This document shows, piece after piece, positions 1 to 64,000 of a stretch of DNA of 64,000 nucleotides. The stretch covers positions 1,922,001 to 1,986,000 of the forward strand of contig OV121090.1 in the NCBI GenBank assembly GCA_921293015.1, in the 5' to 3' direction. This DNA comes from Phorcus lineatus (lineage: Eukaryota; Mollusca; Gastropoda; Trochida; Trochidae). The notes beneath the pieces are model-generated. The model saw only the letters and a program-made list of their open reading frames with translations, was not told where the DNA came from and did no database searches. The position numbers and the translations under genes are program-made. How positions within the stretch are numbered: position 1 is the first letter of the stretch; every line of letters starts with the position of its first letter.

Positions 1-435
1 CAATTCTCTTTGATTTCAAATAATCTCATTTTGAATATGTCCAAATAATCTACATTAATCATATAAAGGGAATATATCTCTTGCTTTTATAGATGACTGT
101 ACACCTTCAAAACATATAAGTTGAAAAATTCCCCTTAATCTAAATTCTTATCACATATCAGATAAGTTGCAAATAAACTTGAAAAGTTCAATGTTGTTGA
201 ATATATCTAAGCTGATATGATTATACATTTTATGAATTTAACGGATATTTATGAATTCATCCATTTATTTTTTTCATTTCATCATTTCAAGGTAAGAATA
301 TGAATTTTTATCAAAATCCTTGACTCAAATTTATATCCATTACTCATTTCTTAAGAAGTGGTTGCCAAGAAATACCTTGGGTTTTTTTACGACACCACTT
401 CTAAATGCCATTCAATGACTTGATCACAGTTTAAG
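1..435. other. Non-coding flank before the retroelement
   Basis: AT-rich sequence without a convincing ORF, splice-framed exon or RNA gene. If the TEP gene downstream has its 5' half outside the window, this is part of the same intron into which the retroelement inserted. Confidence 0.5.
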
Positions 436-439
436 GTCC
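436..439. repeat. Target-site duplication, left copy (GTCC)
   Basis: GTCC sits directly before the 5' LTR and again directly after the 3' LTR at 8965-8968. The next base is T on both sides, so a 5-bp GTCCT duplication with an LTR starting ATCA is an equally valid reading. Confidence 0.8.
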
Positions 440-903
440 TATCATGGGCAAGATATTACCCAAATTACATTAAAATTATATTTATAGAAATTAGAAAAAT
501 GTATGATTAATTTACAGAAATATCCAAATTACATTAACAATTCAAATATACAATTTATCATTATTCATAAGATACATAGTCACAATCTTTTACAAGTAGA
601 CCATATTTCTCATAATCACCTTTTCACCTAAGGATACAAAATGTCAGAGTAAATCTTCATTCTAAAAAGTAGACAACTCGTCTATCTAAGACAATAGTCT
701 TTAATTAATAATCCTTTTACAAGCGATGACACTGACAGTGATTTTAGTAGATAAAGCCTTAGGCTAATTAAGCTAATCCACTTAAGAACTTAATTGACCT
801 CATCTAATTAATCTTCAAGTTTTCAAGACATGTCAATTTATAAGTCTAATGAAAACAATAACTGGCTAGAATATTAGTGACACTGTTAACGAGATTAAAA
901 ATC

Positions 904-939
904 TAACCAATGAGAGATCACCTTCATTTACCTATATAA
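904..939 (+). promoter_or_regulatory. LTR promoter motifs (CCAAT, TATA)
   Basis: CCAAT occurs near 907 and a CTATATAAA TATA box at 932-940, which puts the predicted transcript start around 960-970. The same motifs recur in the 3' LTR 7679 bp downstream, where they could fire outward toward the TEP exons. Motif-based only. Confidence 0.55.
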
Positions 940-1028
940 ACCAAGATAGAAATTTAATCTTTAGTCAGTCAGAGTCAGTCAGTTAGAGTTAGAGTTAGAG
1001 TTTGGATATCATCTAGACACTTCTCAAA

Positions 1029-1073
1029 CTCCAGGGGCTGAGTGTATATATATAGATTGTCCTGCCCCTGGAG
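1029..1073 (+). other. Hairpin in predicted R region
   Basis: Ten-base perfect inverted repeat: CTCCAGGGGC at 1029-1038 pairs with GCCCCTGGAG at 1064-1073 around a 25-base AT-rich loop. It lies downstream of the TATA box and would be near the 5' end of the element's RNA. Confidence 0.6.
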
Positions 1074-1132
1074 GGATCATCCAGCTGTTATCTCTATATT
1101 GTTATCATTCTGTTGTTATAATTCTTCCTGTG

Positions 1133-1138
1133 AATAAA
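1133..1138 (+). terminator. LTR poly(A) signal AATAAA
   Basis: Canonical AATAAA about 200 bp after the TATA box, in the place where R should end. The 3' LTR copy (8812-8817) would end the element's transcript. Confidence 0.55.
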
Positions 1139-1288
1139 ATTGTACATAATTATTCCACGGACTTTGGATTTCTTCTGCCTAGAGTTAATTCCCCATTTAA
1201 AACTAGACAGCAAGACCGTCATCCCGGAATATCCAAAGTTGGGGCAGATGAGGAATACCTACAACCCTGCTTCAGCTTTGTGATAACT

Positions 1289-1303
1289 TGGTGAGAATCT
1301 TCA
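1289..1303 (+). other. Candidate primer-binding site
   Basis: TGGTGAGAATCTTC begins three bases after the LTR end, as expected for the complement of a tRNA 3' end (CCA). I could not assign the tRNA. Confidence 0.35.
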
Positions 1304-1545
1304 AAAGATCCTAAATCCTGATGCCTGGAATTTTTATGGACATAGCAACAGAGGACTAGTCTGATGATATGAAAGTATCTCGGATTATATAACAGCTACA
1401 ACATCCACTGACCCAAAGGAGACACTCAAGGACCAGGCCAACTCATTTGAAACTGCCAAGACAAAAAGTGTAAGTACATTTTTCTTTTTTTGAATTTGTC
1501 TCATTTTTGGTTTAGTAACTAGACTTACTTTAAAGTTTCATAAAC

Positions 1546-4500
1546 ATGGGTTCTGGCATGGATGGCAACTTTGAGGGAGAAATTCCGATTATTTCTCTTG
1601 TCACTCCTCTTGCCAAGTCAGTCATTAAGGCTGACTTTGGAGATTGTTCTGCCGCCTGTCTTTTGGACAGTGGTGCGAGCATCAATTGTATTTCTTCCAA
1701 CTTCCTTGAATTAGCATTTCCAAATGTTAAAGTGGGAAAATCCTGTTTTCCACATATTAGAGGGGTTGGGGGTTCCATACACGAAGTTATGGGTTCAGTT
1801 GTCTTGGACTTCTCAATTGAAGGCCAGGAGTTTTCTGATAGGTTTCATGTTCTCCCTACATTGCCAAAAGCGGTAATTTTGGGTTTACAATTCCTGGAAG
1901 GAAATGATGTTGTGCTAGATTTCAGCTGTAATTCTTTGATTATTGACAACAATTCTTCCGACAGACGTTATGTTAGATTTATGACCACTACAGTGTCAGG
2001 ATTAGCCAAAACAATTGATGAAATTTACATTCCTTCTCAGAGTGAGATACACTTTAAAGTTAGATTAGAAGACGTTACTGACGGTGCGACAATTCTCATA
2101 GAGCCAATCTCTTCACTAGCAGCAAATTTTGAGTTAGCAGGTGGCAATACCATATGTCAATCAAACAGAGGGATAGGTACATTTCGTCTACTGAATCCAT
2201 CTCAAGAGGAAATAGTACTAGACAAAGATTCCGTTGTAGGCAGCTTTAGCTATATTGACGTTGATCATATTTTTGACATTGACTGTGAGCAAGTGAACAC
2301 AATGCAAACAGACACAGACGGTCAGAAGCAGGACAATGACTATATCAAAGTTGCTAAAGACCTTGGATTCGACCTAGCTAATGCCCAGCTTACTAACGAG
2401 CAAAGACATAGACTGTTAGCTTTCTTAGGTAAAAATAGGGATATCTTTTCGACAAGTTTGACAGACTTAGGGAAGACAGACATGCATTATCATGAGATCG
2501 ACACTGGCAATTCTCAACCCATAAGATGCAAGCCTTATCGCCAGTCACCTCATCTACAGAAGATCACTGAAGAACTTGTCGACGACTTTCTGAAGCATGA
2601 CCTCATCGAAGAATCAAATTCCATGTATGCCGCCCCCATTGTTTTAGTTAAGAAGCGGGATGGTTCCTACAGATTTGTCTGTGACTATAGAAAATTAAAC
2701 ACTGTTATTTTACCTATGTCATGGCCTCTACCTGTGTTTGATGATGTTGTTGACCAGATAGCTAGCAAGAATGCTCAAATTTTTTCAACCTTAGATTTAG
2801 CGAATGGCTTCTTCCAGGTCCCACTCCACGAGAATTCAAAACACAAGACGGCATTTGTGACACACAAAGGACTGTATCAATTTAAACGCTTGCCCCAAGG
2901 CTTAACTAATTCACCACTTTGTTTTCAGATGCTCATGTCAAAAGTACTTAGAAAATTGCTTTTCAAAATTGCCCTTATCTATATAGATGACTTAATCATC
3001 TACAGCCAGACATTTGAAGACCATTTGACCCATTTGGAACAAGTGTTTTACTACCTCAGGCAGGCCAAATTGACATTGAAACCGTCCAAATGTAATTTTG
3101 CAACAGACAAAGTGTCCTTCCTCGGTCATGTTTTATCTTGTGGAGGTGTCCAAGTGGACGACAAGAAGATTGAAGCCATCAGATCATTTCCAGTTCCTAA
3201 GTCCCAGAAGCAAGTCAGATCATTCTTGGGTCTTACTAACTTCTACAGAAAATATGTTAAAGGTTATGCCCAAATTGCTTTGCCCTTAAATGCTCTTTTA
3301 AAAAAACATTCAGAAACTGTTTCAGACAAGAAACCAAAGTTCCAGTGGTCACTTGAGTGTGACAAAGCATTCATTGCACTCAAAGAAGCTATGTGTACCA
3401 CACCAGTTTTAGCTTATCCAAATTTTGATAAGGAATTCATTCTCTCAACCGATGCCAGTAGTATGAGCATAGGTTTTGTTTTGAGTCAGAAAGACCAGAA
3501 CAATATGGAACATCCTGTTGCCTACGGCGGCAGAGCTCTACATGGCAGTGAGAAGAATTGGAGCATAACAGAGAAAGAAGGTTTAGCACTTTTAGAAGCC
3601 ATTAGATCTTTTAGGCCATATTTGGCAAACTCAAAATTCATAGTTTACACTGACCATATTGCCCTCAAATGGTTAAAATCCATTAAGGATGCTACAGGTA
3701 GATTAGGACGTTGGTCACTAGAGTTATCAACGTACAACTTTGACATCATTCACCGCAGCGGTAAGTCAAATGGTAATGCTGATGCTCTTTCAAGAAGAGA
3801 GTATGAAGAGAACATCAACTGCAACAGTCAGACTGATGAAGACACAGAAAGGACAATTTTTACGTCCACAACGCCGTCATTTCGCCCAAATGAAACAATC
3901 AATCCATCGCGACCGTCCGTATATTTTTCTCCACATGTTTCCATCAATGCATTTACTACCGAACAAAATGCATCGGCTTTTTCGGTTATCTTTGAATATG
4001 AAGAAGATTATCGTTCCATTCCAGAACAAGTTGTCGCTTCAATATACTCAGTAAATGCTGAAATTCCAAAGGATGAAATCCTGGAAGTAACCATCCAATC
4101 TCATCCAAATTTACATCACTTACAGAGAGTATGTCCTGATTTTATTCAGGTTTTTGACTACAAACAAGACAACCTCCTTCCAGACGATGAGAAGGAACGT
4201 CACAAAGTCCTAGTGGAAGCCGATAGATTTGAAATTGACAACGGCATTCTCTATCGGTTTGTTCCACAAAGACAAAAAGGACAGACCGACAAATTCATAA
4301 AACAGCTTGCAGTGCCAAAAACACTCAGGAATCAAGTGCTGCAATGCTACCACGACAATCAACTAGGCGGCTGTCACAATGGAAAGGAAAGGATGCATAA
4401 CACTATTAGACCAAAATACTACTGGCCAGGAATGTACCAGGAAATATCAAAGTATGTTCAATCATGTGAAGTTTGTCAGCAAACCAAGAGGTACTACCAT

Positions 4501-4788
4501 GGAAAGAAAGCGCCACTATGTCCAATGCCTGTTGAAGAAATCTTCACAAGGTGGCACATTGACATTCTTGGTCCATTACCAACAACGCCAGACAAGTACA
4601 AGCATATACTGGTCATCACAGATGCAGCATCAAGATGGTGTGAAGCCTTCCCTATTCGTACACAAGAAGCCAAAGAAGTTGCAGATGTCATGGTACGAGA
4701 AATTTTTTGCAGATACGGGGCACCAAGGACATTAATTTCGGATCGAGGACAGAACTTCATGTCAGCCCAAATTACACCTACAAGTTAA
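1546..4788 (+). CDS. pol: Retroelement pol: protease, RT, RNase H, truncated integrase
   Basis: The ORF has 1080 codons. The aspartic protease has its catalytic LLDSGA at residues 39-44, with the flap and the AVILGLQFL strand near 110-118. Reverse transcriptase follows, with LDLANGFFQ (Asp417) and the YIDD box at 479-482. RNase H shows STDAS, EKEGLALLEA and the VYTDH block. Integrase starts with an HHCC zinc module (nt about 4350-4480, ending CEVCQQTK) and core Asp1006 (RWHIDILGPLP) and Asp1066 (LISDRGQNF). The frame ends a few residues later without the third catalytic residue, Glu. The first Met is only about 40 residues before the protease, so no gag is fused upstream. Domain order is typical Ty3/Gypsy. 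This copy is defective for integration. Confidence 0.93.
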   Translation: MGSGMDGNFEGEIPIISLVTPLAKSVIKADFGDCSAACLLDSGASINCISSNFLELAFPNVKVGKSCFPHIRGVGGSIHEVMGSVVLDFSIEGQEFSDRFHVLPTLPKAVILGLQFLEGNDVVLDFSCNSLIIDNNSSDRRYVRFMTTTVSGLAKTIDEIYIPSQSEIHFKVRLEDVTDGATILIEPISSLAANFELAGGNTICQSNRGIGTFRLLNPSQEEIVLDKDSVVGSFSYIDVDHIFDIDCEQVNTMQTDTDGQKQDNDYIKVAKDLGFDLANAQLTNEQRHRLLAFLGKNRDIFSTSLTDLGKTDMHYHEIDTGNSQPIRCKPYRQSPHLQKITEELVDDFLKHDLIEESNSMYAAPIVLVKKRDGSYRFVCDYRKLNTVILPMSWPLPVFDDVVDQIASKNAQIFSTLDLANGFFQVPLHENSKHKTAFVTHKGLYQFKRLPQGLTNSPLCFQMLMSKVLRKLLFKIALIYIDDLIIYSQTFEDHLTHLEQVFYYLRQAKLTLKPSKCNFATDKVSFLGHVLSCGGVQVDDKKIEAIRSFPVPKSQKQVRSFLGLTNFYRKYVKGYAQIALPLNALLKKHSETVSDKKPKFQWSLECDKAFIALKEAMCTTPVLAYPNFDKEFILSTDASSMSIGFVLSQKDQNNMEHPVAYGGRALHGSEKNWSITEKEGLALLEAIRSFRPYLANSKFIVYTDHIALKWLKSIKDATGRLGRWSLELSTYNFDIIHRSGKSNGNADALSRREYEENINCNSQTDEDTERTIFTSTTPSFRPNETINPSRPSVYFSPHVSINAFTTEQNASAFSVIFEYEEDYRSIPEQVVASIYSVNAEIPKDEILEVTIQSHPNLHHLQRVCPDFIQVFDYKQDNLLPDDEKERHKVLVEADRFEIDNGILYRFVPQRQKGQTDKFIKQLAVPKTLRNQVLQCYHDNQLGGCHNGKERMHNTIRPKYYWPGMYQEISKYVQSCEVCQQTKRYYHGKKAPLCPMPVEEIFTRWHIDILGPLPTTPDKYKHILVITDAASRWCEAFPIRTQEAKEVADVMVREIFCRYGAPRTLISDRGQNFMSAQITPTS

Positions 4789-6029
4789 GAAGAAGTTCTG
4801 ATGACAAGATCCACAGACCACTCGTCCATGCCAATCGCCTCAAACCATATTTTGACCCAGCTGATCGTCCACAAAATCCACCAGAACCATTGCTGAACAA
4901 CAATAATGACATGGATCCGGATGTCATAGATGACAACGGTTTGACAACTGACAACACTTTAACAACTAAAAATCAAAGACACGAAGAAGTCCAAAATGAT
5001 AATCAAAAAGCAAATGAACAGAGACAAGATCAACCAAAAACAAAATCTAATCAGCAGAAGAAGAGAAAGAACAATGGAGCTCAAGGAACTAAATTAAGAA
5101 AAGACGCTCAACAAAAATCAAATGATTCAAGTTCAAGTCAAACCATGGACAAGAAAAACAAGAACGACAAGCCTAATAACAAAAACAATAAAACTAAACC
5201 AAAGACGAAAAATCAGGAAAAACCAGAAAAGGCCATACAAGATGTTCATGATGAAGCAAGTGAAACTCAAAAGACTCAACAAATATTAATAGATGAAATC
5301 GACTCGATTCTTTCATCAAAAAGAGCAAACAAGAAAATATATTATCGTATTAAATGGAAAGATGTTGAAAGAGGAAATACCTGGGAATACGGCAGCAGTA
5401 TCCCAGAAGCATTGAAAAGAGACTTCCATTCCAAGCACAACATGGCAGGACGGCGTAGGAAACGACCTCTCAAGAGACACAAATTCTTTGAAAAGAAGTC
5501 AACAGAACCAGAAAAGGATGTCAATGTCGTGAATGGAGACACACAAAGCAAGTGTGAGCAGCCTGAGACACCATGCATCGTTCAAACAGTGCCACCAAGG
5601 CCAATCTTTCCAAAACATTTGCGATTGGTGGAAATGGATGTAAAAGAAGTAGTCGGCATTGAACTTGTCAATGGAGACTGCTATGTGACAGTTACATTTA
5701 ATAACACCCAATTTCCAAACGATGAACACGTCCTGTACCTTGAGAGTGTCCATCCACGCCTTGTTCAGCAATATCTAAACATATGCTGGGAAGAGCTCTA
5801 TGCAATGCGCAAAGATACCCAACAACTATATCAACACAGCCTACCAATATTTGCATCAAGACTCAGTGACTATGATGCAATTGAATATCGTGAAATTCGT
5901 ACTGGTAAGACAAGACCCTATCAATACACTTTCATTCTTCATGTTGATGTGGAACAAGTAAATATTTTCTTACAGAAAATACAGGTTCTCCTTACCAAAA
6001 GGTATGAACTGCTTGCACTTTCACAATAA
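4764..6029 (+). CDS. Retroelement 3' ORF: integrase tail, chromodomain, possible chromoshadow-like domain
   Basis: It lies in a different frame from pol and overlaps its end; the open frame extends back to 4707 but has no natural start. It opens with the conserved integrase C-terminal block YTYKLRRS...VHANRLKPYF. A low-complexity Asn/Lys/Gln linker follows (4890-5270). Next is a chromodomain at about 5289-5440, with IDSILSSK, YYRIKWK and NTWEY in the expected order; only the central Trp of the methyl-lysine cage is obvious. A basic stretch (RRRKRPLKRHK) follows. A second globular segment at about 5616-5810 shows VVG, GD, a P-x-L-V-x-x-Y helix and a Trp in chromoshadow-like order. About 75 further residues are unrecognised. 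Chromodomains on integrase tails are known from chromoviruses; the second module is my inference. Confidence 0.75.
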   Translation, partial: SPNYTYKLRRSSDDKIHRPLVHANRLKPYFDPADRPQNPPEPLLNNNNDMDPDVIDDNGLTTDNTLTTKNQRHEEVQNDNQKANEQRQDQPKTKSNQQKKRKNNGAQGTKLRKDAQQKSNDSSSSQTMDKKNKNDKPNNKNNKTKPKTKNQEKPEKAIQDVHDEASETQKTQQILIDEIDSILSSKRANKKIYYRIKWKDVERGNTWEYGSSIPEALKRDFHSKHNMAGRRRKRPLKRHKFFEKKSTEPEKDVNVVNGDTQSKCEQPETPCIVQTVPPRPIFPKHLRLVEMDVKEVVGIELVNGDCYVTVTFNNTQFPNDEHVLYLESVHPRLVQQYLNICWEELYAMRKDTQQLYQHSLPIFASRLSDYDAIEYREIRTGKTRPYQYTFILHVDVEQVNIFLQKIQVLLTKRYELLALSQ

Positions 6030-6388
6030 ATCAATTCATTTGCCAATTGTGTTGATTTATTTTTTATATGTATTTTACCATTTGTGAACACAAACTTCAG
6101 TTTGATCACCTGCTAGATTTATGTTACACAAAGATCTTGAGGATTGGACTGATCACCCAATACCAAGATGGTAAAACTAACCCATGAATGAATGTAAGAA
6201 TGAATGAGAAATGCACTCTAACAATGCACACTAACATTAACATTCTTAACATTTCAATTGAGTTAGAAATCATATTTATTTTAGTTTATTTTTTTTTTCC
6301 CTTATTTTTATCTTATCTACAAATGCAAACGATTTGTATTCGCATAATGTGTGTCTACATTTCCATCAAGCATTTCTTCACATACATC
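6030..6388. other. Retroelement non-coding segment after the 3' ORF
   Basis: No env-like ORF, signal peptide or transmembrane-coding frame of useful length is visible. Short AT-rich ORFs here look like chance. Confidence 0.5.
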
Positions 6389-6990
6389 ATTACGAATACG
6401 TTAGTTATGTATAACACATAATGTGTGGAAGTACATTTCAACTATTCAAGATTGCACTATTCAACATGTATTACCATATTTTACTGTGTCATATGTATCC
6501 CACAGCACATTTTAGCTATACAATAGCACAAAATATATCAGCACCATTGCTATCCAAGATAGCTCATGTAATATACACCTATATGTTCATGTACTAGCTT
6601 ATCAATTATTTCTTTTTCAGCAATATGAATAAGTTAGTTATGTATGACGCATAATGTGCGGATGTGCATTTCAGCTTTACCTATTTTTATACCCATACTT
6701 TTATACCCATATTTCATTTTTCCTTCAACATTATGAATAAGTTAGTTATGTATGACGCATAATGTGCGGATGTGCATTTCAGCTTTACCATATTTATATA
6801 TCCACGTTTTATTATTCTTACAACATTATGCATAAGTTAGTTATGTATGACGCATAATGTGCGGATGTGCATTTCAGCTTTACCTTATTTTTATACCCAT
6901 ATGTTATTATTCCTACAACATTGTGAATAAGTTAGTTATGTATGACGCATAATGTGCGGATGTGCATTTCAGCTATTCAATATTATCATA
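6389..6990 (+). repeat. About 100-bp tandem repeats inside the retroelement
   Basis: The block GTTAGTTATGTATGACGC, continuing into a conserved ATAATGTGCGGATGTGCATTTC stretch of similar length, recurs near 6630, 6737, 6837 and 6927, with a diverged copy near 6397. Unit spacing is 90-107 bp with variable AT-rich filler. It lies in the 3' untranslated part of the element, between pol and the polypurine tract. Confidence 0.75.
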
Positions 6991-8104
6991 TCAAAGTTTA
7001 TTATGAATTTACCCAACAATTATCATGTACTTCACATGATATATGAGCACATTTTAGCTATTCCATAGCACCAATATGAATCAGCACGGTTGCTATCCAA
7101 GATGGCACATGTAGTATACACTATACATCATTATTTAAGTATGTACCTTGATATGCACTTATCATACAATGTGAAAACATTTCAGATACTCAACAGCACC
7201 TATATTATCTATACTATCAAAGATAGTGATGTATTATACATGTATATGTCTATACAACAAAAATGTATAATTAGATATGCATTTATAATGTCATATAAAC
7301 CAAAATTGGTTGTTTTCAGCATTATTATTAGCACTTACACTATCCAAGATAGTACATGTTTATACACATGCAAGTATATCAATACAACCCTTACCACCTT
7401 AGATGTTTTCAATTAATCAGGATCTTTTTCAGCCTATAAATATATATTTACCTTTGCACTATGTATATACGGTAAACATGATATCACTATATATCAATTT
7501 AATAACAGCATTTTCCCCCCAGATTATATCAAACAGATACTCATGTGACCTCTTTACTACAAAATCTATTTTATGGTACCTTAAAAGAGATATGCCTTTT
7601 ACCAAAAACTTTTTAAATTGAACGATTACTGCCCAGAATTTCTCTTTCTGATTTCATATCCTCCTGCCTGAATCAACCTGTGCTGTGACCTGTTTCTTGA
7701 GAGAACAAAACATCAAGATGTATACAGATCAAATCAGAAGGCCAAGCCCATACAGTAGGGAAATCTACATCTGATGTTCTTCGTCAAGGAAACAACAGTG
7801 AAGATTCAGTGCACCCAGGATGAAAAATCAACTTAAAGAAAGAAACTGCTATAGAAATTCATCATCAGTGTGATCAAATCATCAATTTGGACATTCATCA
7901 TCATCGAAAACATCATGATTGACTATCATTTATATTTACAATTTATGTCATTTGAATCTCAATTTATTTTATCATTGTAACCTGCAATTTATATCACCAA
8001 TATCTTCAATGCTTTCATGTACATTATAATTGAACCATCTTATCCAAAATTTATCCCACAAACTGATATCAAAACCTTAAATAAGTTTGGGGACCAAACT
8101 TCAC
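6991..8104. other. Retroelement 3' non-coding spacer
   Basis: AT-rich with scattered partial echoes of a 'cTATCCAAGATaG' motif (about 6552, 7090, 7207, 7340). No ORF has a recognisable retroviral domain. Confidence 0.45.
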
Positions 8105-8118
8105 AAGCGAGGGGAAGA
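8105..8118 (+). other. Polypurine tract
   Basis: AGCGAGGGGAAGA, almost all purine, abuts the 3' LTR. It primes plus-strand DNA synthesis in LTR retroelements. The purine run ends exactly where the LTR begins with TATCA, which supports the chosen LTR boundary. Confidence 0.8.
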
Positions 8119-8964
8119 TATCATGGGCAAGATATTACCCAAATTACATTAAAATTATATTTATAGAAATTAGAAAAATGTATGATTAATTTACAGAAAT
8201 ATCCAAATTACATTAACAATTCAAATATACAATTTATCATTATTCATAAGATACATAGTCACAATCTTTTACAAGTAGACCATATTTCTCATAATCACCT
8301 TTTCACCTAAGGATACAAAATGTCAGAGTAAATCTTCATTCTAAAAAGTAGACAACTCGTCTATCTAAGACAATAGTCTTTAATTAATAATCCTTTTACA
8401 AGCGATGACACTGACAGTGATTTTAGTAGATAAAGCCTTAGGCTAATTAAGCTAATCCACTTAAGAACTTAATTGACCTCATCTAATTAATCTTCAAGTT
8501 TTCAAGACATGTCAATTTATAAGTCTAATGAAAACAATAACTGGCTAGAATATTAGTGACACTGTTAACGAGATTAAAAATCTAACCAATGAGAGATCAC
8601 CTTCATTTACCTATATAAACCAAGATAGAAATTTAATCTTTAGTCAGTCAGAGTCAGTCAGTTAGAGTTAGAGTTAGAGTTTGGATATCATCTAGACACT
8701 TCTCAAACTCCAGGGGCTGAGTGTATATATATAGATTGTCCTGCCCCTGGAGGGATCATCCAGCTGTTATCTCTATATTGTTATCATTCTGTTGTTATAA
8801 TTCTTCCTGTGAATAAAATTGTACATAATTATTCCACGGACTTTGGATTTCTTCTGCCTAGAGTTAATTCCCCATTTAAAACTAGACAGCAAGACCGTCA
8901 TCCCGGAATATCCAAAGTTGGGGCAGATGAGGAATACCTACAACCCTGCTTCAGCTTTGTGATA
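8119..8964 (+). repeat. 3' LTR (846 bp)
   Basis: Direct repeat of 440-1285 with no difference found by eye. Its promoter motifs face the TEP exons and its AATAAA lies at 8812-8817. Confidence 0.95.
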
Positions 8965-8968
8965 GTCC
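8965..8968. repeat. Target-site duplication, right copy (GTCC)
   Basis: Matches 436-439 on the other side of the element. Confidence 0.8.
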
Positions 8969-9463
8969 TTTGCACCATTCATTACCTTCTGCCTCACACC
9001 TGATGAGGCTGGACATTATTATCCAATCAGAATGCCTGCAGTCTTAACCCCTTTGACTGACTGCAAGACCCAACATCCTGCCTGACCTGTCACTAACGAG
9101 GAGCAATGGCTGCCATTAGAAAAAACAACTGATTCTTGATTATTAAAATCACAGTTGCCAACAGCATAGAAGGGATAATCTTCAGTTGCAAAAACAAAAG
9201 TAAGTAGACCATTACTGCTACATACACAGTATAACATCTTAACCTTATTGATCTTCCTTATATCATGAAAGAGCTGATAAAAAATCATTGAAATGTTGGC
9301 TTCACAGTGAAAAAATTGATTTTTTTTTTTTCAAGTCCATTCCCTTAAATAGAATATGTACTGTTGACAGGTTAAGTTGTGTTTTATTAACACTGATTTG
9401 TATAAGTGATAATTAGTTCCTTTTCTTTGATATTATTAAGCAAAGATGGCATTGTTTACATAG
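8969..9463. other. Non-coding, presumed TEP intron
   Basis: No exon with TEP similarity was found. The expected FPETW-type exon that normally precedes the VPDTIT block is not visible anywhere between the retroelement and 12450. Confidence 0.4.
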
Positions 9464-9538
9464 GTGTGCACTGAACCATGACTGCTGTGAGAGGAGGAAA
9501 GTGGACAAGCCATTATATAACAGGAAACAGCTGGCACT
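9464..9538 (+). CDS. Candidate cassette exon 1 (TEP hypervariable region?)
   Basis: 75 bp between an acceptor (TTTACATAG) and a strong donor (GTAAGT). Only the frame that fits the first downstream TEP exon (one base in, two bases out) is open. It would encode about 25 residues starting CALN. It begins GTGTGCACTGAACCA, close to the start of the candidate at 10754. No homology was recognised, so it may be spurious. Confidence 0.3.
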
Positions 9539-10246
9539 GTAAGTATGTAGACCTAATTCTTCAATAAACATGCAGTGTATTTCTCAACTGGTTAGATTAG
9601 GAATCGCATCAGAGGGTGCACTCCAATTTACAAATAGATAGTCTTGATTAATTGTAATTTCATTTTGTGAAAACACAGACAGACTGATTGTCTAATATAT
9701 GGTGTGGGAAAACTTGATACTATTTGCATATAACCTGAAATTGATAGTTGAAATTTGCAATCAATAATTGTTAGACAAATAAGTTGTTCCCAGTTTAAGT
9801 TTGATCACATGAATTTTCATTTGTTATCATTTAATAACATATGATTAGCATAACATAATTTGTATGTATTTATTTTAGTATGAAATTCATTTGATAAAAA
9901 TTAACACTCATAAATGTTAGTATTGCTGAACTTAAATGTATGTTAATATTTGTAATACAGGATTATTATACAAATTTTTAGAGCACTTATATATTTATTC
10001 CTGATATTGAACTTGAAAAATGTTTTAATATAGGAAAAAGTTATCGCTGAACATTAAATTTTGAGTTTTCTGTAACTATCAAAGTTTTTACCAACCTTTG
10101 GAACAATTGTAAAACAATCACTTAATATTTATATAATTTCAAGTATGGTTTTCCTTGTATATGATAAATTCTATTCTTTTGATATCATCATCATATCATT
10201 ATTGGTTATTTGTACAAGTATTGAAAGTTGCAAATTATTGTTTCAG

Positions 10247-10309
10247 TGTGAACAATCAACACACATACATGGACACCTTTTGGCCTCACAGGATATATGG
10301 TTGTTCAAG
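10247..10309 (+). CDS. Candidate cassette exon 2 (TEP hypervariable region?)
   Basis: 63 bp between TTGTTTCAG and GTGAGA, a multiple of three. The frame that joins to 12450 is open. Low confidence; no family match. Confidence 0.22.
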
Positions 10310-10753
10310 GTGAGAACTAATAAACCAATGTTTGAAAGATTTTTAAAGTTTGATTGATAATTCTGCTGCTTTTTTATACAGTCAGACAAAACTAGTTTAC
10401 TTCAGTGTCACAAATTAAACTAGTACAAAAAAACAACATGATATAGTATTATTTGAGTTTGTTTAACAACCACCCATTGTTTGGCATATGAGAAAAACAA
10501 TAAAACATATACTTTATACAAGGGATCTTAAAAATATCTTTATACAGCCAACGATTTCTTTCAAGTTTCATTTATAAATGAACTCTAAGTCAGATATTTA
10601 TCTTTTTCTATTCTCAATTTCTCAATAATATAACACAACAAAGGTAATGATAATTAGAAACTGTTTACAAGAAACAAAGTTTAATGATAAAACATTTTAA
10701 AAACGTTGCTGTTACTAGTTTTGTGCTTAAGTGTTTGCTCGTTTATTCTTAAG

Positions 10754-10819
10754 GTGTTCACTGAACCAGAGAATACACAAAGCTGGCAAGATGAAGATTC
10801 ACCGGGGGATTAAGAGACA
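10754..10819 (+). CDS. Candidate cassette exon 3 (TEP hypervariable region?)
   Basis: 66 bp between TATTCTTAAG and GTAAGT, open only in the phase that fits the next TEP exon. It would start CSLN, resembling the CALN start of the candidate at 9464. Confidence 0.28.
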
Positions 10820-11767
10820 GTAAGTACATTTAATTGTTACATAAACAAACAGATTGATAAGTGACTTATGATCAGTTGATTTACTGATTGGAGCCACATA
10901 TCAATTTATTTGTTAATTGCTTGATCTAATTGATTTCTATGTTAGGCATAAGAGTACAGTTATCCAATGTGAGATTGCCTTCTGAGATGTTTTTACACTG
11001 TTTGGTGTCATTCTGGTTATAACAATCATTAAATTCTGTTTCAGAATGAAGACCAGTCAACAAGTCATCAGATATCAACACAGTGAAAAGGATTTTTGTT
11101 TTGTTCAGTATTGTCTATTTACTTATTTAATGAAAAAATAATTATAGGCATTCCTAAACAATCACATACACGTATAATTTTCATACAAATATAACTTTGT
11201 TAATAAAATTTTGTAGCATTGATAAAAGTTTTCAACTAAAATAAGTGATTTCTTGTAATTAAATTGCTGTGATGAATATTCCAATAGTCTTATCTCATAA
11301 TTGTTCATTTATCAGCGATTTCATTCTTGATAAATATGTGAGTATAGTCTTACAATTAAATTTATAAATATTGTCTATGAAATGTTCATGATATTTGGTA
11401 GAAGCAAAGACTGTTTCAAATATGTATATCCATTAAAATTTAAAACAACAGAATCATTATTACTGATTGACACATGTACTTCATCCTGAATATATTGTTA
11501 TCTTCAATGAAATGGCTTCTTTTCTTTTTCTTCATTGTAATAAAAACTTGTTGCATATATGATGTTTCTTTTGAATCATTCCTGAACCTTGATACATATA
11601 TATATATTTTTGAAGTCTGATGTTAAAATATCCTTAAACCATTCTTGGACATTTAAGAAGAATCTAGAAGAAATCTATATTTAATAAGGAATTATTTTGT
11701 ATCAAAGGATTAAAGCTAAGAGTAAAACTACAGTTGCATATGTAGTGTTACTTTTACTTCATGATAA
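10820..11767. other. Intronic sequence without recognised features
   Basis: AT-rich; no framed exon, tRNA-like element or clear repeat was seen. Confidence 0.4.
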
Positions 11768-11972
11768 GTGCAACCATTGTTGCATAGAGAGTAAAACCAT
11801 TGCCGAACATTGGAGTGCAACCGTTATTGCATATAAGAATGCAACCATTGCTGCATATTAGAGTGCAACCGTTGCCGCATATAAGAATGCAACCATTGCC
11901 GCATATAAGAATGCAACCGTTGCCGCATATTGGAGTGCAACCGTTCCCGCATATTAGAGTGCAACCGTTGTT
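11768..11972. repeat. 24-bp minisatellite
   Basis: About 8.5 copies of a 24-bp unit of the type GTGCAACCGTTGCCGCATAT plus four bases. Both strands are open in several frames because 24 is a multiple of three; this is not evidence of coding. Confidence 0.85.
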
Positions 11973-12449
11973 GTTCACTAATTTGCCTAATGAGCCGCAC
12001 CGGTCTTGCCCGCTAATTTGCATGGTAAATTCAAATTTTCAGCCGCGCCATTGTCGCAATGTTTAACGAGACCAGTGCTGCAACAGTTTTGCTACTGCCT
12101 GTTTTTTTTGTAAGGGTATAAATGGAAAGGTATACTATAAAGGTCTGGTTATAATCACCCTCAAATGGTTACAGTTTGATATATTCAAGAGACAAATTTA
12201 TTTACCTCTAGTGCTTGATACTTGTAGTGTTACCATTTGAGGGAGTTTTTTTGGTCATTTTTTATATGTAGAGAGTAATTTATTGTCAGTTCCTATAAAT
12301 AATGTAAATCAGTTCATCACTCTGTCATGCAGTATTGTTAAAAAAATGCTTGGTAAGTATATTGGCCACCTATGTTCATGTCTGCTTTGGCTTGATGTGT
12401 ATAATTTGTTTATATTTATATGTATATGTCACAACATATATGTTTCCAG

Positions 12450-12567
12450 TGCTAATGGCCAGATCATATTCACCGAGACCGTTCCCGACACCATCACAGA
12501 CTATGTGGCCTCTGCCTTTGCTATCAGTGAAACTAAGGGGCTAGCCATCACTGAAGATACCACGCCA
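12450..12567 (+). CDS. TEP exon a: A2M-domain start
   Basis: Encodes [20 protein letters not shown], the most conserved block just after the bait/hypervariable region. The first base completes a split codon from an upstream exon, so the gene continues 5'. Confidence 0.9.
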
Positions 12568-15500
12568 GTAAGTTTTTCTTTCTTTTCTTTTTTAGGAGAA
12601 ATCTGTTTATAGTGTCTCTCAGTCATGGATGCATGTTATGTTGAACCTATTTTGTATAGGCAACAATAGTTTGAATTTCTTGTTTATCTCTAACTTTTTT
12701 AATATAAAAATACTGAAAAATCAGAGTTTAAGGAAAGGAGAGGTAATACCCCCATTAATATATGAGATGAAACATCCTGGTTTGAGGAAAAAATTAAATT
12801 TGAAAATTTACCTCTCCATTAGATATGAATTCATTTCATTTATTGGAGAGTTTCCTGTGAAAACAGTCTGATAACAGGCCAAAAAGCCATGTAGTCAGAC
12901 AATAATTCTCATAACGTAAGAAAATAGGGACTTAGGGTTAGGTTAATTGCTCTAACAGGTTTGTCTTTACAGTGATGATATTGAACATTTCAGTTGACAG
13001 TATTCCAGCCATTCTTCGTCTCTCTGGCGCTGAAGTACTCCATCGTGAGGGGCGAGTCATTCACCCTACGAGTTTCCATCTCAAACTACTTGCAAACTGA
13101 AACTCCAGTAAGATCTAATTATCCTCTACATAGTGAAACATAGTGTCATATTTATAGTAAGTGCACATGAGTACATATTTGTCTTGCCTGACAGCCCATG
13201 AATCAAATTGTGATCTATAGTTACTATGCAAGGTTATGGTCCATTTTGTTGCATTTCCTTCCAAAATTTGGATTTGAAGAGATTCAGGTAATCAAGAAAT
13301 AATTACACAGGAAGTAAGTATGAATACTTATATCATGTACTATCACCATTTGAGGCAGAAATCGTCCTATAATGGCATCATGTATCTTATGCAGATTCAT
13401 AATTACTTATTACTTGACATACTTGTGATTATTTTGCAGGTACAAGTGACCTTGGAAAGGTCAGATGACTTCGAGGTCGTTGAGAGGAGCACAGGCGGAC
13501 AGGAAGTGCGAGCTTCGAAGGAAGTGGTCACAACTGTACAGGTCAGAAGCTTTTCAAAACATCTGACTTATTTCAAAGTTACATAGAGTATGTTTCACAA
13601 CTTTTGTATAATGCTTAAATAGAGACAAAATATCATTTGACTGAGTTCAGTTCAAATCGCCTATCTGAAGTTGCATCTTTATTCCTTAAATGCCACAATT
13701 ATGGCAATTTCGTTTTAAAAACGGCCATATAAATGTTAAGAAGTCAAAATTCTGCATCCCATTTACATGTATATAAGTAAGTGACCTACTAATCAATACC
13801 AACCTGTGTTTCATGTTTTGTCTGTTATAAATAAGTTTCGAAGATTACCTTGAAGTCATTGACGTGCGCCAATGTTAGGTTTTCGATCACAAATCTTGAC
13901 TATTTCCTGATCAGTGTCACCATGCTAACTTGTAAGCATTGACATGTTAATTTTCAAAAATGATAAAAAAAAAAAATAATAATAATTTATTACCCCAAAG
14001 GGAATTCAGTTTGTATCATTACAGAGCTTGAACATACAGGAACATACATGCGATACATTAGCAAAGACATTACATTAAATCAAAGATCATTTAACAGATG
14101 AACGCTGAAAGGAACCACATGAATCCAACAAGATACACTGTGCCCCTTTAAGACTTCTTTCTCCTTAAACCAGTTATGCTAGATGCTAAAATTTGTAAAA
14201 GAAATATTGTAGAATGAAACTGTCATTTAAAAATTAGGAGTTAAAAAGTCTAATACTTACTATTTAAAAAAATCATCCTACAAATTGATAAAAAAATGGT
14301 AAAAAACATGACAATAAATTGTTTTCAATATAAATCAAACAATACCCTAAAATGTGTAACCTTTTAAATGCTATCATCTTATAGCTTATTTTATACCAGT
14401 TATTTATTGATTCTTTTATGCATGTTTTCTTAAAAATCAGAATCCTGATTCGACTGTATGCCCTTATATTGCCACTATACTAAACAAACAGGTATTTTAT
14501 TGGCACTTTTGAGCAACAGTCAGTGCTAAAAAGAAGAGGCCAAATCTGAAAAGTTGGCACAAGTGACTAAAACATTCATATAGTGCCTCTCTAAGTGGTA
14601 AATATCTAATAATTCCTACATATGGGTAGTACCTGGACCATTGAGACAGCCATTTAATTAATTGATAAAGTATCTGCCTAAAACTATGACAGTCAAGTTT
14701 GGTCATGTAACAGTTATAATTACTTTTCCCACAGGTCAAACCTGGTGTGCCCACTGGAGTGACCTTCGAAATTGCTCCCAAGGTTCTTGGTGATGTGAAG
14801 ATCTTTGTTGTGGCCGCCCCAGATAAATCGACAGGAGAAATGGCCGACAGGATTGAGAAAACAGTCCTTGTGAAGGTGTGTACAGACCTCTGTTTGCTGA
14901 TTCTTTCAGGTCTCATTGGCTGAGTGGATGAGTGGTTTGTACAGTCAAGGCAGATTTCTATTTCTGACTTTGAATGAGGTTTTGGGTACAAATTCCATCC
15001 CAGAACAGTAAAAGAGGCTGTACTACTGATTTGGGTGATCTGAAATATGACTATGTTTTGTGTTTTGATTATCTAAATGGCATGTACCTCTAATCATACT
15101 ATTTCACCCTTTCACATCCAAGAAACCAGACACATGTACATATACATATACAAGCCTGACGATTTCAGGTTTGTATGGGGGTGAAAGGAGTTTAATTTAT
15201 GTTGCTAGTTCTATCATATAAGTGGTTTTATCATTTAGTTTAAAGTTTTAACATTTCATTATCAATTACATCATGGTTCTATATGCTTATCATTTATCCC
15301 CGTTGTTGATTTACCAGTTACTCAATACCATTGATAAATGTCGTACTCTGAACTGAGGCTCTTAAACGAAGGATTTCATATGCCATCAATAAAAGTCATA
15401 TATATGGGTACCACATGCAATTATTCAGTATATCAGGTGTTTGGCTGATGTCACTTTCTTTAAACTGCCATCAACTAACATCTTTATTTCCACAGCCTGA

Positions 15501-18500
15501 GGGCTTTGAACAGAGGAGAGCCGAGAGCCGATCGCTTGAACTGAGCCCGGAGAACAACATCTTTAGACAGACAATCTCACTGATGAACACCCCGGAAATT
15601 GTGTTTGGATCCCGAAAAGTCTACGTTGATGCTTGTGGTACGTATTGAATATATATATATATATATATATATCATCATATATTTCATATATATGTGATTT
15701 TAGAAGGGCAATAATGCTTATTGGAAGTTCCTTTTCTTAATATTTTCTCAAGTAAACATGTGTATGTAACATTTATTATTTTGAAAGGGACAAACCTCTC
15801 CTTCCAAAGTTATTTGTAATCGTAGAAGTAAGTTTCAAGTATCAAGCTTAAACTACTGGGGTTTCGATCAGCTACTAGGAAAGATACCATTATAAAAATC
15901 CCAAAGAATCTGACCTCTGGTCAGTGCCCAGGTATAGGCTATGAACCATTGAAATGAGGGGTGAGGATTTCAAATTCTTCAAAACATTGTTAGGCTAACA
16001 ATTGACAGACTGGCTGACAATTGGTATTTGAAGGTTTTAAAACCTATAAACAAAAAAGTGGTAAAAATATCTATGTCTTCCTTGAGTTTAAGTTTTACAG
16101 CATGTTTTGTCACTGTTATTTAAGTTGATCGTAGCATGCAGTGTACAATCTAGGACTGGTATACAAGGAGGAGATCAGTCATTCTATAGTGAAGAAAGGA
16201 GGGGGGGGGGGTTAAAAAGTGGGGGGGATATCTTAGTTGCCAATGGAAAATGCAACTTCTTCATGGTATCTGTTTGTAACTAGGGAATAAACAATAACGA
16301 TCCATGTCAGTGGTAAACACTTAACTCACACAAATTATTACATGTTTGCAAGGTGGAAAACAGTACATGCATGCAAACATTTATCGGAAATCACAGTCAA
16401 TCTTGTTAATAAAGAAATCGCGAAACTGAATATGAATTTTTCAATAATCAATTCGGTAAATATGATCAATAAAATGAGAACCAAAATGAAATATCAAAAA
16501 TAATATTGATGAGAACAGTTATTAGATATCCATTGATCATAACATAATGTCAAACGAAACCTACCTTTAATTTATTAATTAATTAAACTTTGAAAGCTCC
16601 GACCAAAACACAGAAAATAAAATGCCCAGTGATTTGGTACATGTTTGTATAAAGCATTATGATTGGCTCAGATCAGCCGATCTTTACAAGAGGGCCAATC
16701 ACAGACAGTGTCTTATTTTGATTTTATTTTTAGACATGAATGGGCATGAAATCGGCAAATACTTACCGTGGGATATGATTTTACGAGTGTTTATCAATTA
16801 ATTATGGGCTGTAACAATTTTTTTTAACATCATACCAAGAATAAGTTGAACTAATGATCATTTAGGTTTTTACTTCCAAACACTTATAAAATATGGGTCA
16901 AAATGACTGTGTTAGACAGATCACGCAGTGGCTTTTTTATGAGAGGCGCTTTGATTTCTTTTAGCGTGAATCGAGCTATCATGCGTCCTAGATTAAACAC
17001 TGAGCATGAATCAAAACAGTTAAAAGAAGAGAGCATGTATTAGGATTCAGCTAAATATAGTTGCTGGTTTCAAATGCTTCAAAACAACATCCACCTCACA
17101 GACCAAGAGACAAATAAGAAAAACATGTTATTTATGTGTCACTCAGTGTCCATGCTTTGAATAGTTATGAATAACAACATAAATGAAACACTGTCTGGCC
17201 AGCAATATTCTTAGAGACCATTCTCAATATTGAAAGAACTAAACTACCTTGGCACTAAAATGATTAAAATATTACATTATATATAGATGTATCATGTTTA
17301 TTAGATCCTCTGATGTCTTTGTTTTTAGTTAACAAGATTGTGTCTTTTTCTATTTGTAAACTTGTAAGTGGCAAACAGTTTGGAGAGTTTGAGAGTCTGC
17401 AAGAGAAATATGACTTGATCTTTTGGATTTTTGAGTATTCATGGCTTGTGCTTTCGACTATAAAAGGTATCTACTATCAGAGAAATATATTTGTTATAAG
17501 AGGCGTATATCACAAACTTGATGATGGATGACTTTCAGGTGATGTGATGGGGAAGGCCCTGAATAATCTCAAGGGTTTGGTCAGACAGCCGACAGGGTGC
17601 GGCGAACAGAACATGATTACCTTCGTCCCCAACATCGTGGTCAACAACTACCTGACCGCCACATCCCGCCTGACCCCTGAAATCAAGGAGCAGACTGAGG
17701 AGTACATGAAGACCGGTTAGTGTTGAACATCTTATGATATACTGAGAGAAATAAATAAGGGAACAGCTTTACCACAACAAGAAAATGCAAAGTTTGTACA
17801 TTGTAGATAACACACAGCAGCAGGGACGTATCCAAGCCAGTGTTCAAGTTGTGGAGGGGATCGAGGGAGTCTGTGTCTGGGGGGTCAAGTTGTGGAGGGG
17901 AGAGGGAGTCTGTGTCTGGGGGGTCAAGTTGTGGAGGGGAGAGGGAGTCTGTGTCTGGGGGGTCAAGTTGTGGAGGGAAGAGGGAGTCTGTGTCTGGGGG
18001 GTCAAGTTGTGTAGGGGAGAGGGAGTCTGTGTCTGGGGGGTCAAGTTGTGGAGGGGAGAGGGAGTCTGTGTCTGGGGGGTCAAGTTGTGGAGGGGAGAGG
18101 GAGTCTGTGTCTGGGGGGTCAAGTTGTGTAGGGGAGAGGGAGTCTGTGTCTGGGGGGTCAAGTTGTGGAGGGGAGAGGGAGTCTGTGTCTGGGGGGTCAA
18201 GTTGTGGAGGGGAGAGGGAGTCTGTGTCTGGAGGGTCAAGTTGTGGAGGGGAGAGGGAGTCTGTGTCTGGGGGGTCAAGTTGTGGAAGGGAGAGGGAGTC
18301 TGTGTCTGGGGGGTCCAGTTATGGAGGGGAGAGGGAGTCTGTGTCTTGGGGGTCAAGTTATGGAGGGGAGAGGGAGTCTGTGTTTGGGGGGTCAAGTTTT
18401 GGTGGGGGGAGTGGGGAGCTTGAGGGGTTTACCTATTATAACATGAAGGGCTCACTTTACTTTTGTGTAAATTATTGAAACTGATGAGGTCATACCCCTA

Positions 18501-21500
18501 TAACAACCCCTCATCACTCCACCCTCTGATGTTCAGCAGCCAAGCAGGAATAATTTAGCAATGATTTATGTTTTCAGGCTGTCATGCTCAATGTCTACCA
18601 CTCAGATTCTCCCACTCAGATTCCACCTCTCAGATTCCACCTCTCAGATTCCACCTCTCAGATTCCACCTCTCAGATTCCACCTCTCAGATTCTAACTCT
18701 CAGATTCCACCTCTCAGATTCTAACTCTCAGATTCCACCTCTCAGATTCCACCTCTCAGATTCTAACTTTCAGATTCCACCTCTCAGATTCCACCTCTCA
18801 GATTCTACCTCTCAGATTCCACCTCTCAGATTCCACCTCTCAGATTCCACCTCTCAGATTCCACCTCTCAGATTCCACCTCTCAGGTTCCACCTCTCAGG
18901 TTCCACCTCTCAGATTCTACCTCTCAGGTTCCACCTCTCAGATTCCACCTCTCAGGTTCCGCCTCTCAGATTCTACCTCTCAGATTCTACCTCTCAGGTT
19001 CCACCTCTCAGATTCCACCTCTCAGATTCCACCTCTCAGATTCTACCTCTCAGGTTCCACCTCTCAGGTTCCACCTCTCAGATTCCACCTCTCAGGTTCC
19101 ACCTCTCAGATTCTACCTCTCAGATTCTACCTCTCAGATTCTAACTTTCAGATTCCACCTCCCAGATTCCACCTCTCAGGTTCCACCTCTCAGGTTCCAC
19201 CTCTCAGATTCTACCTCTCAGATTCCACCTCTCAGATTCTACCTCTCAGATTCTACCTCTCAGATTCTAACTTTCAGATTCCACCTCTCAGATTCCACCT
19301 CTCAGATTCCACCTCTCAGATTCCACCTCTCAGATTCCACCTCTCAGATTCTACCTATCAGTTCTTGAAATTCAATCTATTTATTGCAATCAGTGTCACA
19401 CATCCAACAATACAAATCTTGATGAGCCAAAGTTCACATAGTTATAATTTTCAATTCAAGGATACCAGCGAGAGTTGACATATATGTTGCTTGATGGCTC
19501 CTTCAGTGCATTTGGAGAGAGCGACGGCAACGGAAGCACTTGGTGAGTAAATCTTTTAATATAAAACATAGAACTTAAAATGATGAATTTGTTAGATCCA
19601 ATGCCAAAATAGCATCTGCCACTTTTGTTACTGCCCATCATTTGTTCTTGCACATCAAGAGCATTTTTTCAAATCTTCAAAGTTTTACTTCGGAAAAGTT
19701 ATATTTATTCATATCAATGTTCTTCAATTCAAATTCAATAATGTATTATACCACTTTATTTAGCATCACTACCTTTTGTTTAATTCTGATTGGTCATGCA
19801 ATTTTCAATGCACAACCCACCAGCTTTCAATGGCGGAAGACTCAGACGCCAGTCGACATTGGTGACCCTGACCTCATTTACATGGTCACCATGACACTTT
19901 GACCACTCTAATACATTGATAACGCAATAATATTAATTATGCCAAATATCTCATTGCGGGGGACATTGCCATGTTAGTGGCCAACACTTGTTATTTATGA
20001 TTTACAATGTTTCGGGTTCAGAATTTGTCGACGGGGGGGCCTTTTGGGCTATTGTTACGTTATATATGATTTTTCAAATTATTTTTATTGACTTGAATCT
20101 AACCCCCCCCTTGGATCCGCCACTGCTAATTAGTGTCTGAAGTTATGCAGCAGTATAAGATCGTAAAAATTGCCTCAGGAAATACAATATCTTCCAAGGT
20201 ACCAATACATATCACAACCTTATCAGAAAGCCATGTATCTATGATATATAGGTAATATTTCAAGTCTGTATGACTGTAAGAGGGGATGGGATAGGGAGTG
20301 GGGAGGGTGTTTGGCTTCAGATCAAGAGGTCTGTGGTTCGATCCCGCAAGGGACTCGGCAACTTTGTCTACAGTAGTCAACTGTTATCCACACAGTAAGG
20401 TTTGGGTGCAATGCTACACTAAATTTCAGCAGAGTACCACCCATGGTTAGCTAGTTCCAGCCGATGCTCGCAGGTTTCATCGCAAAGCATAGCCACAATG
20501 GTGATGTGGGCTTTCTCCCTGCAATAATACTAGTAGCCGTGTTATAAGTGAAATACTTTTGAAAGCGGCGTCTAACCCCACCTCACCTCACCTCGCCTCG
20601 CCTCGCCTCAGTGTAAGATGCTTGTCACTTTTCTCCCATTGCAGGCTGACTGCGTTTGTCACGAAGAGCTTTGCGCAAGCTTCAGCATTTATAACCCCTG
20701 ACCACAATGTGATGAAGAAATCCCTTGGGTGGCTCCTGAGTAATCAAAACGAGGACGGAACATTCAAGAGCGTTGGCAGAGTTATTCATCAGGAAATGCT
20801 GGTAATATATATATCCTCCTCTATCCAATTGAGTTCTTCTCTACTTTTTTTTGGCAACCCTGATTTGATAGTGAAAACTTTCCTTCTTTTGTTTTTTTAT
20901 TGACAAAAGAAGTTTACTTATCATACATGGAGGAAATGACATATTTTTGAGTGGTATGCATTTTTTACTTCACGAGTTACCTCCCTTTGATGAACTTTTA
21001 ACCAGGAACTGTTTGAACTTCATATTTTCCTATGTATGACTTGTGACAAGATTTGACTAGGGTATCTTAGGAAAAAACATTTGAATCATTTGCTAATCAT
21101 TTGAATTAAACAATAATGGTCCAACAAACAAATTCTCTTGTGTGTCACATCGTTATATGGATGATTGGCTCTGCCTTTGGCTTTCAACATGGAAATTTCG
21201 TAGCATAATGACAATAATTGATTAGAAATTTAAATAAAAAATTTCCAGGTTGGGCTCGCTTCAACTCTTCTACAATCTCTGTTGATAGAGACCATTTGTC
21301 TGTGTTTGTTGTGAAGGGACAGATCAGAACAAGTGTCTAATTTCCCTTGTAAAATATTTGTCTCATCGATCCATAGGTTTTACTTCAGGAATTTTCTCTC
21401 TTTACTTTCTCCAACAGGGTGGATCGGCTGGAGGCAAGGCCCTGACAGCTTTTGTCTACATCGCACTGAAGCAGAGCGAAGAATACCTCGACACCATGGT

Positions 21501-24500
21501 AGGCATGGATGATGAAATGATTCATTATTGAGATTAATAGTAATAGTAATGATAATAAAATGATAGTAATAATATTAAAGATATTGATAATAACAACAAC
21601 AACGATAATGATAATAACAATACTCTTGCAAAATCCATGAAAAAACAGGCAAGATTGCATTTATGTAAACATATCTTGTATTTTCAGCAAATGACTAAAC
21701 TCGGAAAGACAAAGACCTACCTGGAAAATCTGGTCAAGAACAAAGACTCTTTTAGAAACACCTACGAGAAGGCCATTATTGTTTTCGCCCTGCGATTGGC
21801 CGAGAGCAACTTCGCGGAACAGCTCCTCCAGGATATAAACAGTACGTTACAGACTTATCTGTGTTGCTCTTAAAGGCACTACAGCACCGTTTCTTATTGA
21901 GTGAAGAGTTTTCATTAAGTATGTTTCATTCTAAAGATTTTTTTTCGCATAAAGGAGATGTAAACTTGACCAAATAAATCAAAGGGGCTGAAGGTTAATA
22001 ATTTTAAGAAAATCAGTAAGAACGTCTTTGTCAAAAGTTTGTCACCTGAGTGCTCTATTTCCACTTTTGGTGAAAATTGACTTTGAGTGTTCCAGGTAAT
22101 TTGGAGGGTGTAATCTATCCCTACCCAAATTTTCAAGGCGAAATTTAACTTAGAAAATTGTTTTCCACAGATTTCCTTTGTTCTAACTCCAAACATTTCA
22201 ACAGTTCCTTAGATCATTTACCTAATCCAATCATCACGGTTGATTTAGTCACATGACATGGACATAGAACAATTTGGAACTGACTTAAACTCCTTGGTTA
22301 AAATGATGATGTAATCCATTTAAATTATATTTTAAGTACAAAACAGATTTTTTTTTCGCATAAAGGAGGGGTAAACTTGACCAAATAAATCAAAGGTGCT
22401 GAAGTGCTTAAGGTTCCTAATGTTAAGAAAGTCAGGAAGAATTTCTGTGTCAAAGTTGTTGATTTTGCACTATTAATGTTTTTCATTTGCTATCCTACTA
22501 ACAAGAAGACCATCTCTGCTGACCGAGTTCCCTTTCTTTAAAGTGACAGTTCTTCAGGATCGGAGCGACCTTATCTTAAGCCGATTTACCATTTCAACAG
22601 TGATTTACATTCTACTGATGACAAGAAATACATAAGATTTTAGCTCTTTTATACTCCTCTTCTTCTTATCGAATGCTCCAGATGATGAGAAGCCGTGGGA
22701 GAAGGCGCCTGTGGAACCGAAGCCAATGCCTCTTGATGATGCCCGACCAGCTCTATTTGACTACCGTCCACCCGAGGCAAAACCGACCGACATTGAGACC
22801 TGGTCCTACGTGCTACTTACCTATGCCAAAGACAAGGATCTTGCTGGCGGAAATGAGATCATGAAATGGCTCATTGAGCAGCAAAATGATGGCGGTGGCT
22901 TCAAGAGCACACAGGTACTATTTTTAGCGATTTTGATCGTGTTTGAATAATGTTAGATTAATCGTGTTTGAATAATGTTTGATTAATCGTGTTTGAATAA
23001 TGTTTGATTAATCATGTTTGAATAATGTTGGATTAATCATGTTTGAATAATGTTTCATTGATTGTGTTTGAATAATGTTTGATTAATCATGTTTGAATAA
23101 TGTTTGATTAATCATGTTTGAATAATGTTTGACTGATTGTGTTTGAATAATGTTTGATCGTGTTTGAATAATGTTTGATTGTGAATAATGTTTGATTGTG
23201 AATAATGTTTGATTACGTTTGAATAATGTTTGATTGTGTTTGACTCACAGGACACCGTGCTTGGACTTCAAGCTCTGGCTGATTATGCAGCTCTTGCCTA
23301 CACTGCGCCAAAGACGGACATCTCGCTCTTCGTGACGGCCAGGGCGCCATCTGGGGACAAGTCGCACACTTTCTTTGTCCAGAAGGAAAAGCTACTTTTA
23401 CTTCAGTCCCATCAGGTAATAGAGACAAATCTGAACAGAATCTATAGCTATAGAACACATAAATAAACTGAGTGAAGGAAAAGAGATTTGAATTGGTCAA
23501 ACATTTACAAACACTAGTGATGTGGATATATTTGAGAGATACAGGAGCCTCAAACATCGTGATTTTAACAAAAAGATACCATATCGCCGTGAAGTGTAAT
23601 ACTGTTATCAAACTTTTCTCTTTTTGGAATTCTTCTAAAAGATCCCTTGGTCCACAGAGTTGAAGTCTTGTGAACCTGACCCTTGTCCAAGGGTCCTGGT
23701 GATTATAAGATTTGAGGTCTCCCCCTATCTATGTAGGTTTATAACTTCTGGTTCACTGCCAATCTTCTATGGTAATCTTACTCTTAATCACAGCCCAGCT
23801 AGAGCCTACTGTCTATTTTATCACAGTAGTGTACACGGGTCTGCTAAGTTGTACTGATTTGATCTTTATCAATGTCAAACAAATTTAAGATATAACTTCA
23901 TGATACAAAAATCTGACAATAAAGTACATAAAAAAGTGAAAGCTAATTTTTTGAAACATTATGAAAATTTGTAGAGGATGAATTTTAGTTGATACTTTTG
24001 AAGGGTCATTAAAATAGTACATGTAACTAGTTTATTACATTTCAGTTAAAAAATAAACCAACATTCAGAGGATTTGACTTTTATCAAAAAATAATTATTG
24101 TCATATTTGGATGAAAAGAAGGGTTGTTTTAATGAAAATCAAATCTATACAGTGTTTAAAATGTATTCAAGCTTAATAGAATATACTGAGAATCATAGAG
24201 GGCCTCTTTATGGCGATGTTTTTACTAATGAATGATAATAATTTTGTATTCACAAGACTAGATATATAATGGATTATGAATTGTTTTTCAGTTCCCTGAC
24301 GACACAACATCTATAGAGCTGTATGCTAATGGAAGCGGACTCGCCATCGTCAATGTAAATATTTCTATATAACATAATTTGTTCTAATAAATATAATTCT
24401 TGATCTTGGCCAGATATGATGGTAGAGTTAAAACCATGAAAATAATTTAATGGAAACTTTTAAATAATTTGTTTGAAATTAGACTTGGGCTGATAAAAAA

Positions 24501-27500
24501 TATTCTTTAAGAATTGAAAGAAATGACAATGTTTCCTATTAACATTTATTTTACAATAAAATGTATTTGTTATTTATGATAATGTTCTCTCTTGTCAATG
24601 TAAATACTAAATAGAAGTGTAAATACTAAACTTGGATGTCATTCTATATATGGCTGTTTATGTTTTGAACCATGCTCATATGCAAGTGAATTATATCTCA
24701 ATTTCATATTTATATTAATATTATGTTTTCATTTTAACATTCTATTGTGCTTTGATGATGTGAATAAACTTCCTATAGGAAAAGCAGCGTGACTATGTTC
24801 AAAGGGATAAAAATAGATAGATATAACTTTCAGAGTATTTCGGTCATATCCTCACCAAATGGTCGGACAATTAACAGCTCGTAAAATTGCACGTTCTCTT
24901 GCCGTGTTAGTGCTTATGATAAATTGTTAAAAGCTAACCAATGACATTAAAGTAGAAAGAATGGTTCACAGCTGTTATTTGCCCCTAGCTTCTGATACCA
25001 AAAGAACTTGTGATTAGCTAATTTCTCACAGAACATGCGACTATAGGGGCTGTTCTCAGACCATAGTGCAGAGGAGACCTCAAGATAAATTGAGTTCATA
25101 GACTGGTAGAGGTTTTAATTTGAAAGTTTTATTCCTCTGAACATGGTAAATTCTTATAGAAAGCTATAATGGGTTCTTATGTCTCAAGAAATGTGTGCGC
25201 TAGTGCCCTTAATGAGACTGGTTGGACAGACTGTAGTTGAATGTGCTGGTTAATGCTGTACAGGTGAGGTGGAACTACAACACCATGAAGGAACCAATGA
25301 TAATGACAGACAAGAAGATCAAGGGCTCTGTGAAAACAAACAAGATTGACGACAATCATTTCGTCATCAGGGGCTGTGTCTCGTAAGTACCTGGATCTCA
25401 GATAACCGGAAACCTTGCTATCCAGACGCAAATTTTTGGAACCATGTCTGTACATTTGCACTGATTCAGATAACCGAACAACTCACTATCCGTACAATTT
25501 TCACCTGTAATCAAATCGTCCTGATAATTGACTTTCGACTGTATACACAAAACTTTTGCAGTTAAGGCACTGAGCATTTTGATATTTCATTAGTTTTAAT
25601 TTTCATCATTATGTATGAGTTTGTGGAAAATATGTATTGTCTCAAACAGTGAAACATCTGATTGCTTACCCAAATTATCTTTATTTGGACAAGGTGTCAC
25701 TTAGCAAGTGAAAATACAGGTGGACATTTTATTGTGAAGACCTTTTTAATGACGGGATGTTCATCCAATTGTCAGTCAATCAAAGGATAATTCCTCGTAA
25801 ACCCTCCCCCCCTCCCCTCATCTTTGTCCATACAAAACTTTTATTTTAAACATTTTGGCTGTCTATAATTTAATAAAAGTATATTAATATATTAATAATT
25901 CTATTCCCAGAACAATGGACAAGGACCTGGGCATGACAACTAACAAACTGCACATCCAGTCTGGCTATGAAGTGACCAACAAGGAGGAGCTGGTCAAGGG
26001 CAATGTGAGGGTGGACATCGACGAGCAACAAGTGGTCATCTACTACAATGACGTAAGATGCTTATCACTTAACATGATAACAATGATAAAGTAAAAAAAT
26101 AGTTCAGTGCAGCTTTCGAAACATGTTTTGGACCTTACAAGCAAGCAGGACTTTTGTTTGAAAAATCAACCAGCCTCTTCTCCAGCTGGCTCTATCTGAA
26201 ATTAACCAGCAATTGGCAGTTTTTCTGAACACTGATTCAGTGTACGTAGGATCTACCCCGTGTTTGCAAGGAAGTCAAAGGCTCAGTACAGATAGACAGA
26301 AAACTTCAGAGAGGCAGAGAATATTAAAGTTATGACTAGCGAGAATACAAGAGCTCAGGGAGGTAGGAAATATAAGAGCTCAGCAAGGCAGGGAATATAA
26401 ACGTTCTGATAAGAGAGAATACAAGAGCTCAGGGAAGTAGGAAATATAAAAGCTCAGCGAGGCAGGGAATATAAAAGTTCTGATTAGAGGAAATACAAGA
26501 GCTCAGGGAAGTAGGAAATATAAAAGCTCAGCGAGACAGGGAATATAAAAGTTCTGATAAGAGGGAATATAAGAGCTCAGGGAGGTAGGAAATATAAAAG
26601 CTCAGGGAGGCAGGGAATATAAAAGTTCTGATAAGAGAGAATAAAAGAGCTCAGAGAGGTAGGTAATATATAACTGAAGATTAGAAGGAAACCCAAAGTT
26701 TCAGTATGGAGCAGTAATGACAGGTTAGACCTGAATGCAATGAGATTTACACTCAATGTAGCATGCTCAGTCTGGTCTGAGGCAACCAGCTGCAGTATTT
26801 TGAAATGCTCTGTATGATGTCCCCATTGATAGCTTCATGCCTGTATGGTTCAAATTTTCAGGTTGGTGAGAATGAACAGTGTGCCCAAGTCAAGGTGATG
26901 AAGTCCATGGACTTGCCAGTGAACAACGCACAACCGGCCGCCATGACAGTTCAGGCATACTACCAGCCAGGTGACTCATTCAGTTCCCTTTTGAACAGAT
27001 AGAAAAAGTTCAGATACAACTTCCTTCCTGTCCGACACCTGTGTACAATTATTGTACTTTAGTGTGTGACACCCTCATATAGCATCCTCTGTATATCTAA
27101 CACCCTTTAATGATGCCCAAACCACTTTCTTGTCAATCTGTATATGTTGTCAAACCCTTTGAACCATCCATTTAGACACAGTGCATATTGACAAGGATAG
27201 AGGGACATTGTATTCACGGACATTGTATTCACTGGCAAACATTTATCTTAAAAATTCCTTGTTATTATACAGAAGTTCTAAATTCTTTTTTAAAAATTCC
27301 TTAATTCTTTATAGAGGTTTTCAACGAGGTTTCGTTAATGTTGAGAGAAATGATTGAGGTTTAATAATTATCTCTATGGTTTATATAAAAATCCCTTGCT
27401 ATTTTACAGAGGTTTTCAACGAGGTTTCATAAATGTTGAGAAAATGATTGAGGTTTAATAGTTATCTATGGTTTATATAAAAAATCCCTTGCTATTTTAC

Positions 27501-29201
27501 AGAGGTTTTCAATGAGGTTTCATAAATGTTAAGAGAAATGATTGAGGTTTCATAATTATCTCTATGGTTTATATAAAAATTCCTTGCTATTTTACAGAGG
27601 TTTTCAACGAGGTTTCATAAATGTTTAGAGAAATGATTGAGATTTAATAACTATCTCTATGGTTTATATAAAAATCCCTTGTTATTTTACAGAGGTTTTC
27701 AATGAGGTTTCATAAATGTTAAGAGAAATGATTGAGCTTTAATAATTATCTCTATGGTTTATATAAAAATTCCTTGCTATTTTACAGAGGTTTTCAACGA
27801 GGTTTCATAAATGTTGAGAGAAATTATTGAGGTTTAATAATTATCTCTATGGTTTATATAAAAATTCCTTGTTATTTTACAGAGGTTTTCAACGAGGTTT
27901 CATAAATGTTGAGAGAAATGATTGAGGTTTAATAATTATCTCTATGGTTTATATAAAAATCCCTTGCTATTTTACAGAGGTTTTCAACGAGGTTTCATAA
28001 ATGTTGAGAGAAATGATTGAGATTTAATAATTATCTCTATGGTTTATATAAAAATTCCTTGCTATTTTACAGAGGTTTTCAACGAGGTTTCATAAATGTT
28101 GAGAGAAATGATTGAGGTTTAATAATTATCTCTATGGTTTATATAAAAATTCCTTGTTATTTTACAGAGGTTTTCAACGAGGTTTCATAAATGTTGAGAG
28201 AAATGATTGAGGTTTAATAATTATCTCTATGGTTTATATAAAAATCCCTTGCTATTTTACAGAGGTTTTCAACGAGGTTTCATAAATGTTGAGAGAAATG
28301 ATTGAGGTTTAATAATTATCTCTATGGTTTATATAAAAATTCCTTGTTATTTTACAGAGGTTTTCAACGAGGTTTCATAAATGTTGAGAGAAATGATTGA
28401 GGTTTAATAATTATCTCTATGGTTTATATAAAAATCCCTTGCTATTTTACAGAGGTTTTCAACGAGGTTTCATAAATGTTGAGAGAAATGATTGAGATTT
28501 AATAATTATCTCTATGGTTTATATAAAAATTCCTTGCTATTTTACAGAGGTTTTCAACGAGGTTTCATAAATGTTGAGAGAAATGATTGAGGTTTAATAA
28601 TTATCTCTATGGTTTATATAAAAATTCCTTGTTATTTTACAGAGGTTTTCAACGAGGTTTCATAAATGTTGAGAGAAATGATTGAGGTTTAATAATTATC
28701 TCTATGGTTTATATAAAAATCCCTTGCTATTTTACAGAGGTTTTCAACGAGGTTTCATAAATGTTGAGAGAAATGATTGAGATTTAATAATTATCTCTAT
28801 GGTTTATATAAAAATTCCTTGTTATTTTACAGAGGTTTTCAACGAGGTTTCATAAATGTTGAGAGAAATGATTGAGCTTTAATAATTATCTCTATGGTTT
28901 ATATAAAAATCCCTTGTTATTTTACAGAGGTTTTCAACGAGTTTTCATAAATGTTGAGAGAAATGATTGAGGTATAATAATTATCTCTTTGGTTTATATA
29001 AAAATCCCTTGCTATTTTACAGAGGTTTTCAACGAGGTCTTGTACACAGTTGAAGACTCTGTGGAGGTCGACATCTGCACAGTGTGCCAGCCCGTGTACT
29101 GTCCCAAGCGATGTTCTACCAGCGAGGCCTCAACGCCGTTCCGTGGAGTGCTTCTCTCTGCCTGTATCGCCCTCCTCTGCAGCCTCATTGTGGCTCTGTA
29201 G
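12450..29201 (+). CDS. Thioester-containing protein, CD109/TEP type, 3' half (17 exons)
   Basis: This is an A2M/C3-family protein whose reactive thioester would bind covalently to targets in immune defence or protease capture. Exons: 12450-12567, 12994-13107, 13440-13541, 14735-14875, 15496-15637, 17539-17715, 19461-19542, 20645-20801, 21418-21498, 21688-21841, 22682-22914, 23251-23415, 24292-24354, 25264-25382, 25911-26052, 26862-26970, 29023-29201. All junctions use AG/GT and the phases join to 759 codons. Domain order: [13 protein letters not shown] block of the A2M domain, CUB/MG segments, thioester domain with GCGEQ (17595-17609), a downstream His in VIHQEM (20787-20789), receptor-binding domain ending AYYQPE, a Cys-rich tail, and a hydrophobic C-terminus typical of a GPI signal. 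The GPI signal points to CD109-like or insect-TEP-like membrane attachment. The signal peptide and MG1-6 half lie upstream of the window. Confidence 0.93.
12994..13107 (+). CDS. TEP exon b
   Basis: Encodes [20 protein letters not shown], the family's FQPFF...Y(S)(V/I)(V/I)RGE block. Phase 0 at both ends. Confidence 0.92.
13440..13541 (+). CDS. TEP exon c
   Basis: Encodes [14 protein letters not shown], a beta-sandwich strand after the RGE block. Phase 0 in and out. Confidence 0.88.
13960..14700. other. Intronic sequence with an A-rich/AAT stretch
   Basis: An A-run and (AAT) repeats at about 13967-13990 are followed by 'TTTATTACCCCAAAGGGAAT', which looks like a retroposon 3' end on the opposite strand. 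No ORF supports a family call. Confidence 0.3.
14735..14875 (+). CDS. TEP exon d
   Basis: Encodes a segment ending with KTVLVK, matching the 'LG...I.V.A....D.....LLVKPEG' region of the family. Clear pyrimidine tract before the acceptor. Confidence 0.9.
15496..15637 (+). CDS. TEP exon e
   Basis: Starts [16 protein letters not shown], the conserved PEG motif that opens the CUB-like insert, and ends in the strand before the thioester domain. Confidence 0.9.
15645..15672. repeat. (TA)n microsatellite
   Basis: Uninterrupted AT dinucleotides immediately after the exon e donor. Confidence 0.8.
15673..17538. other. Large TEP intron without recognised elements
   Basis: Contains a G-run near 16198-16230 but no framed exon or transposon end that I could identify. 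Confidence 0.4.
17539..17715 (+). CDS. TEP exon f: thioester site
   Basis: Encodes [20 protein letters not shown]. The Cys and Gln of GCGEQ form the internal thioester. Followed by YLTATSRLT, the first helices of the alpha-alpha toroid. Confidence 0.97.
17852..18412 (+). repeat. 39-bp minisatellite in TEP intron
   Basis: About 14 copies of a 39-bp unit containing GGAGAGGGAGTCTGTGTCTG. The period is a multiple of three, so several frames stay open on both strands (a [13 protein letters not shown] repeat and others). Codon-level drift is random and no splice signals frame it, so it is intronic satellite. Confidence 0.92.
18592..19358 (+). repeat. 14-bp minisatellite in TEP intron
   Basis: About 54 copies of CAGATTCCACCTCT with CAGATTCTACCTCT and CAGGTTCCACCTCT variants. 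The 305-codon open frame ([14 protein letters not shown] repeats) is a by-product of 14 bp x 3 = 42 bp. It ends about 100 bp before exon g. Confidence 0.93.
19461..19542 (+). CDS. TEP exon g
   Basis: Encodes [20 protein letters not shown] then GNGSTW, the classic helix after the thioester. The Trp codon is split with the next exon. Confidence 0.95.
20262..20605 (+). mobile_element. tRNA-derived SINE, copy 1
   Basis: Head with a diverged A box and a good B box (GGTTCGATCCC at about 20336), then a body shared with 31312-31605: 'GACTCGGCAACTTTGTCTAC', 'GGTTTGGGTGCAAT', 'TTCTCCCTGCAATAATACTA'. It ends in (CCTCA/CCTCG) repeats. Inserted 40 bp upstream of TEP exon h, in the same orientation. Confidence 0.85.
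20645..20801 (+). CDS. TEP exon h: catalytic His
   Basis: Encodes [12 protein letters not shown] and GRVIHQEML. The His is at the position of the residue that directs thioester chemistry toward hydroxyl targets in C3- and TEP1-like proteins. Confidence 0.94.
21418..21498 (+). CDS. TEP exon i
   Basis: Encodes [20 protein letters not shown], a thioester-domain helix pair. Phase 0 at both ends. Confidence 0.92.
21528..21625. repeat. (RAT/AAC)n trinucleotide-rich microsatellite
   Basis: Degenerate GAT/AAT/AAC trinucleotides in the intron between exons i and j. Confidence 0.75.
21688..21841 (+). CDS. TEP exon j
   Basis: Encodes [18 protein letters not shown], the Y...A(I/L)..YAL helix of the toroid. 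Confidence 0.93.
21937..22467 (+). repeat. Duplicated intronic segment
   Basis: The block starting TTTTTTTTCGCATAAAGGAG at about 21940 recurs at about 22350. Both continue through GTAAACTTGACCAAATAAAT and a diverged 60-bp tail. Unit about 110 bp, copies 410 bp apart, in the intron between exons j and k. Confidence 0.75.
22682..22914 (+). CDS. TEP exon k
   Basis: Carries a Pro/Asp-rich linker and then [16 protein letters not shown] and [16 protein letters not shown], the QR..NGGF.STQDT motif split at its end by an intron. Confidence 0.94.
22925..23240 (+). repeat. About 24-bp minisatellite abutting TEP exon l acceptor
   Basis: About 14 copies of GTTTGAATAATGTTTGATTA plus a variable four-base end. 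The array runs into the pyrimidine tract of the exon l acceptor (TTTGACTCACAG), so its last units form the branch-site region. Confidence 0.88.
23251..23415 (+). CDS. TEP exon l
   Basis: Starts [15 protein letters not shown], completing the STQDT motif. End of the toroid and return to the CUB strands. Confidence 0.94.
24292..24354 (+). CDS. TEP exon m
   Basis: Short exon (21 codons) encoding [15 protein letters not shown], the GxGxAxVq strand of the CUB domain. Confidence 0.88.
25264..25382 (+). CDS. TEP exon n
   Basis: Starts VRWNYNT, the '(V/L)..YN' strand that follows the previous exon in the family; a less conserved linker follows. Confidence 0.88.
25911..26052 (+). CDS. TEP exon o: receptor-binding domain
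   Basis: Encodes [16 protein letters not shown] and [11 protein letters not shown], matching the 'M.i.D..l.SGf.p......l' pattern of the C-terminal A2M receptor-binding domain. Confidence 0.9.
26330..26668 (+). repeat. Minisatellite of about 25-bp subunits in 75-bp groups
   Basis: Alternating subunits 'AGAGCTCAGGGAGGTAGG', 'AAGCTCAGCGAGGCAGGG' and 'AAGTTCTGATAAGAG', each with AATATAA, repeat as a higher-order trio about 4-5 times. In the intron before exon p. Confidence 0.82.
26862..26970 (+). CDS. TEP exon p
   Basis: Encodes [20 protein letters not shown] and MTVQAYYQP, the C..f....V.N.q.a.v.vyDYY.P end of the receptor-binding domain. The last codon is split; with the genuine final exon it becomes Glu. 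Confidence 0.93.
27311..29022 (+). repeat. 95-bp tandem array of duplicated 3' splice sites
   Basis: About 18 units precede the genuine final exon. Each has an AT-rich lead, 'CTTGCTATTTTACAG', then the first 16 bases of the final exon (AGGTTTTCAACGAGGT), then 'TTCATAAATGTTGAG'. Spacing is 94-96 bp from 27406 onward. Joined to exon p, nearly every unit reads E-V-F-N-E-V-S-stop (one unit has ATG for ACG but the same protein; the first, at 27314, reads on for nine more residues). The array is therefore a ladder of potential alternative terminal exons. It may regulate isoform choice or simply be tolerated. Confidence 0.93.
29023..29201 (+). CDS. TEP final exon: Cys-rich tail and GPI signal
   Basis: Continues the frame as [17 protein letters not shown], followed by a CxxC...C...C cluster and a Ser/Thr-rich stretch. 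It ends with [16 protein letters not shown] at the stop. A small-residue spacer plus a hydrophobic end is a GPI-attachment signal, so the full-length isoform should be tethered to the cell surface. The first 16 bases (AGGTTTTCAACGAGGT) are copied in every unit of the preceding array. Confidence 0.93.
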
Positions 29202-30649
29202 GGTGACAAGAGTTACTTGCCCTTGTCATAGTTTCTGCATTTTGAAATTTTGACAGAAAAAAAATCAAATCAATTCAGCTGTTTTTTTATGAAGTTGTAA
29301 TGAAGTTGTTTTTCGATAACTCTCCTAATTCTAAAATCAATCAATTTTAAAAATCAAAACGACTGATTAATAAGAGCTTTTCATGACAGGGGCAAAAACT
29401 ATGGATTGAATTACTTTGTGACAAATACTGTGTAAAAAAGCTATTAGAGGGGAATTAGTTAAGCCATAATTATTTGACAATTGGATGATTTTGTAAATAT
29501 CCATGACAATGAAAGTTTCTAGTATCCTCAAAAAGACTTTGATATGAATAATTTAAATATTTTTTTTATTAATGAGAAATTCATGAATTAAAACTATCAA
29601 GTGTTTTGGAAAATCTTTTTTAGCCCCATACTTGCTGAGGACTAACCTTGTTGCAAAAACAAAACTTTGTTTCAAATATTGATATGCATATTATGAAATT
29701 GTATTTTGACATTCCGCTGTGTTGTGATAAAACCTTTTAGAGATCGTAAATATTATGATCAGGTTATTATCTTGAGTCTTGTAGTTCTAACCCATTAAAC
29801 CACGCTTATTAAATTAACCATATTCAATTCAGTAACAATAATCGTGAATTGAATATAGTTAATCTACATATTTATGTTTCGATACTCCCAAGCACCAGCG
29901 TGCTCAATTGCTGTAAAATTTCAAAAATAATTTTGACACTTGATGTATATTTACTTACTGATATACATATATATCCATATATATATACATACACTTGTTC
30001 ACATACATACATACGTATACCTATAGTTATTAATTTCTATATAGTTTTGATTACCAGGTGGTGCAGGTCACATTAAGAAATCAATCTTGTAATGTTTTTT
30101 AAGAATTATGATTTTATTTGTCTATGTTTGATAAAGCCAAATTTGTGTTCATGGATATGAGCATAATACTGGCTAGCCTTTGACAATGTTAATTACGAAA
30201 GGATTTTGTACTTCATCAAGATTGTCAATTTATGAAATTTATTCTTATGTACATAGTTTACTTTATTTTGCCCGTTTAGAATTTTTTTTCTCAAAATTTG
30301 TATCTAATTTTCTACGTTCTCTTTAAATGCGGTTTGAACTATAAAATTTTAAAATTTTAAAATTTACAACTATTTATTTCCATTTGTTATTAGAGATGTT
30401 TTATAATTTGTGAATATAATAATTGATATTGATTTATATATATTTATGTATATATTTTGATATTGATAATTGGGTGAATCTAAAAGACAAATTTATTTTT
30501 CATACTTACCATAAATTGATGATTTTTTCCGTCAAAGAAATGTTTTGTCAATCGTGAATTCTTGAATTGTTTATATGTTGATATCTGTGCCTTCATCATT
30601 AACACATGTGATTTTCTAATTAGAGTTTTTATTGAATGTCCCTAATAAA
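29202..30649 (+). other. Probable TEP 3' UTR
   Basis: No ORF or transposon was seen. The first canonical AATAAA downstream of the stop is at 30644-30649, so the 3' UTR could be about 1.45 kb; use of variant signals further upstream is possible. Confidence 0.4.
30644..30649 (+). terminator. Candidate TEP poly(A) signal
   Basis: AATAAA followed by a T-rich stretch (CTTTTTGTAGTC), on the coding strand of the TEP gene. Confidence 0.4.
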
Positions 30650-31311
30650 CTTTTTGTAGTCTTATGTTTCTTGAGTTTTTAATTCCTAAAATGGGACAAA
30701 TTCATATCCAGGAAGAAAATGTATCTTTTGGTAAAAATGTACTATAGAAATATTTGATGTGTTTATGGAATCTTAACCCTTTGATTAGAAATAGTATAGA
30801 AAACAGAATGAATTATTGTGCAAGACACTGAGGAAATGTGGGAACATATGACTTATACCTCATTCCAGCTCTTGGTTGTACAGACTAACAAAATACTTTT
30901 GCTGCTATAAAACCTTGTGTTGCTTAACTTCCACCCATTTGTATATATTGCTTCTGATTTAATTAAAATCAAATTATGAATTTCTGCATTAGCGTACAGA
31001 CGGAAAACTTGTTCTCTCTTTTTAATGAGATTGATTAGTTCTCCAAAGTTATAGAAGATATTGAAATCAACCAACTCTTCTGTAATTATGCAGGTCATCA
31101 TTTTAATAACATTTGTCGAGGTCACCCAAACAGAACAGTATTATACTGTAACAACAATGTCTGATTAGTAGAAGTTGATGTGGACCAGGAGTCCCCCATT
31201 TTTGTAGACAGGAAAACAAGTAAGAGAATCAGTATTTTGATAAACCGGTATATTTGCTGCAAAACTAGACACTAAAGCTGTCTCTGTGGAGGCTGGTTCC
31301 ATTTTCTTTAT
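30650..31311. other. Intergenic, nothing recognised
   Basis: AT-rich spacer between the convergent genes. Confidence 0.4.
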
Positions 31312-31605
31312 GGGGGCAGGATAGCGCAGTGGTTAGCGCGTTGGACTTTGGATACAGAGGTCCGTGTTTCAAATCCCTCAGGGGCTCGGCAACTTTATCT
31401 GCAGTAGAGAACTGTTTTACTAGCAGTCAGGTTTGGGTGCAATATTGCACTGAATTTCAGCGCAGTACCATCGCTAGTTCCAGCTCATCACAATGCATAG
31501 CCATAATGGTGTTGCGGGCGTTCTCCCTGCAATAATACTAGCGGCCGCGATATAAGTGAAATCCTTTTGAATGTGGCCTAAACCCCATATCACCTCACCT
31601 CCATT
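31312..31605 (+). mobile_element. tRNA-derived SINE, copy 2
   Basis: Better-preserved tRNA-like head: A box in 'TAGCGCAGTGGTTAGCGCG' (31321-31339) and B box 'GTTTCAAATCC' (about 31367). The body is collinear with copy 1 at 20262-20605 and it also ends in CACCTCACCTCC. It lies between the two convergent genes. Confidence 0.88.
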
Positions 31606-32219
31606 CCCTTTTGGTTTTGCATTTGTCAGGAGAGCTCGTCATGTACCTGCATTAGCTGTAAGTGATTTTCGGAGTTGCGAACAAGAGTGGAAATAACCAG
31701 CAGGTTGATGTTGTCCACCCACCTTCCATACATCCAAACAGATATCAGATACTGCCGAGCCTCGTACTGGTTGGCTTGGAGTGCAAAGGTCAACTTATAC
31801 GACCAATGGACACAATCATACTCAGAACGTAGGTAGGAATGCTGTATTCAATCTGATTTCATGATAGTAGTTTAAAAAGTAGTAGACAAATTGAGAATGG
31901 AATTGTGATCATAAACGACAAGGTTTTACTGCATAACATCAGAAACATTTTATACTAATTAACAGTTTAAAAGTGAAAGAAACATCGATTTAATAACAAT
32001 GGTTCAACTTGCTGGTAAACAAACACTTAATGAGCTAGTGATATGACTAATGAACATAAACGGTTATCAAAACAAAGAAGAATTGGTTGTTGATAACCTA
32101 TCACATAATGGTGCTATGTATAACACAGCTGAATTTTATAAGCATCATTGACTTAATTATCACCATCATATTATTTATGGTTGAATTTAAAAACATTATC
32201 ATTTTTCTTAAATACAGTC

Positions 32220-32300
32220 AAACGAAAAAGTAAATGACAACCCGATTACAATTTCATACTTCATATAATGATCCGTGAAAGATATATAATGATCCGTAAG

Positions 32301-32331
<31 letters not shown>

Positions 32332-32381
32332 ACGTATCATTATATGAAGTATGATATTGCAATCGGGTTACTTTTTCGTTT
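32220..32381. repeat. Foldback with (TA)n centre
   Basis: Arms run from AACGAAAAAGTAA...CCCGATTACAATTTCATAC to its near-exact reverse complement ending TTACTTTTTCGTT, around a TA microsatellite at about 32300-32328. This is a non-autonomous DNA-element or cruciform-type palindrome. Confidence 0.8.
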
Positions 32382-32391
32382 ATAATACGAA

Positions 32392-32459
32392 CTAAAATCT
32401 TAAGAAAATGTTGTACATAAGGTATACTTGATTGGTCCAACATTTTCTTAAGATTTTAG
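32392..32459. repeat. Second adjacent foldback
   Basis: A perfect 22-base inverted repeat (starting CTAAAATCTTAAGAAAATG) separated by 24 bases, only 11 bases from the preceding foldback. Confidence 0.85.
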
Positions 32460-32601
32460 CTTTTAATATATGCTTTCGCTATCAGTTACCGATTTCTCGG
32501 GTTGTTGATATCTGATGCTTAAGATTGTTAACTCTAGATTGAATAGGTTGTCAGCACGTAATTGCTACAGTTCCATCAACTTATCGCAATGAATAACAGA
32601 T

Positions 32602-32790
32602 TCTGTCTCGGGGCAAGACGTATACGCCGACAACACTCTCTGAGAAGGAAGGTGAACGACAAGGCTGTCTCAGGGCAAGACGTATACGCCGACTCCACTC
32701 TCTGAGACGGGAGGTGAACGACAAGGCTGTCTCAGGGCAAGACGTATACGCCGACTCCACTCTCTGAGACGGGAGGTGAACGACAAGGAA
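32602..32790. repeat. 62-bp tandem repeat, about three copies
   Basis: Units carry GGCAAGACGTATACGCCGAC and CACTCTCTGAGACGGGAGG. The unit is GC-richer than its surroundings. The period is not a multiple of three, so coding is unlikely. Confidence 0.85.
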
Positions 32791-35700
32791 GACATTTGCA
32801 ATCTTAAATTTGTTAAAAACCCGTTCTCCTTCAATACATGAAATGTGTGTCACTGTGTTTGACACACCTTATCAAGGTACCCTGTAGATAGAAATGTATA
32901 TGATCATGAATGTTCATATGGACATCTTCTGCGTGAATATATAAAAACAAACTCATTATTGTATTATAACTACAAATAAACTTTCATTGAGAACAGCGGT
33001 GATTGGGTGGACATGTATCCTCCAATTACTTCATGTCTTGTAACTGTTGTGTACCTCAGTCCCATAACTATCATAATCACGACTTTATAACTTCCCATTG
33101 TAACTATACAGAACCGGTTATCTTTAGATCGATTCAGGTCACTTACAGTATAGGTAATTCTCGATCTAGTAACAACATTTGTAGACTTTGGCATAATTGA
33201 CTCCAACAACTCACGGAGGGTCTCTTTAAAGTAAACAACAACAATAATGATATATCAACAAACAATGTAAGAGGAAATCAAAGGTGAATATGCACCTTGA
33301 CATAAGCATCCCTGAAAGCAGATTTGTACATTCAGTGACAAGTCATGGATTTTATGCCAGTCTAATAAATTGTAATAATTGGCATAAAATATATAAAAAT
33401 GATTAAAAATGTACATAACAGGTATAAGTGTCTTTGTAAATACATCTTCACATTGCAGTTTATATGAATGAAGAATGAATAATGCTAGCTAACTAAATAT
33501 AGTTATCCCATTTTCGGATATTTACATTTTTTAACTAGGTTAATTCGAAAACAATTTCGTAGATATTTACAATCCTGTAAGGAAAATCATTTTGGAAACA
33601 GTCTAAGATGCTTTTGGGTATAAGTTAAAATAGTTCTGAAAGTCTAGGTCTGTACAATGTGAAATAAAACAAGTGAAGTAGGTGAATTCGTTTTTTCAGT
33701 TACATCACATGTCAAATAACTACTGTGTTACAAAAAGTATCAAATACAATCCTAAATTGGTAAAGCATAATTCAATGTCAATTGTTGCAGCAAAAGGGAT
33801 AGTCTTCGCTAATTCAGCAAAATTGAAGCAACCTTTTCCAAGTTTTATTGTGAGAATGTAAGTCAATAGTTGAGCATTTCACCCTATGCTTTGGATTTCA
33901 AATATCAATGATTTAAAACGTCTTTCGGTGTAACAAACTGATCACTCACTCACTCATAGCATAGAATTGCTGCCTTTTGAGAGATTTTAAGTCTGTTTGA
34001 ATCATATGTAAATTATTACCTATCACCCTATAAAGTAATCAGAAAATTACTATACAACAGTTTAAGTGATATTGCACAAAACATGAATTAAGACCGGGGC
34101 AATTCAAGGTGGTGTTTCATAAGCTTTAAAAAGAGTCCAATTAGAAGCAAACGAAAGGCTCAGACAAAATCAACTTACTTTGGTTATTGTTTGACTTTCA
34201 ATTTATAAACTATTTTATTGATATATAATCATTGAGTGTTTTTCAGGTGCAGTAAATATTTGTAAGTTCATGATATATAACGTCCTTAGTTGATGAAGGG
34301 GATCACGTTTAAAAATCTTCAACAGTTATTACATAAAACATGGAATATAAGTCTAAGAGTAACTTTTTCAAATAAATAGGCTCATATTTCATGGATTTAA
34401 GTTATTAACCCAATAACAAAAATATGGTTCAATAATAAAGTTAAACAAATCATTTCAAAATGCATTCAGCGTCTGTTACAAGTACATGTTGATATTTTTA
34501 TCAAAATTACATTGTTTTATAATTTTTGAAAAGTTTTTCGCAATAGAAAGATTATAATATCCTTGCCTTCAAAAGCTCCGTATTTCATTTGTATGAGAGT
34601 TTCAGTTCACTTTTATTTTGAAGATAAGAATACCCTTACCATCAGCAAGTTATACAAGTTAAAATGTTTGTACTTTTTAAAAACAGTGTATGGACCATTT
34701 TGATGTGAACATCTTACCATTCCAGTTTGAGCTTGGCTTAACAGAACTTGGAAGAAATTCTCGTTTTCATTTAAAAAAATTGCCTTGCAAATCGGTAAAA
34801 TTAAATTTCCGTTTCGTGAGATCCCTTTATTTTCTACAGTGCCTTTAAATGAAACCAAATGAAATACAGGACCATCAAAGGTATCAAATTCAGTCTATTT
34901 TCAGTAGGGCCATGATTTTGGTCCTTTTCTTATTCTTAGGGTCACATTCCTGGAAATCATAAAACTTAAAATGACAAAGATGGGGCAATTCTTTCGCTCG
35001 TGTAGTTAAAAAATAGATATATTTGACCCTATATGTCCATGCCACATAAACTATGGGCGTTAAAAACAAGAACACTTTAAACTAATCTGAAGTTTGTCGG
35101 AGGATAAACGTGGTTTAGCTTCTATTTAATTTTGAATCAGTTTTTGACATTTACTAGCGCTACATTTAGATAATGCGTAGGTAAATCTCTTGGATGTGAG
35201 TTATTCCTTAAAGTAGATTGTTTGCCTACCTTTTTCTATAAGGAAACATAGATAAAGTAAGGTATGTATAAACACATAATCACCATGCCAGGACCATATC
35301 ACGTTCCTTCCCGTGAATCTATGTCAAGAACGGTCAGCTGAAACCCTTTCATGTTGTTGCAAAAGAAAGGATAAAAATGGGTTTTCGAATGAATCCCATA
35401 CTGCATGTCACGTTTACATTATTTGTTAAGGGTACGAAATATTAATTGGAATAGGACAATTGATAATTACTTTGTAAACATATTTCCTGTTTGGATGCTA
35501 GAAGCAATTTTCAAATCTTATTTTCCTTCTTCATTTCGAATTCTACTTTTGCTTACATTTTGAAATTTGAAAGTAAAAAAAAAAAAGAGACTAAAGTTTT
35601 AGTGCACAGCACGTGATGATCTTGACTTCTGCCAGAGATAACATGGAGGGTCATCAGCATCTAGAAACCCTAGAGAAAAGGGAAAAAAATGGAGTTATAC

Positions 35701-35997
35701 GCCTGAGGTTAGGAATTATACCTCATTGTTTGGCTTTAGTTCTATACGGCACTTCTTCGTGTACTAAACTGTTGTGTGATTACACAGAGAATGAAGTTTC
35801 GTAAGATAAGGATACGGTAATAATTTCATAGGAAGCTAGTTTTTATCAGCAAACATTGTCCATACTTTGGTTACAGCAATCTTAAGTTGTGGCAGATAAC
35901 GGTCAACCAGGCTTTACAATAACGCAATTAGTGAAGTAAGCAGTGTTACTCACAGAAGGTTCAGAGACGCATGTCAGGATACTTAAGATAAAGATCA
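32791..35997. other. Intergenic, few features
   Basis: No exon consistent with either gene, no transposase or RT fragment. It probably includes the 3' UTR of the - strand transporter next to 36494. Confidence 0.4.
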
Positions 35998-36106
35998 GGG
36001 CCCAGATTTTCGAAGCTCTCTTAGCACTAAGATAGTCTTAAGTCAATGTTAATCCATGGTACTTACGACTATCTTAGTGCTAAGAGAGCTTCGAAAATAC
36101 AGGCCC
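35998..36106. repeat. Short foldback element (GGGCC ends)
   Basis: GGGCCCAGATTTTCGAAGC...ACTAAGATAGTC faces its reverse complement GACTATCTTAGT...GCTTCGAAAATACAGGCCC. Similar architecture to 62122-62239. Likely within the transporter 3' UTR or just beyond it. Confidence 0.8.
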
Positions 36107-36493
36107 AGGTTAATTGTTGCACAGCAAGAAGCCTTGTTGCAACGATCATTGCAAAAATTATGGTAATCTTAAACCAAAAACGCAGTTCGGAACATTAGAA
36201 AGGATACAAGACCTAAAGTATCTAGAAACTGTGTTTTATAGCAATGCTTATAATTAAATTGTCACCTATGTCAAGCAGAACATGAATTCTTTTACATGTG
36301 GAATACTCTTTCTTTCATTCACCGTAAAAAGTTATTTCCTTCTCATTCCAAGTTTCGAATGACATGAAAGTAGGCATTTTTCTTCCCATGAACGCTAAGA
36401 CGTTCATTTGATTTTTTGGGAAGTTTAGAAGATGCATTTTTGAAGAAACAGCTCACAAACCAAGATGGCTGCCATTAACAGACGACATGCTCA

Positions 36494-36838
36494 TCATAGC
36501 TTGGTCACTTGCATATACGGCACGTCGTCTGAGTCGGCGTCGTCGAAGATGAGGTAGGAGTTGAGTTCCGCCTCTAGCTCAGCCTCCAGTTCCTCCTCCA
36601 GGATTTCGTTAGTGGTTGTGGATCCGCTTTCGTCAAGGTCATCGTCTGTTTCATTGAGGTCGTCTGTTGAGGTGCTACTTCCGCTGCTTGAACTCGACCT
36701 CATCGAGAAGAGTTCATTCAACAGGACGGGGTCAAGGTCAGCAAAAGGGTCAACGTAACTCTCGCCGTCCGAGTCGGCACTTCCGCTTTCGTCTGTGACG
36801 TCATCTACTGGCGGTTCTGGGGGACCTTCTACTTCAAT
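36494..36838 (-). CDS. SLC7 exon 16: acidic C-terminus
   Basis: 115 codons including the stop. Asp/Glu/Ser-rich with [14 protein letters not shown], an [14 protein letters not shown] run, and a final VTKL that fits a class I PDZ ligand (T-x-L). No LAT relative I know carries this domain. Confidence 0.85.
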   Translation of the reverse strand: MEVEGPPEPPVDDVTDESGSADSDGESYVDPFADLDPVLLNELFSMRSSSSSGSSTSTDDLNETDDDLDESGSTTTNEILEEELEAELEAELNSYLIFDDADSDDVPYMQVTKL

Positions 36839-39800
36839 CTTGAACGTAAAGATATAAGATAAATTGGAAATGGTTCGAGGCAGATCTACATAATTTATAT
36901 TGGTGAAATTCCACCCAAAATAATGAAGAATTAAATGTATGTGTAGAGTGCTTTCCTTTGTTGGTTTTTGCCCAAGGCATTTAACAGTTACCTTTCGAGG
37001 TTTATTCCATTTAACAATTTTGATGACTGTACCAAACTTTACATATCAATGATGACACGCAAGCATGCAATTAGTCAAACTAGATCCTAACAAACAGCAA
37101 CTTAATTTCCAAATAATCTTTCCCGAAATTACTGCTTCCCCCGAAAACCCATGTTACAAGTGAAGAGCTTTCTGGGCTTAAAATCAAAACCCTTATTAGT
37201 GCAGTTCATATAGGTTTACAACCAAGGCCTCTTGGTTTGTACATAGTTTTATCGCAACAGAAGACTGGAGTCCCTTCCTCTGTGCGTTGTGAATAGAGGA
37301 CAGAAGTCAGTACGAGATGTAAAATGATATTAGACTGAATAGAACGACCTAGATATCCAACTTGCAAATTTCACAGATTTGAACCGAATACTATTGTCCA
37401 CTTGTAACATAGTCTTGATGGGAAGATCTGAGTTGAGTTGTCTCCATGGAAAGAAAATTTCGATATATCCTACTTTGAAATTAAACTTGTTGTCTGGAGT
37501 GTCTTGATCTGAACTCAGCCCGGAGTCTGGCGGAGTGTTCCCGGAGCCGGAGTCCTGTCTCTCCATGATCACGGACATGGGTCGGTTCAACTCCGTGAAT
37601 GTGTGGTTCCGTCTCAAGATCCCCGTCGGCTTCTTCCCAACTGGTGCAGAGGCGCGCCGGACTGTCGTGCTGATGTGCAAATATATATATCATTACACTG
37701 ATTGTAGACATATTTTATTTATCGGCATGGACATGAAGATTAAGAGACAGATCTTACCAGGCTTTTTCATTGTACGAAATTAACATTCCACTCTAAATTT
37801 GAAGAATTACATCGTCCTGATTAAGTAGGTTGGTATTTTAAAAAATAATGAAGTTAACATAAATGGCGAACAAGAGATGTTAAAACGTATACCTTGCGAT
37901 AAAAACTGCACATGAAAAATTTTAAGAATATATGCATAGAGAACCCTCCCATACATAAAATTCTCCATTCATACTTACCATCAAAACTAGTTTTTTTAAA
38001 GGGCAAATTCTCTCACCTTGATCTCCTTCGCACGTGCGACATTTCTTCCATTTTCATGGACTGTCTCCTGGCCAGAGCGATGGACGCCCGTCTCACGATA
38101 GACTTCCTGCGAGCGATGGACATGCGGCGAAGAGCTCTGGAAAAGGAACGAGAATGATATCATATGTTAATTGTAATTAAATAATCAAATCAAGTTAATC
38201 AATACCGTCATATTATAACCATATGTACTTACAAAAATTAATATGATAATAAAGCTTAACTAAAATCATGGGTTCCAGTGAAAAATGAATGATCGATACT
38301 ATGTAATGATGATATTTTAGTCAAACGAAGGTCACATTCATCACGAATCTCTCTCTGTAAATTAGGTGTCTTCATCTTTATTTCTTGTTTATGGGTTCCA
38401 AAATACGAGGGGATATCAGAAAGTTTCAATTATCACAAAGAATGTACTGGTGAATACGGACCAAATGGTCACTGTGACATAAGTGATCCTTGTCTAGTTC
38501 TTGGGTCAACAATAGTCTTTTTTCTTACTTCTGGTCACCAAACAGCACAGTACCCCTATTATGGAGAAAGGCGCGCAGTGTAATTAAGTTTTTACATTTG
38601 AAGGGATATAATGCACGTCAAATTCATGATGAGATGAAATCTGTTTATGACAGTGACAGCCCATCCCATGACACTGTTGTGAGATGGAAAAGTAATTTCC
38701 AAACAGGCTACATGTCCCTCGCAGCTGAGTGGACGCCCCTCATTTACTGAGGATATGGATGTCATCAAGAAGGTTGAGACGCTGGTTCAAGAAGATCGCC
38801 GCGTAACTCTACAAATGATAATGCATGAAACATGGAACATGCTCCATAACCAGTTTCATATGTCCAAAATGTCAGCACGCTGGGTTCCTCGCTTACTGAC
38901 TCCATTGCAAAAACAGAATCGAAGTTACATGTCACGAAAGGCATTGGAGCTATTGGAACAAGACGAAGAGGATTTCTTCAAACGTCTTGTTACCATGGAT
39001 GAATGCTGGGTCTATCAATATGATCCTGAGACAAAAGAGATGAGCAAAGAGTGGAAGCATGCTACGTCACCACCTCCAAAAAAGGCCAAGGTGCAAAAGT
39101 CTGCAGGAAAGGTCATGGTTTCTGTTTTTTGGGATTGTCGTGGAGTCATCTTGACGGATTATCTAGTTAAGGGTCAGACCATTACTGGAGCTTATTACTT
39201 CAACCTGCTGAGCAAGTTACGAGATGCCATTAAACAAAAGCGCCGCGGTATGATCACCAAAGGTGTACGCCTGTTAGCTGACAATGCCCCAGCTCACACT
39301 GGTCAAGCAGCTACTGTGGAGGCACGGCGATGTGGCTTTGAAATCTTACCGCAGCCACCTATTCACCCGATCTTGCACCAAGTGACTTCTTCTTGTTCCC
39401 CGAGATCAAAAATCCACTTCGCGGACGTCGTTTTGAGGACACCAATGACATCATTGGAGAGGTTGAGGCTTGGTTTTCAATGAATGCAGGTGTCTTCTAT
39501 TCAGACGCTCTGCACAAGGTCAAGAAGCGATGGGAAAATGTTTACTCTGGATGGTGACTATGTAGTGTAGTCTTAAAAACATGAGAACAAAATAAAGTTT
39601 GTACCTTGTGTCTGTGATAATTGAAACTTTTTGATATCCCCTCGTACATTCCACCGAAAACTCAGATCCAATAATTTAAAGATGTCTTACCGTCGTGGAG
39701 CGATGCGAAGAAATAATTGTAGGTATATTTCAAACTTCTCTGAAATGTAAACAAAACCATCCTTATATTCACTAGTTAAAAATTATTCATTCATCAATGG

Positions 39801-42800
39801 TTTGATCATTATTCTCATAACCACTATTTACATTATACAATTTTTTGGCGATATCGCTCAGTTTTTTTCATTCAGTGTTGTTTAACCGATGATTATCAGT
39901 ACAGTAACAAACAGTACAGTAAGATAAATAACTTGGTGTGTATGTGGAGGCAACAACTCTTTTTATCTTCAAATAAGTCTCCTTTATGAGTTTTACAATT
40001 CTCTCCCCACAGAGATTGCTCGTCATTACTTCCTTATACAACCTCTGTTCTAATACGAACTCTTCTTGCAATATTTAAGCCAATGAAAACATCGCATGCA
40101 TGAGTAACATCTTTGTTTCACACAGGTTTATGCAATGATGCAGTCGCTCACTAAGGCGAATTTGTTCCGTAAAGAAGACTCAAAGTGCTAATTAAATTCG
40201 AGTAAAGTTCAGCTTTGCGAAAGCACACGTAAATAACTGAGGCGTTTTGAATGATTACAACCAACCAGGCTTCTATATTTCTTGACCGACAACTGCATAT
40301 CATTCTAAAATGCTTCCATGCTTGAAAAAGTAAAAATTAAAGATCGTTGAAAAAATGACATCCTCGATTAGCATGGGTATACGCCAAGTGATAATTAGGG
40401 GAAATTCATCAGATTGTTTACCCCGGGTTATCGAAGATGAACTTGGAGAGAAACGTTAAATACCTGAGAACTGGGAGCTGACTTTGATGAACTTGTTGGG
40501 AATATAGAGCAGCAGAGAGAAGATGACGAGAGCGAGAGAGAGAATAAACTCCGTCTTTGGTTCCTCGAGAAACGGGGCGACTGTGAGACACGCAACAACT
40601 GCCACAACGATGATGGGGATCACGAGGTTCACCTGAAAAGTACCATTATGGGTGAGGCTTAATATCATTTAAAGGGTAGGGGGGGGGGGGGAGACATTCG
40701 AGGGAACATTCCTTTTTATACACACAAATGTTATTTGAACATGAATATTTCACAATTCAGTTTAAGTTCCTGAGTGTAAAATTTTGGTCGCTGAAGCTTT
40801 ATAATTTGACAAAGGTTTGTGCGTATATACACTTTAACGAAATTTTTTTTTCATATTTCATATTCATCACTACTAATTAGCAATGAAAATTTGATTAGGG
40901 CCTTGTATATGTTCATAAATAGAAGTAAGGGCCTTATACATGTGTAGAAACCGCTATCGCACGTCTACATGTTAATACTACTAGTCAAAATCTGTCTTTC
41001 TGTCTGCTTGTGATTGGTTTGCGTTCTGCCTTCTACCGTACATTTACTGGTTTTCGGCATTTAATAGGAACTAATTATAAAATGAACCGATATTTTTCAG
41101 CAACAATCATTTCATGAAAATAAGACATTTATAACAGTTGACATGTATTGCTAAAATGAGCACCGTGGCTCTGCTGTCTTTCTGAAGGGATTTTGGAAAT
41201 ATTAAAAAGTACTTCCGTTTTTAACACTTTTAATCAGAATTAAGAAAAGGCAGAGAAAAGTGATTTTTGAAAATCAAATAAGGAATATATTACAGACGAA
41301 AGCGTTTATCAATCAAATTGATAAAATGATCTTCATCTTATGATAAATAGTAATGAAATAACCTTATAGGGTCTGGCCTTTTCCTTGTTCTTCACCCTTA
41401 GAACTAAAAGCGCCAGTATAGCAAGGGCATGGAAGATCCATACTGTGAACACAAAGTAACGCACCAATACGTCTAGGGTCCCGAATATCAACATAAGGAT
41501 CGCTATCAGCGCCTGCAAAACAGGATGGAGTCAGCGAGCTTGAAAATCTCCCTTCGTTAAAGGAACTGTAGGACCGGTAAACGAGGATACGAAACTAAAG
41601 GTGTTAAACACTTTGAAGCATATAAACAATCGATGCCTGAAAACATTTGCAAGATATCAGACTGGATTCTTAATCAATATGTTTGCATTCATTTAGAGAA
41701 CTATCAACCATTTAAGAACATCTTTTATTATGCCAGAAGTGAGAACCTTTGATACGAAACTAATGTAAAAAAAGATTTAAAGAATACGTGTGTTAAATAT
41801 CAATTACCAATCCTACATGAATCATCCTCCACGAAGCTTTCAACAATGTTTTCTTTTAAACTTATGTCGGAGATATGTTGTTTCATATCTATTAACAATG
41901 ATATCTGTTGTTATCCTCGCCATTGTCTACAGACAATATGAGTAAAATCAAATAATTGATTCGCTCCCTAGTTTTGTAGCAGAATTGCTACTTGCCCCTC
42001 ATTTATGATCTGACGGAATCAATGATTTTATTTTAATGACATTGTGTCCACAGATACATCTAGATTCGCTGAGCCCTTACCCGTGAGATGAGAGTGATGA
42101 TGTTAGTTTTACTCCGGACGTGTATCCAGGAGGCCCACTCAGGCATGTTGCCGTCCTTCACTGCCACCCCAGACATCCTGCAGCGTAGAAACTTGATGGT
42201 GACACGCAGGTTCTTTGGTCATTGTTATGTCAAAAATACATGCTGAGTTTAAGTCAGGGGATGTCTCAAAAACTATTTTTTATTTACCACATTATGATAA
42301 AGTCAAGGGGCGTCTCAATATCTAACTCTTAGTTATCACAGTACATTCAAATCAAGGGACGTCTCAAAATCTATTTTTTTAAATTACCACTTTACCTTCA
42401 AGTCAAGGAGCGTCTCAAAATACACCTTTCATTCGTCACATCATATTTACATGAAATCTACTTTTTATCTGCCACATTACGTAAGGGGACGTTTCAAAAT
42501 CGATTTGTTTCTTATATGTGGCAGAGTTAATATTTCGAGTTGTAAATAATTTTGTGAATAAACATATTTACTGAATATATTGGTTTGTCGTATTTTGATG
42601 AGTAATACATTCTCATTAAATAAACTATATCTAAACCATTTTAATCATTATTTTATATTCAACATTTTATATCATTTACATAGCTCTTTAAACATCAAAC
42701 TTATCTTAGGTCAGCATTACTAACTTGCACTGCATGCTTTTTCCCACTGCAATCTATTCCCAAGCTGCCCCTTGCTCAGGTTCTTCATGTAAGTTCTATT

Positions 42801-45800
42801 GAGTTTGATTTAAAGTATCAATGTGTTTAACATGTCATGTATATTATATATTGAATAGAGACTTATATTGTTATTTTAACATGTTTCAGGCTTAGACAAT
42901 TGCATACAGATGTAATAAAGTCCATGATTGAACACCACCCCAGTGGCTTTGTGGTTATTCTCGAGAAAACCCTCCTAACGCTGCTACATATATATTTATT
43001 GATATATATGATTGGAGACTATGGGATGACCCACTGGCCTGCTAGACAACTGTGATGGATTGTTCTGCAGAGGCATTAGATACATGTTTTATGAAAGAAT
43101 AATATCTTGAGTTCACAAGCTTGATTTTCAAAACGAATTCTGTAGTCAGTTTCCAAACATTCCACTCAAAATTCAGCAATGCAAAGAAAAACTGTGATCA
43201 AATGATTAAAATCGTGAATGAACTCGTGTACATTCACTGCAGAAGGTCATCGCTGCAATCTACCTGCATTATGACCAGTCACGTGATGATGTGCAATAGG
43301 AATATTCAAGAACCGCTACTTTGTTGATGTGACAGAAACATCAGAACTAGAGGTAGCAGACACTAAATCTGTCTTTAAATTGTTAAAGCCTTTCAAATGT
43401 TTAATGATTACATGTTCTTCACAAGTAATCCAAACTAGTTCCAAGAAAGACGTGGATCGGATAATTAGCACTCTTAAGAATACTTGAAAAACAGCCATCA
43501 TGATAACATACCCTTAAAATTCTCATGCAAAAAATATTAGGAATACATTCCCATTTCCGTTTCAATCTTAGAAAACCAAAATATGCATATGCCTCACATA
43601 AAATTTTAAACTGAGTACTTTTTTAATTTAAAGAATTGTCGATCACTATCTCACATATTATGAAATTTCACATCACTTCACCAAACGCTTGCTATCAGTA
43701 AGTGTAGTGTCTCTGCGCTCATTTCAGATGTACCACGGCGACGTCGTCATTATTACATTGACGTTCACAATGCCCATAACCAATTCGGAATGTCCACATA
43801 AGCTAATTACTTCTCTGAACAAATACAATGTTGTCTAGTTCAAACCATATAACCCATTAGTGACACTCTTACAGACTAATCACCATGTTGTTTCGTTTAC
43901 ATGTCGACCCAGTCTTAACCATGTCAGCATAACCCAACCCAACATTCCATTATATCACATAGTCTTATCTCACCACGTAGTAAATAATATTAAATATATG
44001 CATAGTTTATCTTTCAAGGGTCGTCCAATTGTTTGAAGGTCCCTCAAAACAAACTTGGGGGATAAAAGAAAGCGAGGGCGTAACGCAGTTGCCCTACATA
44101 CCTGAGGCGTTCACGTAACGTCATAGTGACGGTTTGTTGTTGACCCTGGTGACACACTTACACGTTCAGATTGTTTCGACTCTACATGCTTATATTTCTA
44201 CACTTACATTTCGTTGATAATGTCAGTGACTCTCAAGGACGTAGATGTCTGCTCTTCAAAAATCCATTATTTTGTCTGTGATTGTGGTATGTGTAAATAT
44301 GTCAGTAACTATCCCACTATTTCCCAGGTGTGGACGCTATACCTCCCCTACCTTCGATGAATTAACAGTAATAGTTTGGGGTAATCGTGTCTATTCTTAA
44401 AGGGATCGTCCGTGTTCATTCAGAATTCGTGAACATGATCTGAACTCAAAACTTTACTTCTATTAATCCTTAAATGCCAACTTTGTTAAAAATCATTCTT
44501 TCGATAGAAAATTGAACAAAAGCTTCATATACATATGAAAGGGCAAACTATGGTTCCATGTACATATATTAGTTACATGGCCTATTCAACTCTTCAAAGA
44601 TAAGATTCCATTATATATAACGTTTTACTAATTGACACACGCCGATGTTCGTTGTCATATACTAGATCGTGACCTTTTACATGATAATATTGTCATTTAA
44701 CTGAACATAGCACTTGGTTTGTATTTTATTAGTAACAGCAAAAAATTGTCTGAAATTCTGAATAAGATTGACTCCAACAAGACAATCTATGTAACTTTAT
44801 AAGATACTCTTGGAAGGCTCAGTAACAAAGTAACGTGTACAGTAACGTTACGTGTTTGTATTTTTGTATTTCGGCACGAATCAAAGCCAACTGAAATTTT
44901 GAAGAAAAATACCTTTGTATTTATTTCACGAGTTAACCAAAATCCTTTTTCCACGGATCGGATCGAGATAATAAAGTACTCTTCATAACTAACAGATGCT
45001 GTATTTGATTTATCAATATTATCATTTAAAAAACCTCATGTCCATTGGACAAATGAGATGCAACATGACAAAACTATGTTCTTAATTAAAAGCTGTAACA
45101 CCAAAGTTTATACCAAATAGCTTATGTCCATATTTTAAAAACAGTTTGCGATACGTTCTGAAGTAAGATGAAGTACCAACGAACATGGTGGCATTATTAT
45201 ATCAAAACTTTATAATGAAAGTTGTCATTCATTACGAAGAAATGGAAACACATCAATATCTAATCAATCTGAAAATAATTTCAAAAAGAAAGTCAAGTCA
45301 ACCTTCCAAGTTAATGTTGTTATCACGAGTGAATATGAAGTTTTAAGTTTAATAACCTTCAACGAACTTGGACTACGTTCAAGAATGCATGTCTCAGTTC
45401 TGAATTCCATCACATAAGGGAACATTTAAACATCGTCCCATATAGAGATAACATCTGACGCTCTGCAACGTGTGTGTGTATGTATGTATGTATGTATGTA
45501 TGTATGTATGTATGTATGTATATATATATATATGAATGTTGACATTGGCACCACTTTCACCATAGCAACCCTTTGTCATTGTTTGATCACACAGGTATAG
45601 GTAGTAGGGTCATTGCCTCGTATGTTGAACAAATATGTAAAAAAACATGATTACAAGACGATTGAAATAACATGAACGGATTGAAAAGGATGCCATTTTT
45701 TCTTTCTTTTTGCATCGTATTTCCCGCATGAACTTCACATATTGAAATTACCTTTGCTCAAATATAACATAGTAATCACTGAGGTGCAATATATCCACAA

Positions 45801-48800
45801 CGGAATTTTCAAGATTGGATACCAATTTGGAGAAATAAATGATGAAGAACATCAAAATTGATGATTAATTATTATGAAAAAATATACATAAAATAGGTTC
45901 CCTTTTGAAAAGTGGCATTGATGATTTTGGTTAAGACATCGCAAATTTGGATTTTAGAACTATTACTAGCATTGCTAACAAAGATCTTTAGAAATACTTG
46001 ATAATGGTAGAGCGCTGGATACTAAGGTCATTCTTCCCACAACAGATTCTGTTACAATTGGGCAATATTTCAAGGCTCTTTCAAAGTCTCTAACGGTGAA
46101 AATTTACAATAAGGATACCTTCCTCATGACCATCCTTACATATCGTTTTCGTCTCTGATCGACTTTTATCATGTTATATATATGTGAGCACTGCTCAAGT
46201 GAAGGAACTTCAGTCTTCGTAAACCAGACGCTCATTTAGAAACAACGTCGCAAACACATCTGATTTCGATTGAAGCCAAACAGGGTTGTTTATCTCAAGC
46301 GAACAAACCGCTCAACATCAAACCGAGGATAAGTAGGAACTATTGACTTGAATATATGTGGGGAGATAATAAAAGGGAGAGAATGAATAAAAAGAAGCAG
46401 TTATGTTTACCTCCCCGCGGTGAGGAAGGTTCCGTTTGCACTTCCCAATGCTGTCAGACCCACTCCAATTGGAATAATGGCGGAGGCTTTACCCAGCATC
46501 CTCTCCCCAAACGTCTGAAGCAACGGAACAAGAAGATGATTTTTGTTGAAGTTTAAAAGATACAGCAAATGCGATGTTTAAGTTCATCTGTTGCATCGTT
46601 GGATATGCATAATGACTTCAATGATAACAGTGTATAGGCCGATTATAATTATCTAAATGAAAAAATATAAAAATGAAAGATGAGCTTAATTCAATTTGTT
46701 AATCAATTAATGATCAATTAGAGGAATGTGTTTAGTAGTATTTGGTTAGTAGTTTGATAGTTATGATTGTCTTTTCCAAGTTGACGTCTTTCCTCAAGTT
46801 TCAGTTTCCGGAAATGCTTCAGATTCACGGAATAAGCCGAGTGGAACCGGAAGTCAGCCGTGGGACTTACCACACCAATGGCCTCGGAGCTTAGCATCTC
46901 GTGTTTCGTCATGACAGTGAAGTATGACGTCACCACGAGCAAGTAGATTACCATTACCAGCGGTATGACGAATTTCACAAGCCGTGGTAAATTTCTGAAG
47001 AAAAATATCACGCATTAACCTAACACCGTCTCCCTTGGACGTCTGGCAAGCTGGGGAGAGAACTTCGTTAGCGGTATGCAACAAGTCAGCAAGAGATTTA
47101 CCTACCTTGGCGGTTTCTTTACACCTCTTGTCACGTGGTTTACATTCGACCTGGAAAGGAAATTGAAACATATATACAAACCATAAAAATAACTTTTTAG
47201 GATTTCTTATATTATTTTAGTCTCAAAATATATAAGATGCATTATATAACGATTCATTGTGGTTGAAACCAAGAATGAATAATGCACCTTTTTTACGAAA
47301 GAGATTGGATTATATCTATTATTTACATGGACATGTTTATTTATTTTGACAAAATTTACGAATTAAGTCTTTGTATGACATTTACAAATGATATACACAA
47401 AAAAAAGAAGATTTTTTAAATGACAGGTTATTTAATGTTAATATTCAGAATGTTTCTTGGTAAATATTCATTCCTTTATCAGTGCGATTGAAAGGATATG
47501 ACTGTAAGCTTATCAAAGAAGTAAGTTTTAACTTTGCAAAAGTGTCATTCACTATATTGCAACAGTAACGAAGTTTGGATAATGGGCTCTTATTTCGTAA
47601 ATTAATGTAATCAACATCGCTCATTCAATTCCATTGTTGTTTACCAGTTGATAACAGGACACTATAATGAGTAATAATCTAGCAGAATTGAATTGCCCGG
47701 ATGACAAAGTTACGTTGACATATACCATTATCGCGTCATGAGCCATTTCGTAACCAGTTGTAACTAAGAGGCAAATCAGCAGATTACAGACGCTTTGGTT
47801 ACAAATATCAGGAGGACGAAGGATGAGATAAATGCAGTCTCATTGGAGCAGAAGTCAGATCAGAAATGCAGCGTTCTTTTGATTGGTTCGATCTCATTTA
47901 AATGATATTGGAATAAAGGGTGCCTGTTTACCATCCTCCGTAAGCCCAGAGACCGTTGAAGATGGCGAAGGTGATGGATGTCGGGTTGTCGGTGGTGCCT
48001 TCAAAGCCTTCCTGCAGGATAGTGTAGTGGCCTGTGAAGTAGGACTTTCAGTGTAAAGACTATCATATGGAATATCACTTTCTTTACTCGGACAAAATAA
48101 GTAAGGGTTATTTGAAAATTTTGAAGTAATAAATAAAAACGTATTTTCCTTGACCTTCTGTTGAAATATCGAGCATAAGCATTTCGACATCTTTAGTCGG
48201 GTATGTTGTTTATGTAAAATTCTAATTTGTGGGAAATCAAGGCAACGATAGCTTCAACTGATGATTGATGCCTCTGGGATGTCTATTCATTTACCTTTAA
48301 AGAGCCTGTAGACGCCCACAGTGATGATAATGGAGAGCGCCGTGACCTTGCCCACCGTGGACAGAATCTGGACCTGCTCGGCCAGCTTGGTACTGAACCC
48401 GTTCAGCAAAGCCAGTGAGACTGCAACGATAAATGGAGGATATGACATGAGTAACCATGGTATACAGTTTAATGAAACGAGTGCCTGAATATTGGCATGT
48501 TCGAACACAGGGGAATGAATCATGATGTTCCAAGAGCGAATATGGTATGTCATTGAACGTATTTCCTTGGTACTGAATCCGACTAACAGCCAGGATACTG
48601 GGACGATAAAGTAGTAGTGTATTTATAAAACGCTAGTTCCACGCCACATGGTCACGCTTAAAGCGCTTCATTAGCATAGATAAAACAAAATGCAGTCTAA
48701 ATATAATTATATACAGTCTAGAAACTCGGCCAGAATGTTATTTGTGTCTGAGGGAGAGATAGATTTCGAGGCATGCCTTGATGGAACTGATCATCAGGTT

Positions 48801-51800
48801 GGGACAGTTTCAACTCCATGGGCAGATGGTTCCACAGAGAGGCAGGTGCAATGAATGAGTTTCCTCTAAAGGTTTTAAAATGTAACTAGGAATAGTTCGA
48901 ACAACTGTTTTGAAGTCTTTGAAGGGTTTTTAGAAATAATATACAAACAGAAGACAAGTTTATCTTACAACCTCTTTCTTGAGAAAAACACGACGTGTCG
49001 AAGTTAATGCTTTCCTTTTCATCAAGTGGGATGATTTTCTGGATACCAACTTTTTAGGGGTAAAAATCAGGACGTTTCGAAGTTAATGCTTTCTCTTTCA
49101 TCAGGTGGGGTGTTTTTCTTGATAAAACTTATTTTTGTAAAAATAACGACGTTTCGGAGCTTATGGTTTCTTCTTCATCATGTGGACCTAATGAAGGTGT
49201 AAGCATATATTGCTGTATAAGACGGTCCTGCTTATTAAAAGACTGATTAATAAGACAGAGTATCTTTAAATCGATATTTTGTCAACCAAAGTAAAGAGTT
49301 TAAGATCGTGAAGATCTGGAAGCGAGCTAGTATCGAGAAGCGGGATCATGTTGTTCCTTTGTTGTGCACCTTTTGAAGTTGAAGTTTTGATGAACTAATG
49401 GTAAAGAGTAAGCTGTTGCAGTAGTCAATACAGATTATCACAAGAGTAACCAAGTCATACCGTCATACACGAGTGCCGGAGTATTGGTATTCTCGAACAA
49501 GAGGGAATATGGGATGAATCAGGATGTTTCCAGGGATAATTTTGTTCTTTTAGAGTCCGTTATAAAAAGTCCTCGATTACGTCAATTAGTATTTGATTGA
49601 CGTGTTGGATATTTAATTTTATTATCTACTAGGACACTCGTATGGGTGCTTTTATTTTGAATAACGCGCCTTAGACAAAATATCAAATTGTCATGATGTG
49701 ACGCCATAAACAGTATTATGACATTGCAATATTTTGTTTTGCTACTTTGAAATTTCGAATGTTTCTTCAGTGTTGATTTCAATTATCTTTGTTGTTAATA
49801 TAAAAAATCGTCGTAATAATTATGATTTCAAAGAGAAGTTCATACGTTGAATACTATTCTGCATCGTCACCGAAATCATTTATTGTCTGCCAATGCAAGG
49901 TTAGAGACTTACGTGAATCAACCTTCACCTCTCTACTCGTTCCTGTCAAATGTACAAACAAACACGGCTTGCGTAGACAGATCCACGTCTCAACTACGAA
50001 TGGGGTATTGATTGCGTGACCTGGTTTGGTCCTCTCCTTCAAACTGTCAGAAGCAATGTCAGACGTCCTCGGTTTTTAAAAAGGGTTGTGTGCATCAACG
50101 AGATAACTGCTTTAAAGAGGTACATGATGAGGAACATCTGCTCCACTAAGGCGGATCGTTATGCTGTTATGCAATCATTCTCGATGAACGGAAAGTGTTT
50201 GTAGTGCAAGAACTATCATTATGTACCTTACGACAACCGAAGATCACGATCCACTCATAGGACAGCATATTTATCAAAATTATGCAAACAAATTTTCTGA
50301 TCTTACAATTTTTAATTTAAACATTGAATGGTTATATTGTTTGAAAAAGTCATTCAGCATAATTGAATGTTAAATTTTGAGGCTTAATTCTATGATTTTA
50401 CATCTATATATGCCTCCAAATGTTAATTTCACGAGTGCGTTAGCAAGATTGGTAAATTATTCAACAATAAAATTATAATAATGATTATGGAAAGCATAAA
50501 TACTTCATATGTTTACCACCATGTACATGACGTATTAACGTTTAAAGAGCCACTCCCTGATTTTCATAACATATTATTACCTTTGATACGATCCCAAATG
50601 TCATATGTGGTGATATAAAATTAAAACATCTTAACTTTTCATGTCCAAAATTCATATATATGACAAATACTGGTTTTCCATGAAAATCTAAAAACAGCCT
50701 TATAAATGCACAGAGGTGTAGATATCATGTCCAATATACATGGATACTAGTTATGTAACTTAAAGAGCCACTCCGTGAGTTGTTGGAGTCATATATGCCA
50801 AACTAAATCAATGGTGTTATTTGATCGCGAAATATAGACTGTTATCAAAAAGACACATTTTAAAGCTTATTACTTTTTTTTACAGTGACAATAAGAAGGT
50901 AGAACGTCGCAATTATGATCGAAAACAGGTCAGTGGCGCGCGTCAAATAGTCAAACGAAATTACATTTAGGTTCGTATAAAAGGTAAATAATTATGAAAA
51001 TCACGGAGCGGCTCTTTAACAAACACTATCAACTCCTAACTGCCCTCCTGGTTGTTTGAGATAAGTCTCCGAAATTACGTTTGACTATTTGACGCGCGAC
51101 ACTATCCGGTTTTCGATCATAATTGCGACGTTTCTACCTTCATAACAAAGAGAAGCAATTAAGTCGTGCGCGCTCGGAGTGGTGAGTGTGTCTTTCTGCG
51201 CATGACAATGCAATAGTATCCAATTTGATAATACATCATTTGAAAATGTGTAGATGTTCTAACACATCTACTTCAACCTTTCTAAATTGCACATAAGATA
51301 AGAATACGGGGGCTTTCATTATATCACGTAAAGTTTAAAAATGTCTCTTTAACGCAATTGCATCACCACAGGACAAAACCCCAATCAATATCTTCATGAA
51401 TGATCAGATTACAAGTGTGAAAGTATTACTTAACGGAGGTCAAGATAAACATAATCTTTAGCTTATCAGTTGTTTATACGACACCACTTTCACCTACACA
51501 GCCTGAGAGAGTGAGATATTCGGGTTATAAAGAAAAGGATGCATTATTTTCCAATTCCACTCGAGTGGTCCACCAGTGAAGAAATAAACTGAGATCAAGA
51601 TACGTATGTTGCTAGACTGGTTGTGATAACAATTTAGCTACAAAGGTAGCTAAACAATGCAAAAAAAGAGAAGAATACATGATGTAAATGAATTTGGTTG
51701 AGAGGGGACATGTAAATAACAATATCAGCTTTCTAGGCAAACTGATATATATGTGAGGGTCCTGTTTTCACTCTGACGAAAAACATAAGTATGGATTGAC

Positions 51801-54800
51801 TTAACCTCTTGAAAAAAAGCAAAAAACATAAAAGGTGTCAAGTGTTATTTTTCAATATAATTGATGATAGCCTTTTGGTTTATTGCTTTACCGTACAAGG
51901 AATACTCCTATATTGTATTGTTGTGATTAGTCTTTGAAGGGCATCTAAAAGGGCATACAAGTTGCAATACAAAAATTTATTTCTTGAGAAAATGTGTAAT
52001 CCTGCAGTTCTTTAAGTCATAGTAGTTCAGATAAAACTAAGACTACATGAAAAGATAAGCAGAGAATAAACTTTAAATACTTTACCTAAGGCAAGAATGG
52101 CGAGACATTTACGGAGAGTATCCGGGGGTCCACATCCGTCGTAGATTGCGTCGGCCGTGTAATCTGCGAACGCTGCGCAGAAGACTGCGGTTCCGACTGG
52201 TTCCGCGGCTGCGATGCGCATCAGGCAGTAGACAAACGTCATGACGGGGCCGAACGCTTCCGATATGTAGGCGTACTCCACGCCTTCCTTCCTCACTGAC
52301 TCGCGCAGCTCGGCAAAACACAGCGCCGCTGAATAGAGAGGACGACTCATTAGTTCCATTATCAATGTTAATATGACAACGAGGAAATACATTTGTACAG
52401 AAAGAATCTGACTGCCGTAAGTAGAGAGTTTCTTAAGTGACCCCCACGGTGTAACTTTTTGACTGAAAGGTTTCAATGAACTAAATTGAAAATGAAATTC
52501 AGTTACTATTAAAGATGATTTGGGTCACAATGAAACATCTGAGAGTGTTTAGAAAATGTGACATAAAATTCAACATTGTCATACTTCGAAAATACAGTAA
52601 AATTTCATGTGATGCTACTTTAAAGAAAATTATTGTCGTTTTTAAGGGTGTTGGAAAGATCTGTCTTTGTTTAAGTCAGATGAATAACCAGGCAGGTACC
52701 CATTGTACTGAAGACGCCACACGCCGCCCAGATGACGAGGGACATGGCGATGGACCCAGAGCCAACCAGAACACCTTTAGGGGATGTGAAAATTCCTGGG
52801 CCTGTGGGGAAACGTTGTCAGAGGTTTGTTACAAATTTATATGCAATAGCACAAAATCCTTTTTATTTTGTCAATTGCGGACTTGCGGGATTCGAACCCA
52901 CCTCTCTGGAGAGAGTCACAAAAGAGGCACCTTTAACAAAAGAACAGCCTATCCACTGAGCTATCAAGACCTAAAAATTGGGTAAACAAAAGTTACACGT
53001 TGTAAACCTTCTTTGTCAATTGATGTCAAAGGACATTTCTTTGCTTGAAAACCGCTAATTAATTTAAATTCTTAGCAAGCATTGGATTATATTTGATTCA
53101 CCTTTTAAATTTAAGTCGCTAATAATTGAAAAATAACTAAAACAAAAATTAACTATCGCATCCCTTCCAACTTACATGTTGAATTTTATATACTCATGAT
53201 GTAACAGATAGGTCAAAGGTTATTCAGTCGAGGACTTACATGTATACCTATCATCACATAACGTAAAGTCAAACTTAATTATTCGGGCAAACCGAATGTT
53301 TAAGGTTTAATGACATTGGAGGAAATGTATCATCGACTTTAACTATCAACTGAACTCACACATTAAGCTGAATCAGTATGAATTAATAAAATGTTTGAAT
53401 ATGCGTGAAATTTTTATTCTTTTTTATGAAAAGAAAATTATGTGAGATTATTGAATTCATTCATTTGAACTAAGAATAAGCGTCGCTATGATTTATCGTC
53501 ACTTGTGCAATTTGAATGACCTTCAAATGGCCTTAGAGTGTGATAACGCTTGGCTATTAAAACAAATAAAAACCTGAAATTAAAAATGTTTCTCGCTATA
53601 ATCTTGTTAGATGCTTCGATCGCCAAGCGATAACAACCTGAACATTGCAAGTACTTGGTTTAAAAGCAACTGTTGCATGTTTTTTATACTTTCTATTGGT
53701 TCACAGTCTGATTAAAATCGACCGTGTTCCGAGGAATAAAAATTTCTAAATATTGAGTCTATCGAGATTCGAACTCTATCTGTCTAGGCTATCCTCTCCA
53801 CGAGGTCTGACCGCATCTACTGTATCGCACGTTCGTGCGTAAACAAAGCTAACCAATCACAATGCGTGCGGCAAAAACATTCGGTATCAGTAGCTAGGGG
53901 CAAGTAACTCCCATTTACCATTCGTTAACCTTGATCGCCGCTATCTTTATTTTAAACGCGATAATGTGATTGGTTCTCGGTATTGAGTAGGTTTTGTCTG
54001 CGCTAAATTGGTGTCGGCACGTGCGAGCAGTAAGGCTGCCTTCAGACCGCTGTGGAGAGGATAGCCTAGACAGAAAGAGTTCGAATCTCGATAGAGTCAA
54101 TATTTTGAAAAATTTATTCCTCGGAACACGGTCGATTTTAATCAGACTGATTGGTTCATATTTTTCCTATAAACTTTTAGTTCATGAAAGAATATTAGGC
54201 CCCATCCTCAGAGATTATGAATGTTTGCATTGTACTAAGACCAGGTTCATATTGGATTTAACTGAACATTCTTAAACAATGTTATTGTGTTCATGTTAAA
54301 GTCGTAATTTTAGTCTGACATAAGAAATGTTAAACAAAAGTTTAACGATTGATTCTTGTAGATTATCGCTAGTAACATTTTTCACAAAATTTCAAACGCT
54401 TTTAAATGTTAATTTTTTTATCTATAGTAAATTAAGCCTAACACATCTTATGAGTTCCGCAAATGTGACATTTCATAAAAACTTTTCAGCCCCAATGGGC
54501 CAATCATTCTCTCCCAACAGAGGTAGCTCCGTCATAAATTCCTGTACAACCTCTGTCTTAATTCGAAGGTTTCTTGTGCATGGAAATTTGAACGATGATT
54601 GGATGCAATGAAAGTTAGTTGTGCAATCAGCGACGCCGTTTCAAAAGTTATCATTCAAATCGCCTCCGTTACTTCCGGAAGCTTTACAAAAGCTAAACAT
54701 TATTTGAATTTGCACCTTGCACTTTGAGTCGTCTTTACTGAACACATACACCTCATTTTGCAACTGGCTCATTGCACATGCCTATATGTCAACAAATATA

Positions 54801-57800
54801 TTATTCATGCACTTCGCAGTATTCGGTGTTATCATTGGCTGAAATATTGCCAGGTAGTTTAAGTTGCAACATATCGCCGGTAGGGAAACTACCTGATGCC
54901 CGAGAAACCTTCGAATTAAGACAGAGGTTGTACCCCTGTTGGGAATGTGGGCTAATATGCATCGTCAAAAATCGTCAATAGAGTTTATCGAACAACTATG
55001 TTATTATATTCTGACTTAAACACACAAGGGTTAATTCCCTTTTATTTTCTCAAACCACCTAGACATTTGTCAATAGTTATGCAACGTCGACACGTAAACC
55101 TCGCTATAGTTTCAAATTCAGTTTCATTATTTGTTAATCAAAGAAAAACAAACGCCCTTCCTCTTTTGCATGATTAAAAAGCATGTTGATAAACACCCCT
55201 CGACATAATCAAAATATAACGGGTATCTAAACCAGACAATACAGATTTAGAATACTTAAAAGAAAAGCATTATAAATTCAGTCTATCAGATCAGTCAATG
55301 TCCATGATAAATTCTGACAGACCCTGTGTACAAGTGTTTTGTCAGCCGTATTTCTCACCTGTCTATTAACTCGTGGAGGGCAAACCTTGTGTATACACAC
55401 ACCTTCTGAATGAACAATCCCCAGCGGACCGGTTACGTATACTCACGTGGCTTACTATCACTTAAAGTACGCGGGGTGTTCAGTAGCGGAGTCCTACTTA
55501 AGATCAACCTCATTAAAATCGGTCAAACCTATCACTCGTGCCTGGCCCCGTATTTGATCTGCGCACTGCTAGTCGTGTCAGAATAACTTGACTGTGACAT
55601 TAAACCTTTCACAAATTAAAAGAGAGAACTGTTGATATAAATATAATCGTACCGATGGCTACTAAGCCTTGTCGCTGATTGCTTGAATACAAATATTAGT
55701 TAATAGGACCCATATGGAGCAGTTCTCAGGGCCATACAGGTCAATGGAGGTCAATGATTTACAATGTTTTGAGATAATGAATTCCTTGACTCCAAGTGCT
55801 TTGAAATCATCAGATCGAAAATTCACGATGTTTTTATCTAATAATTTGAAGACTAACAAAGCTTTGACAACCATTTCTTGACTCGGAGTGCTTTGACATT
55901 AGCTATTCTCTAGCTAATAATGCTTTGACATATCCATTAAATTCTTTTAGAGTGCGTTGCCATTATAAATTATTGATTCATAATGGTCAGACCTAAATAA
56001 TTCCATGACTAACAATGCTTTATTAAGTCAAGTCCAAGACAAACAATGTGTTTACTTTAACAATTCCATGACATGACAATATTAATTTCATGACTCAAAT
56101 ACTTTGACACAATCATTTTAAAAACCTATAATTATTTGACAACCATGTTAACACCATCGCGTACACGATTTTATGCGTTGATACTATGTATTACAGGGCC
56201 ATCAATGCTTTGACTAAACAAAATCATTGACTGACAATGCTTTTGCACAACGAAGCCCATGGCCCGCAGAGATTGACAAAACGAATTTCTTGACTTACAA
56301 TACTTTTACTGATAAAACTTTTCTGACAACGATTCGACATAAGCCAGTCCTTGACTCACAATGTTTTGAAATTATCAAATCCATGATCCAAAATAATATG
56401 ACATAAACAATTCTAGGACTCATGACATGAACAATCCCATGACTCATGATGATATGACATTAACAACCCCATGACTCATGATGATATGACATTAACAATT
56501 CCAGGACTCATGATGATTGACATTAACAATCCCATGACTCATGATGATATGACATTAACAATTCCAGGACTCACGATGATTGACATAAACAATTCCATGA
56601 CATGACAATATTAACTTCATGACTCAAATACTTTGACACAATCATTTTAAAAACCTATAATTATTTGACAACCATGTTAACACCATCGCGTACACGATTT
56701 TATGCGTTGATACTATGTATTACAGGGCCATCAATGCTTTGACTAAACAAAATCATTGACTGACAATGCTTTTGCATAACGAAGCCCATGGCCCGCAGAG
56801 TTTGACAAAACGAAGTTCTTGACTTACAATACTTTTACTGATAAAACATTTCTGACAATGATTCGACATAAGCCAGTCCTTGACTCACAATTTTTTGAAA
56901 TTATCAAATCCATGATCCAAAATAATATGACATAAACAATTCTAGGACTCATGACATGAACAATCCCATGACTCATGATGATATGACATTAACAACCCCA
57001 TGACTCATGATGATATGACATTAACAATTCCAGGACTCATGATGATTGACATTAACAATCCCATGACTCATGATGATATGACATTAACAATTCCAGGACT
57101 CACGATGATTGACATAAACAATTCCATGACATGACAATATTAACTTCATGACTCAAATACTTTGACACAATCATTTTAAAAACCTATAATTATTTGACAA
57201 CCATGTTAACACCATCGCGTACACGATTTTATGCGTTGATACTATGTATTACAGGGCCATCAATGCTTTGACTAAACAAAATCATTGACTGACAATGCTT
57301 TTGCATAACGAAGCCCATGGCCCGCAGAGTTTGACAAAACGAAGTTCTTGACTTACAATACTTTTACTGATAAAACATTTCTGACAATGATTCGACATAA
57401 GCCAGTCCTTGACTCACAATGTTTTGAAATTATCAAATCCATGATCCAAAATAATATGACATAAACAATTCTAGGACTCATGACATGAACAATCCCATGA
57501 CTCATGATGATATGACATTAACAATCCCATGACTCATGATGATATGACATTAACAATTCCAGGACTCACGATGATATGACATTAACAATTCCAGGACTCA
57601 CGATGATATGATATTAACAATTCCAGGACTCACGATGATTGACATTAACAATCCCATGACTCATGATGATATGACATTAACAATTCCAGGACTCACGATG
57701 ATTGACATAAACAATTCCAGGACTCATGACATTAACAATTCCATGACTCATGAAATTTACAATTCCATGACTCATGGTGTTTTGACATTATCAAATCAAT

Positions 57801-60800
57801 GAGCAAAAATAATATGACGTAAACAAGCCCACGACTCATAATGATATGACATCTTAATTCATGAAGACAATGCTTTGAATTTATCAAAACCAAGATTCAC
57901 ATTGCTTTATCACACTGCTTCTATTTCCATGGCCAACAATGCATTGACAAATTAAATTATATGACCCACTGCACACTACGTTGACATAAAAATCCTTGAC
58001 TCTCTCAATGCTCCCAGACTAAAATGCCAAAACATTATCAATTCCATGACTTAGATATTTTCGACTTCATCAAATTCATGATTAATAATGACCCGACCCT
58101 AATGTATGAACAGCCATTCCGTCTGGGTTGCAGTAAACTTAATTCCCAAAATCACAATGTAACATGGGTAGGAACATTTCTATTCGAATATTTGGTGGAA
58201 ACAAAGTTTAGAGAGAGGTCCATCGTTGCAACTGAAGGATATTGTTTGAAACTAAACCTTTTTCTCCAACAATTAAAAAGAAAACATCGAAGCTTTAAGG
58301 CAGAGTAAAATTATCTATCTATATTCCAAAGGTTTGATAGAACTCTGTCGGAAACGTGTGCATGTTCCTATGACGATATTCTTTAGAGTCATTTTCATTT
58401 TTACTATTTCTGATAAGTGTTTCATAATGTTTCAAGCTTAATGTATTCTGCTAAGCGACGAAAAAACTTAATCTATATCTAACCTGTTTATAATTGGATT
58501 ACTGGTTGAGATTTATTAATAGAAAATCAGGTAGTTAAAACAGATTTCACGAAGTATATTATGAACTTTAAGATATATGTTGTTGTGTCATGTTCTGATG
58601 CATTCGTCTTGTATCAAATTGGAAAAAATGAAGTCATATTTCAATGATTTTTTTTAAACAACAAATAGGTCTGACCTATTTTATTTGTGTCCACATGTCC
58701 CGTGTAGCCCAGTGAAGATACATTTAGGTCAGTGAGGAAAGTTTCTCATTATCAACTCTATCGTATATCCATTATTTGGATAAATCCTTTCTTTCAAATA
58801 CTGAGTTAGTCAACATCAAACGATGGTTTCTTAAATCTAAATGCTAAACAATCATATTATATAAATGATATATTAGAATAATAGGATATTTTTTGTTAAA
58901 AGGATAATCATATGTATACTTAGAACGACTGTCATTATCACATCCCTTCAAGAGATATGAAAGAATTATATCATTACCAAAGAGAATACATCAGAATAAA
59001 TTAAGGAGATAAGGGGGGAAGTGTTATTTAAAACAACATCATATTTCATTCTGTTGATCTTTCAAATATTATCCTATTTCGTATGATGTCATTTGGGTAA
59101 ATATGCATTGCTTGTTCGCATCTTGTCTTTACTACTTCGCTCCACGACTCGATGACGGAATGGGCGTACAACTCTTGCATAATTTTGGTTAATAGGTTTA
59201 TCGACATATCATTTGCGTACGACCTACTGATAACTTTTACGCCAAATTCTATAAAAGTAATGATTTTCGTGGGTAAACCATTACCAGATCGTACATTATT
59301 ATATCACTTATTATATCCCTTTAAAATATTCAGCCATTATACTTGTGATCTTACCAATCAAGGTCATAGCTATAAGAGACCCTCCATAGAAGAGCCCTAT
59401 CTCCACCTGGGTTGCGGCTGTGAGGTCCACGCTGGCTCGTGAGATGGAGGGTCTAGTCGTAAATCCAACGTGTTTCTCATTTCCAGTGTCACCATTTCCG
59501 GTTCCGGTTTCATTACTTCCGGTTCCGCCAGATTCAGAGGTAGTCCACACGTCGGTAAGACGGTTCGGTTCACGCCACGAAACGCGGCGTTTAACTGAAG
59601 CTGAAAATTTCCATACGATTAGAAATTCTAACATTGCTTGTCTTGACGTGCTACGTTATACATGACTAAACTATTATTTTTGCAAACATTTTGGAAGGAT
59701 GGGGAAGGGGGGTATTAAAAATTTCCGCTGATTTATATGCTTTGATAACTGAGCGAATATTCTGTCCATGATGGATGGAGGGAAGATAAATCTATTCAGT
59801 GTTAAGAACTAGCAAGAGAGAGAGAGAACGACTAGAGTTGTATAAACGAAAGGCAAAAAAGACAAATAGGGGTTATATGTTACGTGGGTGTCGAAATGGT
59901 TTAGTTTAAACATATTTTATTCATGAAGAAAAGGATGAGGAACAAGTTCTCCAACTTAGAATACCTTCTCCTTAGAATGTACATGGATGATTTACAATGT
60001 TTACAGAGATGACAGAGCATGAACATGAAGACAGATAAGAAATTATAGAACAACAAAGAATACAATTGATATGTTACAAGAATCTTTTTTTTCGAAATGG
60101 TCGTACAGGAAATACTAATGATTCGATTTTCAAGGTAAGCTTAATCTTTTGGGTTGAATCATTCATACTGTAGTAATAAGATTTTCAAGCGTCAAGCAAG
60201 TCCCTTTCAATCTTGCTGCATTTAGTTGAGTTGACAATGTCCTTTAAAATATATTTCAATCTTCTTGTCATTATCATGAACACCTTTTTGTTCACCAGCT
60301 TGTTCTTAAACCAGGCACTCTGTGGGTTGGTGGATTCACATATGCTTTTCGTACTGGTTTCAATTTGTAATGTAGTTGCCTTTTTGATCGAAAACCGAAC
60401 AATGACGCGTGTCAATTAGTGAAACGTAATTTTGGAAACTTTCTATAGAGGAGGCAGTTAGGAGTTGATAGTATTTGACAGGTAAAATGTATATAGTATT
60501 CATGTTAGTTTGACGTCTTATCTCTGGTATCTACACTTATATAAAGCTGTTTTCATGTTCAATGAAAAACTAGTAGTTAAAGTATCATATATTTATTTTA
60601 GGGATAACAGTTAGAGAATATTTGATTTTGTGTTATTATATGGTTGTTAGGCTCGTACAATACGTCAAGCTGAACAATAAGTTATGAATATATATCGAAA
60701 TTCATCCAACGTTAAATACAATGTTTCAGTATGTCACGTGTTGATTGCAGATGTAGAGAACCTTATTCTTCGTAAGTGGAATAGTTTTGAATTTAAAGAA

Positions 60801-63289
60801 CTATCTCTTGAACAGTGTGCATAAATTTCTAAAATTTACTATCTCGTCAAATAATGATTCCACAAACGTGATAGAATGCTACATAGTGCTGATCGGAATG
60901 TCTGCTTATCTTGTTGCTGTAGGTTCACATGGGCTGGTTTTCTGAGACACTTACAGATATTCTCAATGGAACTAGCTCACACCAATATTTCTTTAATATA
61001 ACAAATGCACATATAATGGTTATCTCTTGGTATTACTGACGATCTATACTCGGGTAATCTACCATATAAGTTATGTACCATATATGTATGTCTTGAAGTT
61101 ATAAAGTTTATTCTAAAAGACCGGAAGCATTAAAATGCAACTTTGAATTAAATCGCATAAACTATGATAGTGGAAATATTCACATTTAGCTTACTATCAG
61201 AAAAGCGAAAAGGTTATGGTTAATTCAATAACAATGCTAAAACTATGTTTATGAAACCCGTTAAGATACAAAATAGCCTTAATAAACAATATTCATGCTT
61301 GTTCTCATTTCAGAGATTACGGTAAATCCATAAGCTGAACCCATCTCTAGCTAAACCTTCCCATATTTCCCCATTTGATGCACAAATGACTGTGGATGTT
61401 TTTACATCTTTAAGCCAACTTCGATCGTCTTAACTTTCTGATTATTGATTGCAGGTCAATTGTGAACAATAGTAAGTATTTCATTTTATCGATAGAAAGC
61501 CAAATGGAGATCCTATGTTCTCTTATGACTTCAAATAGCCAATTTGAGCTGAAAATGAGTACTAGAGTGCCTTTCAATATTATTTACCAAATGGTGTTAA
61601 CGTAAGTACAATGTGTATGAGGCTACAGCATTAATGTTTCATTACTGCTCAAACTTCAATAGTTTTTACAGTAAAGCTATCCCAGTTCTTCTGCTTGGTC
61701 CAGATGCTTTACGAATGGTAAGCTTATATCATTTGATGGTGAATGTTGTATATCTTTATTAGAAATATAGTCTGTCTGACTCTTTCTTTTCTACTGAAGA
61801 AAAGCATTGCTTATGAATGAGTGACATACTTATTCATTTACTGAAACGTCAGTTCAAAAGAGCAATTGGTCTTTATGAAAATAATGTCTGTTCCTTGGTT
61901 TATCTGACACCGATTATTCTGATTTTGGAAGTATGATTTCATTTTCAAATAAAGGTCATTCTCTTTTAAAAGTTCGATATATATCTCATTCTTTATCAAT
62001 ATATTTATACTTTCTTTTTTGATAATGGGAAATAAGAATTATAAAATATTTGCAATAATCATACATATATCATAATTGTTCTCCATCTGACGCTTTCTAA
62101 TAACATTTCTGACAATGTGCTGGGCCTCCTTTCACAAAGCCCTAAGGTGATCCTAAGTCCTTAAGGTAACCTTAGTGCAATGTTAAAGTATGGGAGTTAA
62201 GGTTAACCTTAGTTAAGATTGCTTTATGAAAGCAGGCCCTTGGCAATCCTAGTTAAATATATATAGTTTTTTTAATATATTTAATTCCCTTAAGATGTTT
62301 TCATAGTTTGTTGTACATAAATTGTAGACATATTATACATAGATGCAAATATACATACAAGAGTTAAGATACAAAAGTACTTGTTCACATTGTATACAGG
62401 TTCAAATACATATGTATTGCAGATCTATTATATTGCAAGGTTAAATCCTAGTTAAATATATCCCCTTATCTTAGTTACAATGATTAAATAAAAGAACACA
62501 AAGTCTACAACATGTTGCATATTCATCCCCATATGCCTTGTATATGACATTTTTAAGGGGTATTTGATGTTATTTTTTTATGCTGCGCATTATTTTGAAA
62601 TAGAATTTGTGATAATCATGCTATGCTAAAAGGAAGCGGAGTAAAACAACCAAGAAAAATACGTTTCGATCTATTTACAATATTTATGAAATTACTTTTA
62701 ATCTTTAACATATTTTCGAAACTTAGGAAATAAGAATTATATCAAGCATTTCTGAATTATTATTTCATTGATCCATCACCACACTTACCAAAGAATCTTT
62801 TATAATTATCTGATAACAATTTGTAATTGTTATCTTAAATGGCCTACCTCTTTTTATTCCAGTATGATAATGAAATCCTTTGAATTGAATTAAAAAATTG
62901 ATAACAAAATTAATACCATACCAGACCATTCCAACCTTCTACAAAAATTATGTTTCATTATTTCAAAAGCATATCCTAGTCATTCTTATTCAAAATTGAT
63001 AAAGAAACAGATTTTTAACGAAAAAAAGAAAGAAAAATAACAATAATGTCATATATAATATCTTTGAAATAAAATCAATGGAAAATGTGAACAAATCAAT
63101 GAATAAAAATTGTTAAAAAATAAGACAAATCGTAAAGTGTGTTGAAAAGAAAATACTCCATCGACATTTATCAACCTACATTGATTTAGCATTTAAGGCA
63201 CAATGATTGATCTCTTAATAAACAACATTTATAGCGAGGACGCTAAAACACCTGTAGGAGAGTGCTATCTTACCTGCAGACCCGTTCAT
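36494..63289 (-). CDS. SLC7/LAT-type heteromeric amino-acid transporter light chain
   Basis: A 743-residue multipass transporter in 16 coding exons. In order on the - strand: 63274-63289, 59355-59600, 52700-52801, 52086-52328, 48295-48420, 47932-48031, 47106-47150, 46871-46994, 46411-46514, 42081-42177, 41363-41512, 40464-40632, 39691-39739, 38017-38136, 37474-37669, 36494-36838. All splice sites are AG/GT and the phases sum exactly (2232 nt). LAT hallmarks: [12 protein letters not shown] in TM1, the [10 protein letters not shown] block, Cys187 in the loop where light chains bind their heavy subunit, [23 protein letters not shown], and about 12 hydrophobic segments. Extensions are unusual: about 70 residues at the N terminus and about 220 at the C terminus, with clustered RRxS motifs and an acidic end. 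Substrate is not predictable; b0,+AT- or y+LAT-like relatives are the closest I recognise. Confidence 0.93.
37474..37669 (-). CDS. SLC7 exon 15
   Basis: Encodes [20 protein letters not shown], then Ser/Pro/Asp-rich sequence with [18 protein letters not shown] (a PEST-like stretch). Contains the Ser571 RRxS site. Confidence 0.85.
38017..38136 (-). CDS. SLC7 exon 14: RRxS cluster
   Basis: Encodes [20 protein letters not shown], then RRQSMK and VRRRS. Five of the seven RRxS motifs (Ser530, 536, 542, 550, 563) lie here. Confidence 0.88.
38406..39644 (+). mobile_element. mariner-family DNA transposon, 1239 bp, inactive
   Basis: TA duplications at 38404-38405 and 39645-39646 flank about 33-bp inverted repeats that begin CGAGGGGATATCA and differ at one inner position. 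The element lies in the SLC7 intron between exons 13 and 14, antisense to the gene. AATAAA occurs at about 39590, before the right inverted repeat. Confidence 0.95.
38490..39556 (+). pseudogene. mariner transposase (DD34D) with frameshifts
   Basis: The N-terminal helix-turn-helix part reads [20 protein letters not shown] and [14 protein letters not shown]. The frame changes near 38732 before the GRPS hook, continues to [14 protein letters not shown] and [11 protein letters not shown], and shifts again near 39358, just before the block holding the third catalytic Asp. A likely early ATG (38561) is also out of frame. At least two frameshifts make it non-functional. Coordinates cover the recognisable reading frames to the terminal TGA. 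Confidence 0.92.
39691..39739 (-). CDS. SLC7 exon 13 (49 bp)
   Basis: Encodes [16 protein letters not shown], the amphipathic segment with which LAT light chains normally end ('..LQ.lL.V.P..'). It sits 46 bp from the mariner element in the next intron. Confidence 0.82.
39740..40463. other. SLC7 intron 12-13, with diverged repeat copy
   Basis: About 39990-40075 resembles the arm at 54500-54580 ('ATTCTCTCCCCACAGAG...ACAACCTCTGT.TTAAT.CGAA'), so it is a dispersed-repeat copy. Otherwise nothing was recognised. Confidence 0.5.
40464..40632 (-). CDS. SLC7 exon 12
   Basis: Encodes [20 protein letters not shown] and [18 protein letters not shown], the last two TM segments. Confidence 0.92.
40633..41362. 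other. SLC7 intron 11-12
   Basis: A G-run at 40678-40691 and otherwise AT-rich sequence with no ORF or repeat that I could place. Confidence 0.4.
41363..41512 (-). CDS. SLC7 exon 11
   Basis: Encodes [22 protein letters not shown]9-TM10, ending [11 protein letters not shown]. Confidence 0.93.
42081..42177 (-). CDS. SLC7 exon 10
   Basis: Encodes [20 protein letters not shown], matching the family's 'AR.G.LP...S.IH..' loop, then the start of TM9. Confidence 0.93.
42247..42510. repeat. About 60-bp degenerate tandem repeat
   Basis: Five units share 'AAGTCAAGGGGCGTCTCAAA' followed by a T-rich stretch and TTACCACA. In the intron immediately upstream (- strand) of SLC7 exon 10. Confidence 0.75.
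42511..46410. other. SLC7 intron 9-10, largely featureless
   Basis: 3.9 kb with no recognised exon or transposon domain; one microsatellite at 45470-45532. Confidence 0.4.
45470..45532. repeat. (TGTA)n(TA)n microsatellite
   Basis: GTGTGTG, then about nine TGTA units, then TA dinucleotides. Confidence 0.9.
46411..46514 (-). CDS. SLC7 exon 9
   Basis: Encodes [20 protein letters not shown] and [14 protein letters not shown], the conserved TM8 'G..NG..FTAGR' motif. Confidence 0.95.
46871..46994 (-). CDS. SLC7 exon 8
   Basis: Encodes [20 protein letters not shown] and a TM7 end, then the [13 protein letters not shown] loop. Confidence 0.92.
47106..47150 (-). CDS. SLC7 exon 7 (45 bp)
   Basis: A microexon encoding [15 protein letters not shown], equivalent to the N-[YF]-[VL]-TEE(L/I)K-P-R segment after TM6. 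Confidence 0.88.
47932..48031 (-). CDS. SLC7 exon 6
   Basis: Encodes [20 protein letters not shown] then AYGGW, the unwound TM6 region that binds substrate in LATs. Confidence 0.94.
48295..48420 (-). CDS. SLC7 exon 5
   Basis: Encodes [20 protein letters not shown] and [21 protein letters not shown]4-TM5 of the LAT fold. Confidence 0.92.
48785..49470 (-). pseudogene. LINE (CR1/L2-like) reverse transcriptase C-terminal remnant
   Basis: On the - strand 'DYCNSLLF...[10 protein letters not shown]' (about 49350-49430) and '[13 protein letters not shown]' (about 48808-48855) match the 'DYCNSLL.GLP...LQ.VQN' and 'AP.LWN.LP..(I/L)R' signatures at the end of CR1/L2-type LINE ORF2. Stops and substitutions break the frame, and about 250 bp of unrelated repeats (48988-49200) interrupts it. 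In SLC7 intron 4-5, same orientation as the gene. Confidence 0.68.
48988..49200 (-). repeat. Three tandem copies of a TGATGA...CGAAACGTC motif
   Basis: On the - strand each unit of about 70-90 bp has TGATGA, a 19-base spacer, GAAACGTC (GACACGTC in the first copy on +). The conserved boxes recall hammerhead-ribozyme cores found in some Penelope-type and other animal retroelements. The expected first stem II pair is not formed, so catalytic competence is doubtful. Confidence 0.55.
49471..50880. other. SLC7 intron 4-5, middle part
   Basis: Short repeats 'TTAAAGAGCCACTCC' at about 50540 and 50760, with an inverted relative (GGAGCGGCTCTTTAA) at about 51005, suggest an old repeat element. No coding was seen. 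Confidence 0.4.
50885..51144. repeat. Imperfect inverted repeat, dispersed family
   Basis: 'GGTAGAACGTCGCAATTATG...CGCGTCAAATAGTCAAACG' (50896-50962) is the near reverse complement of 51075-51143. Part of the right arm recurs at 60380-60470, so this is a mobile, MITE-like family. Confidence 0.7.
51145..52085. other. SLC7 intron 4-5, proximal part
   Basis: AT-rich; no feature recognised. Confidence 0.35.
52086..52328 (-). CDS. SLC7 exon 4: TM2-TM4 and heavy-chain Cys
   Basis: Encodes [33 protein letters not shown], and the loop [10 protein letters not shown] with Cys187 at the position of the disulfide to 4F2hc/rBAT-type subunits. Confidence 0.95.
52700..52801 (-). CDS. SLC7 exon 3: TM1 motif and TM2
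   Basis: Encodes [13 protein letters not shown] and [15 protein letters not shown]. The family's G-S-G-I-F is G-P-G-I-F here, with Pro89 from an intact CCA codon. Confidence 0.95.
52879..52971 (-). tRNA. tRNA-like sequence (pseudogene or SINE head)
   Basis: On the - strand 'GATAGCTCAGTGGATAGG' is an A box and 'GGGTTCGAATCCC' a perfect B box. The GTGGG/CCCGC T stem forms and there is a long variable arm as in Leu/Ser tRNAs. Acceptor pairing is offset and the anticodon arm is unclear, so a functional tRNA is unlikely. Lies 78 bp upstream of SLC7 exon 3. Confidence 0.45.
53704..54149. mobile_element. 446-bp Mutator-like MITE
   Basis: Perfect 9-bp duplications ATTGGTTCA at 53695-53703 and 54150-54158 flank about 105-bp inverted repeats starting CAGTCTGATTAAAATCGACC. 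The arms are about 90% identical, the centre is unrelated, and there is no ORF. Each arm contains GAGTTCGAATCTC-like sequence (B-box-like). A 9-bp duplication with long inverted repeats fits Mutator-like elements. In SLC7 intron 2-3. Confidence 0.88.
54500..54955. repeat. Inverted-repeat element with dispersed relatives
   Basis: 'TACAACCTCTGTCTTAATTC', continuing GAAGGTTTCT (54545-54574), is repeated inverted at about 54903-54933, and flanking CCCAACAG/CTGTTGGG also match. A diverged copy lies near 40000-40070. Confidence 0.7.
54956..55690. other. SLC7 intron 2-3 segment
   Basis: No feature recognised. Confidence 0.35.
55690..58010. repeat. Satellite with 529-bp higher-order repeat
   Basis: The whole block is built from degenerate units of about 30 bp, such as ATTCCATGACTCATGATG plus ATATGACATTAACA. 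From 56063 a 529-bp composite repeats almost exactly at 56592 and 57121 and then decays into simple units to about 57780. It lies in SLC7 intron 2-3. The ORF at 57608-57802 is a by-product. Confidence 0.92.
58011..59354. other. SLC7 intron 2-3, distal part
   Basis: A 94-codon ORF at 58024-58308 shows no recognised domain and has repeat-derived sequence at its start. Nothing else was seen. Confidence 0.35.
59355..59600 (-). CDS. SLC7 exon 2: N-terminal tail and TM1 start
   Basis: Encodes [14 protein letters not shown] (an RRxS site), a Gly/Thr/Asn-rich stretch, SISRASVDL, and [17 protein letters not shown], the first half of TM1. Confidence 0.9.
60380..60478. repeat. Copy of the 50885-51144 repeat family
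   Basis: 'GATCGAAAACCGAACAATGA', 'AGTGAAACGTAATTTTGG' and 'GGCAGTTAGGAGTTGATAGT' match the right arm at 51025-51140 in reverse complement. Confidence 0.65.
62122..62239. repeat. Short foldback element (GGGCC ends)
   Basis: GGGCCTCCTTTCACAAAGC pairs with GCTTTATGAAAGCAGGCCC, and the inner CTAAGGT/ACCTTAG also pair. Same architecture as 35998-36106, so possibly one MITE superfamily. Confidence 0.78.
63274..63289 (-). CDS. SLC7 exon 1 (start codon)
   Basis: ATG followed by four codons (MNGSA) and one base, then donor GTAAGA. The leftover base fits exon 2's phase. The 5' UTR extends upward from 63290. The start is chosen for this phase match; a Met at 59632-59634 would require intron read-through. 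Confidence 0.72.
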
Positions 63290-63435
63290 ACCGGTGACTC
63301 TCACCTATCTGGCGTAGTAAACGGGGCTTCTCTACAGCCAAGACTCTCTTATCAATTATCTATCTCCTGCTGTATGTCAATGTCAGGCCTTCCTATACTC
63401 AGCGGCAACCGGCAGCTCAAAGTCACTTCTTGATT
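63290..63435 (-). other. Probable SLC7 5' UTR
   Basis: GC-richer block directly upstream of the start codon, contrasting with AT-rich flanks above 63440. The transcript start could not be located. Confidence 0.4.
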
Positions 63436-64000
63436 GTGAAAGGTTTGGAAGTCAAGTTTTTAGTTCAATTTGATTTTTAAAAAAATCTTAGTAACACCAG
63501 TAGCTTTCAAATCACTCAAAGGGTTGAAAAGTCAAGTTTTAGATTATTCTTCTAAGAATGAATTTATTTGACAGTAGCTCATAATAATTTGTTAAAGTCT
63601 ACATAACCACAAACATATTTCACTATTTTCTTTAGAATATATGAATGTCTGATTACAATATTGTATAGTGGTAATGAAAGCCGTTTTTGAATGCCACTTT
63701 TGATGGGCCGCTTAGATCTATCTGGCCACAAACCAGTGAATGCATGACTGGCCACACGCCCTTTTTGTGACGTCATAAGCAGAATTATTGCTATACATCT
63801 ATCGTAACAATATCACAGGAAAACAAATAATTAACGATTTTCAGAGTATGTTTTCCACTCAGCTAGATAAATCATTTGACGATGTAACACTATTAAGCGT
63901 TTGCAGTAAGCGGGGGGAGATGATATTATATTTGTATAACCAACTGCAGACAAAACATTTCTAATCAGTACAATAATTTATCCAATTTCGGTTCAGCTAC
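63436..64000. other. Upstream region of SLC7
   Basis: AT-rich, with no further gene start visible; presumably contains the promoter. Confidence 0.35.
63768..63775. promoter_or_regulatory. CRE-like palindrome TGACGTCA
   Basis: A full cAMP-response-element palindrome about 480 bp upstream of the SLC7 start codon. The same octamer also occurs by chance inside two coding exons of this gene, so only its position makes it interesting. Confidence 0.3.

Follow-up and report, generated by a model that had tools for sequence, protein, structure and literature searches.

A ladder of copied 3′ splice sites before the last exon of a CD109-like gene in the snail Phorcus lineatus, probably a passenger minisatellite of the amphioxus "mirage" type

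How does the splicing machinery treat an exon that is preceded by many near-identical copies of its own 3′ splice site, and does the gene make use of them? Such an arrangement is found in a CD109/TEP gene of Phorcus lineatus, where the original prediction was that the copied acceptors could switch the protein between GPI-anchored and soluble forms. We examined this locus in a stretch of 64,000 nucleotides of contig OV121090.1 (positions 1,922,001 to 1,986,000), referred to here as the window, and in related loci of the same genome.

The gene and the array before its last exon

The window holds, on its + strand, the C-terminal part of the gene. A 17-exon model with GT-AG introns, spanning 12450-29201, gives an unbroken protein of 758 residues, and homologous exons lie further upstream, outside the window, up to 39 kb before its start. 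The exons are as follows.

12450..26052, + strand: exons A-O (15 exons), encoding the A2M domain, the thioester domain with GCGEQ and the start of the receptor-binding domain (RBD)
26862..26970, + strand: exon P, the penultimate exon of the GT-AG model, ending ...VQAYYQP in phase 1, with the donor after 26970
29023..29201, + strand: exon Q, the true last exon, encoding the end of the RBD, a Cys cluster, a hydrophobic GPI-signal-like tail and the stop codon

Joining donor 26970 to acceptor 29023 is compatible with the unbroken 17-exon model. The GCGEQ thioester domain, the A2M domain and the receptor-binding domain of the CD109/TEP family are all present (Pfam, whole 758 residues: TED_complement 4.6e-85, A2M 1.1e-19, A2M_recep 2.1e-08), and the best match to a solved structure is CD109 (8s3o, E 2.6e-113). 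Among the matches listed, the closest are the CD109-like proteins of Haliotis rufescens (51%) and Haliotis asinina (48%), with further CD109-like proteins from Patella vulgata (42%), Lottia gigantea (41%) and Gigantopelta aegis (40%); an annotated protein of P. lineatus itself was absent from the best 120 homologues listed per search, the best being the 51% match to H. rufescens. The last 16 residues are hydrophobic (mean hydropathy 2.8) and constitute a candidate GPI signal by hydropathy and conserved alignment. H. rufescens, H. asinina, Patella, Gigantopelta and Lottia have a C-terminus with a hydrophobic tail like that of exon Q, which aligns with the five proteins through YY..E/G...VLY/MY...C..C and into the tail. 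Because these five other gastropod proteins have the same kind of C-terminus, the anchored end is probably ancestral; the exon side of the array unit is, from sequence comparison, probably its source. Other relatives in a 16-protein alignment, several of them molluscan, stop soon after the Cys residues and are tail-less. These tail-less TEPs are separate genes, and the complete ones in the alignment keep both the last strand and the Cys residues.

The intron between exons P and Q (26971-29022) is 86% tandem repeat and contains the following features.

27236..27314, + strand: degenerate 5′ margin of the array, retaining an incomplete, ghost-like copy of the acceptor portion (read by eye)
27291..29038, + strand: 95-bp minisatellite, 18.4 copies, which starts in the intron and takes in the first 16 bases of exon Q (Tandem Repeats Finder: period 95, 95% match, score 3179)
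27315..28961, + strand: 18 decoy acceptors with exon-like copies, first exon bases at 27315, 27410, 27503, 27598 ... 28928
27821..28770, + strand: higher-order repeat of two five-unit blocks, identical at 474/475 bases

Each unit consists of about 79 bp of intron and 16 bp of exon, that is, a 3′ splice site with the start of exon Q, and the array, which ends at 29038, crosses the exon start at 29023. The pattern TTTTACAGAGGTTTTCAACGAG, with up to three mismatches, matched 19 times in the window, always within the array, and 0 times in 100 dinucleotide shuffles. The earlier base-level reading of about 18 duplicated acceptors about 95 bp apart was correct: there are 18 decoys and the true site, with a spacing of 95 bp from 27503 to 28928 and on to 29023, and one spacing of 93. 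All 18 decoys carry the AG. As had been proposed, the units copy the acceptor together with the first 16 exon bases, AGGTTTTCAACGAGGT, which are exact in 15 of the 18, with a single change each in the decoys at 27503, 27693 and 28928. The predicted reading of Glu-Val-Phe-Asn-Glu-Val-Ser and a stop from nearly every unit also held, EVFNEVS-stop being found for 16 of the 18 decoys when read in aligned units (four of the 18 were translated explicitly); the exceptions are 28928, which gives EVFNEFS-stop, and 27315, which gives a different reading of 20 protein letters. Past base 16, ungapped similarity between the unit and exon Q is 15/34 (shuffle p 0.012), and gapped tests at 20 to 50 bases give p values of 0.05 to 0.32.

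Because the two five-unit blocks are copies at 474/475 bases, the array must have grown recently. Its centre is homogenised and its edges are diverged, most private changes falling, by eye, at 27315 and the 27410/27503 pair (spaced by 93 bp) on the 5′ side and at 28928 and 29023 on the 3′ side; in all, the units carry private changes and one indel. No copy of the 95-bp unit was found elsewhere in the 958-Mb, 74-contig genome by a search that gives lower bounds, and no Rfam match reached gathering scores over 26900-29300. Neither AATAAA nor ATTAAA occurs within the array, so decoy-spliced transcripts would share the normal 3′ end.

Tandem repeats make up 27% of the intron bases of this gene (17% without intron P-Q) and occur in 6 of its 16 introns, in two of these only as simple AT or TAA runs. 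One of them nearly fills its intron.

22936..23238, + strand: minisatellite filling 90% of intron J-K, with no exon edge crossed (Tandem Repeats Finder)

Further minisatellites lie in introns of the same gene at 17844-18411, 18597-19361 and 26306-26670. Elsewhere, the window contains an unrelated repeat of 95-bp period in three copies (6693-6974), a GC-rich 62-bp repeat in three copies in which coding is not obvious (32603-32788), and, at 56398-57776, three consecutive blocks of near-identical layout, about 529 bp apart, made up of 24- to 32-bp repeats. Two mobile elements were also recognised: a Gypsy-like retrotransposon (1534-6029), in which a single ORF combines domains of reverse transcriptase, RNase H and integrase and for which a sequence at 965 that recurs at 8644 perhaps represents the LTR ends, and a mariner-like transposase (38683-39483; Pfam Transposase_1).

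Precedents and a second array in the gene family

Boundary-spanning minisatellites have been described in amphioxus as "mirages" (PMC3087553). They include arrays in the globin genes BflGb6 and BflGb9, and RT-PCR suggested regular splicing; the authors allow that mirage copies may act as cryptic sites, and arrays of this type were proposed as a route to new introns (PMC3087553). The Adh and TnC mirages are reported to yield no aberrant mRNAs, and PGBD5 was added as a case (PMC3902484). As described there, the amphioxus arrays share with ours the tandem duplication of an intron/exon boundary, the AG or GT within the units, the homogenised centre and the diverged edges. They occur in acceptor and donor forms, as in the snail TEP family (below), and the BflGb6 array joins the 3′ end of an intron to the 5′ part of the next exon, just as the snail array does. 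Unlike them, the snail array has a mollusc as host, comprises 18 decoys as against the 6 and 3 units given for two BflGb6 haplotypes, and precedes a last exon, so that the decoy stops fall in the terminal exon; the comparison sets the RT-PCR and haplotypes reported for amphioxus beside one genome assembly here. No mirage in a mollusc, or in any animal outside the lancelets, was found in the open-licence literature searched. The original statement that no such case had been described thus holds for a TEP, as far as was searched, but the structure class itself was already known.

Two further systems offer parallels. In human CBS, the allele 844ins68 duplicates an intron/exon junction over 68 bp; the distal of the two sites prevails and the duplication is spliced out (PMC2630376; this source terms the sites donors, whereas the title of a paper cited there says 3′ splice site). 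The duplicated junction, the closeness of the splice sites and, for CBS, the use of the distal one recall the snail array, but the reported CBS allele has one extra 68-bp copy and the snail 18. In intron 1 of Sparus aurata myostatin-2, the repeat allele 2R brings in an extra predicted acceptor, with a score of 0.99 against 0.98 for the real one (PMC3045353), a likeness in that a repeat-borne acceptor outscores the authentic site; the difference is that these are copy-number alleles of an intron, and an exon-crossing array is not described in that source. Alternative splicing of molluscan TEPs is documented for BgTEP2, BgCD109, BgA2M and CfTEP, and the variety in Biomphalaria sits in the central variable region (PMC7016707). 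The gene family and a tandem choice between alternatives are shared with our case; however, the molluscan TEPs in that account use alternative bait or variable-region exons, whereas the snail array consists of copied C-terminal acceptors.

The same genome contains a second mirage. Thioester-domain exons mark about 15 places in the genome (45 exon matches), and one of the loci, L013 (C1:67215545-67218928), has an array at an internal thioester-domain exon that ends ...LTAFVVVALLEAYTPSS.

L013:1858-2385: second mirage, ten 53-bp copies (96%) of the exon end and its donor GTGAGT

The authentic donor is at 1900 and is followed by nine decoys up to 2377, the copies keeping 34 or 35 of the 37 exon bases. 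Reading into any of these decoy donors adds VSRCLL and then a premature stop. The donor ladder is the mirror image of the acceptor ladder, on another contig and at a position where no anchor switch is possible. In 57 fetched loci of this genome, which total 255,547 bases with overlaps counted twice and contain 161 coding blocks at E<=1e-4, L013 supplied the only further array that crosses a coding block or comes within 30 bases of one, besides that of the window's own intron J-K (L036); the count covers exons at or above this cut and so passes over weaker ones such as the one in L051.

The junction at exon P recurs within the family, 11 paralogue loci having it in the same phase (L045, L047, L049, L050, L051, L053, L055, L057, L058, L059 and L060). 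No Tandem Repeats Finder repeat scoring at least 50 was found in the interval from the penultimate to the last exon in L053, L055, L057, L058, L059, L060 and L061; the last block was placed at E 2e-4 or better in four of these seven and more weakly in L061 (1e-3, the YY junction not being seen there) and in L059 and L060 (0.3). In L051 (C1, about 21.25 Mb), a 25-bp array of 5.7 copies, 99% alike (1611-1752), begins at base +6 of the penultimate-exon donor, outside the exon, and is unrelated to the 95-bp unit.

We think it likely that the array before exon Q is a mirage, a passenger minisatellite derived from a boundary duplication, and that the true site at 29023 is dominant. The array, its identity with the exon boundary, its recent homogenisation and the second mirage in the same family are established here, and we favour the passenger reading because the array spans the boundary, grew recently by blocks and has a unit found only at this locus in a search that gives lower bounds, because the introns are repeat-rich, and because of the second mirage and the precedents. 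On this view the minisatellite began when the boundary between intron P-Q and the last exon was duplicated in tandem, and it presumably expanded through unequal exchange. The unit next to exon Q would then hold the authentic 3′ splice site, and the 18 upstream copies would be passengers. Most mRNAs would probably be spliced to 29023, perhaps aided by the GC-rich real exon downstream, giving a GPI-anchored CD109-like protein; decoy use would be low and its product a truncated by-product. We infer both the predominant use of 29023 and the reason for it.

Decoy strength and constraint

A 23-base acceptor matrix built from the gene's 16 other acceptors, which is small and not very selective, scored 17 of the 18 decoys at least as high as 29023. 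At 1.8 bits, the true site is equalled by six decoys and exceeded by others, four of them at 1.9 and seven at 4.0 to 4.1; the first decoy alone falls below it, to -2.3. Leave-one-out scores of the 16 other real acceptors ranged from 0.9 to 11.0 (median 3.7); of the intron's 123 AGs, 34 reach or surpass the score of the exon Q acceptor. AG-free zones span 37 to 49 bases at the decoys and 49 at exon Q. Candidate yUnAy branch points stand at -46 and -27 in 16 of the 18 decoys; exon Q has such a candidate only at -27 (leaving aside one at -4), that at -46 being missing, and its unit shows three departures from the consensus, two that no other unit shares, at -49 and -34, and one at -17. On these measures, then, local signals do not favour the true site. 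The GC step across the acceptor is 0.23 at exon Q versus 0.03-0.12 at the decoys (median of the 17 real exons, 0.22), a difference we regard as suggestive because 4 of those 17 exons have a step of 0.10 or lower. If each decoy were used with an independent chance p, the computed anchored share, (1-p)^18, would fall to 50% when p is 3.8% and to 15% when p is 10%; decoy skipping must therefore be very efficient. Use of the array as cassette exons or microexons, or in recursive splicing, is unlikely, the best donor inside it scoring 2.9 bits, below most real donors (0.0 to 8.7 bits; 2 of 16 at 1.0 or below).

Constraint on the decoys was assessed in 15 of the 17 interior units; 27410 and 27503 were left out because the indel falls between them, and 27315 and 29023 were excluded as array edges. 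The acceptor core has 2 variable sites among its 34 positions and the rest of the unit 7 among 61 (Fisher p 0.48, permutation p 0.31), and the longest invariant run gives p 0.68, with low power, there being nine variable sites in total. Changed cells are rarer in the core (2/510 versus 24/915). This cell count leans, at the level of sequence, towards constraint, but weakly, because changes share inheritance through block duplication; most of those outside are three sites common to six or seven units. Selection on the decoys was accordingly set aside, the core having no shortage of variable sites, though fewer changed cells. The passenger reading is nonetheless weakened in that the true site is no better locally, cells are changed more rarely in the core, skipping must be very efficient and the constraint test is of low power.

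There is a real, if clearly smaller, chance that the array arose as a mirage and that its decoys are used without regulation in at least 10% of mRNAs, copy number setting the load of truncated and mostly non-functional product that is tolerated by selection. Decoys that equal or surpass the true site locally, are transcribed before it and would share its 3′ end, in an array lacking AATAAA and ATTAAA, are what such leakage calls for, and cryptic-site use of mirage copies is allowed in PMC3087553. The precedents, however, report regular splicing, both in amphioxus (PMC3087553, PMC3902484) and in CBS (PMC2630376), and five gastropod proteins keep the anchored end.

The product of decoy splicing

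Splicing to a decoy would bring in a stop codon within one unit, in the terminal exon, and the product would lose the Cys cluster and the hydrophobic, GPI-signal-like tail, as originally predicted. The prediction that it ends after the receptor-binding domain was not borne out. In a model of the Lottia homologue (25 sequences; mean pLDDT 79.4, about 80 around the last strand), the last RBD strand comprises residues 770-775, ETSVLY, whose counterpart is FNEVLY in the window protein and FNEVS from the decoys. By this model and the alignment, the predicted decoy protein ends inside the last RBD strand: it falls short of the full strand by one residue, has Ser in place of Leu and lacks the Tyr. 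All 25 aligned sequences share this Tyr, and so do 175 of the 194 homologues that reach its column, from 229 retrieved and 202 that hit the region. Escape from NMD, also part of the original prediction, has in its favour the stop in the terminal exon; against it, the 3′ UTRs of decoy mRNAs would be long and AT-rich, and NMD in invertebrates can target such UTRs.

The 19 exceptions at the Tyr column include vertebrate CD109 models ending DYYEPSK.... Twelve of the 229 retrieved models, all vertebrate CD109 and one of them partial, end in this way at the same junction, without the anchor tail. For Phocoena sinus CD109, both ends are annotated (P0063 versus P0040 and P0042). In paralogues of the snail's own genome, translation continued into the intron at the homologous junction would likewise give YYEPSK or YYEPCK, a parallel that favours read-through as the origin of the vertebrate ends. 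These models may be annotation artefacts; as sequences, they hint that unanchored ends can arise at this junction elsewhere.

It is improbable, on this evidence, that the ladder serves to make a soluble form under regulation, the balance of soluble and anchored immune effector being tuned by array length or by splicing factors. A decoy stop in the terminal exon, the loss of tail and Cys cluster, the rarer changes in the acceptor core and the apparent read-through in those 12 vertebrate models would fit such a switch. Mammalian CD109, moreover, exists in anchored and soluble forms (PMC11842317, PMC7960916), and the released form is reported to be active, but that release is from the cell surface, not by splicing (PMC11842317). 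The decoy product would end within the last RBD strand, with Ser for Leu and without the Tyr of 175/194 homologues, whereas tail-less relatives still keep the last strand and the Cys residues. No array lies between the last two exons in the seven paralogue loci, two of them weakly placed, the core shows no excess of invariant sites in a test of low power, and the mirror donor ladder stands where it could tune no such ratio. The vertebrate read-through models, too, may be artefacts. We likewise give little credence to a rheostat in which the copy number of the minisatellite varies between individuals and determines how much of the CD109-like protein is secreted relative to the anchored form.

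Very unlikely is an allele in which the decoys own the intron, almost only truncated protein is made and exon Q is decaying: 18 competitors precede the true site and 17 equal or outscore it on the matrix, but exon Q is open and matches its orthologues, including the hydrophobic tail. That assembly produced the copy number or the whole array, as near-identical blocks might suggest, is highly improbable in view of long contigs (958 Mb in 74), private unit changes and an indel.

What is new here is the occurrence of two molluscan mirages, one on the acceptor side and one on the donor side, in one gene family of one snail genome, the class itself being known from lancelets. Were copy number to act as a rheostat after all, the array would supply an immune gene with standing variation. 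With 18 near-identical 3′ splice sites before one real exon, the locus is a natural experiment on site choice by the spliceosome: if the true site is indeed used while local signals are equal, exon definition or signals in the downstream exon must decide.
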